This document shows positions 1 through 64,000 of a DNA stretch of 64,000 nucleotides, in pieces. Both the position numbers and the translations under genes were made by a program. The stretch spans positions 124,001-188,000 of the forward strand of contig NZ_JAUSVX010000002.1 of assembly GCF_030814995.1 (NCBI RefSeq), written 5' to 3'. How positions within the stretch are numbered: position 1 is the stretch's first letter; every line of letters begins with the position of its first letter. The notes beneath the pieces are model-generated. The model did not search any database. It had not been told where the DNA came from and worked only from the letters and a program-made list of their open reading frames with translations. This DNA comes from Labrys wisconsinensis. Lineage in GTDB: Bacteria > Pseudomonadota > Alphaproteobacteria > Rhizobiales > Labraceae.

Positions 1-41
1 TTATCCCGTGGATTGAGCCGGCGGTCGATGAATTGCGGCAT
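1..41 (-). CDS. yeaH: YeaH/YhbH (DUF444) family protein, 5' end only
   Basis: Only the first 13 codons lie in the window, reading MPQFIDRRLNPRD from the ATG at 41. This is nearly the start of E. coli YeaH, and prkA is normally followed by a DUF444 gene and spoVR. The start is 19 nt beyond the prkA stop on the same strand, with a purine-rich AGGGCAGTGAG just upstream, so it is the second gene of a prkA operon. YeaH-type proteins contain a von Willebrand-like domain and act together with the PrkA kinase in stress and starvation responses. The rest of the gene is off the left edge. The call rests on a short N-terminus plus context. Confidence 0.75.
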   Translation of the reverse strand, partial: MPQFIDRRLNPRD

Positions 42-60
42 GGTCGATACTCACTGCCCT

Positions 61-2070
61 TCACCCGGCCTTGTTGACCCGCATGTACCATTCAACCAGC
101 CGGCGGACCTGCCGTTCCGTGTAGCCGCGCGTCATCATCCGCTTGAGGAAGTCGGCGTGCTGCTTCTCGGTCTTCGAGTCCTTCTTGGTGCCGAAGCTGA
201 TGATCGGCAGAAGGTCCTCGACCTGGCTGAACATGCGCTTCTCGATGACCTCCCTGATCTTCTCGTAGCTGGTCCAGGACGGGTTGCGCCCCTGATTGCC
301 CGCCCGGGCCCGCAGGGCGAACTTGACGATCTCGTTGCGGAAGTCCTTGGGATTGGCGATGCCGGCCGGCTTCTCGATCTTGGAGAGCTCGCCGTCGAGG
401 ATCTGGCGGTCGAACACCTGGCCGGTGTCGGCGTCCTTGAAGTCCTGCTCCTCGATCCAGGCGTCGGCATAGGCGATGTAGCGGTCGAACAGGTTCTGGC
501 CGTACTCGCTGTAGGATTCGATATAGGCCTTCTGGATCTCGCGGCCGATGAACTCGGCATAGCGCGGCGCCAGGGCCGACTTGATGAAGTCGAGATAGCG
601 CTGCTCGACCTCCTTGGGGTACTGCTCGCGCTTGAGCGCCTGCTCGAGCACATACATCAGGTGCACGGGGTCGGCGGCGATCTCCTCGGTGTCGTAGTTG
701 AAGGTCTCGGACAGCACCTTGAAGGCGAAGCGCGTCGAGATGCCGGTCATGCCCTCGGACACGCCGGCCGCCTCGCGATATTCCTGGATCGACTTGGCCT
801 TCGGGTCCGTGTCCTTCAGGTTGTCGCCGTTGTAGACCCGCATCTTGGAGAAGAGCGGCGAGTTCTGGTGCTCCTTGAGGCGCGAGAGCACGCAGAAGCG
901 GCTGAGGATCTCCAGCACCTCCGGCGCGCAGGGGGCGTCGCTGAGCTCGCTGCCTTCCAGCAGCTTGGCGTAGATCATCGCCTCCTCGTTGACGCGCAGG
1001 CAGTAGGGGACCTTGACCACGCAGATGCGGTCGAGGAAGGCCTCGTTGTTCTTGTTGTTCTTGAACTGCTCCCATTCCGATTCGTTGGAATGGGCGAGGA
1101 CGATGCCCTGGAAGGGCAGGCCGCCGATATTCTCCGTGCCGGCGTAGTTTCCCTCCTGCGTCGCGGTCAGCAGGGGGTGCAGCACCTTGATCGGCGCCTT
1201 GAACATCTCGACGAACTCGAGCAGGCCCTGCGTGGTGCGGTTGAGGCCGCCGGAATAGCTGTAGGCGTCCGGATCGTTCTGGGCGTAGTGCTCGAGCTTG
1301 CGGATGTCGATCTTGCCGACCAGGGCGGAGATGTCCTGGTTGTTCTCGTCGCCCGGCTCGGTCTTGGCGACGTTGATCTGGCGCAGCTTGGAGGGGTAGA
1401 GCCGCACCACGGAGAACTTGGAGATGTCGCCGTCGAACTGGTCGAGCCGCTTGGCGGCCCAGGGCGAGCAGATGCCGGTCAGGCGGCGGCGGGCGATGCC
1501 GTAATGGCTCTCCAGGACCTCGCCCATCGTCTCCGGCTTGAACAGGCCGAGGGGCGATTCGAAGATCGGGCTGATCTCGTTGCCGGCGGCCAGCACGTAG
1601 ATCGGCTGCGTCTCCATCAGCTGCTTCAGCCGCTCGGCCAGCGAGGACTTGCCGCCGCCGACCGGGCCGAGGAGGTAGAGGATCTGCTTGCGCTCCTCCA
1701 GCCCCTGCGCCGCATGCTGGAAATAGCTGACCACGCGCTGGATCGTGTCCTCCATGCCGAAAAAGCCGGTCATGGTCGGATAGATCTTGATTGTCCTGTT
1801 CAGGAAGATCCGGCCCAGGCGCAGATCCGTGCTGGTATCGAGCACGATCGGTTCGCCGATGGCGGAGACCATCCGTTCGGCTGCCGTTGCATACATCCCG
1901 GGATTATCTCGGCAGCCCGCAAGGTAATCCGTGAGGCTCATGAACTCTCGTCTCTCCCGCTCATAGGCGGATGAGAAGAGGTTGAATATTTCAGCACTCT
2001 TCGGTGATGAAACAGCGATCGAATCAACAATACTTGACTGGACCAAGCCGGACGCCGCCTTGGTATTCAT
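61..2070 (-). CDS. prkA: PrkA-type serine protein kinase
   Basis: The 669-residue product has the PrkA layout: an N-terminal AAA-like ATPase region and a C-terminal kinase-like region. The Walker A loop GPVGGGKSS is at about residues 135-143, preceded by the family-typical HAAQGLEERKQILYLLG stretch. The ATG at 2070 follows a clear GGAGGT ribosome binding site. Length is close to E. coli YeaG (about 640), with roughly 25 extra N-terminal residues. PrkA kinases are cytoplasmic and work with YeaH and SpoVR, and the yeaH start follows directly. A sequence matching the CtrA consensus lies 58-74 bp upstream of the start on the same strand, which would place this operon under the cell-cycle regulator. 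Confidence 0.93.
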   Translation of the reverse strand: MNTKAASGLVQSSIVDSIAVSSPKSAEIFNLFSSAYERERREFMSLTDYLAGCRDNPGMYATAAERMVSAIGEPIVLDTSTDLRLGRIFLNRTIKIYPTMTGFFGMEDTIQRVVSYFQHAAQGLEERKQILYLLGPVGGGKSSLAERLKQLMETQPIYVLAAGNEISPIFESPLGLFKPETMGEVLESHYGIARRRLTGICSPWAAKRLDQFDGDISKFSVVRLYPSKLRQINVAKTEPGDENNQDISALVGKIDIRKLEHYAQNDPDAYSYSGGLNRTTQGLLEFVEMFKAPIKVLHPLLTATQEGNYAGTENIGGLPFQGIVLAHSNESEWEQFKNNKNNEAFLDRICVVKVPYCLRVNEEAMIYAKLLEGSELSDAPCAPEVLEILSRFCVLSRLKEHQNSPLFSKMRVYNGDNLKDTDPKAKSIQEYREAAGVSEGMTGISTRFAFKVLSETFNYDTEEIAADPVHLMYVLEQALKREQYPKEVEQRYLDFIKSALAPRYAEFIGREIQKAYIESYSEYGQNLFDRYIAYADAWIEEQDFKDADTGQVFDRQILDGELSKIEKPAGIANPKDFRNEIVKFALRARAGNQGRNPSWTSYEKIREVIEKRMFSQVEDLLPIISFGTKKDSKTEKQHADFLKRMMTRGYTERQVRRLVEWYMRVNKAG

Positions 2071-2127
2071 TGAGAACCTCCAATGCGATCAGTATATCTA
2101 CCGTTGCTAACAGGCTGGGCTTGAATC

Positions 2128-2144
2128 GTTAACGAATGGTTAAC
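2128..2144 (-). promoter_or_regulatory. CtrA-type binding box upstream of prkA
   Basis: Read toward prkA, the site is TTAACCATTCGTTAAC. It satisfies both published forms of the CtrA consensus: TTAA-N7-TTAAC and the half-site TTAACCAT. It is an imperfect palindrome built from two GTTAAC hexamers separated by GAATG. It lies about 58 bp upstream of the prkA ATG, where a response regulator could contact RNA polymerase. That CtrA binds here is an inference. Confidence 0.6.
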
Positions 2145-2496
2145 ACAACATTAAAAGCAGTCCCTGCCTGAGACTTTTGCTGTTGTAGGATAGCATTTTT
2201 CACACAGTTCGAATTGGAGACTGTGCGTATTGTCACGACTCTATTGCAGCAGGCGCTTGCGCGCCATGGCGCGCGGCAACGGGACGCACCGGCGGCCGGG
2301 CCGGCCGGGTTCGGCACCGCCGGTACGGCCGCCGGTTCCGGGCGGGCGTGGCCGCATCGCGGCCGGGCCTGGCGGGAAATCGGGTAATCCGTTGAAAAAT
2401 CACCCGAAGATGTCCACCTAAAGCATCGGCGGGGACATGGTGCGGCCGGCCGGAATGGTCTAGAAGGGCACACCAGAATCGGTCAGAGGCCGTGCA
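2145..2496. other. Intergenic region between divergent prkA and gyrA
   Basis: This stretch of about 350 bp separates the prkA control region from gyrA. Its left third is AT-richer than the surroundings and should hold the promoters of both genes. The part from about 2250 to 2390 is very GC-rich and contains many short CCGG/GGCC runs without a convincing hairpin. No coding potential, RNA gene or repeat shared with the rest of the window was recognised. Confidence 0.5.
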
Positions 2497-5217
2497 TTGA
2501 CTGACGAGAACGACAAGCGCCCGGGCGACGGCGAGCCGTCCGAGATCCGGTCCGTTTCCATCACCGACGAAATGCGCCGCAGCTATCTCGACTACGCCAT
2601 GAGCGTGATCGTGAGCCGCGCCTTGCCGGACGCCCGCGACGGGCTGAAGCCGGTGCACCGGCGCATCATCTATTCCATGTACGAGAACGGGCACACGCCC
2701 GAGAAGAAATACGTCAAGTCCGCCAACATCGTCGGCGCCGTCATGGGTCAGTACCACCCGCATGGCGACCAGGCGATCTATTTTGCGCTGGTGCGCATGG
2801 CGCAGTTCTTCTCGATGCGGCTGATGCTGGTCGACGGGCAGGGCAATTTCGGCTCGGTCGACGGCGACATGCCGGCGGCCATGCGCTACACCGAATCGCG
2901 CATGTCCAAGGCGGCGGTGGCGCTGATCGACGACATCGACAAGGACACGGTCGATTTCCAGGACAACTACGACGGCACCAGGCAGGAGCCCACCGTCCTG
3001 CCGGCGCAGTTCCCCAACCTCCTGGTCAACGGGGCGGGCGGCATCGCGGTCGGCATGGCCACCAACATCCCGCCGCACAATCTCGGCGAAGTCGTCGACG
3101 CGTGCCTGGCCTATATCGAGAATCCCGGCATCACCATCGACGAATTGACGGAGATCATCCCCGGGCCGGACTTTCCCACCGGTGCCCAGATCATCGGGCG
3201 CAGCGGCATCCGCGCCGCCTACCAGACCGGCCGCGGCTCGATCATCATGCGCGCCACGGCGGCGGTGGAGGAGATCCGCCGGGACCGCGAGGCCATCGTC
3301 GTCACCGAGCTGCCCTACCAGGTCAACAAGGCGACGCTGCAGGAAAACATCGCCGAGCTCGTGCGCGACAAGCGGCTCGAGGGCATCTCCGACGTGCGCG
3401 ACGAGTCCGACCGCAAGGGCATGCGCCTGGTGATCGAGCTCAAGCGCGACGCGGTCGGCGACGTGGTGCTGAACCAGCTCTACCGCTTCACCCAGCTGCA
3501 GACCAATTTCGGCTGCAACATGGTGGCGCTCAACGGCGGCAAGCCGGAGGTGCTCAACCTCAAGGACTTCATCACCGCCTTCGTCGACTTCCGCGAGGAG
3601 GTGATCTCGCGGCGCACCAAGTTCCTGCTCAACAAGGCTCGCGACCGCGCCCATATCCTGTGCGGCCTCGCCACCGCCGTCGCCAATATCGACGAGGTGA
3701 TCCGCATCATCCGCACCAGCCCGGATCCGAACGTGGCGCGCGAGGCGCTGATGGGGCGCGACTGGCCGACCGGCGACATCGCGCCGCTGATCCTGCTGGT
3801 GGACGATCCCAAGCACCCGATGAACCCGGACGGCACCTATCGCCTGTCGGAAGCGCAGGCGCGCGCCATCCTCGACCTGCGCCTCGCCCGCCTGACGGCT
3901 CTGGGCCGCGACGAGATCGGCGAGGAGCTGCAGAAGCTCGCCGACCAGATCCGCGACTATCTCGACATCCTGCGCTCGCGCGCCCGGATCATGGGCATCG
4001 TCCGCAGCGAGCTGGAGGCGATCAAGGCGGCGCACGCGACGCCGCGCCTGACCCAGATCCTCGATTCCGACGCCGATTTCGAGGACGAGGATCTGATCCA
4101 GCGCGAGGACATGGTGGTGACGGTCAGCCATGCCGGCTACGTCAAGCGCGTGCCGCTCTCCACCTACCGGGCGCAGCGGCGCGGCGGCAAGGGCCGGGCC
4201 GGCATGCAGACCCGCGAGGAGGATTTCGTCACCCGCCTGTTCGTGGCCAACACCCACACGCCGGTGCTGTTCTTCTCCTCCAAGGGGCGCGTCTACAAGG
4301 AGAAGGTCTGGCGCCTGCCGCTGGCCACGCCCCAGGGGCGCGGCAAGGCGCTGATCAACCTCCTGCCGATCGAGGGCGACGAGCGGATCACCTCGATCAT
4401 GCCGCTGCCGGAGGACGAGAACTCCTGGTCGACGCTGCACATCATGTTCGCCACCAGCTCCGGCTCGGTGCGGCGCAACGACCTGTCCGACTTCGTGCAG
4501 GTCAACCGCGCCGGCAAGATCGCCATGAAGCTGGAGGAAGGCGAGCAGATCTGCGACGTCTCCATCTGCACCGAGAGCGACGACATCGTGCTGACCACGG
4601 CCGAGGGCCAGTGCATCCGCTTCCCCGTCGGCGAGGTGCGGGTGTTCAAGGGCCGCGATTCCATGGGCGTGCGCGGCATCCGCCTGGAGGAGGGCGACAC
4701 CATCATCTCCATGGCGGTGATCCGCCACATGGAGATCACGCCGGAGGAGCGCGCCACCTATTTCCGCATGCGCCGGGCGGTGCTGGGCGAGGCGGAGAGC
4801 GGCGAAGCGGAGAATGGCGAGGAGGAGGCCGCGGGCCCGGTCGAGATCTCGACCGAGCGCTATGCCGAGCTCTCGGCGGCCGAGCAGTTCATCCTCACCG
4901 TCTCGGAGAACGGCTACGGCAAGCGCACCTCGGCCTTCGAGTACCGGATCACCGGACGCGGCGGCAAGGGCATCGTCGCCATGGCGGTGAACGAGCGCAA
5001 CGGACCGCTGGTCTCGTCCTGGCCGGTGGAGCCCTCCGACCAGATCATGCTGGTCACCGACGGCGGCCAGCTGATCCGCTGCCCGGTGGAAGGCATCCGC
5101 GTCGTCAGCCGCGGCTCGCAGGGCGTGATCGTCTTCAACACCGCCGAGGGCGAGCGCGTGGTCTCGGTCGAGCGCATCAGCGACGACGGCGAGGAGGACG
5201 AGCCGGCGACGGAGTGA
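2497..5217 (+). CDS. gyrA: DNA gyrase subunit A
   Basis: The 906-residue protein is the breaking-rejoining subunit of gyrase. The catalytic tyrosine is Y131 in [10 protein letters not shown]. The GyrA box QRRGGKG near residue 560 identifies gyrase rather than topoisomerase IV. An acidic insertion of about 30 residues near 765-795 interrupts the C-terminal beta-pinwheel and the tail is acidic. The only in-frame start near the conserved N-terminus is TTG at 2497, because a GTG at 2492 runs into TGA. The quinolone-resistance-determining region is unusual: the positions equal to E. coli Ser83 and Asp87 are Gln92 and Phe96, and Phe104 occupies the E. coli Pro95 position. The gene stands alone, with a minus-strand terminator pair beyond its end. 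Confidence 0.97.
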
Positions 5218-5234
5218 GTCGGCGGCCTGTCAAG

Positions 5235-5310
5235 AAAAAAGCCCGGTCGCCTTGCGGCGCCGCGGCTCGTTCAAGAAAGAAAAAAGCGCGGTCGCCTTGC
5301 GGCGCCGCGC
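5235..5310 (-). terminator. Tandem duplicated rho-independent terminator (minus strand)
   Basis: Two 30-bp copies at 5235-5264 and 5280-5309 (45-bp period) differ at one position. Read on the minus strand, the first copy met folds with outer arms GCGCGG/CCGCGC and an inner CGCC/GGCG stem with a four-base loop, followed by six T residues. The second copy folds similarly with an imperfect outer stem and also ends in six T. They lie downstream of the minus-strand gene at 5411-5698 and face the end of gyrA. Confidence 0.75.
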
Positions 5311-5410
5311 TTGGAGTGCCGGGCTTGGGGTCAGACTGCGTGGGGGCCCGGGATCTTGGAGATCGGCGGAACTACGCGCGAGGCCGCGAAAAGTTCCATG
5401 CCTGCGTCAA

Positions 5411-5698
5411 TTAGTCTCCCAGCCTGACGCGGACCAGGATGGTCTCGCCGGGCTTTTCGAAAACCTGGATCAGCGCGCCGGTACGGGCCTTGGCCCGTTC
5501 GACGTCATCCATCGGCGCCGTGGCGCACGCGGCCATCAGCGAGCCGAGGCTGCAGCGGGACGCGGCTTCCGCCACGTCGAGGCGATCGCCGCGGGCGGCC
5601 GCGACCGGGGTGGGGACCTTGGCCATGTCGAGAAGCGAGGCCGCGGCCAGAACGAACAACCCACCACCGACCGCCAAAACGGAACGACGGGGTCTCAT
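5411..5698 (-). CDS. Small exported or membrane-anchored protein of unknown function
   Basis: This 95-residue product is not recognised. It begins MRPRRSVLAVGGGLFVLAAAS, a positively charged start followed by a hydrophobic stretch that fits a signal peptide or a single membrane anchor. The remainder is soluble, has two cysteines near residues 49 and 58, and ends in a short strand-like VFEKPGETILVRVRLGD, suggesting a small periplasmic protein. The gene is monocistronic on the minus strand with two tandem terminators after its stop and an AT-richer upstream region. It could instead be a spurious frame, but the signal-like N-terminus and the terminators argue for a real gene. Confidence 0.6.
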   Translation of the reverse strand: MRPRRSVLAVGGGLFVLAAASLLDMAKVPTPVAAARGDRLDVAEAASRCSLGSLMAACATAPMDDVERAKARTGALIQVFEKPGETILVRVRLGD

Positions 5699-5965
5699 AT
5701 TTTTCGTCTCCCTGACGACTTCTTCAATTTGGACGAGATGTTACACTGTTTCCGATCTGTTCATTCTCAAACTTTCGTGAGCTTGACTGTGTCTTTTGGC
5801 ACACATCGGTTGGGCCGGTAACGACTTGATAACAAACGCCGTGGGCGGGGATATGTTCCATGCGGAACGCGCGCCGTGCCGTGCCCGGCGGATCGCCTGC
5901 GCGCGCCCCGGCTTGCGCCGCGCCGGCCGGGCCTGTAACCCCTGTTCCATGACGAAAGCGTCGCG

Positions 5966-6466
5966 ATGAACGCCTCCCGTACCGCCTTCTATGCCGGTTC
6001 CTTCGATCCGCTGACCAATGGCCATGTCGACGTGATCCGCCACGCCTGCGCCGTCGCCGACCGCCTGGTGGTGGCGATCGGCGTGCATGCCGGCAAGACG
6101 CCGCTGTTCTCCGCCGAGGAGCGGGCCGAGATGATCCGCGAGGATTGCGGGCCGGTGACCGGACGGACGGCGCTCGAGGTCATCACCTTCGCCGACCTCG
6201 CGGTCGATGCCGCCCGCCGCGTCGGCGCCAGCCTGCTGATCCGGGGCCTGCGCGACGGCACCGACCTCGACTACGAGATGCAGATGGCCGGCATGAACGC
6301 GGCGCTGGCGCCGGAGATCCAGACGGTGTTCCTGCCGTCCTCGCCGATCGTCCGCCCCATCACCGCCACGCTCGTGCGCCAGATCGCCGCCATGGGCGGC
6401 GACGTCTCGGGCTTCGTGCCCGCCGGCGTGCTGCGCCGCCTGAAATCGCGCTTCCCCAGGTCCTAG
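5966..6466 (+). CDS. coaD: Pantetheine-phosphate adenylyltransferase
   Basis: The enzyme transfers AMP from ATP to 4'-phosphopantetheine, the penultimate step of coenzyme A synthesis in the cytoplasm. The 166-residue length is normal. The nucleotidyltransferase signature [11 protein letters not shown] is at residues 10-20, with the TNGH form of the (T/H)xGH motif at 17-20, and [17 protein letters not shown] is the conserved central block. In the C-terminal ATP-binding motif, [16 protein letters not shown] replaces the more common ISSSLVREI form. The gene lies 47 nt upstream of a cyclophilin gene in the same direction, as in many alphaproteobacteria. Confidence 0.96.
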
Positions 6467-6513
6467 GATCTGGTCATCCATGGTGGGCCCCCAGCGGCCC
6501 GAGGAGACATCCC

Positions 6514-7053
6514 GTGCTTCGCATCCTTTCCGCCGCCGCCCTGGCGCTCTCGCTCGCGCTGGCCGGCCATTCCGCATCCGCCGCGCAGCTCGACCCGCAG
6601 AACACGGTCTATCTCGACACCAAGTACGGCCGCGTCGTCATCAAGCTGCGGCCCGACCTCGCGCCCAAGCATGTCGAGCGGATCAAGGCGCTGGTGAAGC
6701 GCCACTTCTACGACGGCATCGTATTCCATCGGGTGATCGACGGCTTCATGGCCCAGACCGGCGATCCCACCGGCACCGGCACCGGCGGCTCGGACCTGCC
6801 GGACCTGCCGGCCGAATTCTCCAAGGAGCCGTTCGTGCGCGGCACACTCGGCATGGCGCGCTCGCAGGACCCGAACTCGGCCAACAGCCAGTTCTTCATC
6901 ATGTTCGCCGACGGCTCCTTCCTGAACGGCCAGTACACGGTGTTCGGCCAGGTGGTCTCGGGCATGGAGGCCGTCGACAAGATCAAGCGCGGCGAGCCGG
7001 TGCAGAATCCGGACAAGATCCTCAAGATGCGCCTGGCCGCCGACGCCAAGTGA
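6514..7053 (+). CDS. ppiA: Periplasmic cyclophilin-type peptidyl-prolyl cis-trans isomerase
   Basis: The GTG at 6514 gives a 179-residue protein with a Sec signal peptide (hydrophobic core followed by SASA-A, cleavage near residue 23). A single cyclophilin domain follows. FHRVIDGFMAQTGDPTGTGTGG and the SANSQFFIMF block are the catalytic and cyclosporin-site segments, and the usual Gly-Gln-Tyr-Thr-Val-Phe-Gly block is present downstream. It should catalyse proline isomerisation during folding of exported proteins. An in-frame reading extends upstream through coaD but has no homology there. Many relatives have a second, cytoplasmic cyclophilin gene at this place; none is present here. A GC hairpin lies just after the stop. 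Confidence 0.93.
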   Translation: MLRILSAAALALSLALAGHSASAAQLDPQNTVYLDTKYGRVVIKLRPDLAPKHVERIKALVKRHFYDGIVFHRVIDGFMAQTGDPTGTGTGGSDLPDLPAEFSKEPFVRGTLGMARSQDPNSANSQFFIMFADGSFLNGQYTVFGQVVSGMEAVDKIKRGEPVQNPDKILKMRLAADAK

Positions 7054-7060
7054 TCCCGGC

Positions 7061-7084
7061 AGGGCTCGCAGGCCCGCGAGCCCT
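7061..7084 (+). terminator. Hairpin after the cyclophilin gene
   Basis: AGGGCTCGC pairs perfectly with GCGAGCCCT around a six-base loop, 7 nt after the ppiA stop. No T-run follows, so it may stabilise the 3' end or act only as a weak terminator. Confidence 0.45.
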
Positions 7085-7241
7085 GGGCGAGGCTTCGAGA
7101 TCGTGCGGGATTTCCGGGCCCGCGCCCATGGGCGCGGCGCGGAATTCCCGCCGGACGGCGCCGCCGGCCCGCGACAGGGTGGAAATGCGTCGCCGTATCG
7201 TGTAGAGACCCCGGCGAGTTTCGCTTCGGACATTTCTTTTC

Positions 7242-7631
7242 ATGCAGACCGTCCTTATCGTCATCCACCTGATGGTGGTGCTGGCGCTCGTCGTGGTTGT
7301 GCTTCTCCAGCGCTCGGAAGGGGGAGGGCTCGGCATCGGCGGCGGCAGCGGCGGCTTCATGACGGGGCGCGGGCAGGCCAACCTGCTCACCCGCACCACG
7401 GCCATACTCGCCGGCCTGTTCTTCCTGACCAGCCTGCTCCTGTCGATCCTGGCCGGCTATGGCGGCAGCTCGACCTCGCTGATCAACAGCGTGCCGCAGC
7501 AGCCGGCGCCCGCCGGCCAGTCCGCCCCGCCGCAGGGCACGATCCTCGACCAGCTCAAGGGCCCGCAGCAGCCGGCCCAGCCTGCGCCGCCGGCGGCCCC
7601 GACGGGTCCGCAGGTCCCGCAGTCGAAGTAA
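7242..7631 (+). CDS. secG: Preprotein translocase subunit SecG
   Basis: SecG is the small inner-membrane partner of SecYE. The 129-residue product has two hydrophobic helices (about residues 3-23 and 53-73) joined by the diagnostic cytoplasmic loop LLQRSEGGGLGIGGGSGG. The C-terminal 50 residues are a proline- and glutamine-rich tail, common in alphaproteobacterial SecG and of low complexity. It lies just upstream of pyrG, its usual neighbour in this group, and is followed by a hairpin with a T-rich tail, so the two genes may be transcribed separately. Confidence 0.95.
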   Translation: MQTVLIVIHLMVVLALVVVVLLQRSEGGGLGIGGGSGGFMTGRGQANLLTRTTAILAGLFFLTSLLLSILAGYGGSSTSLINSVPQQPAPAGQSAPPQGTILDQLKGPQQPAQPAPPAAPTGPQVPQSK

Positions 7632-9368
<1,737 letters not shown>

Positions 9369-9390
9369 GGCAGCGGGTCGTCCCGCTCCG

Positions 9391-9780
9391 TCACGCCGCC
9401 TGCAGCGCCCTGTCGTAGCGCAGGCGCGCTGCGATCACGTCCGCCATATGGGTTTCGGCCCAGCGGCTCAGCGCCTCGATCGGGGCGACCAGGGTCTGCC
9501 CGAGCGGGGCGATCGAATATTCCACCGTCACCGGCACGGTGGCGAAGGCGGCGCGGTGGATCAGCCCGTCGCGCTCCAATTCGCGCAGCGTCTGCGACAG
9601 CATCTTCTGCGAGATGCCCTCGATCTCGCGCCGGAGCTGATTGAAGCGCACCGGCCCCTCGGCCAGCCGCCCCAGCACCAGCACCGCCCATTTGTCGCCG
9701 ATGCGGTCGAGGATCTGCCGCGTCGGACATTGCGCGTCATAGGGATTGGGGCGCTTGGCGTCGGCGGGGCCCAGTTTCAT
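9391..9780 (-). CDS. HxlR-family transcriptional regulator
   Basis: This 129-residue winged helix-turn-helix protein has the HxlR signature: a cysteine near the N-terminus (AQCPTRQILDRIGDKWAVLVL), then FNQLRREIEGISQKMLSQTLRELERDGLI as the recognition helices and a wing ending VEYSIAPLGQTL. Family members often sense electrophiles or redox change through that cysteine and control a divergent oxidoreductase. An NAD(P)H-binding oxidoreductase starts 93 bp away in the opposite direction, so the interval 9781-9872 should contain both promoters and the operator. The target assignment is inferred from this arrangement. Confidence 0.9.
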   Translation of the reverse strand: MKLGPADAKRPNPYDAQCPTRQILDRIGDKWAVLVLGRLAEGPVRFNQLRREIEGISQKMLSQTLRELERDGLIHRAAFATVPVTVEYSIAPLGQTLVAPIEALSRWAETHMADVIAARLRYDRALQAA

Positions 9781-9872
9781 GGCGGTGACCTGCTCACTTG
9801 AAGGTGCTCTCTTTACATCCTAGTGCGGATTCGACAACTGGTCACCATTGGAAACTGATGGAGGACATCCTC

Positions 9873-10484
9873 ATGAAGGTCGCAGTGGTCGGAGCTTCGG
9901 GCCGCGCCGGTTCGGAAATCGTCGCGGAGCTGGTTCGCCGCGGGCACACGGTCACGGGCATCGCCCGCCACCCCGAGAAGATCGCCGATCTGCCGGGCGT
10001 CACCGCCAAGGCCGGGGACGTCAAGGACGGCGCCGCGCTCGCCGCGCTTCTCGAGGGCCATGACGCGGTCGTGACCGCGGTCATGTTCAGCGACAGCGAC
10101 CCGCAGACCCTGATCGGGGCGGTCAAGGCGTCGGGCGCCAAGCGCTATCTCGTGGTCGGCGGCGCCGGCAGCCTGGAGGTGGCGCCGGGCGTGCGCCTGA
10201 TCGACACGCCGGAATTCCCCGCGATCTACAAGACCGAGGCCTCGCGCGGCGCCGCCTTCCTCGACGCCTTGCGCGCCGAGCCGGCGCTCGACTGGACCTT
10301 CCTGTCGCCGTCGGCGCTGTTCTTCATCGGCGAGCGCACGGGCAAGTTCCGCCTCGGCGGCGACCAGCTCCTCGCCACGGCCGACGGCAAGAGCAGCATC
10401 TCCTACGCCGACTATGCCATCGCCCTGGTCGACGAGATCGAGAAGCCCGCCCATCGCCGCCGGCGCTTCACCGTCGGCTACTGA
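9873..10484 (+). CDS. NAD(P)H-binding oxidoreductase, atypical short-chain dehydrogenase type
   Basis: The 203-residue protein has an N-terminal Rossmann nucleotide-binding motif (MKVAVVGASGRAGSEIV) and the NAD(P)H-binding fold of the YwnB/BVR-B-like group, with GVTAKAGDVKDGAAL and KRYLVVGGAGSL as conserved blocks. It lacks a classical YxxxK catalytic pair in the usual position, typical of this group. The ATG at 9873 follows GGAGGA with good spacing; the frame is open further upstream without support. It is divergent from an HxlR regulator, a frequent pairing for redox-responsive control. The substrate is unknown. Confidence 0.87.
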   Translation: MKVAVVGASGRAGSEIVAELVRRGHTVTGIARHPEKIADLPGVTAKAGDVKDGAALAALLEGHDAVVTAVMFSDSDPQTLIGAVKASGAKRYLVVGGAGSLEVAPGVRLIDTPEFPAIYKTEASRGAAFLDALRAEPALDWTFLSPSALFFIGERTGKFRLGGDQLLATADGKSSISYADYAIALVDEIEKPAHRRRRFTVGY

Positions 10485-10573
10485 CCGACCGGCGGGGCGG
10501 CCGACGGAGCCGCCCTTGTCCGAATCGCGCGGCGGTGGCTCGCATGGTCCGCCCTTCTCGGAGCGCGGCATCC

Positions 10574-11992
10574 ATGCAGGCCGGACCCACGCCGTCGGAC
10601 CAGGCCATTCCCTCTCCCGCCGGCTCCTATCCCGTGCGGGCGGGGAACCTGGTGCGGCCGCTCGTCGACAGCGGGCCGACCTTCCGCCGCATCGGCGCGG
10701 CAATCGCGGCCGCCCGCCACAGCGTCTTCGTGACCGCGACCTTTCTCGACCCGGATTTCGTCATGCCGGACGGGCAGGGCACGTTGTTCGACCTGCTCGA
10801 CCGGGCCGCCGGACGCGGCCTCGACGTCCGCGGCCTGTTCTGGCGTCCCAACCCTCAGAGCAGCGGCTATGGCCGCACCTTCCCGGGCTCGGCCGAGGAT
10901 CGCGCGCTGCTGGTGCGCCGTGGCTCGGGCTTCTCCATCCGCTGGGACCGGGCGGCCGGCCCCTATTGCCAGCACCAGAAGAGCTGGCTGATCGATGCGG
11001 GGAAGCCCGGCGAGACCGCCTTCGTCGGCGGCATCAACCCGACCTTCGCCGCCTTCGAGCCCGGCCATGCCGGGGAGAACGAGCGCCACGACGTCTATGT
11101 CGAGATCGCCGGCCCCTGCGCCTGCGACGTCCACCACAATTTCGTCCAGCGCTGGAACGAGGCGAGCGAGCGTGACGCCGCCGACGGCCGGTGGGGACCG
11201 AACGACAGCGACCTCGCCTTTCCCGAGCGGCCCGGCGCGCCGTGCGGCACCAGCCTGGTGCAGATCCAGCGCCAGATCCCGGCCGGTCGTTACGGCGACG
11301 GCCATGCCAGCCCGGGCGGCGAGCCGTGGGACATCGCCGCCGGCGAGCGCACCGTCCTGGCGCAGTACCAGCTCGCGATCGCCGCCGCCCGCCGCACCAT
11401 CTATGTCGAGAATCAGGCCTTGCCCGTGCCGGAGATCGCGGCCGCGCTGGCGGCGGCGCTCGATCGCGGCGTGGAGGTGGTCCTCCTCGTGCCGACCGAG
11501 CCGGAAGAATCCGTGCGCGCCGTCCGCCATGACCCGGCCCGTCGGGCGTTCTTCGCCGGGATCGAGGCGCTGGGGCAGCGCTGCAACTTCCTGCTCGCCG
11601 GGCTCGCCGGGCGGGCCCGGCTCGCCGGGATCGCCGGGCCGAACGCTGGCGGCAACCGCTGCCCGGTCTATGTCCACGACAAGATCATGCTGGTCGACGA
11701 TGCCTGGGCGACCATCGGCTCGTGCAACCTCCACGGCTATTCGCTCGACGGCCATGGCGAGATGAACGCGGCGATCTGGGATGCGGCCGTGGTCCGCGCC
11801 CTCCGGCGCACGCTGCTGGCCGAGCATCTCGATCTCGACACCGCCGGTCTCGACGACCGTGCGGCGCTGCGGCTCTTCCGCGAGACGGCGAGCGCCAACC
11901 GGGCGCGGTGGCGGGCCGGCGAAGCCGGCTGGCAGGGCCTTGCCATTGCGCTGGACCCCGCGACCTACGGCGTGGAGCGCTTCTCCGGCTGA
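10574..11992 (+). CDS. Phospholipase D-like protein with two HKD motifs
   Basis: The 472-residue product carries two PLD phosphodiesterase motifs: HQKSWLID at about residue 134 and HDKIMLVDDAWATIGSCN at about 368, each providing the His-Lys of the active site. This bilobal arrangement is that of phospholipase D and cardiolipin synthase-like enzymes, which cleave or transfer phosphatidyl groups. No signal peptide or membrane helix is evident, unlike canonical cardiolipin synthases. The ATG at 10574 is preferred over one at 10535 because GGAG lies ten bases upstream. The gene is flanked by unrelated genes and gives no pathway context; a nuclease role cannot be excluded. Confidence 0.85.
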   Translation: MQAGPTPSDQAIPSPAGSYPVRAGNLVRPLVDSGPTFRRIGAAIAAARHSVFVTATFLDPDFVMPDGQGTLFDLLDRAAGRGLDVRGLFWRPNPQSSGYGRTFPGSAEDRALLVRRGSGFSIRWDRAAGPYCQHQKSWLIDAGKPGETAFVGGINPTFAAFEPGHAGENERHDVYVEIAGPCACDVHHNFVQRWNEASERDAADGRWGPNDSDLAFPERPGAPCGTSLVQIQRQIPAGRYGDGHASPGGEPWDIAAGERTVLAQYQLAIAAARRTIYVENQALPVPEIAAALAAALDRGVEVVLLVPTEPEESVRAVRHDPARRAFFAGIEALGQRCNFLLAGLAGRARLAGIAGPNAGGNRCPVYVHDKIMLVDDAWATIGSCNLHGYSLDGHGEMNAAIWDAAVVRALRRTLLAEHLDLDTAGLDDRAALRLFRETASANRARWRAGEAGWQGLAIALDPATYGVERFSG

Positions 11993-12188
11993 CAGGCCTC
12001 AGGCCAAAAGCAGGCTGCCCCCTTGTTGGTCGCTAAAGAATTCGACAGCCTGCGCCGCCGACATGCGCCAAAAGCAAATGCCGGGGCATCACGCGAGGCA
12101 TGATCGGAGACCTTACCGGTCATGGCGACCGCCTCGCAAAGGCGGCTGTTGGGCCGGGATGTCGTCAACTCGAATGGGGAGCGAATCG

Positions 12189-12959
12189 ATGCGCGATCAA
12201 GAAGGCAAGGCTGCGACGTTCAGGTCGTTGCATCGTCGAGCAGAGCCGTTCGTCCTGTTCAACATCTGGGACGCCGGCAGCGCCAAGGCGGTCGGGGAGG
12301 CCGGCGCGTCGGCGCTCGCGACCGGCAGCTGGTCGGTTGCTGCTGCCAATGGCTTCGCCGACGGCGAAAAAGTGCCGATCTCGCTGGTGCTGGACAATGC
12401 ACGCCGCATCGTCGAGGCGACCGGGCTGCCCGTCTCGCTCGATATCGAGAGCGGCTACGGCGTTTCGTCCGAGGAGGTCGCGGGCACGATCGCCCGCGTC
12501 GCGGCGACGGGCGTGATCGGATGCAACCTGGAGGACAGTTTTCCCGCGGACGGCTCGATGCGGCCGCTCGCCATGCAAGCCGAGAGGATTGCAGCGGCCC
12601 GGCGCGCGGCAGATGCCAAGTGTCCAGGTTTCTTCATCAACGCGCGCACCGACATCTTCTTTCAGGTGGCCGCCCATGACGAGGCGATGGCCGACACGGC
12701 GATCGAGCGCGCACGAGCCTATGCCGACGCGGGAGCCGACGGCATCTTCGTCCCCGGCCTGGTCGACGAGGCGTTGATCGCGCGGGTGTGCGCAGCCGTG
12801 CCGTTGCCCATCAACGTGATGGTCGGCGAGCGCTCGCCCTCGCTGGAACGGTTGGCGACGGCAGGTGTCGCCCGGGTCAGCCACGGACCCGGGCCCTATC
12901 TCGCGGCCATGGCTGCCCTGCGCGCCGCTGCCTCCCATGCGCTGGCAGGCGCGCCGTGA
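12189..12959 (+). CDS. Isocitrate lyase/PEP phosphomutase family protein
   Basis: The 256-residue protein belongs to the PEP mutase/isocitrate lyase superfamily of TIM-barrel enzymes acting at C-C or C-P bonds of 2-oxo acids. Visible markers are FNIWDAGSAKAVGEAG near the N-terminus, the metal-binding region DIESGYG at about 85-91, CNLEDS and FINARTDIF. It is the short oxaloacetase/methylisocitrate lyase-like subgroup, whose substrates are often unknown. The ATG at 12189 is chosen because GGGAG lies just upstream, giving normal spacing; an earlier in-frame ATG at 12174 overlaps that site. A MocR-type aminotransferase remnant abuts its 3' end on the other strand. Confidence 0.88.
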   Translation: MRDQEGKAATFRSLHRRAEPFVLFNIWDAGSAKAVGEAGASALATGSWSVAAANGFADGEKVPISLVLDNARRIVEATGLPVSLDIESGYGVSSEEVAGTIARVAATGVIGCNLEDSFPADGSMRPLAMQAERIAAARRAADAKCPGFFINARTDIFFQVAAHDEAMADTAIERARAYADAGADGIFVPGLVDEALIARVCAAVPLPINVMVGERSPSLERLATAGVARVSHGPGPYLAAMAALRAAASHALAGAP

Positions 12960-13104
12960 GCGATGCCGGCTCGGCGCGCCCCAGCGGCTGGCCGGGAAGA
13001 CGTCGCCGGGTGCGAAGCAGATGCCTCGCTCGATCGCCTCGTCGAAGCGCCTCGGCAATTCCAGCCGGAGCACGAAGCCGCCTGTCAGGATGATCCCCCG
13101 ATCC
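12960..13104 (-). pseudogene. C-terminal remnant of a MocR/GntR-type aminotransferase regulator
   Basis: On the minus strand, in a frame different from the adjacent CoA-transferase, about 45 codons read ILTGGFVLRLELPRRFDEA and then IERGICFAPGDVFPASRW. This is the GGF-[VF]-L-x-[LV]-ELP ... RGI-x-[FI]-APG-x-[VML]-F pattern that closes the aminotransferase domain of MocR-family regulators. No DNA-binding domain or PLP-lysine region remains, and the stretch overlaps the last bases of the CoA-transferase gene. I read it as the stub of a deleted gene, perhaps a former regulator of the neighbouring PEP mutase-like gene. Confidence 0.6.
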
Positions 13105-14506
13105 ACACCGCCTGATGCGACCCGATCGGCATGGCTGGCTGCGGCCAGACGGCCGAGGCGCCGGCAACGGCGAGGGGCGCTCTGAGGCGCTGCGCCGGTC
13201 CCCAGCCGGTCGCCTCGACCGCGCCGTCGAGGTCGTCCGGCGTCTCGGTGGCCAGGGGCTTGGCGGGGCGGGCGAGGGGATGGCGGGCGAGCAGGGCGGC
13301 CGTGGCGGCAAGCGAAGCCCGCGCCCGCCTGCCGCGGCCGGTGGCGAGCCGCCGCGCGAGGCCGAGCACCGCGGCGGCGGCCATGAGGTAGCCGGTGGCA
13401 TGGTCGAGGGCCTGGACGGGCAGGGGCGTCGGCCGCTCCTTGCCGAGGCGGCGCATGCCGGCCTCGGCGATGCCGGCGCTCATCTGCACCAGGCTGTCGA
13501 AGCCGCGCCGCTCCCGCCACGGGCCGCTCCAGCCATAGGCGTCGAGGCAGATGTCGATCAATCCGGGCCGGACCCGGCGCCGCACCGCCTCGCCGAAGCC
13601 GAGCCCCTCCAGCGCCGAGGGGCGATAGCCGTGGACGAGGATGTCGGCCTCGCCCATGAGGCGCAGGAACAGCGCATGATCCTCGGGCCGGGCGAGGTCG
13701 AGCCGCGCCGTCCGCTTGCCGAGCAGCACTTCCGGAGCCAGGGCCGGCTCGTCCCAGCCGGGCGGGTCGATGCGCAGCACCTCGGCGCCATAGCCGGCGA
13801 GGAGCCGCGTCGCCACCGGGCCGGCGAGGACGCGGGTGAGGTCGAGCACGCGGATGCCGGCGAGCGGCCGCGCCGGGTCGACCGGCCGGGCGAGGGCAGG
13901 GGCCTCGTCTCTTTCCTCGATCGCGACCAGCGCCTCGGCGGCGACATGGCGGCCCTGCTCGTGCGCGGCCCAGGCCTCGAGCGAACGCATCTCGGCCGCG
14001 CAGCCGCCGGCTTCGACCACCGCCCTCTCCAGGGCCGCGGCTGGCCAGCCGGCCACGGCGCGCGTCACCTCCTCCTTCTCGCCGGCGACGCCGAGCACGG
14101 CGAGGGCGGCCTGGCGATGCGCCGGCGCGTTGGTGTGCAGGCGGATCCAGCCGTCGGCGGCGCGGTAGTCGCCGGCGATGGGGTCCCAGGGCGGCGGCAC
14201 GGACCAGCCCTGCGGGCGCACCGAGCTCGCGAACCAGAACGAGGCGAGACGCCGGTCGACCGCGACCGCCGGCGCCGGCCCGCCTGCGGCGGCGACGAGC
14301 TCGGACAGGGCCAGGCCCGCCGCTCCGACCGCGGCGGCGGCCAGGTCGCTCACCGCGAAGACGGAGGGCAGGTCGCCATTGCCGGTCAGCTGCAGGCGGC
14401 CGGGCGCCGCGGCGCTGCCGCCGAGCGCCGTCCAGATCTCGGCGAGCAGGGCGCGGACGGCGGCTTCCTCGTCCGGCGTGGCTGGGTGCGAAGCGGCTGC
14501 AGGCAT
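13085..14506 (-). CDS. CaiB/BaiF (family III) CoA-transferase
   Basis: The 473-residue protein contains a family III CoA-transferase domain from about residue 205: GIRVLDLTRVLAGP, GAEVLRIDPPG and LLGKRTARLDLARPE are its standard blocks, and D337 in RRGFDSLVQMSAG matches the catalytic aspartate that carries the CoA intermediate. About 190 N-terminal residues look like a diverged partial copy of the same fold. The ATG at 14506 is selected because GGAGAG precedes it; the frame is open another 57 nt upstream. It is divergent from a DNA-binding citrate synthase-like gene, with a 19-bp palindrome between, suggesting joint control of an acyl-CoA pathway. The substrate is unknown. Confidence 0.88.
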   Translation of the reverse strand: MPAAASHPATPDEEAAVRALLAEIWTALGGSAAAPGRLQLTGNGDLPSVFAVSDLAAAAVGAAGLALSELVAAAGGPAPAVAVDRRLASFWFASSVRPQGWSVPPPWDPIAGDYRAADGWIRLHTNAPAHRQAALAVLGVAGEKEEVTRAVAGWPAAALERAVVEAGGCAAEMRSLEAWAAHEQGRHVAAEALVAIEERDEAPALARPVDPARPLAGIRVLDLTRVLAGPVATRLLAGYGAEVLRIDPPGWDEPALAPEVLLGKRTARLDLARPEDHALFLRLMGEADILVHGYRPSALEGLGFGEAVRRRVRPGLIDICLDAYGWSGPWRERRGFDSLVQMSAGIAEAGMRRLGKERPTPLPVQALDHATGYLMAAAAVLGLARRLATGRGRRARASLAATAALLARHPLARPAKPLATETPDDLDGAVEATGWGPAQRLRAPLAVAGASAVWPQPAMPIGSHQAVWIGGSS

Positions 14507-14564
14507 CGGGGCTCTCCGGGTGGGTTCGCGGAGAGCTTGACGGCCCGATCGACATATCGTCAAT

Positions 14565-14583
14565 ATTGATTACATGAATCAAT
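14565..14583. promoter_or_regulatory. Perfect palindrome, probable operator between divergent genes
   Basis: ATTGATT and AATCAAT are perfect 7-bp arms around a five-base spacer (ACATG). The site lies in the 93-bp gap between the CoA-transferase start (14506, minus) and the HTH-citrate synthase start (14600, plus), in an AT-rich patch that contrasts with its surroundings. Its size fits a dimeric MerR-like or similar regulator. The N-terminal helix-turn-helix of the neighbouring citrate synthase is the obvious candidate ligand, which is inference. Confidence 0.6.
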
Positions 14584-14599
14584 CTTTCGGCGCTGCTCC

Positions 14600-15778
14600 T
14601 TGAGCGCCTCCCTTTCCTCCGAGGAGGCGGCGCGGCGTCTCGGCGTGACGCGCCAGACCCTCTATGCCTATGTCAGCCGCGGGCTGATCGCCGCGCTGCC
14701 CGGCACGGACCAGCGCGAGCGGTGCTATTCCGCCGAGGCGATCGAGCAGTTCGCCGCCAGCCGGCATCGCGGCCGCCGGCCGCAGGAGATCGCCCGCACC
14801 ACGCTCGACTGGGGCTTGCCGGTGCTGGAATCCGGCATCACCCTGATCGAGGACGGACGCCTCTACTATCGCGGCGAGGATGCGCTGGCCCTCGCCCGCG
14901 CCGGCACGTTGGAGACGGTGGCGCCGCTGCTCTGGCACTTGCCGGGCGCGGAGGCCTTTGCGCCGACGCCGCCGCCCGCCGCGCCGGCCTTCCTCGACCT
15001 CGTCGGCCGCCATCCCGGTCCGGCCTTCCGCGCCGGGCTGCTGGCACGCTTTGCGCTGGCGGTGGAAGAGGACGACACGACCTGGCAGCAGGACCGCGCC
15101 CGCCTCGCCGCCGGCAGCGGGGCGCTGGTGCGGCTCTTGCTCGCCGCCATGCTCGGGCGGCCGCCCTCGGCGGCGGCGCTGCACCGGCAATGCGCCGAGT
15201 CCTGGCGGCTCGACGAGGCCGGGGCGGATCTCGTGCGCATGGCGCTGGTGCTCTGTGCCGACCACGAGCTCAATGCGTCCGGCTTCACCGCCCGCTGCAT
15301 CGCCTCGACCGGCGCCGGCCTGCATGCCGCCATCATCGGCGGCCTCGCCGCCCTCTCCGGCCCGCGCCACGGCGGCATGACCGTCCGCGTCGAGGCGCAA
15401 TGGCGCGGCTTCGAGGGCGCGGCCGATCCGATGCCGGCGCTGCGCGGCCTGCTGGCCGGCGGCGGCGACATCGCCGGCTTCGGCCATCCGCTCTATCCCG
15501 CCGGCGATATCCGCGCGGCCGCCATCCTCGACGGGGTCCGGCACCGCCTGCCCGGCCTCGACGCGCTCGTCGCGGCGGTGTTCGACCTCACCGGCCGCCG
15601 GCCCTCGCTCGACTTCGCGCTGGTGGCGCTGCGCCGGGCGCTCGGCCTGCCGGAGGGCGCGGCCTTCGGCCTGTTCGCCCTCGGCCGCTCGGTCGGCTGG
15701 ATCGCCCAGGCCCTGGAGCAGCGCGAAAGCGGCGGCCTGATCCGGCCGCGGGCGACCTATACCGGCCCGCGGCCTTGA
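14600..15778 (+). CDS. Citrate synthase-family protein with N-terminal MerR-like DNA-binding domain
   Basis: The 392-residue product begins with a helix-turn-helix (SSEEAARRLGVTRQTLYAYVSRGLI, about residues 6-30) followed by a MerR-type wing ending YSAEAIEQFAASR. The rest is a citrate synthase fold with its active-site motifs: DHELNAS, GPRHGG, GFGHPLYPAGDIRA and the aspartate of LDFALVALRRALG. It could be an acyl-CoA-sensing regulator, an active 2-methylcitrate/citrate synthase, or both. The only usable start is TTG at 14600; an in-frame stop at 14567 blocks an earlier one, and no clear ribosome binding site is seen. It is divergent from a CoA-transferase. Confidence 0.88.
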   Translation: MSASLSSEEAARRLGVTRQTLYAYVSRGLIAALPGTDQRERCYSAEAIEQFAASRHRGRRPQEIARTTLDWGLPVLESGITLIEDGRLYYRGEDALALARAGTLETVAPLLWHLPGAEAFAPTPPPAAPAFLDLVGRHPGPAFRAGLLARFALAVEEDDTTWQQDRARLAAGSGALVRLLLAAMLGRPPSAAALHRQCAESWRLDEAGADLVRMALVLCADHELNASGFTARCIASTGAGLHAAIIGGLAALSGPRHGGMTVRVEAQWRGFEGAADPMPALRGLLAGGGDIAGFGHPLYPAGDIRAAAILDGVRHRLPGLDALVAAVFDLTGRRPSLDFALVALRRALGLPEGAAFGLFALGRSVGWIAQALEQRESGGLIRPRATYTGPRP

Positions 15779-15837
15779 CAGGCGCCGGGGCAGGGCCGAT
15801 CCCTGCCGCCAGACCGGCAATTCGAGCGAGCCCCGCC

Positions 15838-16722
15838 TTGACCGAGCCCCGCGGCATCGACCACCTCGTCCTTCCCGTGCACGACCTCGACGCGGCCGGC
15901 GCGCATTACGCCGCCCTCGGCTTCCAGGTCGGGGCGCGCAACCGCCATCCCTGGGGCACGGAGAACCGCATCGTGCAGTTTCCCGGCGCCTTCCTGGAGC
16001 TGATCGCGCTCGGCGAGGACCTGCGCCGTGCGCCGGCAACGATTGATCCGGCGGCGCCGCGCTTCCTCGGCTTCATCCGAGACTTCCTCGCCGGACGCGG
16101 CGAGGGCTTTGCCATGCTGGTGCTGGAATCGCGCGATGCCGCCGCCGACCGGGCGGCCTTCGCCGCCGCCGGCATCGACGGCGGCGAGCCCTTCTTCTTC
16201 GAGCGCACCGCCGAGCGGCCGGACGGCACCCGGGTGCGCGTCGCCTTCAGCCTCGCCTTCGCGCAGAGCCCGGCCATCCCGGCGGCCGGCTTCTTCGTCT
16301 GCCAGCAGCACGAGCCGCAGAACTTCTGGAACCCGGCCTTCCAGCAGCACCCCAACGGCGCGGCGGGGCTCGGCGGCGTGGTGATGCTGACGGAGGACGC
16401 TCGCGGGCCGCTCGGCTTCCTCGAAGCCTTCTCGGGCGCCCCGCCCATCTGCGTCGGGGCGCGCAACATCGCCATCGCCACGCCGCGCGGCACCCTCGAG
16501 GCAATGACGCCGGCCTGTTTCCGCGACGTGACCGGGCTCGATCCCGGCCCGGGCGCCACGCCGCGCCTCGTCGCCTTCAAGGTGCAGGCCCCGGTCGAGG
16601 CCATGGCCGCGCGGCTGGAGGCCGCAGCGATTCCGCATGTCCGGCACAGGAAGCATCTTGCCGTCGCCGCGGCCGACAATTTCGGCGCGGCTCTGGTGAT
16701 CGAGGAGCCGCGGGCGCGCTGA
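15838..16722 (+). CDS. VOC-superfamily (glyoxalase-like) protein
   Basis: The 294-residue protein starts with a vicinal oxygen chelate half-module ([24 protein letters not shown]) and continues with a longer glyoxalase-like domain of the type first seen in plant and bacterial dioxygenase-like proteins. The metal-ligand pattern H...E (GIDHLV and AFLELIALG) is present in the first half; the second half retains [10 protein letters not shown] and [15 protein letters not shown]. Start is TTG at 15838 with GAGCGAG upstream, since no ATG or GTG precedes the conserved start. It follows the HTH-citrate synthase by 59 nt and may be cotranscribed. The reaction is unknown. Confidence 0.8.
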
Positions 16723-16813
16723 GCGCCGGAAAAGCGCTGCGGGTGGCGCGCAGGGGCGCGAGGGGCTATCAGGGAGCGACGAAACCGGCCCTCTCTCGCA
16801 CCAGGAAAGAACG

Positions 16814-17647
16814 ATGTCCCCCAACTCCGTGGTCTCCATCGGCGACATCCGCATCGGCAACACCCTGCCGCTGACGTTGATCGCGGGCCCCTGCCAGATG
16901 GAGAGCCGGGCGCACGCCCTGGAGATGGCGAGCGCCATCAAGGAGATCGCGGCGCGGGTCGGCCTCGGCCTGATCTACAAGACCTCCTTCGACAAGGCCA
17001 ACCGCACCTCCTCGAGCGGGGCGCGCGGGCTCGGGCTCGCCAAGGCGCTGCCGGTCTTCGCCGAGGTGCGCGACAGCCTCGGCCTGGCGACGCTGACCGA
17101 CGTGCACGAGATCGACCAGTGCGCCGCGGTGGCCGAGGCCGTCGACGTGCTGCAGATCCCGGCCTTCCTGTGCCGGCAGACCGACCTGCTCGTGGCGGCC
17201 GCCCGCACGGGCCGGACGGTCAATGTCAAGAAGGGCCAGTTCCTGGCGCCCTGGGACATGGCCAATGTGGTGGCCAAGATCACCGATGCCGGCAATCCCA
17301 ACGTGCTGGTCACCGAGCGCGGCGCCTCCTTCGGCTATAACACCCTGGTCTCCGACATGCGGGCCCTGCCGATCATGGCCGAGACCACCGGCGCGCCTGT
17401 CGTGTTCGACGCCACCCATTCCGTGCAGCAGCCCGGCGGCAAGGGCTCGTCCTCCGGCGGCCAGCGCGAATTCGTGCCGGTGCTGGCCCGGGCGGCGGTG
17501 GCGGTCGGCGTCGCGGCGGTGTTCATCGAGACCCACCAGGATCCGGACAACGCGCCCTCGGACGGGCCGAACATGGTGCCGCTGCGCGAGCTGGAAGCCT
17601 TGCTTCGCCGGCTGAGGTGTTTCGACGACCTCGCCAAGGGGGCCTGA
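16814..17647 (+). CDS. kdsA: 3-deoxy-8-phosphooctulonate synthase
   Basis: The enzyme condenses PEP with arabinose 5-phosphate to KDO 8-phosphate for lipopolysaccharide inner-core synthesis. The 277-residue length is normal. Diagnostic motifs are [69 protein letters not shown] and [16 protein letters not shown]. It belongs between pyrG and eno in the ancestral order, and both sides are now interrupted by accessory genes. It is therefore the best marker that blocks 9391-16722 and 17650-21513 were added to a conserved backbone. Confidence 0.97.
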
Positions 17648-17649
17648 AC

Positions 17650-18630
17650 TCAGGCCGTCCAGACCATGCCCGGCCGCAGCGGGCGGAAGCGCTCGGGCGC
17701 GATGCCGGCGGCCTGCAGGGCGGCCTCGAGCTGGCGCGGCGGCTCCTCGCGCGCCTCGTCGGTGAGGCGGAACGTGCCCCAGTGATAGCCGAGCGCCGTC
17801 TCGGCGCCGCAGTCGCGCATCGCCTGCACCGCCTCGGCCGGGTTCATGTGCTGGGGCTGCATGAACCAGCGCGGCTCGAAGGCGCCGATCGGCAGGACGG
17901 CGAGGCGCGGGGCGCCGTGGCGCTCGCGGATGCCGCGGAAGACCGCGCCGGTGCCGTAGCCGCTGTCGCCGGCGAGGTAGATGCGGCCGGCCGGCGTTTC
18001 GAGGACATAGCCGCACCACAGCGCCATGCGCCGATCCCCGAGGCTGCGGGCCGACCAGTGGTTGGCCGGCACCAGCGTCGCCGCGACGCGCCCGCCGAGC
18101 TCGACGGCCTCGCCCCAGTCCCGCGTCGTGACCTCGATGGCGGGATGGCGGCGGCGGATGACCGCGTCATTGCCGAGCGGGGCGAGGATGCGCGGCCGGT
18201 GGGCGCGCCAGAGCCGTGCGATCGTGTCGAGGTCGAGATGGTCGTAATGGCTGTGCGTGATCAGCACCACGTCGATCGGCGGCAGATCGGCGAAGGCGAT
18301 GCCCGGCGGGTCGTGCCGTTTCGGACCGGCAAAGCGAAACGGGCTGACCCGTTCCGACCAGACGGGATCGAGCAGGATGTTGAGGCCGTCCGCCTGGAGC
18401 AGCAGGCTGGCATGGCCGACATGGGCGATGCGCAGCCCGGCGGCGCGGGCCGGTGGCCGGTCCGGTGGCTCGGCGGGCAGCTGCTTCGACCAGGGCGCGT
18501 GCCGGCCGGCGAAGCGCCAGCGCAGGAGGTCGCCGATGCCGCGGTCCATCGGCGCGCCGTCGGGGCTGAAGAAGCGTTCGCCGTCGAAATGGTCCGACCG
18601 CGGACCGCTGTAGTAGGGATTGGCGGACAC
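17650..18630 (-). CDS. MBL-fold metallohydrolase (UlaG/NAPE-PLD-like)
   Basis: The 326-residue protein has the metallo-beta-lactamase zinc motif THSHYDHLD at about residues 125-133, the second histidine in VPANHWSARS, the bridging aspartate in LAGDSGYG and the final histidine in LGYHWGTF. This histidine/aspartate set is that of the N-acyl-phosphatidylethanolamine phospholipase D and UlaG-like branch. It is cytoplasmic by appearance. It is the last gene of a minus-strand run DUF2332-queF-MBL, starting 4 nt beyond the queF stop. Convergent with kdsA, with only two bases between the two stops. The substrate is not predictable. Confidence 0.88.
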   Translation of the reverse strand: MSANPYYSGPRSDHFDGERFFSPDGAPMDRGIGDLLRWRFAGRHAPWSKQLPAEPPDRPPARAAGLRIAHVGHASLLLQADGLNILLDPVWSERVSPFRFAGPKRHDPPGIAFADLPPIDVVLITHSHYDHLDLDTIARLWRAHRPRILAPLGNDAVIRRRHPAIEVTTRDWGEAVELGGRVAATLVPANHWSARSLGDRRMALWCGYVLETPAGRIYLAGDSGYGTGAVFRGIRERHGAPRLAVLPIGAFEPRWFMQPQHMNPAEAVQAMRDCGAETALGYHWGTFRLTDEAREEPPRQLEAALQAAGIAPERFRPLRPGMVWTA

Positions 18631-18634
18631 CGCG

Positions 18635-19096
18635 TCAGCCGCGGCCGCGATAGGTGGCGACCCCCTGGTCGGGGATCCACAGGCCCTCGGGCGCCGGGCC
18701 GGTCTGCCAGAACACGTCGATCGGGATGCCGCCGCGCGGATACCAGTAGCCGCCGATCCGGAGCCAGTGCGGCTCGAGCAGCTCGGCGAGGCGGCGGCCG
18801 ACCGCCACCGTGCAGTCCTCGTGGAAGGCGCCGTGGTTGCGGAAGCTGGTGAGATAGAGCTTCAGCGACTTGGATTCCACCAGCCAGCCATTGGGCGCAT
18901 AGTCGATGACGAGATGGGCGAAGTCGGGCTGGCCGGTCACCGGGCAGAGCGAGGTGAACTCCGGGCAGGTGAAGCGCGCGAGATAGAGCGTGTCGGCCTG
19001 CGGGTTGGGCACGCGGTCGAGGCGGGCCTCGTCGGGCGAGGCGGGAATGCGGGTCTCGTGGCCGAGCTGCAGGGTGGAAGCGTCGAAGGAGGCCAT
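18635..19096 (-). CDS. queF: NADPH-dependent 7-cyano-7-deazaguanine reductase
   Basis: QueF reduces preQ0 to preQ1 in queuosine tRNA modification. With the ATG at 19096 the product has 153 residues, the short unimodular form. The thioimide-forming cysteine is C51 in [15 protein letters not shown], with D58 nearby, and the NADPH-binding block ESKSLKLYL follows at about 74-82. The ATG at 19096 is chosen because homology starts there and GAAAGACGAG lies upstream; an upstream ATG would overlap the preceding gene. It sits 10 nt after the DUF2332 stop and 4 nt before the MBL gene, so all three are one operon. Confidence 0.95.
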
Positions 19097-19106
19097 GTCT
19101 CGTCTT

Positions 19107-20144
19107 TCAGCCGCACCAGTTGATCCAGCGGCCATGGAAATCGGCGCGGGCGAGCAGCCGATCTCGCCGTGAGGTGGGCCCGTCGAGCAGCGCGGTCAAG
19201 TGCAGACCCGCGTCGGGCGTCCGGCCGTCCGGCTCCAGCCGCAGCCAGGCGACCGGTCCGGCCGCGGCCGCGCGCAGGATCGCCGCCTCGATTCGCCGGC
19301 GGATCGCCGGCTGGAGATATTGCCAGACGATGGTGTGCACCACGACGCGCAGCGCGCCGGGCAGCGGCGGCTCGGCCAGGCGGGCCTCGGCGAAGTCGGC
19401 GGCATCGGCTCGCTCCACGCGGATGTCCCGCCGGATGACCTCGTCGAGGGCCGTCGCCAGCCGCGCGAGCCGGGCGGCCTGGTCGGCCCAGACATAGGAC
19501 ATGAGGCGCAGCCGCTCGGCCGGGCGGCGCGGGTCGAGGGGGGCGCGGTCGCAGGCACGGCGGCGGATCACTGCGACGGCGCGGCCGCCGAAATCCGGCA
19601 GGCCCTGCGCCTCGACCGCGATCCGCAGCGCGGCATCGGCCGGGCCCCAGTCCCGGCCGCCAAGGCTGTAGCGATAGGCGTCCCAGCCGAGGTTGACGCC
19701 GGCGCTCGCCCCGAGCTCGAGGATGTCGAAGGGCCGGCCGACCTCGCCCGCCAACGTCAGGAAGCCCGGCAGCAGCATGGCCGAGCGGGCGGCCTCGTTG
19801 GTCTGCGGCGGGCCGTCGAGGGCCTGCATCAGCGCCGCCTCGTGCCGGACGAGGGCAGCGCGGACGGCGCCCCCCAGCTGCTCGTCGGTGGCGGCGTGCG
19901 GGGGGTAGGCGCGCGCCAGGTCCGCATCGTCGCCGGCGAGTACCAGCGCGTGCAGGCCGCCGAACAGGCGCACCGACGGGATATCGGCCTGCGGATCGCC
20001 CGCCCAGTCGAGGATCCGGTCGCCGACGGCGGTCGATCGGTCGAGATAGAGCGGGTGCAGCGCGGCGAGCCGCCCGGTGAAGGGCGAGCCGAGCTCGCGG
20101 CAGGCCGCCGCCTGCCTGTCGAAGTGCCGGAGAATGGCGGTCAT
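19107..20144 (-). CDS. DUF2332 family protein
   Basis: The 345-residue protein matches the DUF2332 pattern: an N-terminal [21 protein letters not shown], a central [22 protein letters not shown] and a C-terminal [23 protein letters not shown] followed by an LRLEPD strand. The LELGASAG stretch resembles the glycine-rich loop of SAM-dependent methyltransferases, so the fold may be methyltransferase-like, but no activity is established. It is first in the minus-strand operon with queF. A cluster of three hairpins lies immediately upstream, between its start and the plus-strand gene at 20377. Confidence 0.85.
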
Positions 20145-20163
20145 GGCTGCCTCGGCTTCCCTA

Positions 20164-20265
20164 AGCAGCTTCTCGTGGCTTCAGCCACGACTTGATTTTG
20201 CATTTTTCATGCAAAATCAATGCTGCTCAGACTGTCAAGTGTGAGCAGGTTCGAGAGAACCTGCT
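20164..20265. repeat. Cluster of three perfect hairpins, two nested in an outer stem
   Basis: Hairpin A (20173-20190) has 7-bp arms TCGTGGC/GCCACGA with a TTCA loop. Hairpin B (20192-20220) has perfect 12-bp arms TTGATTTTGCAT/ATGCAAAATCAA with a five-base loop. A and B are enclosed by AGCAGC (20164-20169) and GCTGCT (20222-20227). Hairpin C (20244-20265) has perfect 9-bp arms AGCAGGTTC/GAACCTGCT with a GAGA loop. The cluster sits in the divergent gap before the DUF2332 operon, so it is not a simple terminator. Confidence 0.8.
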
Positions 20266-20376
20266 TGGCTTGCAACCCCCGGTGCATAGTCATGCCGTGC
20301 GATGTGCGTCCTGTCACGTCGCTGGGCGACAATCCGGTCTCTTCTGCGGCGCGACCGGATTCTTTGGGGGACTGCA

Positions 20377-20901
20377 ATGCCGATCATCATCACGCTGATC
20401 ACCGGCCTGCTCGGCTGGGGGCTCTACTGGTTCTTTCGTCTCGACGGGCTCGACTGGCTCCGCGCCCATTTCGACGCGAAGCGTCGGGACAAGCGCCTTC
20501 GCCTGAGCCAGGAGGCGCGCGAGCGCGCTGCGGCCAACACGCTGGTGGACGCGCGCGACGCGGCGCTGGCGCTGATGATCAAGTTCGGCTCGATCGGCGG
20601 CTCGCTGCTGCCGGCGGCCGAGACGGTGATCGACGAGGCGGCGCGGGACGTGTTCGGCTATGGCCCGAACTTTGCGGAAAAGCGCGTCTTCGCCGGCTTC
20701 GTCGCCCGCAACACGCCGAGCTTCGGCGTGCTGTTCCGCGAGGTCGCGCCGCTCCTCGACAAGGCGCTGGCGCCGGAGGAGCGGGCGCAGCTCGTCACCT
20801 TGCTCGAACGTGTCGCAGCCGCTGCCGGCGGCGTGACGCCGGAGCGCGAGGCGGCGGTCGAGGAGGTGCGCACGCGCCTCATGCCGGCACGGCGCCCATA
20901 G
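20377..20901 (+). CDS. Membrane-anchored protein of unknown function
   Basis: This 174-residue product is not recognised. An N-terminal hydrophobic helix (about residues 2-20, IIITLITGLLGWGLYWFF) is followed by a basic, helical segment (FDAKRRDKRLRLSQEARERA) and a soluble, alanine-rich alpha-helical body. This suggests an inner-membrane protein with a cytoplasmic or periplasmic helical domain. The ATG at 20377 is preferred because GGGGGA lies six bases upstream; the frame is open to 20302 without support. It lies downstream of the hairpin cluster and points toward yccF. Codon use resembles the neighbours. Confidence 0.7.
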   Translation: MPIIITLITGLLGWGLYWFFRLDGLDWLRAHFDAKRRDKRLRLSQEARERAAANTLVDARDAALALMIKFGSIGGSLLPAAETVIDEAARDVFGYGPNFAEKRVFAGFVARNTPSFGVLFREVAPLLDKALAPEERAQLVTLLERVAAAAGGVTPEREAAVEEVRTRLMPARRP

Positions 20902-21111
20902 GGCCGCCGAGGCGCCGGCTCGGGTGCGCCGCAGCGCCGTTTCCCGTCCGATGACCGCAGCGGGCCGGTTCGCCGTGGGCGCGTTCCGGCTGCGCGAGCT
21001 CGCGGATAGGGGGAGACGATCGCCGCACGCGCGGGGTGACACTGCGAAGAACGTCCCTATAGTCCGGCAGTGGCCAGGGGGCGGCCGGCCTGGTGGCATG
21101 CAGAGGCTCCG

Positions 21112-21513
21112 ATGCGACCCGTCAGTCTGTTCCTGAACGTGCTGTGGCTCCTGTTCGGCGGCGTCTGGATGGGAGCTGGCTGGCTCCTTGCCGCCGTCAT
21201 CATGGCCATCACCATCGTCGGGCTGCCCTGGGCACGGGCCGCGGTGACGATTGCGATCTACACCCTGCTGCCGTTCGGCTACACGGTGGTTCCACGCGCC
21301 CGCCTGGGCCGGTCTGATATCGGAACGGGCCCGCTCGGCCTGATCGGCAATCTCATCTGGCTGGTCCTGGCCGGATGGTGGCTCGCCCTCGCCCATCTCC
21401 TCACTGCCATTTGCCTGGCCATCACCATCATCGGGCTGCCGTTCGCCTGGGCTCACCTGAAGCTGGCGGGGCTCGCGCTCTGGCCGATCGGGCAGGAGGT
21501 GGTTCCGACGTGA
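21112..21513 (+). CDS. yccF: YccF domain (DUF307) inner-membrane protein
   Basis: The 133-residue protein consists of two similar halves, each with a hydrophobic pair of helices and the repeat signature A-I-T-I-[VI]-G-L-P-[WF]-A (MAITIVGLPWARA and LAITIIGLPFAWA). This internally repeated pattern is the YccF domain. Length is close to E. coli YccF (148). Function is unknown; members are inner-membrane proteins. The ATG at 21112 has GAGGC nearby. It is the last accessory gene before eno. Confidence 0.9.
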   Translation: MRPVSLFLNVLWLLFGGVWMGAGWLLAAVIMAITIVGLPWARAAVTIAIYTLLPFGYTVVPRARLGRSDIGTGPLGLIGNLIWLVLAGWWLALAHLLTAICLAITIIGLPFAWAHLKLAGLALWPIGQEVVPT

Positions 21514-22929
<1,416 letters not shown>

Positions 22930-22944
22930 GACCCCTGCGACTGC

Positions 22945-22973
22945 GCAGGCCGTGCCGTTCCGGCACGGCCTGC
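22945..22973 (+). terminator. Strong hairpin after eno
   Basis: GCAGGCCGTGCCG and CGGCACGGCCTGC form a perfect 13-bp stem around a TTC loop, 15 nt after the eno stop. A T-run does not follow immediately, so termination may rely on the stem or on Rho. It separates eno from the ftsB-pdh cluster. Confidence 0.6.
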
Positions 22974-23016
22974 ATGCCGGCTCTGCCTCGGGCGCATGCC
23001 GGTCTGGACGCCCTTT

Positions 23017-23031
23017 TGCTGCAATGCAGCA
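23017..23031. promoter_or_regulatory. CTGC-N3-GCAG palindrome, PhaR-like site before ftsB
   Basis: TGCTGC-AAT-GCAGCA is a perfect 15-bp palindrome with a three-base centre. It contains CTGC-N3-GCAG, the motif described for PhaR regulators of polyhydroxybutyrate metabolism. It lies 46 bp upstream of ftsB. A second TGC-N3-GCA palindrome lies before pdhA. Binding by PhaR is an inference. Confidence 0.5.
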
Positions 23032-23077
23032 TAGGCCGGTCAACACAAAATCAACCATCCCGGCCTAGGCTGCCGGC

Positions 23078-23395
23078 ATGGTCGTCCGCACCCGTATCCG
23101 CGCCTTCTTCCGCCAGCTCGTCCTCTTGATCCTGGCGGGCGCCTCGATCGCCTATTTCGGCTTCCACGCCGTCAACGGCGATCACGGCATCATGGCCCAG
23201 CGCCAGTACGACGACCAGAAGCGCGACCTCTCCGCCCAGCTCGCCGACCTGCGGGCCAAGCGCACGGCGCTGGAGCGCCGCGTCGCCCTCCTCAAGAACG
23301 ACGCGCTCGATCCCGACGTCCTCGAGGACAAGGCGCGCAACCTGCTCGGCATGGTCCATCCCAACGACGTCGTGGTGCTCCTGCCCCGAAACTAG
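23078..23395 (+). CDS. ftsB: Septum formation initiator FtsB/DivIC family protein
   Basis: The 105-residue bitopic protein has a short cytoplasmic N-terminus, one membrane helix (about residues 12-30) and a periplasmic coiled coil (YDDQKRDLSAQLADLRAKRTALERRVALL) ending in the LDPDVLEDKARNLLGMV segment typical of FtsB/DivIC. FtsB joins FtsL and FtsQ in the divisome. Location between eno and pdhA is the standard alphaproteobacterial position. A PhaR-like palindrome precedes it, and 253 bp with three further inverted repeats separate it from pdhA. Confidence 0.93.
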   Translation: MVVRTRIRAFFRQLVLLILAGASIAYFGFHAVNGDHGIMAQRQYDDQKRDLSAQLADLRAKRTALERRVALLKNDALDPDVLEDKARNLLGMVHPNDVVVLLPRN

Positions 23396-23479
23396 GCAGG
23401 GCGCGCCCAGGCCACGGGCGGCACGCGCCCGGCGCTCGGCAAGCGCTTGATCGGTCACGCCAATTTTCCGATTCGTACG

Positions 23480-23569
23480 TCAACCGCATTCTGGTTGATT
23501 CGGTCAGAATAACCAAAATCGAGTTCATGACAGATTTGATAGCGGTATCAATATGTTGCGTTGCAACAT
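23480..23569. promoter_or_regulatory. Three inverted repeats upstream of pdhA
   Basis: Within the 253-bp gap before pdhA lie TCAACC-N7-GGTTGA (23480-23498), TTGATA-GCGG-TATCAA (23536-23551) and ATGTTGC-GTT-GCAACAT (23553-23569). The second has the shape of a LacI- or GntR-family operator. The third is a TGC-N3-GCA palindrome like the PhaR-type site before ftsB. The region is notably AT-richer than the coding DNA around it, so it is likely the main promoter of the pyruvate dehydrogenase operon. Confidence 0.6.
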
Positions 23570-23648
23570 GAGGGCTGCACCCCTCGCTTTTCCCAATGGG
23601 ATGCGCTAGCTGTTTCGCCATCGAGCGTTCATCCCAACCGGAGGACCC

Positions 23649-24713
23649 ATGGCAGCCACTGCCGCGAAGGCCGTCGCCACCCCCGTCAAGACCGCGAAAG
23701 CCGCGGCGTCCAGAGCCACCAAGCCCGCGAGGTCCGCCAGGCCCGCCACGGGCGACTGGAGCAAGGCGCAGGAGCAGTCGGCCTATCGCGAGATGCTGCT
23801 GATCCGCCGCTTCGAGGAGAAGGCCGGCCAGATGTACGGCATGGGCCTGATCGGCGGCTTCTGCCACCTCTATATCGGCCAGGAGGCGGTGGTGGTCGGC
23901 CTGCAGATGGCGGCCCGCCAGGGCGACCAGGTGATCACCGGCTATCGCGACCACGGCCACATGCTGGCGACCGGCATGGATGCGCGCGGCGTCATGGCCG
24001 AGCTGACCGGCCGGCGCGGCGGCTATTCCCGCGGCAAGGGTGGCTCCATGCACATGTTCTCGATGGAGAAGGCCTTTTTCGGCGGCCACGGCATCGTCGG
24101 CGCCCAGGTCTCCCTCGGCACCGGGCTCGCCTTCGCCAATGCCTATCGCGGCGACGGCAAGGTATCGCTGACCTATTTCGGCGACGGCGCCGCCAACCAG
24201 GGCCAGGTCTACGAGAGCTTCAACATGGCGGCCTTGTGGAAGCTGCCGGTCGTCTACGTCATCGAGAACAACAAATACGCCATGGGCACCTCGGTGAACC
24301 GGGCCTCGGCGCAGACCGATTTCTCCAGGCGGGGCCTCTCCTTCAACATTCCCGGCGAGCAGGTCGACGGCATGGACGTGCGCGCGGTCCACGAGGCGGG
24401 CCTGCGCGCCATCGACTATGCCCGCTCCGGCAAGGGCCCCTATATCCTGGAGATGCTGACCTACCGCTATCGCGGCCACTCCATGTCGGATCCCGCCAAG
24501 TACCGCTCGAAGGACGAGGTGCAGAAGATGCGCACCGAGCACGATCCGATCGAGCAGAGCCGCGCCCGGCTCCTTGGCGAGCACGACCTCAAGGAGGACG
24601 AGCTCAAGAAGGTCGACGCCGAGATCCGCGAGATCGTCAACGAGGCCGCCGACTTCGCCACCAACGATCCCGAGCCCGACGCAGCCGAGCTGTGGACCGA
24701 CATCCTGCGCTGA
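23649..24713 (+). CDS. pdhA: Pyruvate dehydrogenase E1 component, alpha subunit
   Basis: The 354-residue subunit binds thiamine diphosphate with PdhB and decarboxylates pyruvate. The TPP motif is visible as [20 protein letters not shown] through ENN, and the phosphorylation-loop-like segment [15 protein letters not shown] is typical of alpha2beta2 E1 enzymes. The first 40 residues are a lysine/alanine-rich, low-complexity extension before homology starts at [16 protein letters not shown]. The ATG at 23649 follows CGGAGG. First gene of pdhA-pdhB-pdhC-(DUF559)-lpd; the 130-bp gap to pdhB is unusually long for this operon. Confidence 0.96.
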
Positions 24714-24843
24714 GCCGGCCCGGCACGATCCGGCCGCCGCGGCGCAGGGTGCCGCCGGCCGCCGGATCCGCCGCCGAACCGTTCCGGCCGAGCCCCGGCC
24801 CCCACCTTTCCGACCGTTTCCAGATCTCCCGACCGAGGCACCC

Positions 24844-26220
<1,377 letters not shown>

Positions 26221-26232
26221 GGGAGCCGTCCG

Positions 26233-27567
26233 ATGCCCGTCAACATCCTGATGCCCGCCCTCTCGCCGACCATGGAGAAGGGCAACCTCTCCAAATGGCT
26301 GAAGAAGGAGGGCGACACCATCAAGTCCGGCGACGTGATCGCCGAGATCGAGACCGACAAGGCCACCATGGAGGTGGAGGCGGTCGACGAAGGCGTGCTG
26401 GCCAAGATCGTCGTGGCCGAGGGCACCGCCGACGTGCCGGTCAATCAGGTGATCGGCGTGATCGCCGGCGAGGGCGAGGACGCCAGGTCGGTCGGCGCCG
26501 GCGCGGCGCCCAAGGCCGAGGCGCCCAAGGCGGCGCCCGCCGCCGAGGCGCCGAAGCCGGCCGCGCCCGAGCCCGCCAAGGCCGCTCCGGCGGCCGCCGC
26601 CGCGTCGGCAGCGGTCAACGGCGCGCGCGTGTTCGCATCGCCGCTGGCCAAGCGCGTCGCCAAGGAGGCCGGGCTCGACATCGCCGCCATCGCCGGCTCC
26701 GGCCCGCATGGCCGCGTCGTCGAGAAGGACGTCAAGGCGGCGATCGCCGGGGGTGGGGCCAGGGCCGCGGCCCCGCCGCAGGCGGCCGCTGCCCCGGCGC
26801 CCAAGCCCGCCGCAGCGCCGGCCGGCCCGTCGGACGAGCAGGTGAAGAAGCTCTTCGCCGAGGGCTCCTACGAGGAAGTGCCGCATGACGGCATGCGCAA
26901 GACCATCGCCCGCCGCCTCTCCGAGGCCAAGTCGACGATCCCGCATTTCTACCTCACCGCCGAGGTCGAGATCGACGCGCTCCTGGCCCTGCGCGAGCAG
27001 ATCAACACCAGCGCGCCCTTGGACAAGGACGCCAAGCCGCTCTACAAGATCTCGGTCAACGACATGGTGATCAAGGGCTACGCGCTGGCGCTCAGGGCCG
27101 TGCCGGAGGCCAACGTGTCCTGGACCGACGGGGCGATGCTCAAGCACAAGCATGCCGATGTCGGCGTCGCCGTGTCGATCCCCGGCGGCCTGATCACGCC
27201 GATCGTGCGCGATGCCGGCCACAAGACGCTGTCGGCCATCTCCAACGAGATGAAGGACCTCGCCGCCCGCGCCAAGGCCCGCAAGCTCAAGCCCGAGGAG
27301 TACCAGGGCGGCACCGGCTCGGTGTCGAACCTCGGCATGTTCGGGGTGAAGTCGTTCGCGGCCATCGTCAACCCGCCGCACGCCACCATCCTGGCGGTCG
27401 GCGCCGGGCTGAAGCAGCCGGTGGTCAAGGGCCAGGAGATCAAGATCGCCACCATCATGTCGCTGACCCTCTCCACCGACCACCGCGCCGTCGACGGCGC
27501 GCTGGGCGCCGAGCTGATGCAGGCGATCCGGGGCTATATCGAGAAGCCGATGGGGATGCTGGTGTAG
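26233..27567 (+). CDS. pdhC: Dihydrolipoamide acetyltransferase (E2 of pyruvate dehydrogenase)
   Basis: The 444-residue E2 transfers acetyl groups to CoA and forms the core of the complex. It has one lipoyl domain (residues 1-80, lipoyl-lysine K43), an alanine/proline linker, a peripheral subunit-binding domain at about 134-172 (VFASPLAKRVAKEAGLDI through GRVVEKDVKAAI), a second linker, and the catalytic domain with H417 and D421 in STDHRAVDGALGAEL. After its stop, a DUF559 cassette bounded by inverted repeats separates it from lpd, which usually follows closely. Confidence 0.96.
   Translation: MPVNILMPALSPTMEKGNLSKWLKKEGDTIKSGDVIAEIETDKATMEVEAVDEGVLAKIVVAEGTADVPVNQVIGVIAGEGEDARSVGAGAAPKAEAPKAAPAAEAPKPAAPEPAKAAPAAAAASAAVNGARVFASPLAKRVAKEAGLDIAAIAGSGPHGRVVEKDVKAAIAGGGARAAAPPQAAAAPAPKPAAAPAGPSDEQVKKLFAEGSYEEVPHDGMRKTIARRLSEAKSTIPHFYLTAEVEIDALLALREQINTSAPLDKDAKPLYKISVNDMVIKGYALALRAVPEANVSWTDGAMLKHKHADVGVAVSIPGGLITPIVRDAGHKTLSAISNEMKDLAARAKARKLKPEEYQGGTGSVSNLGMFGVKSFAAIVNPPHATILAVGAGLKQPVVKGQEIKIATIMSLTLSTDHRAVDGALGAELMQAIRGYIEKPMGMLV
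26248..26400 (+). repeat. Lipoyl-domain direct repeat, copy in pdhC
   Basis: Partner of 24856-25008 in pdhB, with seven differences over 153 bp. The identity stops at the end of the lipoyl domain, after which the linkers diverge fully. Confidence 0.85.
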
Positions 27568-27593
27568 CAAGAAAGGCGCGACGCTCGTTTTTT

Positions 27594-27633
27594 CCCCTCC
27601 CCCTTGTGGGGAGGGGTGAGGGGTGGGGGTCGT
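27594..27633 (+). repeat. Left 40-bp inverted repeat of the DUF559 cassette
   Basis: The 40 bases are the reverse complement of 28045-28084 except for two adjacent positions. The outer part folds by itself, CCCCTCCCC pairing with GGGGAGGGG around a five-base loop, so each end is also a REP-like hairpin. It begins 26 nt after the pdhC stop. Confidence 0.85.
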
Positions 27634-27663
27634 ACAGGATGAGCGAAAAGGCAATCGTTCGCG

Positions 27664-28122
27664 ATGGTATGGGGCCAGGGCTCAGGCGCGTCGACGGATA
27701 TGCAGGCTCGGCGCAACGCGAGATCGATGCGGCGAGGGCCGACTGAGGCCGAGAAGAGGCTTTGGCGGGCGTTGAGGCACGACCTGCCTCCGGCGATCGG
27801 GCACTTTCGCCGGCAGGCCCCGATCGGGCCGTATGTCGTTGACTTCGTATCCCTGCAGGCAAAGCTGATCATCGAGGTCGACGGCGAGCAGCACGGTTTC
27901 GAAGCCGAACGCGCTCATGACCAGCGGCGAAGCCACTTCTTCGAGGCGCAGGGCTTCCGCATCTTGCGCTTCTGGAACCGCGACGTGATGCGCGAGACGC
28001 GCTCCGTCGTCGACACGATACTTGCCGTATTGGGCGAGCACACCACGACCCCCACCCCTAGCCCCTCCCCACAAGGGGGAGGGGGATGGCAGGCGTCGTC
28101 GCCTTCTGGAGATGTCTCATGA
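27664..28122 (+). CDS. DUF559 (VSR-like) endonuclease-domain protein
   Basis: The 152-residue product is a DUF559 protein, a small PD-(D/E)xK fold related to very-short-patch-repair endonucleases. The motifs are RGPTEAEKRLWRALR, FRRQAPIGPYVVDF, the catalytic-type LIIEVDGEQH, and RSHFFEAQGFRILRFWNRDVM. The last 25 residues are encoded by the right inverted repeat and look non-functional. Its TGA (28120-28122) overlaps the lpd ATG (28119) as ATGA, so translation of lpd may be coupled to it. It interrupts the pdhC-lpd junction. Known function is unclear; the flanking inverted repeats suggest a mobile cassette. Confidence 0.9.
   Translation: MVWGQGSGASTDMQARRNARSMRRGPTEAEKRLWRALRHDLPPAIGHFRRQAPIGPYVVDFVSLQAKLIIEVDGEQHGFEAERAHDQRRSHFFEAQGFRILRFWNRDVMRETRSVVDTILAVLGEHTTTPTPSPSPQGGGGWQASSPSGDVS
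28045..28084 (-). repeat. Right 40-bp inverted repeat of the DUF559 cassette
   Basis: Inverted copy of 27594-27633 with two mismatches. It overlaps the 3' end of the DUF559 reading frame and ends 34 nt before the lpd start. Confidence 0.85.
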
Positions 28123-29558
28123 GTTCCTACGACGTCATCGTCATCGGGTCCGGGCCGGGCGGCTATGTCACCGCCATCCGGGCGGCGCAGCTCGGCCTGA
28201 AGACGGCGGTGGTCGAGCGCGAGCATCTTGGCGGCATCTGCCTCAACTGGGGCTGCATCCCGACCAAGGCGCTGCTGCGCTCGGCCGAGATCCTGCATTA
28301 TGGCCAGCACGCCAAGGATTACGGCCTCGTCCTGAACGGCTCGATCAGCGCCGACACCGCGGCGGTGGTCAAGCGCTCGCGCGGCGTCTCGGCCCAGCTC
28401 GCCACCGGCGTCGGCTTCCTCCTGAAGAAGAACAAGGTCGACGTGATCTGGGGCGAGGCCACCATCACCAAGCCCGGCGAGATCTCGGTCGTGGCCTCGA
28501 CCAGGTCGGTGCAGGGGCCGCCGATCCCGCCGCCCAAGGGCGCGCAGGGGCCGGGCACCTACCAGGCCAAGCACATCATCCTCGCCACCGGGGCGCGCCC
28601 GCGCGTGCTGCCCGGCATCGAGCCCGACCGCAAGCTGATCTGGACCTATTTCGACGCCATGGTGCCGGCGGAGACGCCGAAATCGCTGCTGGTGATCGGC
28701 TCGGGCGCCATCGGCATCGAGTTCGCCTCGTTCTATCGCACCCTCGGCGCCGAGGTGACCGTGGTGGAGGTGCTGCCGCAGATCCTGCCCGTCGAGGACG
28801 AGGAGATCGCCGCCCACGCCCGCAAGCGCTTCGAGAAGCAGGGCTTCAAGATCCTTACCGGCGCCAAGGTCACCAAGGTGGAGAAGGGCGCCAATTCCGT
28901 CACCGCCACGGTCGAGACCGCCGACGGCAAGACGCAGGCGATCACCGCCGACCGGCTGATCTCGGCCGTCGGCGTGGTCGGCAACATCGAGAATCTCGGC
29001 CTGGAGAAGCTCGGGGTGAAGACGGAGCGCGGCTGCATCGTCACCGACGGCGTCGCGCGCACCAGCGTGCCCGGCATCTATGCCATCGGCGACGTCGCCG
29101 GGCCGCCGATGCTGGCCCACAAGGCCGAGCACGAGGGCGTGGTCTGCGTCGAGGCGATCGCCGGCAAGCACCCGCACCCCCTGGAGAAGGACAAGATCCC
29201 GGGCTGCACCTATTGCACGCCGCAGGTCGCCAGCGTCGGCCTGACCGAGAAGAAGGCGAAGGAGGCGGGCTACGAGGTCAAGGTCGGCCGCTTCCCCTTC
29301 ATCGGCAACGGCAAGGCCATCGCGCTCGGCGAGCCCGAGGGCCTGGTCAAGACCGTGTTCGACGCCAAGACCGGCAAGCTGCTCGGCGCGCACATGGTCG
29401 GCGCCGAGGTGACCGAGCTGATCCAGGGCTTCGTCATCGCCATGAATCTCGAGACCACCGAGGAGGAGCTGATGCATGCGGTGTTCCCGCATCCCACCCT
29501 CTCGGAGATGATGCACGAGAGCGTGCTCGACGCCTACGGCCGCGCCATCCACATGTGA
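28119..29558 (+). CDS. lpdA: Dihydrolipoamide dehydrogenase (E3)
   Basis: The 479-residue flavoenzyme reoxidises dihydrolipoamide with NAD. The FAD-binding GSGPGGYVTAIRAAQLG opens the protein, the redox-active disulfide is C41/C46 in GGICLNWGCIPTK, the NAD-binding fold is at GSGAIGIEFASFYRTLG, and the His-Glu pair is in FPHPTLSEMMHES. An insertion of about 20 residues rich in Pro and Gly (QGPPIPPPKGAQGPG) near 141-155 is characteristic of some alphaproteobacterial PDH-type E3 enzymes. The start overlaps the DUF559 stop by 4 nt (ATGA). It completes the pdh operon. Confidence 0.96.
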   Translation: MSSYDVIVIGSGPGGYVTAIRAAQLGLKTAVVEREHLGGICLNWGCIPTKALLRSAEILHYGQHAKDYGLVLNGSISADTAAVVKRSRGVSAQLATGVGFLLKKNKVDVIWGEATITKPGEISVVASTRSVQGPPIPPPKGAQGPGTYQAKHIILATGARPRVLPGIEPDRKLIWTYFDAMVPAETPKSLLVIGSGAIGIEFASFYRTLGAEVTVVEVLPQILPVEDEEIAAHARKRFEKQGFKILTGAKVTKVEKGANSVTATVETADGKTQAITADRLISAVGVVGNIENLGLEKLGVKTERGCIVTDGVARTSVPGIYAIGDVAGPPMLAHKAEHEGVVCVEAIAGKHPHPLEKDKIPGCTYCTPQVASVGLTEKKAKEAGYEVKVGRFPFIGNGKAIALGEPEGLVKTVFDAKTGKLLGAHMVGAEVTELIQGFVIAMNLETTEEELMHAVFPHPTLSEMMHESVLDAYGRAIHM

Positions 29559-29576
29559 GGCGGCGTCGGAGCTTCG

Positions 29577-29620
29577 GCGTCATGGACGGACTTGATCCGG
29601 CCATGACGGAACCGTTGCGG
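29577..29620. repeat. REP-like stem-loop after lpd
   Basis: The palindromic core pairs GTCATGGACGGA with TCCGGCCATGAC, allowing mismatches. Its right half, reverse-complemented, shares about 24 identical bases with 36791-36814, including CCGCAACGGTTCCGTCATGG. A third related stem-loop lies near 36920-36953. Confidence 0.7.
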
Positions 29621-29671
29621 GAAGCGAAGAGCGTCGCGCGTGCCGCGCCGGGACGCTCTGACCACGTCTCC

Positions 29672-30751
29672 CTACGGAGCCGCCCCCACCGGCGTGCGGC
29701 TCCGCAGGGCCAGCCAGTGCTTCTTGTAGGCGAGCACCGGCGCCTCGACGAAGTGCCAGGAGGCGGCGGCGCAGGCCGCCGCGAGCGGCAGGGCCAGGAG
29801 GAAGGTGCCGAGGGGATGCAGGCCGGGCACGGCGAAGGTCGTGACCTGCAGCGACAGCCAGCCGTAGATGTAGATGCCGTAGGAGAGGTCGGTGGCGTCG
29901 GTCAGGCGGCGGATCGGGCCGCCCGGCAGCATGGCGAGGACCAGCGCGCCATAGCCGAGCGCGACATAGCCGAGGGGATGGCCGAGGAAGGTGCCGGAGC
30001 CGAGCCACCACAGCACCAGCAGCGCTGCCGCGACGGGCGGCGACAAGGGCAGGCGGTCGCGCCAGCGATAGGCCGCGACCCCGATGAGGAAGCAGCTGGC
30101 GAAGCGCACGACATGGCCCTTGGCGCCGATGGTCTCGGCGACGTCGGCGTCATGGGCGCCGGCGGCGAGGGCGACGAGGGCGAAGACGGCGAGAAACAGT
30201 GCGAGCCGCCGGTCGCTGGCGAGAATCCCGGCGAGCGACAGGCCGACCAGGCCGAGATAGCAGGCCGCCTCGTATTTCAGGGTCCAGAGCGGGATGTTGA
30301 GGTCGTAGGGCACGGGCAGCCCGCCGAACACGCCGGGCAGGCCGGCATTGCCGTCGAAGATCAGCATGGTGCGGGCGATGTAGCGCCAGAAGCCGGCATC
30401 CTCGAAATAGGCGGCGAGCGGACGCGCCGTCACCACCGGACCGACCACCAGGGCGACGAACAGGGCGTAGACCACCACCGCCGGCATGATCCGCATCACC
30501 CGGGCGAAGGCGAAGGCCATGAGGCGGGGCGAGCGCTCCAGGCTGGCGCTGATCATCACGCCCGAGAGCACGAAGAACACGTCGACGGCGAGGCCGCCGA
30601 GGTCGAAGCCGGGCACCTCGCCGGGCGCCAGCGCCAGCCGGCCGGAGACCACCGTGCTGGAATGGGCGGCGAGCACGGCGACCGCCGCCGCCAGGCGGAT
30701 CGCGGAGAAATTGTTGCGGCCCGGAGCCGCGATCTCGCCGAGGGTGCGCAT
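29672..30751 (-). CDS. Acyltransferase family 3 membrane protein
   Basis: The 359-residue protein has about ten hydrophobic helices and opens with GRNNFSAIRLAAAVAVLAAHSS, the arginine-plus-histidine signature of family 3 acyltransferases (OafA/NodX-like), followed by GGLAVDVFFVLSGVMISAS. These integral membrane enzymes transfer acyl groups, often acetyl, to cell-surface polysaccharides or lipids. It ends with the usual short basic tail after WHFVEAPVLAYKKHWL. It runs against the lpd-lipA series. REP-like DNA lies between it and lpd. The acceptor is unknown. Confidence 0.9.
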   Translation of the reverse strand: MRTLGEIAAPGRNNFSAIRLAAAVAVLAAHSSTVVSGRLALAPGEVPGFDLGGLAVDVFFVLSGVMISASLERSPRLMAFAFARVMRIMPAVVVYALFVALVVGPVVTARPLAAYFEDAGFWRYIARTMLIFDGNAGLPGVFGGLPVPYDLNIPLWTLKYEAACYLGLVGLSLAGILASDRRLALFLAVFALVALAAGAHDADVAETIGAKGHVVRFASCFLIGVAAYRWRDRLPLSPPVAAALLVLWWLGSGTFLGHPLGYVALGYGALVLAMLPGGPIRRLTDATDLSYGIYIYGWLSLQVTTFAVPGLHPLGTFLLALPLAAACAAASWHFVEAPVLAYKKHWLALRSRTPVGAAP

Positions 30752-30861
30752 GGCACGAGATAAGCAGACGTGATGCTACCATCCCGTTAAGCGCGCGCGC
30801 CTGCGCGCCGCGCAGGGCAGGCATGCCGGCGCCAGCGTGCATCAATCCTTAAGGCCGGGCG

Positions 30862-31140
30862 ATGCAGTCTCGACGGGGGCGCCGGAGTGTCGCCGTGGAC
30901 TGGTCGGACTGGCTCGATCTCGGGCTGACCGCCGTGATGGCGGGCACGGCGGTGCGCCTCTACACCGGCCAGGTCTTCGCCGCCTGGGACTATCTCCTAG
31001 CCGCCATCGTCGGCGCCTATGCCGCCCCCTTCGCACTTCACACTTTCGTTCCCGAGATCGAGGACCTATTTGTCTTGTTCTCCGGGTTCGGCGGCGCGCT
31101 GATCGGCTGCCTCGTCCGTGATATGCTACCCAAGCCCTAG
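30862..31140 (+). CDS. Small integral membrane protein of unknown function
   Basis: This 92-residue protein is not recognised. It has a basic N-terminus, then three hydrophobic segments (about residues 19-33, 40-58 and 69-85) with acidic residues between the second and third (VPEIEDLF). It has a glycine-rich last helix (SGFGGALIGCLV). It lies between the minus-strand acyltransferase and lipA, 111 nt upstream of lipA in the same direction. A length of 92 and codon use like the neighbours support a real gene. The ATG at 30862 is the first in frame; a GTG at 30892 (VAVDWSDW) is an alternative. Confidence 0.65.
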   Translation: MQSRRGRRSVAVDWSDWLDLGLTAVMAGTAVRLYTGQVFAAWDYLLAAIVGAYAAPFALHTFVPEIEDLFVLFSGFGGALIGCLVRDMLPKP

Positions 31141-31251
31141 GCGGGCTGCGCGGGATCGCCGCCGCGGCCGGCCGAGGGCGGTCTTGAGTCTGCGGGGCGC
31201 CGGCGCGGCGTTCGGGGTCCCGCCCGCCCTGCGGCCGTCGCGAGGATCTTC

Positions 31252-32211
31252 ATGCCCGTCGTCATCGATCTCCTGAAGAACGACACCCGCCCGCGCCATC
31301 CGGAGAAGGCGCACCGGCCGGACCAGCCGATCCTGCGCAAGCCGGAATGGATCCGGGTGAAGGCACCGGGCTCGCCGCAATGGCGCGAGACGCAGGCGAT
31401 CGTGCGCGAGAACAAGCTGGTCACGGTGTGCGAGGAGGCCGGCTGCCCCAATATCGGCGAGTGCTGGGAGAAGAAGCACGCCACCTTCATGATCATGGGC
31501 GACACCTGCACGCGGGCCTGCGCCTTCTGCAACGTCAAGACCGGCATGCCCGGCGCGCTCGACCCGGCCGAGCCGGAGAACACCGCCATCGCCGTGGCCA
31601 AGCTCGGGCTGACCCATGTGGTCATCACCTCGGTCGACCGAGACGACCTCGCCGACGGCGGCGCCGAGCACTTCGCGCAGGTGATCCGCGCCATCCGCCG
31701 CCGCAGCCCCGGCACCACCATCGAGGTGCTGACGCCGGACTTCCTGCGCAAGGAGGGGGCGCTGGAGACCGTGGTGGCGGCCCGGCCCGACGTGTTCAAC
31801 CACAACATGGAGACGGTGGCCTCGCGCTACCTCACGGTGCGCCCGGGCGCGCGCTATTTCCACTCCATGCGGCTCTTGCAGAAGGTGAAGGAACTCGATG
31901 CCACCATCTTCACCAAGTCGGGGATCATGGTCGGCCTCGGCGAGGAGCGCAACGAGGTGCTGCAGCTGATGGACGACCTGCGCTCGGCCGATGTCGACTT
32001 CATCACCATCGGCCAATATCTCGCGCCGTCGCGCAAGCACCATCCTGTCGTGGCCTACGTCACGCCCGACGCGTTCAAGGCCTATGAGACCATCGCCTAT
32101 GCCAAGGGCTTCCTGATGGTGTCCTCCTCGCCGCTGACGCGCTCCTCGCACCATGCGGGCGAGGATTTCGCCAGGCTGCGCGCCAACCGCGAGGCCAGGC
32201 TGGGGCGCTGA
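31252..32211 (+). CDS. lipA: Lipoyl synthase
   Basis: This radical-SAM enzyme inserts two sulfur atoms into octanoylated lipoyl domains, including those of pdhB and pdhC upstream. The 319-residue protein shows both iron-sulfur cluster motifs: the auxiliary cluster C60-x4-C65-x5-C71 in [12 protein letters not shown] and the SAM cluster C86-x3-C90-x2-C93 in CTRACAFC. The C-terminal [10 protein letters not shown] block contains the serine that ligates the auxiliary cluster. Normal length, standard location between lpd and ratA. Confidence 0.97.
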
Positions 32212-32275
32212 TACGCCGCATCTTTGCAAGCGCCGGCCCCAGGGCCATCTGGGGCAAGAGGAGGCCCACCCGTCC

Positions 32276-32743
32276 ATGCCGTCCTTCCGCACCACGCGCC
32301 GCGTCCGGCACCGGGCTGTCGACATGTTCGACCTCGTCGCCGACGTCGACAAATACCCGCTGTTCGTGCCGCTGTGCCAGGCGCTGCGGGTCAGGCGGCG
32401 GACCGAGGAGGCGGACGGGCGCATGGTGGTGGTCGCCGACATGACGGTGGCCTACAAGGTGTTCCGCGAGACGTTCGGCAGCCGCGTCACCCTGGACCGG
32501 GAGAAGCTCGCCATCCTGGTGGAATATCTCGACGGCCCGTTCAGCCACCTGGAGAACCGCTGGAGCTTCCGCGACGACGGGCAGGGCGGCTGCATCGTCG
32601 AGTTCTTCATCGACTACAGCTTCCGTTCGCGCACGCTCGGCATGCTGATGGGCACGATGTTCGACGCCGCCTTCCGCCGCTTCGCCGACGCCTTCGAACG
32701 CCGGGCGGATGCGGTCTACGGCAAGGCGGTGCCGGCGGGCTGA
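32276..32743 (+). CDS. ratA: RatA/Coq10-family START-domain protein
   Basis: The 155-residue protein is a single START-like domain: MPSFRTTRRVRH followed by MFDLVADVDKYPLFVPLCQALRV, the Coq10/RatA signature. E. coli RatA was described as an inhibitor of ribosome subunit association; alphaproteobacterial relatives are closer to Coq10, which binds ubiquinone, so that role is at least as likely. The ATG at 32276 is where homology begins. It follows lipA by 64 nt and precedes a REP-like inverted-repeat element. Confidence 0.88.
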   Translation: MPSFRTTRRVRHRAVDMFDLVADVDKYPLFVPLCQALRVRRRTEEADGRMVVVADMTVAYKVFRETFGSRVTLDREKLAILVEYLDGPFSHLENRWSFRDDGQGGCIVEFFIDYSFRSRTLGMLMGTMFDAAFRRFADAFERRADAVYGKAVPAG

Positions 32744-32768
32744 GGGATGGGGACAGGATGTGGCGCTG

Positions 32769-32962
32769 AAAAGCCTTCTCCGCGAAGCGGGGAAGGTGGC
32801 GCCACGTAGTGGCGACGGATGGGGTGTGGTCCGCGAGGATTGCGCGGCCGACCGATCCTGCACCAGCGTGGTGCCAGCCGAACGCAGGTTCCGACCTGCC
32901 CGCCACACCCCATCCGACCTTGCTTCGCAAGGCCACCTTCCCCACTGCGTGGAGAAGGCTTT
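32769..32962. repeat. REP/BIME-like element between ratA and cinA
   Basis: The ends are inverted: AAAGCCTTCTCC at 32769 pairs with GGAGAAGGCTTT ending at 32962. Internal parts also match in inverted order (GGGGAAGGTGGC with GCCACCTTCCCC, GGATGGGGTGTGG with CCACACCCCATCC). Each half folds on its own, for example CCTTCTCCGC with GCGGGGAAGG around GAA, and GCCAC-GTA-GTGGC. The centre carries no gene. The arrangement is that of a pair of REP units or a short non-autonomous element. Confidence 0.75.
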
Positions 32963-32972
32963 CGCGCGCCGC

Positions 32973-33482
32973 TCACCCCACCACAGCATGGTCCTTGGCG
33001 AGGTGCAGCAGGAGATCCAGCGCCTGCGTCACCGACCGTGTCCGCACGACATCGCGGCCGACGTCGCCGAAGCGGCGCTCGATGTGGAGGCTGCGCCCAT
33101 CCGCGAGGCTGGCGGCGAAATGCACCAGGCCGACGGGCTTTTCCGCCGAGCCGCCGCCCGGCCCGGCAATGCCGGTGATCGCGACGGACAGGCCCGCCTT
33201 GGAATGCCGGATCGCGCCCTCGGCCATGGCGCGGGCGACAAGCTCGCTGACCGCGCCGTGCTCGCCGATCAGCGCCGGCGGCACCCCCAGCATCTCGGCC
33301 TTCGCCGCGTTGGAATAGGTGACGAAGCCGCGGTCGACCACGTCGGAGGAGCCGGCGACGGCGGTGAGCGCTGCGGCGACCAGGCCGCCGGTGCAGGATT
33401 CGGCGGTCGCGACCAGGAGGCCCTTGGCTTGGCAGGCCCCGAGCACGATGCGGGCGAGCTCGATGGTGGTGTGGTCGATCAT
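32973..33482 (-). CDS. pncC: CinA C-terminal domain family, nicotinamide-nucleotide amidohydrolase
   Basis: The 169-residue protein is the stand-alone CinA C-terminal domain: LVATAESCTGGLVAAALTAVAGSSDVV, GFVTYSNAAKAEMLGV, SVAITGIAGPGGGS and KPVGLVHFA. It hydrolyses nicotinamide mononucleotide to nicotinate mononucleotide in pyridine nucleotide recycling. The start ATG (33482-33480) overlaps the ispDF stop by one base as TGATG, so the two are translationally coupled, an arrangement common in this order. Confidence 0.94.
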   Translation of the reverse strand: MIDHTTIELARIVLGACQAKGLLVATAESCTGGLVAAALTAVAGSSDVVDRGFVTYSNAAKAEMLGVPPALIGEHGAVSELVARAMAEGAIRHSKAGLSVAITGIAGPGGGSAEKPVGLVHFAASLADGRSLHIERRFGDVGRDVVRTRSVTQALDLLLHLAKDHAVVG

Positions 33483-34696
33483 CACGAGGCCTCCGGATTG
33501 GTCCAGGGCAGGCGGATGGTGGCCGAAGCCATGGCGGCGATGCCCTCGCGCCGCCCGACGAAGCCGAGCGTCTCCATGGTCGTCGCCTTGACGCCGACCC
33601 GCTCGATGCCGATGCCGGCGATCCCGGCGATGCGCGCCCGCATCGCTTCCCGATGCGGCCCGATCTTCGGCGCCTCGCACAGCAGCGTCACGTCGAGATG
33701 GGCGACGGCGCCGCCGCGCGCGGCGACCAGCCCGACGGCATGGGCGAGGAAGCGGTCGGACGAAGCTCCCTTCCAGCGCATGTCCGAAGGCGGGAAATGC
33801 GCGCCGATATCGCCGTCGCCGATGGCGCCGAGCACGGCATCGGTGAGGGCGTGCAGGCCGACATCGGCGTCGGAATGGCCGCTGAGGCCGCGCTCGTGCG
33901 GGATGCGCACGCCGCAGAGCCAGACATGGTCGCCCTCGGTGACAGCGTGCACGTCGAAGCCGGTGCCGGTGCGCACGTCGCCGAGCGCCGCGAGCGGCGG
34001 GGTGAACAGGCGTTCCGCCGCCTCGAAATCGGCCGGGCCGGTGAGCTTCATGTTGGTCGCCTCTCCCTCGAAGACATACAGGGGATTGCCGGCCCATTCG
34101 GCGACGGCGCCGTCGTCGGTGAGGCCGTCGACGCCGGCCGCCGCCGCCCGCTCATGCGCCTGAAGGATCAGGCCGAAGCGGAAGGATTGCGGCGTCTGCA
34201 CCGAACGCAGGGTCTGGCGCGGCGGCGTGCCGGTGACGCGCTCGTCTCCGTCGACGATCTTGACCGTGTCGGTCACGGGCAGGCCGGGCACGGCGGCGCC
34301 GCGGGCGAGCGCCGCGTCGATGGCGCGGTCGATCAGGGCGGGCGAGGTGAAGGGACGGGCGGCGTCGTGGATCAGCACGATGTCGGGCGGGGCCGGCGCG
34401 AGCGCCCTGAGGCCGGCGAGGCCGGAGGCCTGGCGCGTGCCGCCGCCGGCGACGGGCGGCACCAGCTTGGGCACGCCCTTGGCCGCGGCGGCATAGAGGT
34501 CGCCGTCGTCGGCATGGATCACCGCCAGCACCGCGTCGATGCGCGGATGCTCCGCGAACAGGGCCAGCGAGCGGGCGAGCACGCTCCTGCCGCCGAGCCG
34601 GCGGTACTGCTTGGGCAGGCCGCCGCCGGCGCGGATGCCGCGTCCGGCCGCGACCAGGATCGCGGCGATGCGGGGGGCGGCGGGGGATGTGGGCAT
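33482..34696 (-). CDS. ispDF: Bifunctional IspD/IspF isoprenoid enzyme
   Basis: The 404-residue fusion carries two enzymes of the MEP isoprenoid pathway. IspD occupies about residues 1-225 with the nucleotidyltransferase motif [21 protein letters not shown] split by a glycine, and IHDAARPF and TDDGAVAEW. IspF starts near 243 with [41 protein letters not shown] and the [10 protein letters not shown] metal-binding and substrate blocks. The ATG at 34696 begins the conserved [18 protein letters not shown]; an upstream 144-nt extension has no homology. It overlaps the pncC gene by one base. Confidence 0.95.
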
Positions 34697-34842
34697 GGCG
34701 GCTTCCAGGCTGGGACTCTGCTCATAGCGAACGCGCGGCGCCGCGTCACCTCCGCCCGGCGGCCGGGACATCCGGCCGGCGAATCCTCTCGCCAGCCGCG
34801 CGGAACTTGCTACACTCGCCGGCGAAGACAGGGACAGCACTT

Positions 34843-35973
34843 TTGGCGCGCCGCCAGCGGCAGCGACGGAAGTCAGCCGGGACAGAAGCGTTGGAACGGG
34901 GATTGGAGGCCGAGGCGGCGTGGGCGCCCGGCCATGCGGCCGTCACGGCCGCACCGGAGGAGAGGCGGCCGGCGCAGCCGGTCAGGCGCGAGCATACCTA
35001 TGCCGCGATCGACCTCGGCACGAACAATTGCCGCCTGCTGGTGGCGCGGCCGGCCGGCGACGGTTTTCGCGTCATCGATGCCTTTTCGCGAATCGTGCGG
35101 CTCGGGGAGGGACTCAGCCACTCCGGGCGGTTGAACGAAGGCGCGATGGGGCGTGCAATCGAGGCGCTCGGCGTCTGCGCCCAGAAGATGCGCGACCGCC
35201 GGGTCGACCGCGCCCGGCTGATCGCCACCGAAGCCTGCCGCGCCGCCGCCAACGGCGCCGCCTTCATCGAGCGCGTCGGCCGCGAGACCGGGCTGGAGCT
35301 GGAGATCGTCAGCCGCGAGACCGAGGCGCGCCTGGCCGCGGCCGGCTGCGTGCCGCTGATCGACCGCCGCACCGAGGGCGTGGTGCTGTTCGACATCGGC
35401 GGCGGCTCCTCCGAGCTGGTCTGGCTCGGCTTCGAGGGGACGGGCGGGCGGCGCACGCCGGCCATGCGCGGCTGGATCTCGCTGCCGGTCGGCGTCGTCA
35501 CCCTGTCGGAGCGCCATGGCGGCGTGCGCGTCACCCGCCGTGGCTTCGAGGCGATGGTCGAGGACGTCGCCGCGATGCTGGAATGCTTCGAGCACAAGCA
35601 GGCGATCGCCGGGCAGGTGGACCGGCTGCACATGCTCGGCACCTCGGGCACGGTCACCACCATGGCCGGCATCCACCTGCGCCTGCCGCGCTACGACCGG
35701 CGCCGGGTCGACGGGCTGTGGATGTCGGCGGGCGAGCTCGACAGCGTGCTGGAGGAACTGCTCGGCATGTCCTTCGAGGACCGGGTGGCCAATGCCTGCA
35801 TCGGGCCGGAGCGGGCCGATCTCGTGCTCGCCGGCTGCGCCATCCTCGAGGCGATCCGGCGCGCCTTCCCCTGCGAGCGGCTGCGTGTCGCCGACCGCGG
35901 CCTGCGCGAGGGGCTGCTGGTGGAGATGATGGAGCAGGATGGGGTCTGGCGCCGCGGGGACGCCCGCTCGTGA
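34843..35973 (+). CDS. ppx: Exopolyphosphatase/guanosine pentaphosphate phosphatase (Ppx/GppA)
   Basis: The protein has the sugar-kinase/Hsp70-like ATPase fold of Ppx/GppA: phosphate-binding [45 protein letters not shown] and [12 protein letters not shown]. It hydrolyses polyphosphate or pppGpp. The start is uncertain: homology begins at [13 protein letters not shown] near 34993, TTG at 34843 has GGGA upstream, and TTG at 34891 is an alternative. The amino-terminal basic stretch before that is variable. It overlaps rlmE by four bases (GTGA). Confidence 0.9.
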
Positions 35974-36758
35974 CCGGCAAGGGGGGCGGAAAGGGCGGCG
36001 CCGGTGGTTCCGGCGGCTCCGGCAAGCGCGGCGGCGAGAAGGGCAGCTCCGGGCGCGGCTATGGCGGGCGCGAGCTCGGCGTGCGGCTGCGCAATGCCCG
36101 GCGCCACAAGCACTCCTCGCAGCTCTGGCTGGAGCGCCAGCTCAACGACCCCTTCGTGGCGCGGGCCAGGCGCGAGGGCTACCGCTCGCGCGCCGTCTAC
36201 AAGCTGATGGAGATCGACGACAAGGCCGGGCTGCTCAAGCCGGGCCGGCGCGTGCTCGACCTCGGCGCCGCGCCCGGCGGCTGGTCGCAGCTCGCGGCCG
36301 ACCGCTGCAGGGCGGCGGAAGGGCCGGAGGGCGGCCGAGGCACGGTGGTGGCGATCGACCTCCTGCCCGTCGACCCGATCCCCGGCGTCGACTTCGTGCA
36401 GATGGACTTCATGGACGATGCCGCGCCGGAGCGCCTGAAGGCGATGCTGGGCGGACCGGCCGACATCGTGCTCTCCGACATGGCCGCCAACACGGTGGGC
36501 CACCGCGCCACCGACCATCTGCGCATCGTCGCCCTGGTCGAGGCGGCGGCGCATTTCGCCGTCGAGGTGCTGGCGCCGGGCGGGGCGTTCCTGGCCAAGG
36601 TGTTCCAGGGCGGCACCGAGAGCGACATCCTCACCCTGCTCAAGCGCGACTTCGCGACGGTGAAGCACATCAAGCCGGCGGCGAGCCGGGCGGGGTCGAG
36701 CGAGATGTATGTGCTGGCGACCGGGTTCAGGGGCGGGGAGGCGGAAGAGGCCCGCTGA
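35970..36758 (+). CDS. rlmE: 23S rRNA 2'-O-ribose methyltransferase RlmE
   Basis: RlmE methylates U2552 in the 23S rRNA A-loop. The 262-residue protein has a SAM-binding VLDLGAAPGGWSQLAA motif and the K-D-K-E catalytic tetrad in RSRAVYKL, LSDMAANTVG, FLAKVFQGG and SSEMYV. A glycine/lysine-rich N-terminal tail of about 35 residues (GKGGGKGGAGGSGGSGKRGG) is unusually basic and likely RNA-binding. Start is GTG at 35970, overlapping the ppx TGA as GTGA. Confidence 0.95.
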   Translation: MTGKGGGKGGAGGSGGSGKRGGEKGSSGRGYGGRELGVRLRNARRHKHSSQLWLERQLNDPFVARARREGYRSRAVYKLMEIDDKAGLLKPGRRVLDLGAAPGGWSQLAADRCRAAEGPEGGRGTVVAIDLLPVDPIPGVDFVQMDFMDDAAPERLKAMLGGPADIVLSDMAANTVGHRATDHLRIVALVEAAAHFAVEVLAPGGAFLAKVFQGGTESDILTLLKRDFATVKHIKPAASRAGSSEMYVLATGFRGGEAEEAR

Positions 36759-38674
<1,916 letters not shown>

Positions 38675-38678
38675 GCCC

Positions 38679-39110
38679 ATGTCGGTCCAGGCCGTGCTGC
38701 TGCCGGTCTTCGCGCAGGTGGCGCTGACCTTCGCGCTGCTGATCCGGCTCGGCCTGATGCGCACCGGCCTGGTGCGCAGCGGCGCGGTCAAGGTGCGCGA
38801 CATCGTGCTCGGCCAGAAGGCCTGGCCGGAGCGCGCCACGCAGACCGGCAACTGCTTCGACAACCAGTTCCAGATCCCGGTGCTGTTCTACGTGCTGACG
38901 GCGCTGGCGCTGATCACCCGCAAGGCCGACCTCCTGTTCGTCGTCCTGGCCTGGGTGTTCGTCATGACGCGCCTCGTGCATGCCGGGATCCATACCGGCT
39001 CCAACCGATTGTCGCAGCGCTTCTACGCCTATGCCGCCGGCGTCGCGGTGCTGCTCCTGATGTGGGTGATCTTCGCCTTGGACATCCTGACGACGGCCGT
39101 GACGCCGTGA
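38679..39110 (+). CDS. MAPEG-family membrane protein
   Basis: The 143-residue protein has four membrane helices and the MAPEG-type pattern NCFDNQFQIPVLFYVLTALAL with RLVHAGIHTGSNRLSQRFYAYAAG, where the NQFQ/N-[EQ]-R-x-x-[EQ]-N-like motif is usually involved in glutathione or substrate binding. Its role here is unknown. It starts 4 nt after guaB and its TGA overlaps the next gene's GTG by 4 nt, so it is part of the guaB-rsmB operon. Confidence 0.88.
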   Translation: MSVQAVLLPVFAQVALTFALLIRLGLMRTGLVRSGAVKVRDIVLGQKAWPERATQTGNCFDNQFQIPVLFYVLTALALITRKADLLFVVLAWVFVMTRLVHAGIHTGSNRLSQRFYAYAAGVAVLLLMWVIFALDILTTAVTP

Positions 39111-40408
39111 CGCCCGCTGCCCGCCTCTCCGCCGCCATCGAGGTGCTCGCGGATATCGACGCCCGCCGCCGGCCCGCCGCCGACGTCCTGAAGGACTGGG
39201 GCCTGGCGCACCGCTTCGCCGGCTCCGGCGACCGCGCCGCCATCGCCAGCCTCGCCTATGACGTGCTGCGCCGCCGCGCCTCCGCCCGCTGGCTGCTCGA
39301 CGCCGAGACCCCGCGCGCGGGCGTCATCGGCATGCTGGCGCTGCAGCGCCGGCTCGATGCCGACGCCATCGCCGCGCTGTTCTCCGGCGAGCGCTTCGCC
39401 CCCGAGCCGTTGACGGCGGCCGAGCGCGAGGCGCTCGTCACCCGCCACCTCGAGGAGGCGCCGCCCGCCGTGCAGGCCGACGTGCCGGACTGGCTGTGGC
39501 CGGCCTTCGCCGGCGCTTTCGGCGCCGAGGCGATCGCCGAAGGGCAGGGGCTGGCCGAGCGCGCGCCGCTCGACCTGCGCGTCAACACGCTGAAGACCAG
39601 CCGCGACAAGGCCGTGGCCGAGCTCTCTCCACTCGGTGCGGCCGAGACGGTGCTGTCGCCCTGGGGCCTGCGGGTGCCGCTCGGCGCCGACGGGCGCGGC
39701 CCCTCGGTGCAGGTGGAGCCCTCCTTCCTCAAGGGCTGGTTCGAAGTGCAGGACGAGGGCTCGCAGATCGCCGCCCTGATCGCCCGCGCCGAGCCCGGCG
39801 AGCAGGTGCTGGACCTCTGCGCCGGCGCCGGCGGCAAGACGCTGGAGCTCGCCGCCACGATGGCCAACAAGGGCCAGATCTACGCCACCGACAGCGACAA
39901 GCGGCGCCTTGCCCCGATCCACGACCGGCTGGAGCGGGCCGGTGCGCGCAACGTCCAGGTGCGCACGCCGCGCGGCGGCCCGCCCGAGCTCGGCGACCTC
40001 GCGGGCCGGATGGACCTGGTGCTGATCGACGCGCCCTGCAGCGGCTCCGGCACCTGGCGGCGCAACCCCGACGCCAAATGGCGCATGCGGCCCAACAGCC
40101 TGGCGGACCGGATCAAGGACCAGGCCGGGGTGCTGCGCCAGGGCGCGGCCGCCGTGAAGCCCGGCGGGCGCCTCGTCTACATCACCTGCTCGGTGCTGCC
40201 GGAGGAGAACGACGGCGCGGTCGAAGCCTTTTTGCGCGGGCAGGACGGGTTCTCGGCGGCCACGCCGGCCGAAGCCCTGGCCGCGGCGGGCTTTGCCGGG
40301 CTCGGCCGCCATGCCTCGCCGCGCGGCCTCGGCGTCCAGCTCACGCCGCGGCGCACGGCCACGGACGGGTTCTACGTGGCGGTGCTGCGGCGCGGCGGCG
40401 ACGCATGA
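39107..40408 (+). CDS. RsmB/NOP-family RNA cytosine-C5 methyltransferase
   Basis: The 433-residue protein has an N-terminal NusB-like RNA-binding region and a C-terminal methyltransferase domain with SAM-binding VLDLCAGAGGKTLELAA. Both cysteines of m5C methyltransferases are present: C311 in DAPCSGSGTWRRNPD and C361 in ITCSVLPEEN. Gene order supports RsmB (16S C967) or a close relative; a methyltransferase of other specificity cannot be excluded. Start is GTG at 39107, overlapping the MAPEG stop as GTGA. Confidence 0.93.
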   Translation: MTPAARLSAAIEVLADIDARRRPAADVLKDWGLAHRFAGSGDRAAIASLAYDVLRRRASARWLLDAETPRAGVIGMLALQRRLDADAIAALFSGERFAPEPLTAAEREALVTRHLEEAPPAVQADVPDWLWPAFAGAFGAEAIAEGQGLAERAPLDLRVNTLKTSRDKAVAELSPLGAAETVLSPWGLRVPLGADGRGPSVQVEPSFLKGWFEVQDEGSQIAALIARAEPGEQVLDLCAGAGGKTLELAATMANKGQIYATDSDKRRLAPIHDRLERAGARNVQVRTPRGGPPELGDLAGRMDLVLIDAPCSGSGTWRRNPDAKWRMRPNSLADRIKDQAGVLRQGAAAVKPGGRLVYITCSVLPEENDGAVEAFLRGQDGFSAATPAEALAAAGFAGLGRHASPRGLGVQLTPRRTATDGFYVAVLRRGGDA

Positions 40409-40466
40409 GCCCCCTTCCACCCATCCCGCGATTGCTTCCTCCATCGTGATCCGCTAGGCGCTCGCC

Positions 40467-42017
40467 ATGACCCATGACAGCATCCTCATCATCGATTTCG
40501 GCTCCCAGGTCACCCAGCTGATCGCCCGGCGCGTGCGCGAGGCCGGCGTCTATTGCGAGATCCATCCGTTCCAGAGTGCCGCCGAAGCCTTCGCCAAGCT
40601 GAAGCCCAAGGGCGTGATCTTCTCCGGCGGCCCGGCCTCGGTCTGCGATGCCGGCAGCCCCCGCGCCCCACAGGCGGTGTTCGATTCCGGCGTGCCGATC
40701 CTCGCCATCTGCTACGGCCAGCAGACCCTGGCGGCCCAGCAGGGCGGCAAGGTCGAGGGCGGGCACGCCCGCGAGTTCGGCCGCGCCGATGTCGAGATCA
40801 AGGCGGCGAGCCCGCTCTTCGCCGGGGTCTGGGAGGTGGGCGGGCGCTATCCCGTGTGGATGAGCCATGGCGACCGCGTCACCGAGCTGCCGCCGGGCTT
40901 CGTCGTGGTCGGCACCTCGGAGAACGCCCCCTTCGCCATCGCGGTGGACGAGGGCCGGCGCTACTACACCACCATGTTCCATCCCGAAGTGGTGCACACG
41001 CCGGACGGGGCCAAGCTGCTGCAGAACTTCGTGCACAAAATCGTCGGCCTCAAGTCCGACTGGACCATGGCGGCCTATCGCCGCGAGATGATCGACAAGA
41101 TCCGCCGCCAGGTCGGCGACGGCAAGGTGATCTGCGGCCTCTCCGGCGGCGTCGACTCGGCGGTCGCGGCGGTGCTGATCCACGAGGCGATCGGCGAGCA
41201 GCTCACCTGCGTCTTCGTCGACCACGGCCTGATGCGGGCCGGGGAAGCCGAACAGGTGGTCGGCCTGTTCCGCGACCATTACAACATCCCGCTGGTGCAT
41301 GTGGACGCGGCGGACCTGTTCCTCGGCGCCCTCGCCGGCGTCAGCGACCCCGAAACCAAGCGCAAGACCATCGGCAAGCTGTTCATCGAGGTGTTCGAGG
41401 CCGAGGCCAAGAAGGTCGGCGGCGCTGAGTTTCTGGCGCAGGGCACGCTCTATCCCGATGTCATCGAAAGCGTCTCGTTCTCGGGCGGACCCTCGGTCAC
41501 CATCAAGTCGCACCACAATGTCGGCGGCCTGCCCGAGCGCATGCACATGGCGCTGGTGGAGCCCTTGCGCGAGCTGTTCAAGGACGAGGTCCGGGCGCTG
41601 GGCCGCGAGCTCGGCCTGCCCGAAGCCTTCGTCGGCCGCCACCCCTTCCCGGGCCCGGGCCTCGCCATCCGCGTGCCCGGCGACATCACCCGCGACAAGC
41701 TCGACATCCTGCGCAAGGCCGACACGATCTACCTCGACGAGATCCGCAAGGCCGGCCTCTACGACAAGATCTGGCAGGCCTTCGCCGTGCTGCTGCCCGT
41801 GCGCACGGTGGGCGTGATGGGCGACTACCGCACCTACGACCACGTGTGTGCTTTGCGCGCGGTAACCTCGGTCGACGGCATGACCGCGGATTTCTTCCCG
41901 TTCGACATGGGGTTTTTGGGGCGGGCGGCGACGCGGATCATCAACGAGGTGAACGGGATCAATCGGGTGGTGTACGACGTGACGTCGAAGCCGCCGGGGA
42001 CGATCGAGTGGGAGTGA
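40467..42017 (+). CDS. guaA: GMP synthase (glutamine-hydrolysing)
   Basis: The 516-residue enzyme aminates XMP to GMP. The amidotransferase triad is C82 (AICYGQQ), H172 and E174 (MFHPEV). The PP-loop ATP pyrophosphatase motif [10 protein letters not shown] is at about 224-233, and the dimerisation domain ends in the canonical TIEWE. The last roughly 170 bases, from about 41846, use GC-poor codons (TGT, GCT, TTG, GTA, TTT) unlike the rest of the gene, while the displaced copy at 53066-53261 uses GC-rich ones. This suggests the present 3' end was supplied by the incoming island. The gene is the attachment site of both islands. Confidence 0.97.
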
Positions 42018-42312
42018 GGGGCTTGGGATACTTGACCCTCAAGGGGCTGGCTGGGGGCACGTGCTCTACGACCAGCGGCAACCAATGAAATAGGCGGTAT
42101 TTCTGAGAGCGCTGTCCCGGCGACTGGCCAAAATTCACCGAAATGTCGTCATTCGGATTTTCGGTATCGATATTTCCCTTGGATGCCGCCTTGAGTTCGT
42201 AGCGAAAAGGGGTCCGCAGAGCCTCAGTCCGGCGTAGATCGGCAAAGCCGATGCTTGGAAAAGAGAGCCACTTCGTCCCAAATGGCGCAAGTGACTGCCA
42301 CGGGATTCGATC
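42018..42312. other. Left edge of island 1 without a recognised gene
   Basis: This stretch of 295 bp directly follows the guaA stop. It is AT-richer than guaA, and no reading frame gives a familiar protein. No integrase, excisionase or tRNA was seen. Confidence 0.5.
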
Positions 42313-42530
42313 ATGAAAACCATGTCGGCGCGGGAGGCGAAGAACGCCTTCGGCTTGATGATCGACACCGCACGCAGGGCCGGTGCTCATCGCAAAAGGC
42401 GGGCATGGCGTCGTGATGGTCATCTCCGTGGAAGAATACCAACGGCTGGACGACGCCTCCAATGCAGCGTCGGCGCAGGGGACATCGCGGCGACCGAGCG
42501 TATTATCGGCCGCGGAGGCAAGGGACGGGC
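42313..42530 (+). pseudogene. Frameshifted Phd/YefM-type antitoxin remnant
   Basis: Frame 1 reads MKTMSAREAKNAFGLMIDTA, the classic Phd/YefM start. After codon 23 the homology continues in another frame as PVLIAKGGHGVVMVISVEEY followed by QRLDD. A change of one base near 42380 explains the shift. The second frame then runs on without a stop into hsdM, so the C-terminus is damaged as well. No toxin partner is next to it. It directly precedes hsdM, and its transcription would read into the restriction operon. Confidence 0.75.
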
Positions 42531-44513
42531 ATGGGCAACGGCGATCTGAGCTGGATCACGAACTTCATCTGGGGCATCGCCGACGATGCACTCCGGGATC
42601 TCTATGTCCGGGGCAAATATCGCGACGTGATCCTGCCGATGACGGTGCTCCGGCGGCTCGACGCCGTGCTCGAGCCTACGAAACAAGCCGTTTTGTCGAT
42701 GAAAGCCAACCTCGACAAGGCGGCCATCACCAACCAGGACGCCGCCCTTCGGCAGGCGGCCGGACAGGCATTCTACAACATGTCGCGCTTCACGCTGCGC
42801 GATCTGCGCAACCGCGCGAGCCAGGCGCAATTGAAGGCCGACTTCGAAGCCTATCTCGACGGCTTCTCGCCGAATGTGCAGGAGATCCTCGACAATTTCG
42901 AGTTCCGCAACCAGATCCCGAAGCTGTCCAAGGCTGATGTCCTGGGCACGTTGATCGAGAAATTTCTCGATGCCTCGATCAATCTCGGCCCCAGGCCGAT
43001 CCTGAACGGCAACGGCTCGGTGAAGCATCCGGCCCTCGACAACCACGCCATGGGCACGATGTTCGAGGAACTCGTCCGCCGTTTCAACGAGGCGAACAAC
43101 GAAGAGGCGGGCGAACACTGGACGCCGCGCGACGCGGTCAAACTCATGGCGAGGCTGATCTTCGCACCGATCGCCGACCAGATCACGTCCGGCACATACC
43201 TGCTCTATGATGGTGCCTGCGGCACCGGCGGCATGTTGACGGTGGCCGAAGAAGCGCTTAACGATCTTGCCGCGCAGCGGGGAAAGCAAGTCTCGACGCA
43301 CCTGTTCGGGCAGGAGATCAACGCCGAAACCTACGCCATCGCCAAGGCCGACCTGCTGCTGAAGGGAGAAGGCGAGGAGGCCGACAACATCGTCGGCGGG
43401 CCGGAATGGTCGACCCTGGCGAACGACGCCTTCCCGTCCCGCGAATTCGATTTCATGCTGTCGAATCCGCCCTACGGCAAGAGCTGGAAGAGCGACCAGG
43501 AGCGCATGGGCGGCAAGGCGGGGATACGCGATCCGCGCTTCGTGATCGAGCATGCGGGCGACGCTGAATACAGCCTCGCCACGCGGTCCAGTGACGGGCA
43601 GATGCTGTTCCTGGCGAACATGCTGTCCAAGATGAAGCGCGATACGCCGCTCGGTAGCCGCATCGCCGAAGTCCACAACGGCTCCTCGCTGTTCACCGGC
43701 GACGCCGGAAGCGGCGAGAGCAATGTGCGGCGCTGGGTCATCGAGAACGACTGGCTGGAAGCCATCGTCGCCCTGCCGTTGAACATGTTCTACAATACCG
43801 GCATCGCGACTTATGTCTGGGTGCTGACCAACCGCAAACCGGGGCACCGGCGCGGCAAGGTTCAACTCATCGACGCGACGGCGTGGTTCAACCCGCTGCG
43901 CAAGAACCTCGGCAAGAAGAACTGCGAACTGGCCGAAGGCGATATCGAACGCATCGTCGAAACGTTTCAGACATTCGAGGAGACGGAGCAATCGCGCATC
44001 TTCGATAACGCCGAATTCGGCTATTCGAAGGTGACGGTCGAGCGGCCACTTCGCGCCACGGGGATTGATCCCGGACGCGCCTATGCGCCTAGGGAGATTA
44101 AGGTACTGAAGGATGAGGGGCGGATCTCCGAGGACGGGGCGCTCGTCATCCGGCGCATTCACAAGGCCGGTAAGGTCTCGCCTGATCCTTTGCGCGGGCT
44201 GTTCCCCGTGATGATCGGCGGCAAGCGCTGCGTGGTGGAGTACGAATCTGACGGCGACTTGCGCGGCACCGAGACGGTGCCGTTGAAGGAGCCGGGCGGG
44301 ATCGAAGCCTTCATGCGCCGCGAGGTGCTTCCGCACGCCCCCGACGCCTGGATTGACGAGGCGAAGGTCGCCATCGGCTATGAGATCAGCTTCACGCGCC
44401 ACTTCTACAAGCCTCAACCACTGCGCACACTGGAGGCGATCCGTGCCGATATCCTGGCGTTGGGAAGGGAAACTGAAGGGCTGATGGCCGACATCATCGG
44501 AGTCGGGCGATGA
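42531..44513 (+). CDS. hsdM: Type I restriction-modification system methyltransferase subunit
   Basis: HsdM is the adenine-N6 methyltransferase subunit. The 660-residue protein has an N-terminal HsdM helical domain (ISWITNFIWGIADDALRD-like start, then KYRDVILPMTVLRRLD), the SAM-binding motif DGACGTGGML at about 227-236 and the catalytic SNPPYG at about 311-316. Its length exceeds typical 500-residue subunits because of a C-terminal extension after about 480. The ATG at 42531 begins MGNGDLSWITNFIWGIADD. It overlaps hsdS by four bases (ATGA). First intact gene of the hsdM-hsdS-darT-darG-hsdR operon. Confidence 0.95.
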   Translation: MGNGDLSWITNFIWGIADDALRDLYVRGKYRDVILPMTVLRRLDAVLEPTKQAVLSMKANLDKAAITNQDAALRQAAGQAFYNMSRFTLRDLRNRASQAQLKADFEAYLDGFSPNVQEILDNFEFRNQIPKLSKADVLGTLIEKFLDASINLGPRPILNGNGSVKHPALDNHAMGTMFEELVRRFNEANNEEAGEHWTPRDAVKLMARLIFAPIADQITSGTYLLYDGACGTGGMLTVAEEALNDLAAQRGKQVSTHLFGQEINAETYAIAKADLLLKGEGEEADNIVGGPEWSTLANDAFPSREFDFMLSNPPYGKSWKSDQERMGGKAGIRDPRFVIEHAGDAEYSLATRSSDGQMLFLANMLSKMKRDTPLGSRIAEVHNGSSLFTGDAGSGESNVRRWVIENDWLEAIVALPLNMFYNTGIATYVWVLTNRKPGHRRGKVQLIDATAWFNPLRKNLGKKNCELAEGDIERIVETFQTFEETEQSRIFDNAEFGYSKVTVERPLRATGIDPGRAYAPREIKVLKDEGRISEDGALVIRRIHKAGKVSPDPLRGLFPVMIGGKRCVVEYESDGDLRGTETVPLKEPGGIEAFMRREVLPHAPDAWIDEAKVAIGYEISFTRHFYKPQPLRTLEAIRADILALGRETEGLMADIIGVGR

Positions 44514-45952
44514 TCGGTGGGCTTCGCCCATATTCGATGATGAGGCCGAGTGGTGCGCCGTGGCTCGGCGACGTGCCCGCGCATTGGGATATGCGGAGGA
44601 TCAAAACGCTCCTGCGAGAGGTTGATAACCGCACCAGGACCGGTGAAGAGAGGCTTCTGTCTCTGAGGATGCGGCAGGGGCTTGTCGACCACATTGAATC
44701 AGGCGGCAAGTCAATCCCGGCAGAGTCGCTGGTCAATTTTAAGATCATTGAAGCCGGACAGGTGGTCATGAACCGCATGCGAGCTGCTGCCGGTTTGTTC
44801 GGCGTGGCCAGCGTTCGCGGTCTAGTGAGTCCAGATTACGCCATTTTCGAGCCGAAGCCCGATGCGTTCAGCCCCTATCTTCTTGAAGCTTTCCGATTGC
44901 CGTCATTGTCGACAGTGTTTCGCTCGGAATCAAAGGGCCTCGGAACGGGTGAGGCTGGCTTCTTGCGGCTCTACACGGATCGGTTTGGCTCCATACCTGT
45001 TCCCTATCCGCCTCTCGATGAGCAGCGACTGATCGTGCGATTTCTGGACTGGCACGGCGGCCGGACCACGAAGCTGATCCGCGCCAAGAAGAAGCTCATC
45101 GCGCTGCTGAACGAGCAGAAGCAGGCCATCATCCACCGCGCCGTCACGCGCGGTCTTGACCCCAGCGTGAAGCTCCAGTCAACTCAAATTCCAGCGCTCG
45201 GTCACGTTCCCCAGCACTGGATGGTCGTCAGGCTACGAAACATCGTCGAGCGAATCGAGCAGGGGGTTAGCCCGCAGGCTGAGGGGGGACTTGCTGAAGC
45301 TAACTCCTGGGGTGTCTTGAAATCCGGCTGCGTCAACCGAGGTCTGTTCCGTGACACGGAACACAAGCGCCTCAGATCTGATTTTACAATTAACCCGAAT
45401 ATCATTGTTTCTCTTGGGGACGTACTGGTTTCCCGCGCAAGCGGTTCGCCGTCTCTTGTCGGGTCGGTCGCCAGGGTCAATTCGTTGCGGTATAGACTTA
45501 TACTTTCAGATAAGACCTTTCGCTGCATGTTCAAGAAAGCTGTAGACAGCGACTTTATGGTTCTCGCCATGAATAGTCGATACTACCGCGATCAAGTCGA
45601 ACAAGCTATCAGTGGTGCAGAAGGTCTTGCAAATAATTTACCTGTATCGTCTCTTAAGGACTTTATGTTCGTTGTGCCACCTCTGAAGGAAGCGCAGTAT
45701 ATCGCAGTAAAACTCGGAGAGCGCGTCGGTGCGATCGATATTGCAATCAGTCAGGTCGAACGCGAGATTTTCCTGATCCAGGAGTTCCGAACCCGCCTGA
45801 TCGCCGATGTCGTCACCGGCAAGCTCGATGTGCGCGCCCTCGCCACCAGTCTGCCAGAGATCATCGAACCTGAGGCGATCGGCGAACCGATCGACGACGA
45901 GGACCTCGACGATGTGACCGACGACACTGAGAACGAGGAGGCCGCCGCCTGA
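44510..45952 (+). CDS. hsdS: Type I restriction-modification system specificity subunit
   Basis: HsdS holds the two target-recognition domains that determine the methylated and cleaved sequence. The 480-residue protein has TRD1 (about residues 14-175) ending in VPYPPLDEQRLIVRFLD, a conserved coiled-coil spacer (TTKLIRAKKKLIALLNEQKQ), TRD2 (about 225-400) beginning LGHVPQHWMVVRLRNI and ending FVVPPLKEAQYIAVKL, and a final helix with an acidic tail. TRD2 DNA (about 45300-45720) is markedly AT-richer than the neighbours, the usual sign of domain swapping. Confidence 0.93.
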   Translation: MIGGLRPYSMMRPSGAPWLGDVPAHWDMRRIKTLLREVDNRTRTGEERLLSLRMRQGLVDHIESGGKSIPAESLVNFKIIEAGQVVMNRMRAAAGLFGVASVRGLVSPDYAIFEPKPDAFSPYLLEAFRLPSLSTVFRSESKGLGTGEAGFLRLYTDRFGSIPVPYPPLDEQRLIVRFLDWHGGRTTKLIRAKKKLIALLNEQKQAIIHRAVTRGLDPSVKLQSTQIPALGHVPQHWMVVRLRNIVERIEQGVSPQAEGGLAEANSWGVLKSGCVNRGLFRDTEHKRLRSDFTINPNIIVSLGDVLVSRASGSPSLVGSVARVNSLRYRLILSDKTFRCMFKKAVDSDFMVLAMNSRYYRDQVEQAISGAEGLANNLPVSSLKDFMFVVPPLKEAQYIAVKLGERVGAIDIAISQVEREIFLIQEFRTRLIADVVTGKLDVRALATSLPEIIEPEAIGEPIDDEDLDDVTDDTENEEAAA

Positions 45953-45954
45953 CC

Positions 45955-46596
45955 ATGCCTGTTCACGCCAGCCCAAAAATCTACCACATCGTCCATGTCG
46001 ACAATCTTGCTTCGATCGTCGCGGACGGTTGTCTGTGGTCGGATGCGGTGATGGTACAACGGCAGGGCGGGACGGTCATCGGCATGGGCGGCATCAAGCG
46101 GCGACGGCTTGGTCTCCCTGTCTCCTGCCACAACGGGTTGAAGGTGGGCGATTGTGTTCCGTTCTATTTTTGTTCGCGATCGATCATGCTGTATGTTATC
46201 CATTGCGCAAATCATTCCGAGCTTGCCTATCGGGGTGGGCAACAGCCGATTGTCCATCTCGAGGCCGATCTGCATCAGGTCGTGCAATGGGCACAGGCAA
46301 ATGGGCAGCGCTGGGCGTTCTCGCTCTCGAACGCGGGGGCGGTCTATACCCAGTTCCGCGCCCGGCTCGACCAATTGGACGAGATCAACTGGGACTCCGT
46401 TGCGGCGACCGATTTCCGATCGGCGGACATCAAGGAAGCCAAACAGGCAGAGTTCCTGGTCCAGCGATCGTTTCCGTGGGACCTGGTCGAACGCATCGGC
46501 ATCCACTCCCAAGGCGTGGCGTCAAGGGTGGCGAACGCAATGCAGGGTGCCGCGCATCGGCCGAGGATTGAGATCAAGCGAGACTGGTACTACTGA
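45955..46596 (+). CDS. darT: DarT-type DNA ADP-ribosyltransferase toxin (DUF4433)
   Basis: DarT adds ADP-ribose from NAD to single-stranded DNA bases and blocks replication. The 213-residue protein has the NAD-binding start YHIVHVDNLASIVADGCLWSD, the conserved IKRRRLGLPVSCHNGLKVGD with the substrate-orienting arginine near 49-51, VPFYFCSRSIMLYVI, and the catalytic glutamate E166 in KQAEFLVQ. All expected catalytic positions are present, so it should be active. It begins 2 nt after hsdS and 13 nt before its antidote darG, inside the restriction operon. Confidence 0.9.
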   Translation: MPVHASPKIYHIVHVDNLASIVADGCLWSDAVMVQRQGGTVIGMGGIKRRRLGLPVSCHNGLKVGDCVPFYFCSRSIMLYVIHCANHSELAYRGGQQPIVHLEADLHQVVQWAQANGQRWAFSLSNAGAVYTQFRARLDQLDEINWDSVAATDFRSADIKEAKQAEFLVQRSFPWDLVERIGIHSQGVASRVANAMQGAAHRPRIEIKRDWYY

Positions 46597-46609
46597 GGGG
46601 GAGATGGCG

Positions 46610-47671
46610 ATGATCGAACTCAAGACCGGTGACATCCTGAGGGCGGACGTCGAAGCGCTGGTCAACACGGTCAACTGCGTCGGCATCATGGGTCGTGGCA
46701 TCGCGCTTCAGTTTAAAAACGAGTTCCCGGAGAATTTCGCGGCTTATGAAGTCGCCTGCGTGCGCGAAGATGTGCAGCCCGGCAAGATGTTCGTGTTCGA
46801 GACGCGCACGCTCACCAACCCGAAGTTCATCATCAACTTCCCGACCAAGCGCCACTGGCGTGGCAAGAGCCGGATGGAGGATATCGACTCCGGCCTGAGG
46901 GCGCTGGTGGAGGAAATCCGCCACCGCCGCATCCGCTCCATCGCGATCCCTCCGCTCGGAAGCGGTCTGGGCGGCCTGAACTGGGCCGACGTTCGCCCGC
47001 GCATCGAAGCAGCGCTACGTGGGATCGATGGCCTTCACGTCATCATCTTCGAGCCGAACAGCGCGCCGGTGGCGACGAAGTCGCGCGAGGTACCGAACAT
47101 GACGGCTGGGCGCGCCGCACTGGTCGTCCTGATGAACCGCTACCTCGGCGGGTTGATGGACCCGTTCGTGACGCTGATCGAGCTTCAGAAGCTGATGTAT
47201 TTCATGCAGGAGGCGGGGGAGCCGCTTCGTCTGAACTATGTCAAGCATCACTACGGTCCCTATGCGGACAATCTGCGCCATGTCCTGACGAAGATCGAAG
47301 GGTATCTCGTGTCGGGGTATCACGACGGCGGCGATGCTCCCGACAAACAGCTTGAACTGGTGCCCGGCGCCGTAAAGGATGCTGAAGCCTTCCTGGCCCA
47401 GGACACCGCGACGCGAAGCCGTTTTGACCGCGTTGGCGAGTTGGTTGAGGGTTTCGAAACGCCGTTTGGACTTGAATTGCTCGCAACCGTCCATTGGGTC
47501 GCCACCCGCGAGCATGTGACCAGCGTCGAGGACGCGACGGCGAAGGTCTATGGCTGGAACGACCGCAAGAGGCGTTTTTCGCCACGCCAAGTCGGCATTG
47601 CCTACGATACTCTCCGCGCGAATGGGTGGCTATCCGATAGTTCTCCCAGGGGGAGCGTCTCACTTGCCTAA
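46610..47671 (+). CDS. darG: DarG-type macrodomain antitoxin
   Basis: DarG removes ADP-ribose from DNA and also binds DarT. The 353-residue protein has an N-terminal macrodomain (about 1-150) with NTVNCVGIMGRGIALQFK, FPTKRHWRGKS containing the catalytic lysine, and PPLGSGLGGLNWADV. The C-terminal part (about 165-353), starting AALVVLMNRYLGGLMDPFVTLIELQKLMY, is the conserved DarT-neutralising domain. ATG at 46610 is favoured because GAGGGGG gives proper spacing; ATG at 46604 is too close. Its stop overlaps the hsdR start region by 8 nt. Confidence 0.9.
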   Translation: MIELKTGDILRADVEALVNTVNCVGIMGRGIALQFKNEFPENFAAYEVACVREDVQPGKMFVFETRTLTNPKFIINFPTKRHWRGKSRMEDIDSGLRALVEEIRHRRIRSIAIPPLGSGLGGLNWADVRPRIEAALRGIDGLHVIIFEPNSAPVATKSREVPNMTAGRAALVVLMNRYLGGLMDPFVTLIELQKLMYFMQEAGEPLRLNYVKHHYGPYADNLRHVLTKIEGYLVSGYHDGGDAPDKQLELVPGAVKDAEAFLAQDTATRSRFDRVGELVEGFETPFGLELLATVHWVATREHVTSVEDATAKVYGWNDRKRRFSPRQVGIAYDTLRANGWLSDSSPRGSVSLA

Positions 47672-50600
47672 CGGCCGTCCCGCGATACCCCTCGCGGTTC
47701 GGAGGGCGGTCTTGCTGGAGGCGCGCCATCGCTGCGCCGTTTGCTGCGAGCCGACGCCTCTTCAACGAGCGCACATTCGCCCGTGGAGCAGGAGCCGCGA
47801 TCATAGCATCGAGAACCTGCTCGCTCTCTGTGCCAATTGTCATCAGAGGGCTGACGCGGAACACTGGGGTGAGCAGGCTCTCAAGGCGTACAAGCATGAC
47901 CCCTGCGCCCTCAGAACAAACCCCAATATACCAATCTCAATCGAGCAAAAGGTCATCGTCGATCTCATCGTCGGGATGCCAACGCCCGACAGCATGACGC
48001 CAGGCGAGCGAACGCGATTGGTCTCCATCGTTGCTGCCTATGTTGGGGTGCGCGTCGGCGAGATTTCGATCTTGTCCGTTTCTCCGGCAAACAGCATCCG
48101 AGTCCGCCTGATGATGCCGAAACATGGCGCCGACAAGCTTCTTGCGGGAGTGGCTGCACGCGACATGGATATGTTGGCGTTCCTGGAAGACATCCCGATT
48201 TTAGGCGCAGAGCCAGTCGACGCACCCGGCAATCCCACCACAGACATGAGCGAGCGCGGTCTTGAAGAGCTCGTTGTCCGAGACATGACGGGACGTTCGA
48301 CCCCAGGCTCCGATGAAGGGTTCTCGGAGGATCCCGAGCCTTTCGTCGGACTGCACAATTGGCTGCTGGGCGATCCGAAAGCCTATGATCGAGCTTGGAC
48401 CGTCGATCTTGTCCAATTGCGTGCTTTCATCGCGGCGACTCAGCCGTCCCTGCTGCTGGCGCTCGACCTTGATAGCGACAGCCCGGTCCGCCAGAAATTC
48501 CTGGCCCGCCTGCAAGGTGAGATCGGCAAGCGCGGCGTGATCGGCGTTTTGCAGCATGGGATCAAGCATGGCCAGCATGACATCGACCTGTTCTATGGCA
48601 CCCCGTCGCTCGGCAATCCGAAAGCCGCAGAGCGTTTCGCGCTGAATCGGTTCTCGGTCACGCGCCAGCTTCGCTACAGCCGCGACGACACAGCTCGTGC
48701 TCTCGATCTGGCTCTGTTCGTCAATGGCTTGCCTGTCGCGACGTTCGAGCTGAAGAACAGCCTCACGAAGCAGACGGTCGAGGATGCAGTCGAGCAGTAC
48801 AGGCGCGACCGTGATCCCCGCGAGAAGCTGTTCGAGTTCGGCCGCTGCATGGTCCATTTTGCGATGGACGATGCCCAGGTGATGTTCTGCACTCAGCTGA
48901 AGGGCAAAGCGTCCTGGTTTCTGCCGTTCAACAAGGGATGGAGCGATGGGGCGGGCAATCCGCCCAATCCCAACGGATTGAAGACGGACTATCTCTGGAG
49001 GGACATTCTCACGCCGCTGGGGCTTACCGACATCATCGAGAACTACGCGCAGATCGTCGAGCGCAAGGATGCCAGGTCGGGCCGGGTCAAGCGCGACCAA
49101 CTCTTCCCGCGCTTCCATCAGCTCGATGTGGTCCGCAAACTGCTGGCCGATGCCAAAGAAAAAGGTGCCGGCCGGCGTGTGCTGATCCAGCATTCGGCGG
49201 GGTCAGGAAAGTCGAACTCAATCGCATGGCTGGCACACCAACTCGTGCGGCTCGCAAACAGCACAGGTCAGGTGTTCGACTCGGTGGTCGTGGTGACCGA
49301 CCGGCGGATACTCGACCAGCAAATCCGTGACGTCATCAAGCAGTTCACGCAAGTGGGTGCGACGGTCGGCCATGCCGAACACTCCGGTGATCTCCGACGC
49401 TTCATCGCGGACGGCAAGAAAATCATCATTACGACTGTCCAGAAATTCCCGTTCGTCCTGGATGACATTGGTGCGCAACATAAGAATCGCCGCTTTGCAA
49501 TCATCATCGATGAAGCTCATTCCAGCCAAGGCGGCAAGGCAGCCGCAGCCCTGAACGCCGCCCTGACCGGAGCGGGGGAGGGTGATGACGACGAGACCAT
49601 CGAGGACAAGATCAACACGATCATGGAGCAGCGAAAGATGCTCCCGAACGCGAGCTATTTTGCCTTCACCGCGACGCCCAAGAACAAGACTTTAGAAATA
49701 TTCGGTGAGCATCATCCGGAAGGCGATGCAGTCAAGCACCGCCCGTTCCATAGTTATACAATGAAGCAGGCGATCGACGAGGGTTTCATTCTAGACGTAC
49801 TCCGCTACTACACACCGGTCGACAGCTATTATCGACTGGTCAAGACGATCGACGTCGACCCGGAATTCGATGTCAAGCGTGCCACCAAGAAGTTACGCCA
49901 CTATGTCGAGAGCAATGACCACGCCATCCGCCTCAAGGCGGAAATCATGGCCGATCATTTTCATGAGCAGGTTCTCGCGCTGAACAAGATCGGCGGTCAG
50001 GCCCGCGCGATGGTGGTGACCTCTGGTATCGAGCGAGCTATCCAGTATTTCCACGCGATGAGTACCTATCTCGCCGAACGCAAGAGTCCCTATCGCGCAA
50101 TCGTCGCCTTCTCGGGCGAATACGAGTTTGGAGGAGCCAAGGTTACGGAAGCGGACTTGAACGGCTTCCCTTCCAAGGACATTGCTGATCAGATCGAGAA
50201 AGATCCGTACCGATTCCTGATCTGCGCCGACAAATTTCAGACCGGCTACGATCAGCCTTTGCTTCATACGATGTATGTCGACAAGGCGCTCTCAGGCGTC
50301 AGGGCGGTACAGACGCTTTCGAGGCTGAATCGGGCCCATCCGCAGAAGTATGACGCATTCGTGCTCGACTTCATGAACGACATCGAGACGATCCGCTCGT
50401 CGTTCGAGACCTTCTATCGCACGACTATCCTCAGCGATGAGACGGATCCCAACCGGCTGCACGACCTGAAGGCGGCGTTGGACGAATATGAGGTCTACGA
50501 AACCGATCACGTAGACCGGCTTGTTGAATTCTATCTCGCAGGCGCCGACCGAGATCGGCTCGACCCGATCTTGGATGCGTGCGTTGCGGCGTACAGAGCG

Positions 50601-51242
50601 GACCTCGATGAGGACGGACAGGTTGATTTCAAGGGAAAGGCCAAAGCATTCACCAGGACGTACGCGTTCATCTCCTCGATCCTGCCCTTCACGAACGCCG
50701 ATTGGGAGAAGCTCTCGATCTTCCTCAACTTTCTGGTGCCGAAGCTACCTGCGCCGCGTGAAGAAGACCTCTCGAAGGGCATCCTCGAGGCGATCGATAT
50801 GGACAGTTACCGAGTCGAGAAACAGGCGGTCCAGCACGTGCAATTGGCCGATCAGGACGTCGAGATCGATCCCGTCCCCACCGATGGCGGCGGCCATAGA
50901 GTGGCCCCTGAACTTGACCGGCTTTCCAACATCATTCGAAATTTCAACGATCTGTTCGGCAACATCACCTGGGAGGACGCCGACCGTATCCGGCGGTTGA
51001 TCGCCACCGAGATTCCGGACAAAGTCGCCGCCAATACCGCCTATCAAAATGCGAAGAAAAATTCTGATAGACAAAACGCCCGCATCGAACACGACAAGGC
51101 GCTGGGAAACGTCATTATCGGATTGATGAAGGACGACACGGAGCTTTTCAAGCAGTTCAGCGACAATCCGGAATTCAGGCGATGGCTGGCCGATACGATA
51201 TTTTCTGCTACATACGGCCAGTCGACCCCTTCATCGCCTTAA
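47664..51242 (+). CDS. hsdR: Type I restriction endonuclease subunit HsdR with fused N-terminal HNH domain
   Basis: TTG at 47664, with GGGGAG eight bases upstream, opens a 1192-residue frame. Residues 1-194 are an extension: an HNH nuclease module with zinc cysteines C24/C27 and C56/C59, H37, N51 and H60, followed by an unassigned alpha/beta segment (about 90-185). From M195 (ATG at 48246) the sequence is a standard HsdR: MSERGLEELVVRDMTG start, PD-(D/E)xK site D348/E362/K364, Walker A K516, DEAH 616-619 and motif VI RAVQTLSRLNRAHP. There is no stop between the two parts. Whether a shorter HsdR also starts at 48246 cannot be told. HsdR translocates and cuts unmodified DNA with HsdMS. Confidence 0.9.
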   Translation: MPNGRPAIPLAVRRAVLLEARHRCAVCCEPTPLQRAHIRPWSRSRDHSIENLLALCANCHQRADAEHWGEQALKAYKHDPCALRTNPNIPISIEQKVIVDLIVGMPTPDSMTPGERTRLVSIVAAYVGVRVGEISILSVSPANSIRVRLMMPKHGADKLLAGVAARDMDMLAFLEDIPILGAEPVDAPGNPTTDMSERGLEELVVRDMTGRSTPGSDEGFSEDPEPFVGLHNWLLGDPKAYDRAWTVDLVQLRAFIAATQPSLLLALDLDSDSPVRQKFLARLQGEIGKRGVIGVLQHGIKHGQHDIDLFYGTPSLGNPKAAERFALNRFSVTRQLRYSRDDTARALDLALFVNGLPVATFELKNSLTKQTVEDAVEQYRRDRDPREKLFEFGRCMVHFAMDDAQVMFCTQLKGKASWFLPFNKGWSDGAGNPPNPNGLKTDYLWRDILTPLGLTDIIENYAQIVERKDARSGRVKRDQLFPRFHQLDVVRKLLADAKEKGAGRRVLIQHSAGSGKSNSIAWLAHQLVRLANSTGQVFDSVVVVTDRRILDQQIRDVIKQFTQVGATVGHAEHSGDLRRFIADGKKIIITTVQKFPFVLDDIGAQHKNRRFAIIIDEAHSSQGGKAAAALNAALTGAGEGDDDETIEDKINTIMEQRKMLPNASYFAFTATPKNKTLEIFGEHHPEGDAVKHRPFHSYTMKQAIDEGFILDVLRYYTPVDSYYRLVKTIDVDPEFDVKRATKKLRHYVESNDHAIRLKAEIMADHFHEQVLALNKIGGQARAMVVTSGIERAIQYFHAMSTYLAERKSPYRAIVAFSGEYEFGGAKVTEADLNGFPSKDIADQIEKDPYRFLICADKFQTGYDQPLLHTMYVDKALSGVRAVQTLSRLNRAHPQKYDAFVLDFMNDIETIRSSFETFYRTTILSDETDPNRLHDLKAALDEYEVYETDHVDRLVEFYLAGADRDRLDPILDACVAAYRADLDEDGQVDFKGKAKAFTRTYAFISSILPFTNADWEKLSIFLNFLVPKLPAPREEDLSKGILEAIDMDSYRVEKQAVQHVQLADQDVEIDPVPTDGGGHRVAPELDRLSNIIRNFNDLFGNITWEDADRIRRLIATEIPDKVAANTAYQNAKKNSDRQNARIEHDKALGNVIIGLMKDDTELFKQFSDNPEFRRWLADTIFSATYGQSTPSSP

Positions 51243-51386
51243 TGGTGGGTATTATGATGACATATCGTAGCACGAATTTGTGCCACGTAGGTAACCATGT
51301 GAGTATGGCTGAACAAGAATAGAGTGAATCATCATCACAAGCGCGATACGACGCAGACATATCTCTTCTTTCCCTATCGTTACCGT

Positions 51387-51415
51387 GAGCGCTCCGACGC
51401 AACGCCGGAGCGCTC
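51387..51415. terminator. Hairpin between convergent hsdR and the ParB-like gene
   Basis: GAGCGCTCCG pairs perfectly with CGGAGCGCTC around a nine-base loop. It lies 145 bp after hsdR and 20 bp after the ParB-like stop on the other strand. There is no strong T-run in either direction, so it may act as a bidirectional pause or Rho-dependent site. Confidence 0.5.
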
Positions 51416-51434
51416 CTATCGTGGCAAGTTTCAA

Positions 51435-52622
51435 TTAAAGGGCTAATGCTCGTTCCTCTGACGTCCCTTCATCCAAGGCTTGCTTATCATAGGTGTCCAT
51501 TATGGCATCGTGGAGAGCGGCTACCCGCATATCTCCGCCTTTCAGCCCAGCTGCATACAATCCCCACTCGTCGGCCGTTCGAGTTTGAAGTGCGCTCACG
51601 AGACGATCGGGATCGAAGTCAGGTCCTGGCCGGGACATAATCCGAACAAGGCCGCCGAAAATTGCTCCACCGTGCGTCAGCTTCTGATTTGGGAAAGCCA
51701 CGGCCATATTCGTGAGTACGGCCGAGGTAATCGCTGGGCCAAACCTTCGGACCGAACTCGCCATAGCTGAAGTGAACGCAATTTCACCTGGGCGCCATGC
51801 GCTCGACGATGTATTGCGGGCCACCTGCAGTCCTGCGTCAGCGACGAGTTGCTGGATTTCGAGTGCGTCTTCGTCCGCTGCGGCAAGAGCCGCGAAATAG
51901 TCATCGAGCCGGTTCATCGGCTTTCGTGCTCGATTGGCAAGGATGAACATGCGCGCTTCCTCTTTGGTGCTCTCGTACCTGAAGACGCAGCACGGGAGCT
52001 GGGGAATATCGTCCCTTTTTGAAGCGGCCATCCATCGGTGTTGACCATCGATGATCGTGAGCGTGTCGTCAGCGCGTCGGGAGACGACCAGCGGTGCACA
52101 CAAGCGCCAATCGAACTTGGCGGCTATGCTTGTGATCAGTCTGCGCGAGGCTTCGTTGTCGGTTGACCTCTGATAAGCGCCATCGATCGAGAGTCTATTC
52201 AGATGGATCCACTCGATCGACGGTTGCGAGCCGACGGGCGGCGAATAGCGCGCGCGATAGTCGATCAACTTCGAGGGCTTCTTTTTTGCTTTGCTCGTCG
52301 CTCGTTTGCCCGTTCCAAACTGGTGGACTTTCCCAGGACCGACATTTGCGATCGTCGGCTCCGTGATTATCTTTAGGCCTTCGATAAAATCAGCAGCATC
52401 CTCTATCGTGCGCACCCAAGCGGTGCCGCGGTGTTCTATGACAATGTTTCCAAGATGGACACGGGCGCGGCCCAGTTCCGTCTCCAGTACGAAGGTTCCG
52501 TTTGCTTCGATGCCCCCGGCCATATGCCGTGGCACCCAATCAGGCATGGGAAACTCTCCATGTTTCCAGATCCGTATATCGCCGCCGTGCATGCTAGCCG
52601 AAAGGTGCTGATTGTATGTCAT
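51435..52622 (-). CDS. ParB-like (DGQHR-type) nuclease-domain protein
   Basis: The 395-residue protein has the ParB/sulfiredoxin-fold signature [10 protein letters not shown] at about residues 191-200, preceded by [15 protein letters not shown] (the opening strand of the domain) and followed by [25 protein letters not shown] basic linker, [13 protein letters not shown] (106-118), separates it from an N-terminal domain of about 100 residues that I do not recognise. No helix-turn-helix like that of plasmid ParB is evident. It is convergent with the restriction operon inside island 1. It could be an orphan DNA-binding protein or a component of the defence locus. DndB-like proteins share the DGQHR motif but not this layout. 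Confidence 0.75.
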
Positions 52623-52980
52623 CGCTTGATCCTATGGCTTGCCGGCTGCGAGATTACAGGCCGGCGAGAGGACGATGACTCGGGGAGGGGACCTCTCGAT
52701 GAACGTTCGGAGGCGAGGCGTGCCGGTCAGTGGTGGAGGCCAACGGTTTATCTTTCGTGCAGCTTTAGCGTGTGTAATGGCCGACACGTAGTATGTATGC
52801 GACATGCTCAAGCAGATTTTTGGCTTGTCATTCTTCACGGCGGGGGCGCGCGCGAACCCACCCAGCCTACGGGTTGGTCCAGCGTCAATCGCGTCGTTCA
52901 TCCCAGAGGATCGCGTGCTGTCACCGAGCGGAAGTGCCGTATCGAAGTGGAGTCCAAAAGAGTAGGTCGCCGCAATTTTT
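52623..52980. other. Segment of island 1 between the ParB-like gene and the guaA remnant
   Basis: This 358-bp stretch upstream of the ParB-like gene on its coding strand should contain that gene's promoter. No protein-coding gene was recognised; the open frames here read as noise. It ends where homology to guaA begins abruptly at 52981. Confidence 0.5.
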
Positions 52981-53261
52981 CTACACCACCATGTTCCCTC
53001 CGGAGGTGGCGCACACGCCCGACGGGGGCCAGGCTCCTCGCCAACTTCGTGCGCGAAATCATCGGCGACTACCGTACTTACGACCACGTCTGCGCCCTGC
53101 GCGCCGTGACCTCGGTGGACGGCATGACCGCGGACTTCTTCCCGTTCGACATGGCGTTCCTCGGGCGGGCGGCGACGCGGATCATCAACGAGGTGAACGG
53201 GATCAACCGGGTGGTGTACGACGTGACGTCGAAGCCGCCGGGGACCATCGAGTGGGAATGA
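52981..53261 (+). pseudogene. Internally deleted guaA remnant at the right end of island 1
   Basis: Bases 52981-53065 match guaA codons about 167-194 (TTMF-x-PEV-x-HTPDG, with one frameshift), then the match jumps to codons 452-516 through the TIEWE end. The join, at GGCGACTAC, fits a deletion of about 770 bp between short identical sequences. The final 65 codons are intact in frame. Codon use is GC-rich like the chromosome, unlike the 3' end of the active guaA. The upstream piece means that more than a simple attachment-site duplication occurred. Confidence 0.85.
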
Positions 53262-53317
53262 GGGGGAGTACCGCGGAGTAGTAGCGGATAGCAGGGGGCG
53301 CTCGGGCGAATCCTAGG

Positions 53318-53337
53318 CTATCGATAGTCGTCGATAG
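53318..53337. repeat. Short inverted repeat near the start of island 2
   Basis: CTATCGA (53318-53324) and TCGATAG (53331-53337) are perfect arms around a six-base spacer, 57 bp after the second guaA end. It lies close to the 3' end of the minus-strand reductase gene and could be part of a terminator or attachment region. Confidence 0.4.
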
Positions 53338-53409
53338 AGTCCAAGCGACCCGCAGTTCTGCCGCTCCGTCGGGCGCCTCCCCGCTCTTCGAACGGCGCCG
53401 ATACGCCGA

Positions 53410-54009
53410 TCACTGCTCCTTCTTGAACAAATCCTGGAAGATGAGCGGGCCCCAGATGCGGCCGCGCGCGTGCACCAGCGCGCCGCCCTCGTTGAGCTTC
53501 CCCAGCTTGACGGGTGCGAACCCGAGTTGTTTGGCCAAGGCCGCCACGGGAGCGGTCGCGTCCTCGTCGTCGCTCGACAGGAAGACGACCCGGTGGCCGC
53601 CCTCGACGACCGGATCGGCAGCCAGGGTGGCCGCAATCAGGTGATTGAAGCCTTTCACGAGCTTGGCGCCGGTGAACGCCTTCGCGACGAAGGCGGAGGA
53701 CAGGAGACCGTCCAGCTCCTCGAGGGGAACCAACGCGTTCATCGCATCGATGACCGTCTTGCCTTTCCAGCTCGGCAGGGCCTTCGCAACCTCGCGATGC
53801 TCTCCGAACGGGACCGCCAGGATGATCGTGTCGGCCTCGAGCGCATCCCGCAGCGTCTTGGCGACGACCGTGGGCCCAATCGCCCGAGCCTGCGGCGCCA
53901 ACGCCTCGGGCGGCCGGCGGCTCGCGACGGTCACGTCGATGTCTTTACGGGCGAAGGCCCGGGCGAGGGCCTGGCCAATCTTACCGAATCCGACAATCGC
54001 ATAGCTCAT
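53410..54009 (-). CDS. NADP-dependent F420-reductase-like oxidoreductase
   Basis: The 199-residue protein opens with a Rossmann motif, MSYAIVGFGKIGQALARAFA, and continues as the NADP-binding domain of the F420-dependent NADP reductase/6-phosphogluconate dehydrogenase-like group (DTIILAVPFGEHREVAKAL, GKTVIDAMN, KLVKGFNHLIAATLA, and FLSSDDEDATAPVAALAKQLGF). ATG at 54009 has GGAGAAAG upstream; an 18-codon extension beyond it has no support. It is downstream of the SDR gene on the same strand, 150 bp apart, and may share its LysR control. The substrate is unknown. Confidence 0.87.
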   Translation of the reverse strand: MSYAIVGFGKIGQALARAFARKDIDVTVASRRPPEALAPQARAIGPTVVAKTLRDALEADTIILAVPFGEHREVAKALPSWKGKTVIDAMNALVPLEELDGLLSSAFVAKAFTGAKLVKGFNHLIAATLAADPVVEGGHRVVFLSSDDEDATAPVAALAKQLGFAPVKLGKLNEGGALVHARGRIWGPLIFQDLFKKEQ

Positions 54010-54159
54010 AGTGCTTTCTCCGTGTTGATATCGATGTCCCGGCCCTCGAGGGCGCTGGGTCATCCGTTCCGCTGTGTGGGGACCTTCGCGCGGACGTCCT
54101 GCCGTGAACGACTTCCGCGCGGCCGGGTGGTCAGCCGCTTCCCGCGATCGGGCGCGACG

Positions 54160-54894
54160 TCAGATGGCCGAGAAGCCACCGTCGACAGACAACTCCACGC
54201 CATTCACGAAGCTGGAATCGTCAGACGCAAGAAACACCGCGGCCGCGGCAATTTCCTCAGGACGACCCATCGTTCCCCGCGGGATCAGGGATTCGAACAT
54301 CCGCTTCGCTTCCTCGGTGAGAACCTCGTCCTGCATCGGTGTGGCGATCGGCCCGGGGTGCAGCACGTTCACCCGGATATTCCTGCCCTTCAGCTCGTTG
54401 AGCCACCCGCGTGCGAATGCGTGCAACGCCGCCTTGCTCGCCGCATACACGCTGTAACCAGGAAAGCCTTTCACCGAAGCAACGGACCCGGTCATGAAGA
54501 TCGATCCGCCGTCGTTGAACAGCGGCAGCGCCTTCTGAACCGTGAACAGCGTGCCGCGCGTATTCAGGCCGAAGGTCGCATCGAAATGCTGCTCGGTAAT
54601 CTCGCCCAGGGGGACGGCTTCGCCCCTGCCGGCGCTCGCGTACAGGACATCGATCCTGCCCTTTTCCCGCTTGACCGTGTCGAACAGGCGGTCGAGGTCG
54701 TCGAGATCCGCCGCGTCGCCGCGCACGCCGGTCACGTTCCGGCCGATCAGCCTGACGGCCTCGTCGAGCGCTTCCTGCCGTCGGCCCGTGATGAAGACAT
54801 AGGCGCCTTCTTCGACGAACCGCCTGGCGCTCGCCAGCGCCATGCCGCTCGATCCACCCGTGACGACTGCAACCTTACCCTCAAGCTTTCCCAT
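54160..54894 (-). CDS. Short-chain dehydrogenase/reductase
   Basis: The 244-residue SDR has the cofactor motif TGGSSGMA (12-19) in which the usual Ile-Gly after the third glycine is Met-Ala, NAG replaced by ASAG at 86-89, catalytic S137, Y150 and K154 in YSVYAASK, and the C-terminal SFVNGVELSVDGGFSAI. Acidic residue 59-60 (GDAADLDD) contacts adenine in this family. It is divergent from a LysR regulator with a 288-bp gap, the typical arrangement in which LysR controls the neighbour. The substrate is unknown. Confidence 0.92.
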   Translation of the reverse strand: MGKLEGKVAVVTGGSSGMALASARRFVEEGAYVFITGRRQEALDEAVRLIGRNVTGVRGDAADLDDLDRLFDTVKREKGRIDVLYASAGRGEAVPLGEITEQHFDATFGLNTRGTLFTVQKALPLFNDGGSIFMTGSVASVKGFPGYSVYAASKAALHAFARGWLNELKGRNIRVNVLHPGPIATPMQDEVLTEEAKRMFESLIPRGTMGRPEEIAAAAVFLASDDSSFVNGVELSVDGGFSAI

Positions 54895-55182
54895 GACTTT
54901 TCCTTTCAAGCGCCGTCTTTGACCGTTCGGGGACGACCCCGAGAGCCTCGAAATGGGCCCGCGAAAGTCAGGCGTTGAGTGCGGAAGCGCGCACATCGGT
55001 GGTGCGAAATCCAACCGGGTGGACGGCTGACGCCAGCCGCGATCGGCGCCCGCCGTTCGGAATTGGGCCGTGTTTGTCGGCATGGGTTATGATGACAGCC
55101 CCGCGCCACCTACATACGAGATGCCGTTCGATGTGTTGGACACGGGCTTTGGAAGGCGCACCTCGCGGTGCCGAATTGCACC

Positions 55183-56073
55183 ATGATCGACTGGGATGAC
55201 GTTCGCTACTTTCTCGCCGTCGCGCGCGGAGGCTCGGTGCGGGCTGCCGCCGCGCGCCTCGAGGTGAATCATTCAACCGTGCTGCGGCGCATCGCCCAGC
55301 TCGAGGAACGCCTCGGGGCGCACATGTTCGAAAAGCTGCCTTCGGGCTACCGCCTGACGGCTGCGGGGGAGGAGGTCCTCGAGCTCGCGAACCAGATGGA
55401 AGCCTCGTCGCACCAGCTGGAGACGCGCGTCTTCGGGCGCGACCAGAGCGTGCGCGGGCTTCTGCGGGTGACACTGGCACCGACCCTCGCGACACACCTG
55501 CTCATGCCGGACTTCGCCGATTTCGCGCGTCTGCATCCGGACATCGAGATGGAAATCCTGTCGTCCGGCGAGCTGGCGAATCTGACCAACCGAGAGGCCG
55601 ACGTCGCGATCCGCGTCGTCTACGACCGCAAGACCCTGCCGCTCAATCTTCACGGCCTGAAGGGACCGGAGCTGTTCGGCGCCGTCTACATGTCCCGCGA
55701 TCGACTCGCTGCGTGGCGTGCGGGCGCGCCGGATCCCATCCGGTGGATCGTCATCAGCAGTCATGGAATCCCGGACTGGGCCAGCGAGGTTCGCGCCACG
55801 GGGGTTCCGTTCAGGACCACGGACGGCGAGGCGCAGATCGATGCTGTACGGCAAGGGCTCGGGATCACGACACTGCCGTGCTTCGTCGGCGATGCCGACC
55901 CCCTCCTGGTGAGGGTGCCGGGCACCGACCTGCACCTGTACGGAACGCTCTGGCTTCTCACACAGGGGGAGACACGCAAGACGAAGCGCGTGCGGCTCTT
56001 CACGGAGTTCGTATCCCGCAGGCTCGCCGCGTACGCGCCGCTTCTCGCGGGGCTGTCCATCTCGCGCGACTGA
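55183..56073 (+). CDS. LysR-family transcriptional regulator
   Basis: The 296-residue protein has the N-terminal winged HTH (DVRYFLAVARGGSVRAAAARLEVNHSTVLRRIAQLEERLG) followed by an effector-binding domain (LRVTLAPTLATHLLMPDFADFARLHPDIEMEIL). ATG at 55183 gives the typical MIDWDDVRYF start; an upstream non-ATG at 55168 is possible. It is divergent from an SDR gene and probably regulates it and the reductase beyond. The regulatory gap 54895-55182 was scanned without finding a decisive T-N11-A box. Confidence 0.92.
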   Translation: MIDWDDVRYFLAVARGGSVRAAAARLEVNHSTVLRRIAQLEERLGAHMFEKLPSGYRLTAAGEEVLELANQMEASSHQLETRVFGRDQSVRGLLRVTLAPTLATHLLMPDFADFARLHPDIEMEILSSGELANLTNREADVAIRVVYDRKTLPLNLHGLKGPELFGAVYMSRDRLAAWRAGAPDPIRWIVISSHGIPDWASEVRATGVPFRTTDGEAQIDAVRQGLGITTLPCFVGDADPLLVRVPGTDLHLYGTLWLLTQGETRKTKRVRLFTEFVSRRLAAYAPLLAGLSISRD

Positions 56074-56084
56074 CGCGCGGTGGG

Positions 56085-56336
56085 TTGCCGATTGCGCTTG
56101 CCGCAATCCGGTCGGAAGCCGAGCTGCGATCCCTCCACGCGAGGCCGGCAGAGATCGCAGGCGGCGTGTCCACCATCCTACAATATCGTCGGGCCGATCC
56201 GATCGACGACTTGCATTTCGCCGCTGCTTCGGTGGTTCTTGGGCGCGGCGAAGCGATGTCCGTCGGGGAAGCCGTCGATACGGCGGGCGTGGTCGCGCGC
56301 GTCGACACAGTTCTCACAGAAGGAATCACATATTGA
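56085..56336 (+). CDS. Possible small protein coupled to arr
   Basis: A TTG-initiated frame of 83 codons ends with TGA at 56334-56336, overlapping the arr ATG at 56336 as TGATG. Codon choice looks like coding DNA in this genome. The product (core ADPIDDLHFAAASVVLGRGEA and MSVGEAVDTAGVVARVDTVL) is not recognised. There is no clear ribosome binding site. It may be a gene fragment, the remnant of a larger gene, or chance. Confidence 0.35.
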   Translation: MPIALAAIRSEAELRSLHARPAEIAGGVSTILQYRRADPIDDLHFAAASVVLGRGEAMSVGEAVDTAGVVARVDTVLTEGITY

Positions 56337-56752
56337 TGTCAGGAACTGCGAGCGTATTTTCACAATCGTTCTTCCACGGCACGCGAGCCGATCTGAAAGC
56401 CGGCGATGCGATCATCGTAGGCCGCCCGTCCAACTTTACCGAAGGCAGGCCGCTGTCCTGGGTGTATTTCGCCGCCACGCTGGATGCTGCCATCTGGGGG
56501 GCTGAACTGGCCGTCGGCGACGGACGGGAACGGATCTATGTCGTCGAGCCCACCGGGCCGATCGAGGACGATCCCAATGTTACCGACAAGAAGTTTCCCG
56601 GCAACCCGACGCTGTCCTATCGTTCTCGCGATCCGCTGCGGGTGATAGGCGAGGTCACCAATTGGCAAGGGCACGCGCCTGAAAGGCTACAGCAGATGAA
56701 GGACGGTCTCGCCAGGCTGAAGGCCGAAGGCGCCGACATCATTATCGACTGA
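56336..56752 (+). CDS. arr: Rifamycin ADP-ribosyltransferase (Arr)
   Basis: Arr inactivates rifamycins by transferring ADP-ribose from NAD to the ansa-chain hydroxyl at C-23. The 138-residue length is typical. The NAD-binding SFFHGTRADLKAGDAI with H14, YFAATLDAAIWGAELA with Y44, and the catalytic-aspartate segment IEDDPNVTDKKFPGNPTLSY are present. The start overlaps the preceding stop as TGATG. It is the clearest resistance gene in the window and the second ADP-ribosyltransferase after darT. Some environmental Arr homologues may serve other roles. Confidence 0.92.
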   Translation: MSGTASVFSQSFFHGTRADLKAGDAIIVGRPSNFTEGRPLSWVYFAATLDAAIWGAELAVGDGRERIYVVEPTGPIEDDPNVTDKKFPGNPTLSYRSRDPLRVIGEVTNWQGHAPERLQQMKDGLARLKAEGADIIID

Positions 56753-56843
56753 CGGGGTCGGACGAGCGGTGGCCCGGAAACGCCGATAGGAGAGCGGCAC
56801 CGTTCCTGTTTCTTGGTCCAGCGGTTTCCACGGAGCAACGGGA

Positions 56844-57275
56844 ATGCCTGAGAAGAAATATTCCGCCTATGCCGGTGCGGAACCGTATTTCACGCTGGTT
56901 CGAAAGGCGCTGGGGGAACTGGTCGATGGCGAGCATTTCTTCGATGTTGTCGCCGACGATATCGCCTACGAGGTTCGCTACGACCTGGGCTGGCCTCTTG
57001 TGGTTCGAGGCCGCGCCGAGCTGATGGCTCAATTTCAAGGATATGTCGGCAGCATCCGGCTGCGATCCGCGGACGAATTGTTCGTCAACAAGGCTGACGG
57101 CGGCCGCGTCGTGGTGATCGAGTATGACATCCACGGGACGATCCTTGCGACGGGCGCCACGTATGAAAATCGCTTCTGCTCGATCATCGAGCTCAAGAAC
57201 CGAAAGATCGCGCGCTGGCGAGACTACATGGACTCGCATGCCGCCTGGAACGCACTGACGGCAAAGGGCAAGTGA
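56844..57275 (+). CDS. NTF2-like (SnoaL-type) protein
   Basis: The 143-residue protein is a single cone-shaped alpha/beta domain of the NTF2/SnoaL type, with ALGELVDGEHFFDVVADDIAYEV, a central VVRGRAELMAQF and the closing NRFCSIIELKNRKIARWRDYMD pattern. Such domains act as small isomerases, hydrolases or binding modules; no activity is assigned here. It starts 91 nt after arr in the same direction. The following 391 bp lack a recognised gene. Confidence 0.85.
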   Translation: MPEKKYSAYAGAEPYFTLVRKALGELVDGEHFFDVVADDIAYEVRYDLGWPLVVRGRAELMAQFQGYVGSIRLRSADELFVNKADGGRVVVIEYDIHGTILATGATYENRFCSIIELKNRKIARWRDYMDSHAAWNALTAKGK

Positions 57276-57666
57276 TCGAGTAAGATATGGACTTGCAACG
57301 CTTTGGCATATGTTGCCAGCCTTGCGCTCCGGCAGCTTGCGAAGTTCGCCTCGGCAGACGTTTGGACCAAGGACCGAAGGGAGTCGCGTCGGGGGGACAA
57401 CCGTGGCGTTGAAATCCCCAGTCGGCAATCAGACAGCTTTCGTGCCGATCTCCGAGGCATGCTCCTTCACCGGCGCGGCCGCAATGCGCAGATTCCGGTG
57501 CCACTCCCCATGACCGAGGCGTTGCGCGCCCGCTTTTCACAGGCCATGGGCGCTCAGTGGCGTGGACGGCTCGATGCGACAAGGATGCGTCGCTCGCCGT
57601 GCTACGCGCCGGGGTGTTCGCCCATGGCAACTGCCGGGGAGAACGGCTGCCGCGGGCGATAGGGCG
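57276..57666. other. Region of 391 bp without a recognised gene
   Basis: Both strands have open frames (for example 57303-57662 and 57193-57630) but neither gives recognisable protein or convincing codon preference. No repeat shared with the rest of the window was seen. It lies between convergent ends of the NTF2-like and membrane protein genes and may be decayed DNA. Confidence 0.5.
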
Positions 57667-58161
57667 TTACGACCGGTTCGCGGCAGTCTTGCCCTGCCTT
57701 GCCAGATAGATGATCTGGGCCGTCAAGCCGACGACGAGAAGAGCCAACAGCGCCCCCTGAGCGCCGAGAAGCAGCGGCGATTTCAGGTCGGTCACCAAGG
57801 GGTGGCCGTCCGGAACACGGCGCAGGATCTCGGTAACGGTCGGCAGCATCAGAAGAAACGCACTCAGGCTGAGACAGATGGTTTCAATATATCTGGCTGT
57901 GCGCGTTGAACCCAGAAAGCGTTCGATCCCGTAACCTGCAAGCAGGAGCAGGATGGTCACGGTGCCGATGCCGTAGCTGACCGGCTGATGTGCCACGAGG
58001 AAGACCGTCGCGGCGCCGATAAGCATGGAAACAAAATAGATGGCGCCCGGCGTGGATCGGGGAACGATTCGGCCATGACGGGCCAACATGTAGAAGGCCG
58101 GAGGAATGGCTGGCAGGCTCCCGAGCGTATGGATCCAGCCGAGCGGAGAAATTCCGAACAT
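57667..58161 (-). CDS. Four-helix integral membrane protein of unknown function
   Basis: The 164-residue protein has four hydrophobic segments (about residues 10-26, 40-59, 65-83 and 133-153) plus a fifth weaker one near 92-110. It starts MFGISPLGWIHTLGSLPAIPPAFYML, which resembles the DUF2306/haem-oxidase-like HTxxG pattern, and the histidines at 11 and 29 could bind a cofactor. It is not assigned to a family. It is downstream of a TetR gene on the same strand, and an operator identical in core to the one upstream of tetR lies 87 bp before its start. Confidence 0.7.
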   Translation of the reverse strand: MFGISPLGWIHTLGSLPAIPPAFYMLARHGRIVPRSTPGAIYFVSMLIGAATVFLVAHQPVSYGIGTVTILLLLAGYGIERFLGSTRTARYIETICLSLSAFLLMLPTVTEILRRVPDGHPLVTDLKSPLLLGAQGALLALLVVGLTAQIIYLARQGKTAANRS

Positions 58162-58247
58162 GAGAGATTGCCTTTCTCATCCAAAGGGACGGGGTGGTCG
58201 GGCAGGGCGTCTGCCGCTGACAGATCTGCGGGCTCGGCGCTGTCTAT

Positions 58248-58261
58248 CTACTAGTCGGTAG
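58248..58261 (-). promoter_or_regulatory. TetR-type operator upstream of the membrane protein gene
   Basis: On the minus strand the site is CTACCGACTAGTAG, an imperfect palindrome. It matches 58892-58905 at 13 of 14 positions. It lies between tetR and the membrane protein gene, both on the minus strand. Confidence 0.65.
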
Positions 58262-58304
58262 ACAACTGGGGCATGCATTCACGCCCCTGGCGACGTTCGA
58301 ATGT

Positions 58305-58883
58305 TCAGGCGGCGACGCGCTCCAGCAAGGGATGGGTTATCGCGCCAAAGGTCTCGGCATCGCCGTAGGCGCGCGCTGAAAGCATCGCGCCATGCACGGT
58401 GGCCATGAGCATTTCAGCGTCGGCCTTGGCGGTCCCGGTCAGCGCGAGGCGGCCTTGCGCGGCGCCGCGCTCCAGGACGGAGGCGAGCCAGTCCGAGAGT
58501 CTTCGAAAATGCGCGCGCACTTCGAGAGCGACGGCTTCGGGAAGAACCGGAATCTCGCCGGCGAGCAAGGCGCAGACGCAGAACGGGTGAGTCGCATCAG
58601 CGATGCACCTCTCCCAATAGCCGACATAAGCGCGAAGTTGTTCCAGTGGATCGGAGACATTTCGTTCGAGCTCGGCGATCCCGGCTTCGGCTTCCTCCCG
58701 GTACTGTGCAACCAGTTTGCGGACCAGATCGGATTTGCTGGGAAAATGGTGGTGAATGCTCGCATTGCGAATGCCGACCACACTGGAAATATCGGCGTAG
58801 CTGAAGCTGTTGTAGCCGCCCCTGACAATCAGGGAGCGGGCACAGCGAAGAATGTCATCGGCCTTGGTCTGTGGACTTTTCAT
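58305..58883 (-). CDS. TetR-family transcriptional regulator
   Basis: The 192-residue protein has an N-terminal HTH (KADDILRCARSLIVRGGYNSFSYADISSVVGIRNASIHHHFPSKSDLVRKL pattern, shown in part: SYADISSVVGI, IHHHFPSK) and an all-helical ligand domain. ATG at 58883 is preferred over 58898 because homology begins at MKSPQTKADDIL. An operator copy (CTACCAACTAGTAG) begins 9 bases upstream of the start and another precedes the downstream membrane protein gene, so autorepression and control of that gene are likely. The ligand is unknown. Confidence 0.9.
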   Translation of the reverse strand: MKSPQTKADDILRCARSLIVRGGYNSFSYADISSVVGIRNASIHHHFPSKSDLVRKLVAQYREEAEAGIAELERNVSDPLEQLRAYVGYWERCIADATHPFCVCALLAGEIPVLPEAVALEVRAHFRRLSDWLASVLERGAAQGRLALTGTAKADAEMLMATVHGAMLSARAYGDAETFGAITHPLLERVAA

Positions 58884-58891
58884 GGCGCTAC

Positions 58892-58905
58892 CTACCAACT
58901 AGTAG
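58892..58905 (+). promoter_or_regulatory. TetR-type operator upstream of tetR
   Basis: CTACCAACTAGTAG lies 9 bp upstream of the tetR ATG. It differs by one base from the copy at 58248-58261 (opposite orientation). The extended form CCTAC-N6-GTAGG is an inverted repeat. Confidence 0.65.
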
Positions 58906-59164
58906 GAAGGATGTCAACTCGAGGCGACGAGGGCTTGCCGTCCCCTTTCCTGTCACGTGTGTCGAGGCGCTCGCGGCGAGGTGCTGCGCAACGCTGAAAT
59001 AGGCTCTGACGGGCGGGTGCCTCAATTCGGGGCCCAATCGTTCCCTGCATGCCGCTTCATCGTTTTCGCTGAGTCCTGGACGCCCGCGGGCCGCCCGCTT
59101 TTGGTCCGCTCCCGTCACCGCACCTTCGTTGTCGAAGCGCAGGGTTGGGCAGACAGTCGTTCCG

Positions 59165-59218
59165 CGGGTGGTGTACGATGTGACGTCGAAGCCGCCCGGC
59201 ACGATCGAGCGGGAGTGA
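59165..59218 (+). pseudogene. Third copy of the guaA 3' end
   Basis: This stretch of 54 bp encodes [17 protein letters not shown] and a stop, matching the end of GuaA except for a Trp to Arg change. Homology begins abruptly at 59165 and stops at the TGA. It marks the far end of island 2 as a degenerate attachment-site copy. Confidence 0.85.
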
Positions 59219-59409
59219 TCCTTGCCCTCCAGTGAGATCCGGGACCACGCCAGAATACGCTGCAAGCATCTGACAAAATTGATTTTATCGCACCGACATT
59301 CAGCGACGTTCGGTGGGCGACCTTCAAATCCTTCGCGCGATCTGACGGTATCGCCTCCACCGCGCCATGCCGACGACACCGCGGTGCCCAGATAGCAAGG
59401 AATGACGCG

Positions 59410-60645
59410 ATGACTGCCCCGAAAACCTTTCCCTTGGAGCCCACCCCGATCCGTGTGTCCGACGAGGTCCTCGATGACCTGCGTGCTCGTCTCACGCTGA
59501 CTCGTCCGCCGCTGGACGAGCGGAATGCGGACTGGTCATACGGCGTGCCGGACGGCTATCTGCGTGAGCTGGTCGCCTATTGGCGCGGCGGCTATGACTG
59601 GCGCCAGGCCGAGGCCGCCATCAACGCCTATGAGCACTATCAGGTGAGCGTCGCCGGTGTCCCGGTGCACTTCATGCGCAAGCCCGGTCGTGGCCCGCGG
59701 CCGATCCCGTTGATCCTCACGCATGGCTGGCCGTGGACGTTCTGGCATTGGTCGAAGGTGATCGACCCGCTCGCCGACCCGGCCGCGTTCGGCGCCGATC
59801 CCGCCGATGCGTTCGAGGTCATCGTGCCGTCCCTCCCGGGCTTTGGATTCCCCGGCCCGCTCACCGGCTTTCCCGACGTCAACTTCTGGAAGGTCTCCGA
59901 CCTCTGGCACACCCTGATGACCGAGACCCTGGGATACGAGAAATACGCTGCCGGGGGCTGCGATATCGGCGGGATCGTCTCCAGCCAGCTCGGCCACAAA
60001 TATGCCGACGAGCTCTACGGCATCCACATCGGCTCGGGGCTGCCGCTGGACTTCTTCACCGGCCCCCGCGCCTGGGACTTCGCCCGGAAACGGCCCCTGA
60101 CCGAAGAGCAGTCCGCTGATGTCCGCGCCCGCATCATCGCGCTGGACCACCGCTTTGCGCCCCACCTCGCCGTGCACATGCTCGACGGCGCCACCCTGGC
60201 CCATGGGCTGAGCGACTCACCCGCCGGGCTGCTCGCCTGGCTTCTGGAGCGCTGGAACGCCTGGAGCGACAACGGCGGCGACGTCGAGTCCGTCTTCACC
60301 AGGGACGAGATGCTCACCCACGCCACGATCTACTGGGTGAACAACTCCATCGCCACCTCGATGCGGTACTACGCCAATGCCAACCGCTACCCCTGGAGTC
60401 CTGCCCACGACCGCACCCCGATCGTGCAGGCCCCGGTCGGCCTTACCTTCGTCACCTACGAGAACCCGCCCGGCATCCACACCGCCAACGAACGCATTCA
60501 CGCGTTCAAGACCAGCCCGCAGGCCGCGTGGTTCAACCACGTCAACGTCAATGCCCACGATCAGGGCGGCCACTTCATCCCCTGGGAGAACCCCGACGCC
60601 TGGGTCAGCGACCTGCGCCGCACCTTCCGCGGCCGCAGGCCCTGA
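59410..60645 (+). CDS. Epoxide hydrolase (alpha/beta-hydrolase fold, with N-terminal EHN domain)
   Basis: The 411-residue enzyme has an N-terminal EHN-type region (residues 1-100, with DWSYGVPDGYLRELVAYWRG) as in microsomal and juvenile-hormone epoxide hydrolases, oxyanion HGWP at 105-108, the nucleophile D185 in GGCDIGG and the general-base histidine H388 in DQGGHFIPWENP. It should open epoxides by water addition. Start ATG at 59410 has GCAAGGAATG upstream. It lies just beyond the third guaA end, in DNA that may be chromosomal or another insert. Confidence 0.92.
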   Translation: MTAPKTFPLEPTPIRVSDEVLDDLRARLTLTRPPLDERNADWSYGVPDGYLRELVAYWRGGYDWRQAEAAINAYEHYQVSVAGVPVHFMRKPGRGPRPIPLILTHGWPWTFWHWSKVIDPLADPAAFGADPADAFEVIVPSLPGFGFPGPLTGFPDVNFWKVSDLWHTLMTETLGYEKYAAGGCDIGGIVSSQLGHKYADELYGIHIGSGLPLDFFTGPRAWDFARKRPLTEEQSADVRARIIALDHRFAPHLAVHMLDGATLAHGLSDSPAGLLAWLLERWNAWSDNGGDVESVFTRDEMLTHATIYWVNNSIATSMRYYANANRYPWSPAHDRTPIVQAPVGLTFVTYENPPGIHTANERIHAFKTSPQAAWFNHVNVNAHDQGGHFIPWENPDAWVSDLRRTFRGRRP

Positions 60646-60807
60646 ACGACCCCGCCGGCACCGTTGTGCTCCGCTATGCTGTACGGACCTCCAACGATGT
60701 CGCCGGCGAGCATCGCGAATAGTCCGCGACGATCGCGTCATTCCGCTCGTCGGTCCAGTCGCCGGCCATGAATGCCCCAGGCATAGTCAGGATGGGGAGG
60801 GGCAGGT

Positions 60808-61232
60808 TCATGCCAGCAACTGCGTCGGCACGCCGAGCGCCGGTCCTGCTTCGACGAGCCGCTGGTCGAGCGTATGCACCGTGGCGCCATGCTCCGATGC
60901 GATGGCCAGATGCAGTGCGTCACCGGCGCGAAGCCCAAGGGCATGCTGATCGGCAAATTTCGCCGCCGCCCGGACCTGCCCGCCCGCCACGCCAAGCACG
61001 GTGAAGCTCTCGGCGACCAGCTTGTTGAACATGGCGAGCGCCGCCGCACGCTGGTCGAGGCTGATCTGTCCGGTCCGCAGCTTGATTGCCATGGCCGAGG
61101 AGATCTCGGTGATGGTCCAGTCACTGATCAGAAGCCGTGCCGGGTCCTGCTCCGCCAGCCAGGTCTGGACGCGCGGCGTCATCGCTTCGTTGGAGAGCGC
61201 CGCAACGATCAGCGACGTGTCGAGATAGAGCA

Positions 61233-61233
<1 letters not shown>
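60808..61233 (-). CDS. vapC: PIN-domain toxin, VapC type
   Basis: The 141-residue PIN-domain RNase has all four acidic residues: D5 (MLYLDTSL), E43 (ITEISSAMA), D105 (GDALHLAIA) and D123 (TLDQRL). VapC toxins cleave specific RNAs. The start overlaps the antitoxin stop by one base as TGATG, giving the canonical antitoxin-first operon. It is convergent with the epoxide hydrolase gene. Confidence 0.92.
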
Positions 61234-61670
<437 letters not shown>

Positions 61671-61734
61671 TCACAAGCTCATTCGTCAATCATATGAAGC
61701 CAGAACCGGCGGCTCAGGCAAGCAGGCGGATGCG

Positions 61735-62379
61735 ATGACCCCCGCCATGACTGCCTTTGAACGGTCACCCGACGGCGGCAAGGGACTGGCGCGCGATACG
61801 CGCGTTCGCTGGGCGCTTGAAGAAGTGGGCCAGCCTTACGAAGTTCGCCTCGTCTCGTTCCCGGCGATGAAGGAACCCGCGCATCTGGCGCTGCATCCCT
61901 TCGGTCAGATTCCGACCTATGAGGAGGGCAATCTCGCCATATTCGAGACAGGAGCGATCGTCCTTCACATCGCAGAGCAGCATGCGGGCCTGTTGCCGAA
62001 GGATGCCGACGCCCGGGCGCGGGCGATCACATGGATGTTCGCCGCGCTCAGCACGGTGGAGCCGCCGATCCTCGATCTCTCAACCGCCAGGATCGTCGAG
62101 GGCGACAAGCCTTGGGCCCGGGAACGCCTGCCGCTGGTCATGGACCGGATCCGTGTCCGGCTAGGACAGTTGTCCGCTCGCCTGGGCGATGCCGACTGGC
62201 TCGACGGAGCATTCAGCGCAGGCGACCTGCTGATGGTGTCGGTGCTGCTCCGCCTGCGGATGTCAGGCGTCCTGGGCGAGTACCCGAACTTGGCCGCCTA
62301 TGTCGACCGCGGCGAGGCACGGCCGGCCTACCGGCGGGCTTTCGCCGCGCAATTGGCGATCAACGCCCCGGCCAGCTAA
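61735..62379 (+). CDS. Glutathione S-transferase family protein
   Basis: The 214-residue protein has a thioredoxin-like N-terminal domain (RVRWALEEVGQPYEVRLV, then LHPFGQIPTYEEGNLAIFETGAIVLHIAE with the conserved Pro-Thr and Glu-Thr glutathione contacts) and an all-helical C-terminal domain. ATG at 61735 is chosen as the nearest start before homology (TAFERSPDGGKGLARDTRVRW); the frame is open to 61660. It is convergent with the CMD-family gene. Confidence 0.9.
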   Translation: MTPAMTAFERSPDGGKGLARDTRVRWALEEVGQPYEVRLVSFPAMKEPAHLALHPFGQIPTYEEGNLAIFETGAIVLHIAEQHAGLLPKDADARARAITWMFAALSTVEPPILDLSTARIVEGDKPWARERLPLVMDRIRVRLGQLSARLGDADWLDGAFSAGDLLMVSVLLRLRMSGVLGEYPNLAAYVDRGEARPAYRRAFAAQLAINAPAS

Positions 62380-62562
62380 AATTCACCCGCGAAGCGGCAC
62401 CTATGACAATTTGAGATCCGTCAATCGCACAGCCTGTGCGACTGGGAATTGCGGTGCCGCTCCATACAAGCGAGGATCTCGACCCCATGGCAGACGCCGA
62501 CATACGCATCGGCGCCGCCTCCGCTCACCGTCGCCGTGCAGTCCCGTGGAAGCTCGGCACTC

Positions 62563-63111
62563 TCAACCCTGCCAGGCATGGGCCTGAAACGGAGCCTCCA
62601 GAGGGGGCTTCGTGATGCTGCCGGTGTAGTTCGTGATCGTGGACGCGGCGACGATGGCGATGACCTCCAGCGCATGATCCTTGCCGAAACCGGCCGCGAT
62701 GAATCGGCCGATGTCCTGATCGTCGAGACGCCCGCGCTTTTCGATCATCGTCCTCGCCAGAGCCGACAGCGCGGCGAGCTTGCCGTCCCTGGGCAGGCGG
62801 CCGTCGCGAATGGCCTGCACATCCTCGGCGTCGATGCCCTCCTTGAGGGCCAGAGTCGTATGGAATGCGACGGCCCAGGCGCATGCGTTGGTCACCGCGT
62901 CAGTGAGCAGAACAGCCTGGACCTGCGCTTCGGTGAAGCTGCCGCCGTGCACCTTGCCGAACAGGCCGACGAGGCTGCCGATCAGGACCGGCGAGGTCGC
63001 CATCGCGCCGGCGATGTTGGGGATCATCCCGAAGGCCGACTGCAATTGCTGCAGCGCCGGCTTCGAGCGTTCAGGAGCGGATTCCATCGTGTGAACCGGG
63101 AAGGTCGTCAT
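62563..63111 (-). CDS. Carboxymuconolactone decarboxylase/AhpD-like protein with an incomplete Cys motif
   Basis: The 182-residue protein has the all-alpha CMD/AhpD fold with TEAQVQAVLLTDAVTNACAWAVAFHTTLALKEG-type core (seen in parts: EAQVQAVLL, VAFHTTLALKEG). The canonical CxxCxxxH motif is C77-x2-A80-x3-H84, so the second cysteine is replaced by alanine and a peroxidase-type disulfide is not possible. A non-redox role, such as a binding or isomerase function, is more likely. It follows the DJ-1 gene by 112 bp on the same strand. Confidence 0.88.
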   Translation of the reverse strand: MTTFPVHTMESAPERSKPALQQLQSAFGMIPNIAGAMATSPVLIGSLVGLFGKVHGGSFTEAQVQAVLLTDAVTNACAWAVAFHTTLALKEGIDAEDVQAIRDGRLPRDGKLAALSALARTMIEKRGRLDDQDIGRFIAAGFGKDHALEVIAIVAASTITNYTGSITKPPLEAPFQAHAWQG

Positions 63112-63223
63112 GTCGGTCGCTCTCCGTGGGTGTTGGTCGTGGGATCAATCTAAGGCTGCGGCCTCTGGCGGGATCGCCAATTAACCCTCGGTTCTCGCCA
63201 GAGGCGGCCCTGGGCCGGCGAGC

Positions 63224-63946
63224 TCATTCTCGGCCCGCGGCCGGAACGGCGATGCCGAGCCTGGCGGCGATGCGCCGCGCCGTTCGTTCGCGCTGCACCG
63301 TCATGGTCCGCACTGATCGGCGCGCCTCTTCCAAGATTGCGGCTGGCGCCGTCTCCGGCGTGCCGCTGTCGAAGGGCGGCTCCGGCGCATAGGCCATGTG
63401 AAGCTGGATGGCCTGCGCGGCCTCGTCGCCGCGCAGCTCCGCGGCCAGCCGCAAGGCGCCGTCGATGCCGGCCGTCACGCCCGCGGCAAAGATCCAGCCG
63501 CCGTCGACGACCACACGCTCGTTGACGGGGATCGCGCCGAAGAGGGGCAGCAGGTGAAACGCCGACCAGTGGGTCGTCGCCCGCCGTCCCCTGAGCAGGC
63601 CCGCCGCGCCGCAGATCAGGGCCCCGGTGCACACCGAGAACATGCTGCATGCGCTCGACGCCTGCTGCCGGATCCAGCCCAGCACCTCGGCGTCGTCCAT
63701 CAAGGCCTCCTGGCCATAGCCGCCCGGCATGTGGAGCACATCCAGCGGCGGCGCCTCCGCCAGGGTCGCATCGGGCGTCAGCCGCAATCCCTTCACGTCC
63801 CGAACCGGTGCTGCGGTCTTGCCGTAGATGCGATAAGTCGCGTTCGGGATGCGCGACAACACCTCGAACGGTCCGGTCAGGTCGATCTGGTCGATGCCCT
63901 CGAACAGGAGGGAGCCGATATGCAGGTGCGTGTCATGCGGAATCAT
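63224..63946 (-). CDS. DJ-1/PfpI family protein
   Basis: The 240-residue protein begins with the class I glutamine amidotransferase-like fold of DJ-1/PfpI: LHIGSLLFEGIDQIDLTGPFEVL, DVLHMPGGYGQEALMDD and the nucleophile C106 in SVCTGALICGAAGLL. This form, without a histidine right after the cysteine, is that of isonitrile hydratase-like and AraC-associated members, but no HTH domain follows. It is upstream of the CMD-like gene. The remaining 54 bp to the window edge show no gene. Confidence 0.9.
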   Translation of the reverse strand: MIPHDTHLHIGSLLFEGIDQIDLTGPFEVLSRIPNATYRIYGKTAAPVRDVKGLRLTPDATLAEAPPLDVLHMPGGYGQEALMDDAEVLGWIRQQASSACSMFSVCTGALICGAAGLLRGRRATTHWSAFHLLPLFGAIPVNERVVVDGGWIFAAGVTAGIDGALRLAAELRGDEAAQAIQLHMAYAPEPPFDSGTPETAPAAILEEARRSVRTMTVQRERTARRIAARLGIAVPAAGRE

Positions 63947-64000
63947 GGTTGGCCTCCCGGTCCTGGAGCAGGCTTGAGTCCGACAACCGGAGGACTCCGC

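Follow-up and report, generated by a model that had tools for sequence, protein, structure and literature searches.

An HNH nuclease and a TRADD-N-like domain fused in frame to the HsdR subunit of a type I restriction system in Labrys wisconsinensis

In the usual description of type I restriction enzymes, each R subunit carries one nuclease domain. The nearest arrangement in print to the one reported here, judging from the available text of PMC1564403, is an HsdR protein that carries a GIY-YIG insertion. Related observations concern the interval between hsdS and hsdR. In the accessible portions of PMC5179494 and PMC12255303, darTG toxin-antitoxin pairs are described between these two genes and the site is called a potential recombination hotspot, such that the interval can be regarded as a cargo site, and excerpts of PMC4619093 mention RloF genes at the same position. 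Bacterial TRADD-N domains, in turn, are reported in the available text of Kaur et al. (2021, eLife, PMC8195603) to lie between variable N-terminal effectors, HNH nucleases among them, and C-terminal regulators. Within the partly accessible literature on TRADD-N or HNH domains with HsdR or type I restriction, and on DarTG with type I systems, a fusion such as the one described below is unreported; subscription journals lie mostly outside this scope.

The window analysed here (the whole stretch of DNA, 64,000 nucleotides in length) contains a type I operon with the gene order hsdM, hsdS, darT, darG and fusion gene. Positions 47664-51242 encode one genuine fused protein, which consists of an HNH nuclease, a domain of about 100 residues and a complete HsdR. 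The genes and the start signal of the last of them are located as follows.

42462 to 44513, plus strand: hsdM, methyltransferase (N6_Mtase and HsdM_N domains)
44510 to 45952, plus strand: hsdS, specificity subunit (Methylase_S; PADLOC Specificity_I, E 1.4e-89)
45955 to 46596, plus strand: DarT, toxin of the DarTG toxin-antitoxin pair (NF048013, E 1.3e-74)
46598 to 47671, plus strand: DarG, antitoxin, its stop codon overlapping the TTG of the fusion gene (NF048014, E 1.9e-139; sequence)
47649 to 47655, plus strand: ribosome-binding-like GGGGGAG, 8 nt before the TTG (sequence)
47664 to 51242, plus strand: HNH - TRADD-N-like - HsdR fusion protein of 1192 amino acids with a TTG start (open frame, Pfam domains, four further fused homologues)

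The fused three-part protein was found in five sources: the window, an IMG/VR contig (L008), a Mesorhizobium MAG (L009), Bradyrhizobium sp. 138 (L010) and a genome of the same order (L054). The IMG/VR contig is the sole locus from the viral-contig scan that carries the extension, and its order of HsdS, DarT, DarG and fusion is the same as that of the window. A scan of genome contigs yielded nine loci with the extension, of which six matched in the HNH part only and three over nearly its whole length. Two of these three, L009 and L010, have the layout HNH-domain-HsdR; the Bradyrhizobium operon runs hsdM, hsdS, fusion gene and lacks darTG. The third, from an Acidobacteriota MAG (L011), has no HsdR attached; its HNH and second domain are followed by a sigma-54 activator and a helix-turn-helix, and the locus adjoins two TIR-pentapeptide genes. 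Among 189 genomes of the order, a profile of the HNH-domain module matched four, at full length only the window's own genome and that of L054 (G857), whose protein is again HNH-domain-HsdR, and it found no match in the four same-genus genomes included in this set. Searches with the extension across the class matched five of 385 genomes, with a full-length match only in the window's own, and the profile of the second domain matched one of 398 genomes of the phylum, which also was the window's own. In the phage collection the window's second domain found no match and the L011 module recovered HNH pieces only, in four records. The plasmid collection likewise gave HNH pieces only (one record with the window's extension, two with that of L054), and viral scans with the second domain alone returned either the L008 contig already found or nothing. 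The module is rare and scattered, and the identity of the extension among the fusions falls as low as 52%. Two further loci with a related HNH part, L003 and L019, were considered as bearers of the studied domain and were rejected; the second domain of one resembles that of the other (46%, E 6e-24), but neither matches the studied domain by hmmsearch or blastp, despite the scan having reported L019 over residues 5-159.

The TTG at 47664 overlaps the stop codon of darG, and GGGGGAG lies 8 nt upstream of it (TTGCCTAA), in agreement with the original prediction that this TTG is served by a proper ribosome binding site. Purine runs located 6-9 nt ahead of the fusion start are also seen, by eye, in L008, L009, L010 and L054. 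The mechanically called open reading frame is longer, beginning with the ATG at 47550. In L009 and L010 the start is fixed, because the open frame begins just one codon before their equivalent TTG or GTG. The Mesorhizobium locus (L009) retains about 120 bases of darT ahead of its fusion gene.

Five fused frames rule out a sequencing artefact that joined two genes. Moreover, the occurrence of the same fused frame in four further places, together with codon differences that are mostly at third positions in the four fusions compared, indicates that the fusion is more than a chance event. In the window's own genome, the single match to the fusion protein at E <= 0.001 is the fusion protein itself. 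The proposal that an HNH module and a second small domain are fused in frame to HsdR is thus upheld by the 1192-residue frame and by the four additional fusions. Two observations would have spoken against it, namely a stop codon or frameshift within the extension and a lack of any fusion homologue; the frame is open throughout and the homologues exist, which at the level of sequence points against refutation on both counts.

Codon comparisons took in four fusions (those of the window, L008, L009 and L010, and not L054), giving six pairs. The differences are mainly at third positions; for example, the extensions of L008 and L010 differ at 33 first, 9 second and 81 third positions, and their dN/dS is 0.086. 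A value of 0.032 was obtained for the extensions of L009 and L010, for which the synonymous difference of 0.745 is too near saturation to be trusted. The other four extension pairs are saturated, with pN/pS of 0.17 for L008-L009 and 0.28-0.32 for the pairs that include the window. For the HsdR part, dN/dS is 0.043-0.050 in all six pairs. The rates follow the order second domain, HNH, HsdR, from highest to lowest, in 4/6 pairs, with slight breaks caused by the HNH part in L008-L010 and by the second domain in L009-L010. These values are signs of purifying selection on the fusion.

The two parts of the protein that are matched by established families are located as follows.

47733 to 47852, plus strand: HNH nuclease domain, residues 24-63 (PF01844, E 7.8e-7; PF13391, E 5e-5)
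48237 to 51242, plus strand: HsdR restriction/translocase subunit (HSDR_N, SWI2_SNF2, ResIII and T1R_D3; TIGR00348; PDB 2w00)

The curated Pfam profile PF01844 matches the window protein above its cut-off (29.6 versus 21.4 bits). A full Cys4 HNH module had been predicted, and C24, C27, H37, N51, C56, C59 and H60 all are present as named. These residues, which we take to be the catalytic (His/Asn/His) and zinc (four Cys) residues of an HNH nuclease, are intact and invariant in six of six aligned modules, including one without HsdR attached. This alignment comprised the modules of the window, L008, L009, L010, L054 and L011, and left out L003, L019, L007 and the HNH-only loci. It is highly improbable that the extension is instead a DNA-binding or regulatory appendage, wherein a non-cutting HNH fold would bind DNA or zinc and the second domain would dock to the complex. 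EcoKI HsdR does have a required N-terminal extension (PMC12707154, available text), but strict retention of all seven residues, even in a module unattached to HsdR, argues against an appendage that does not cut.

The remainder of the protein is matched by HSDR_N (PF04313, E 9.9e-20) and PF18766 (E 5.3e-30) in Pfam, and the nearest solved structure in the PDB search is HsdR 2w00 (E 7e-15). TIGR00348 for hsdR scores 211 bits, under its cut-off of 284.55. The part contains GSGKS 513, DEAH 616, FTATP 668, LSRLNR 885 and D348...E362-x-K364, presumably the motor and nuclease motifs of HsdR. These motifs are present in all four fusions searched, and the HsdR of L054 was recognized by its Pfam matches. 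An HSDR_N PD-(D/E)xK domain and SF2 motor domains, with hsdM and hsdS alongside, indicate that the protein probably serves as a type I R subunit. With the HNH residues and the PD-(D/E)xK motif both present, one chain is predicted to carry two nuclease sites, as was originally proposed.

The small domain between these two parts lies at the following positions.

47919 to 48218, plus strand: putative TRADD-N-like domain, about residues 86-185 (PF13820 match of the relative L011; window copy unmatched)
48093 to 48095, plus strand: Ser144, invariant in 6/6 modules

This second domain is quite probably a TRADD-N domain. The L011 copy matches PF13820 (NCOA6_TRADD-N) with an E-value of 1.1e-4 and 22.4 bits, where the cut-off is 22.5 (E 2.8e-4 within the whole protein and 1.6e-4 for a shorter piece). 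Because this best profile match falls 0.1 bit under the cut-off, we name the domain 'TRADD-N-like' and do not file it as a member of the family. Of nine decoys made from the L011 domain, none matched TRADD-N. The best decoy reached E 0.0055 to some family, and therefore only the L011 match stands out; the match of the L010 copy to PF20694 (TRADD-like_N, E 0.066) is non-significant and no better than decoys. A consensus of the six copies has PF13820 as its sole match (E 0.13), in nearly the same register, and the copies of the window, L008, L009 and L054 have no TRADD-N match in Pfam; for the window's copy, no Pfam family at all gives a significant match. When run over 398 genomes, with the window's own among them, PF13820 gave no matches at E <= 0.01, and it gave none in 14 control genomes, which indicates that the model is specific yet blind to the window's copy. 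Over 385 genomes of the class, PF20694 produced six weak matches, with none over the cut-off and about the number expected by chance at E 0.01. A search of PDB chains with the domain profile returned nothing at E <= 10.

The location of the domain within its proteins also resembles that of TRADD-N, with HNH before it and either HsdR (five proteins) or a sigma-54 activator (L011) after it. A motif consisting of a tiny residue and a conserved serine in the turn between beta2 and beta3 is described for TRADD-N in the available text of PMC8195603. Ser144, whose placement in the beta2-beta3 turn is predicted, sits in the sequence A-N-S and is preceded by asparagine and not by a tiny residue. The present domain agrees with the published layout but departs from the published motif at the position preceding the serine. 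The suggestion that the second segment is adaptor-like is upheld.

Among 240 genomes of the class, 17, counting the window's own, contain relatives of the HsdR part at E <= 1e-100. Upstream regions were inspected for the five nearest (L046, L047, L031, L048 and L049), the last of which runs off its contig and is uninformative about fusion. The HsdR of L046 is 85% identical and its operon has the order hsdM, hsdS, darT, darG, hsdR without the module, whereas in L047, L031 and L048 hsdS stands directly ahead of hsdR. The module consequently is absent from all four close relatives with readable starts, and L046 indicates that it is dispensable for upkeep of the system. Given that unfused relatives exist, we regard the HNH-domain module as optional cargo at the hsdS-hsdR site, which is also the place of DarTG. 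The starts of the unfused genes locate one further feature.

48234 to 48236, plus strand: codon 191 (CCC), to which the native HsdR start codon aligns (starts of L046 and L047; fused relatives)

The hsdR genes of L046 and L047 start with GTG/ATG-AAA-ACC-GA[CT]-AC[CA], which aligns to codons 191-195 of the window's fusion. A canonical HsdR start had been placed at the ATG at 48246, but the unfused relatives align the native start four codons earlier, and 48246 corresponds to native Thr4. None of the five fusions retains a start codon at the native place, which reads CCC in the window, GGC in L008, GCC in L009, GAG in L010 and AGA in L054. The associated proposal, that internal initiation at 48246 yields a short HsdR in addition to the full-length form, fares poorly and is very improbable. 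The ATG is indeed present in the window, but it is unique to it, the other fusions having GTC (L008), GTT (L009), GTT (L010) and ACG (L054) at this place. There are other candidate starts. In L054 an in-frame GTG stands two codons ahead of the native place, and GAGGGAGG, a good ribosome site, lies a short way upstream. Three of the five fusions (those of the window, L008 and L010) share an ATG at codon 208 that lacks such a site, and in the window no GGAG-like stretch precedes either 48246 or codon 208. With the start codon of HsdR itself lost from the fusions, a short form is unlikely, and the fused form is probably the only one produced.

Trees of HsdR place the unfused L046 inside a 100/100 group with the window, L008, L009 and L010. 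In one tree, L046 and three fused rows stand apart from L010 (97/97), and this fork is open in the other. The second tree has L054 outside a set that contains unfused HsdRs, with support of just 83/79. The fused state needs two changes on one tree or three on the other, two of which are forced. In the tree of the modules, L054 and L011 form a group separate from the remaining four (SH-aLRT 97.9, bootstrap 99; unrooted, six rows). These topologies would fit a module that was gained, lost or exchanged repeatedly, and the fusion may have several origins; the two HsdR trees neither demonstrate a single origin nor speak decisively against one.

Such a history could also be produced if a mobile HNH cargo gene had joined hsdR by chance, leaving parts that act independently and share expression alone. 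This explanation, which we consider quite unlikely, would account for the two or three changes of fused state, for the L046 operon, which has the same gene order with DarTG but no module, and for the position of the module at a known cargo site (PMC12255303 and PMC5179494, accessible portions); the single GIY-YIG insertion in HsdR likewise was judged possibly irrelevant in the available text of PMC1564403. However, a fused frame kept in five places, with extensions diverged to as little as 52% identity and with a third-position bias, is not readily expected of a passive junction. Furthermore, HNH plus the second domain was never seen as a separate gene among the loci inspected, and the fusion may have more than one origin.

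At a probability of about 0.5, we favour a type I system with a second effector on its R subunit, namely a latent HNH DNase, tethered through the adaptor, for which HsdR would be both sensor and motor. An HNH DNase with a TRADD-N-like adaptor would have entered the cargo site between hsdS and hsdR and become fused in frame to HsdR. Bound to HsdM-HsdS, HsdR would be both the sensor of an unmethylated site and an ATP-driven motor on foreign DNA. The adaptor could hold the latent HNH nuclease and deploy it upon motor engagement, by contact or by clustering, such that HNH cleavage of the invading DNA would be added to that of the PD-(D/E)xK site. The sequences show the fusion and its conservation, purifying selection, intact catalytic residues, the lost native start and the modularity of the extension; the latency of the HNH nuclease, its triggering by HsdR and its target DNA are inferred, and the TRADD-N identity is likely.

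The main rival, which we judge unlikely, is that HNH and adaptor form a suicide backup that is silent in the type I complex, is released when a phage blocks restriction, and then cuts host DNA. A precedent by analogy is the PrrC anticodon nuclease in the EcoprrI type I operon (PMC3874165, available text); a role in apoptosis-like systems against invaders has been suggested for bacterial TRADD-N proteins (PMC8195603, available text), and DarTG, another abortive system, resides in the same operon. However, a covalently fused nuclease would be more difficult to set free than one on its own subunit, this system has no known anti-restriction trigger, and an HNH domain on a DNA-bound motor would be well placed for cutting foreign DNA. 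A tentative idea, which we rate as less likely than not, is that of a TRADD-N conflict system with a restriction enzyme as its sensor. In it, an adaptor of the kind found in bacterial and animal death signalling would couple type I surveillance to the latent DNase; engaged or inhibited HsdR complexes would cluster via the adaptor and switch on HNH, and restriction would thereby be linked to a programmed-death-type response.

If the favoured reading of a second, HsdR-triggered effector is correct, restriction motors can double as sensors for further effectors. Restriction-modification would then be joined with those effector-adaptor-sensor proteins whose domains also occur in animal death signalling. 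The layout points to a defence enzyme equipped with a second weapon of its own.

Several known systems share parts of this arrangement. As in the bacterial TRADD-N conflict proteins, a small domain lies between an N-terminal effector and a C-terminal regulator. The partners named for those proteins are repeats, STAND NTPase, caspase, PAS, GUN4, bDLD3 and HTH, whereas the C-terminal partner in the window is a type I R subunit, and the term 'HsdR' is absent from the main text of PMC8195603. The HsdR protein MCA0838 (PMC1564403) likewise has a second nuclease domain in the R subunit and a close relative without it, but there the domain is a GIY-YIG nuclease near residue 800, which was called unique, and the available text mentions no adaptor. 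Type I operons with darTG between hsdS and hsdR (PMC5179494, PMC12255303) have the gene order of the window, with no HNH or other hsdR extension mentioned in the accessible portions of those reports. EcoprrI-PrrC, as described in the available text of PMC3874165, offers a resemblance only, in that a latent nuclease tied to a type I system is encoded in its operon; PrrC is a separate protein with an RNA target, whereas the nuclease in the window is covalently attached and of the HNH type. Finally, the window protein shares with an ordinary HsdR (2w00) the HSDR_N nuclease, the SF2 motor, the T1R_D3 domain and the hsdM-hsdS operon, and differs from it by an N-terminal module of 190 residues composed of the HNH and TRADD-N-like domains.

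The restriction operon of the window is flanked by guaA and by repeats of its 3′ end.
Window 40467-42017: guaA
One copy of this 3′ end occupies positions 53061-53265 (205 bases, 91%) and is joined to an earlier guaA piece at 52981-53066 (82.6%), and a further copy is found at 59165-59218 (54 bases, 92.6%). Because the guaA 3′ end is repeated at 52981-53265 and 59165-59218, the restriction operon appears to reside in an island situated at the 3′ terminus of this gene, and a second island may lie beyond it. Adjoining the operon is a gene for a DUF6551 protein of 395 amino acids (51435-52622, minus strand), which exhibits weak matches of two kinds, one to DGQHR that falls below the cut-off and one that is ParB-like.

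The Mesorhizobium fusion operon (L009) carries a remnant of darT.
L009 7859-7954: darT remnant between hsdS and the fusion gene (32 codons at 62.5%)
Here the fusion was retained while DarTG decayed. Adjoining this operon, positions 11787-15514 hold genes for a SIR2-like protein, a nucleotidyltransferase-like protein (a match below the cut-off) and a pentapeptide ion channel.

The fifth fusion (L054) belongs to an operon in which a GmrSD_N (DUF262) gene (4278-6074) splits hsdM from hsdS, and a resolvase gene lies behind (10992-11606, minus strand). An in-frame GTG at 8042-8044, located two codons 5′ of the native HsdR start place and preceded at a short distance by GAGGGAGG, is a possible internal start, in this fusion alone.

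In the Acidobacteriota metagenome-assembled genome (L011), positions 468-2830 and 3057-5195 hold two TIR-pentapeptide genes followed directly by the HNH-TRADD-N-like-sigma-54 activator gene, and together these genes resemble a cluster of the defence type. Related HNH domains also occur with a different C-terminal domain.
L003 1237-1740, minus strand: HNH with different C-terminal domain
L019 5887-6489: HNH with different C-terminal domain
This C-terminal domain of approximately 80 residues is common to both proteins (46% identity between the two), which represent another HNH-plus-small-domain family.
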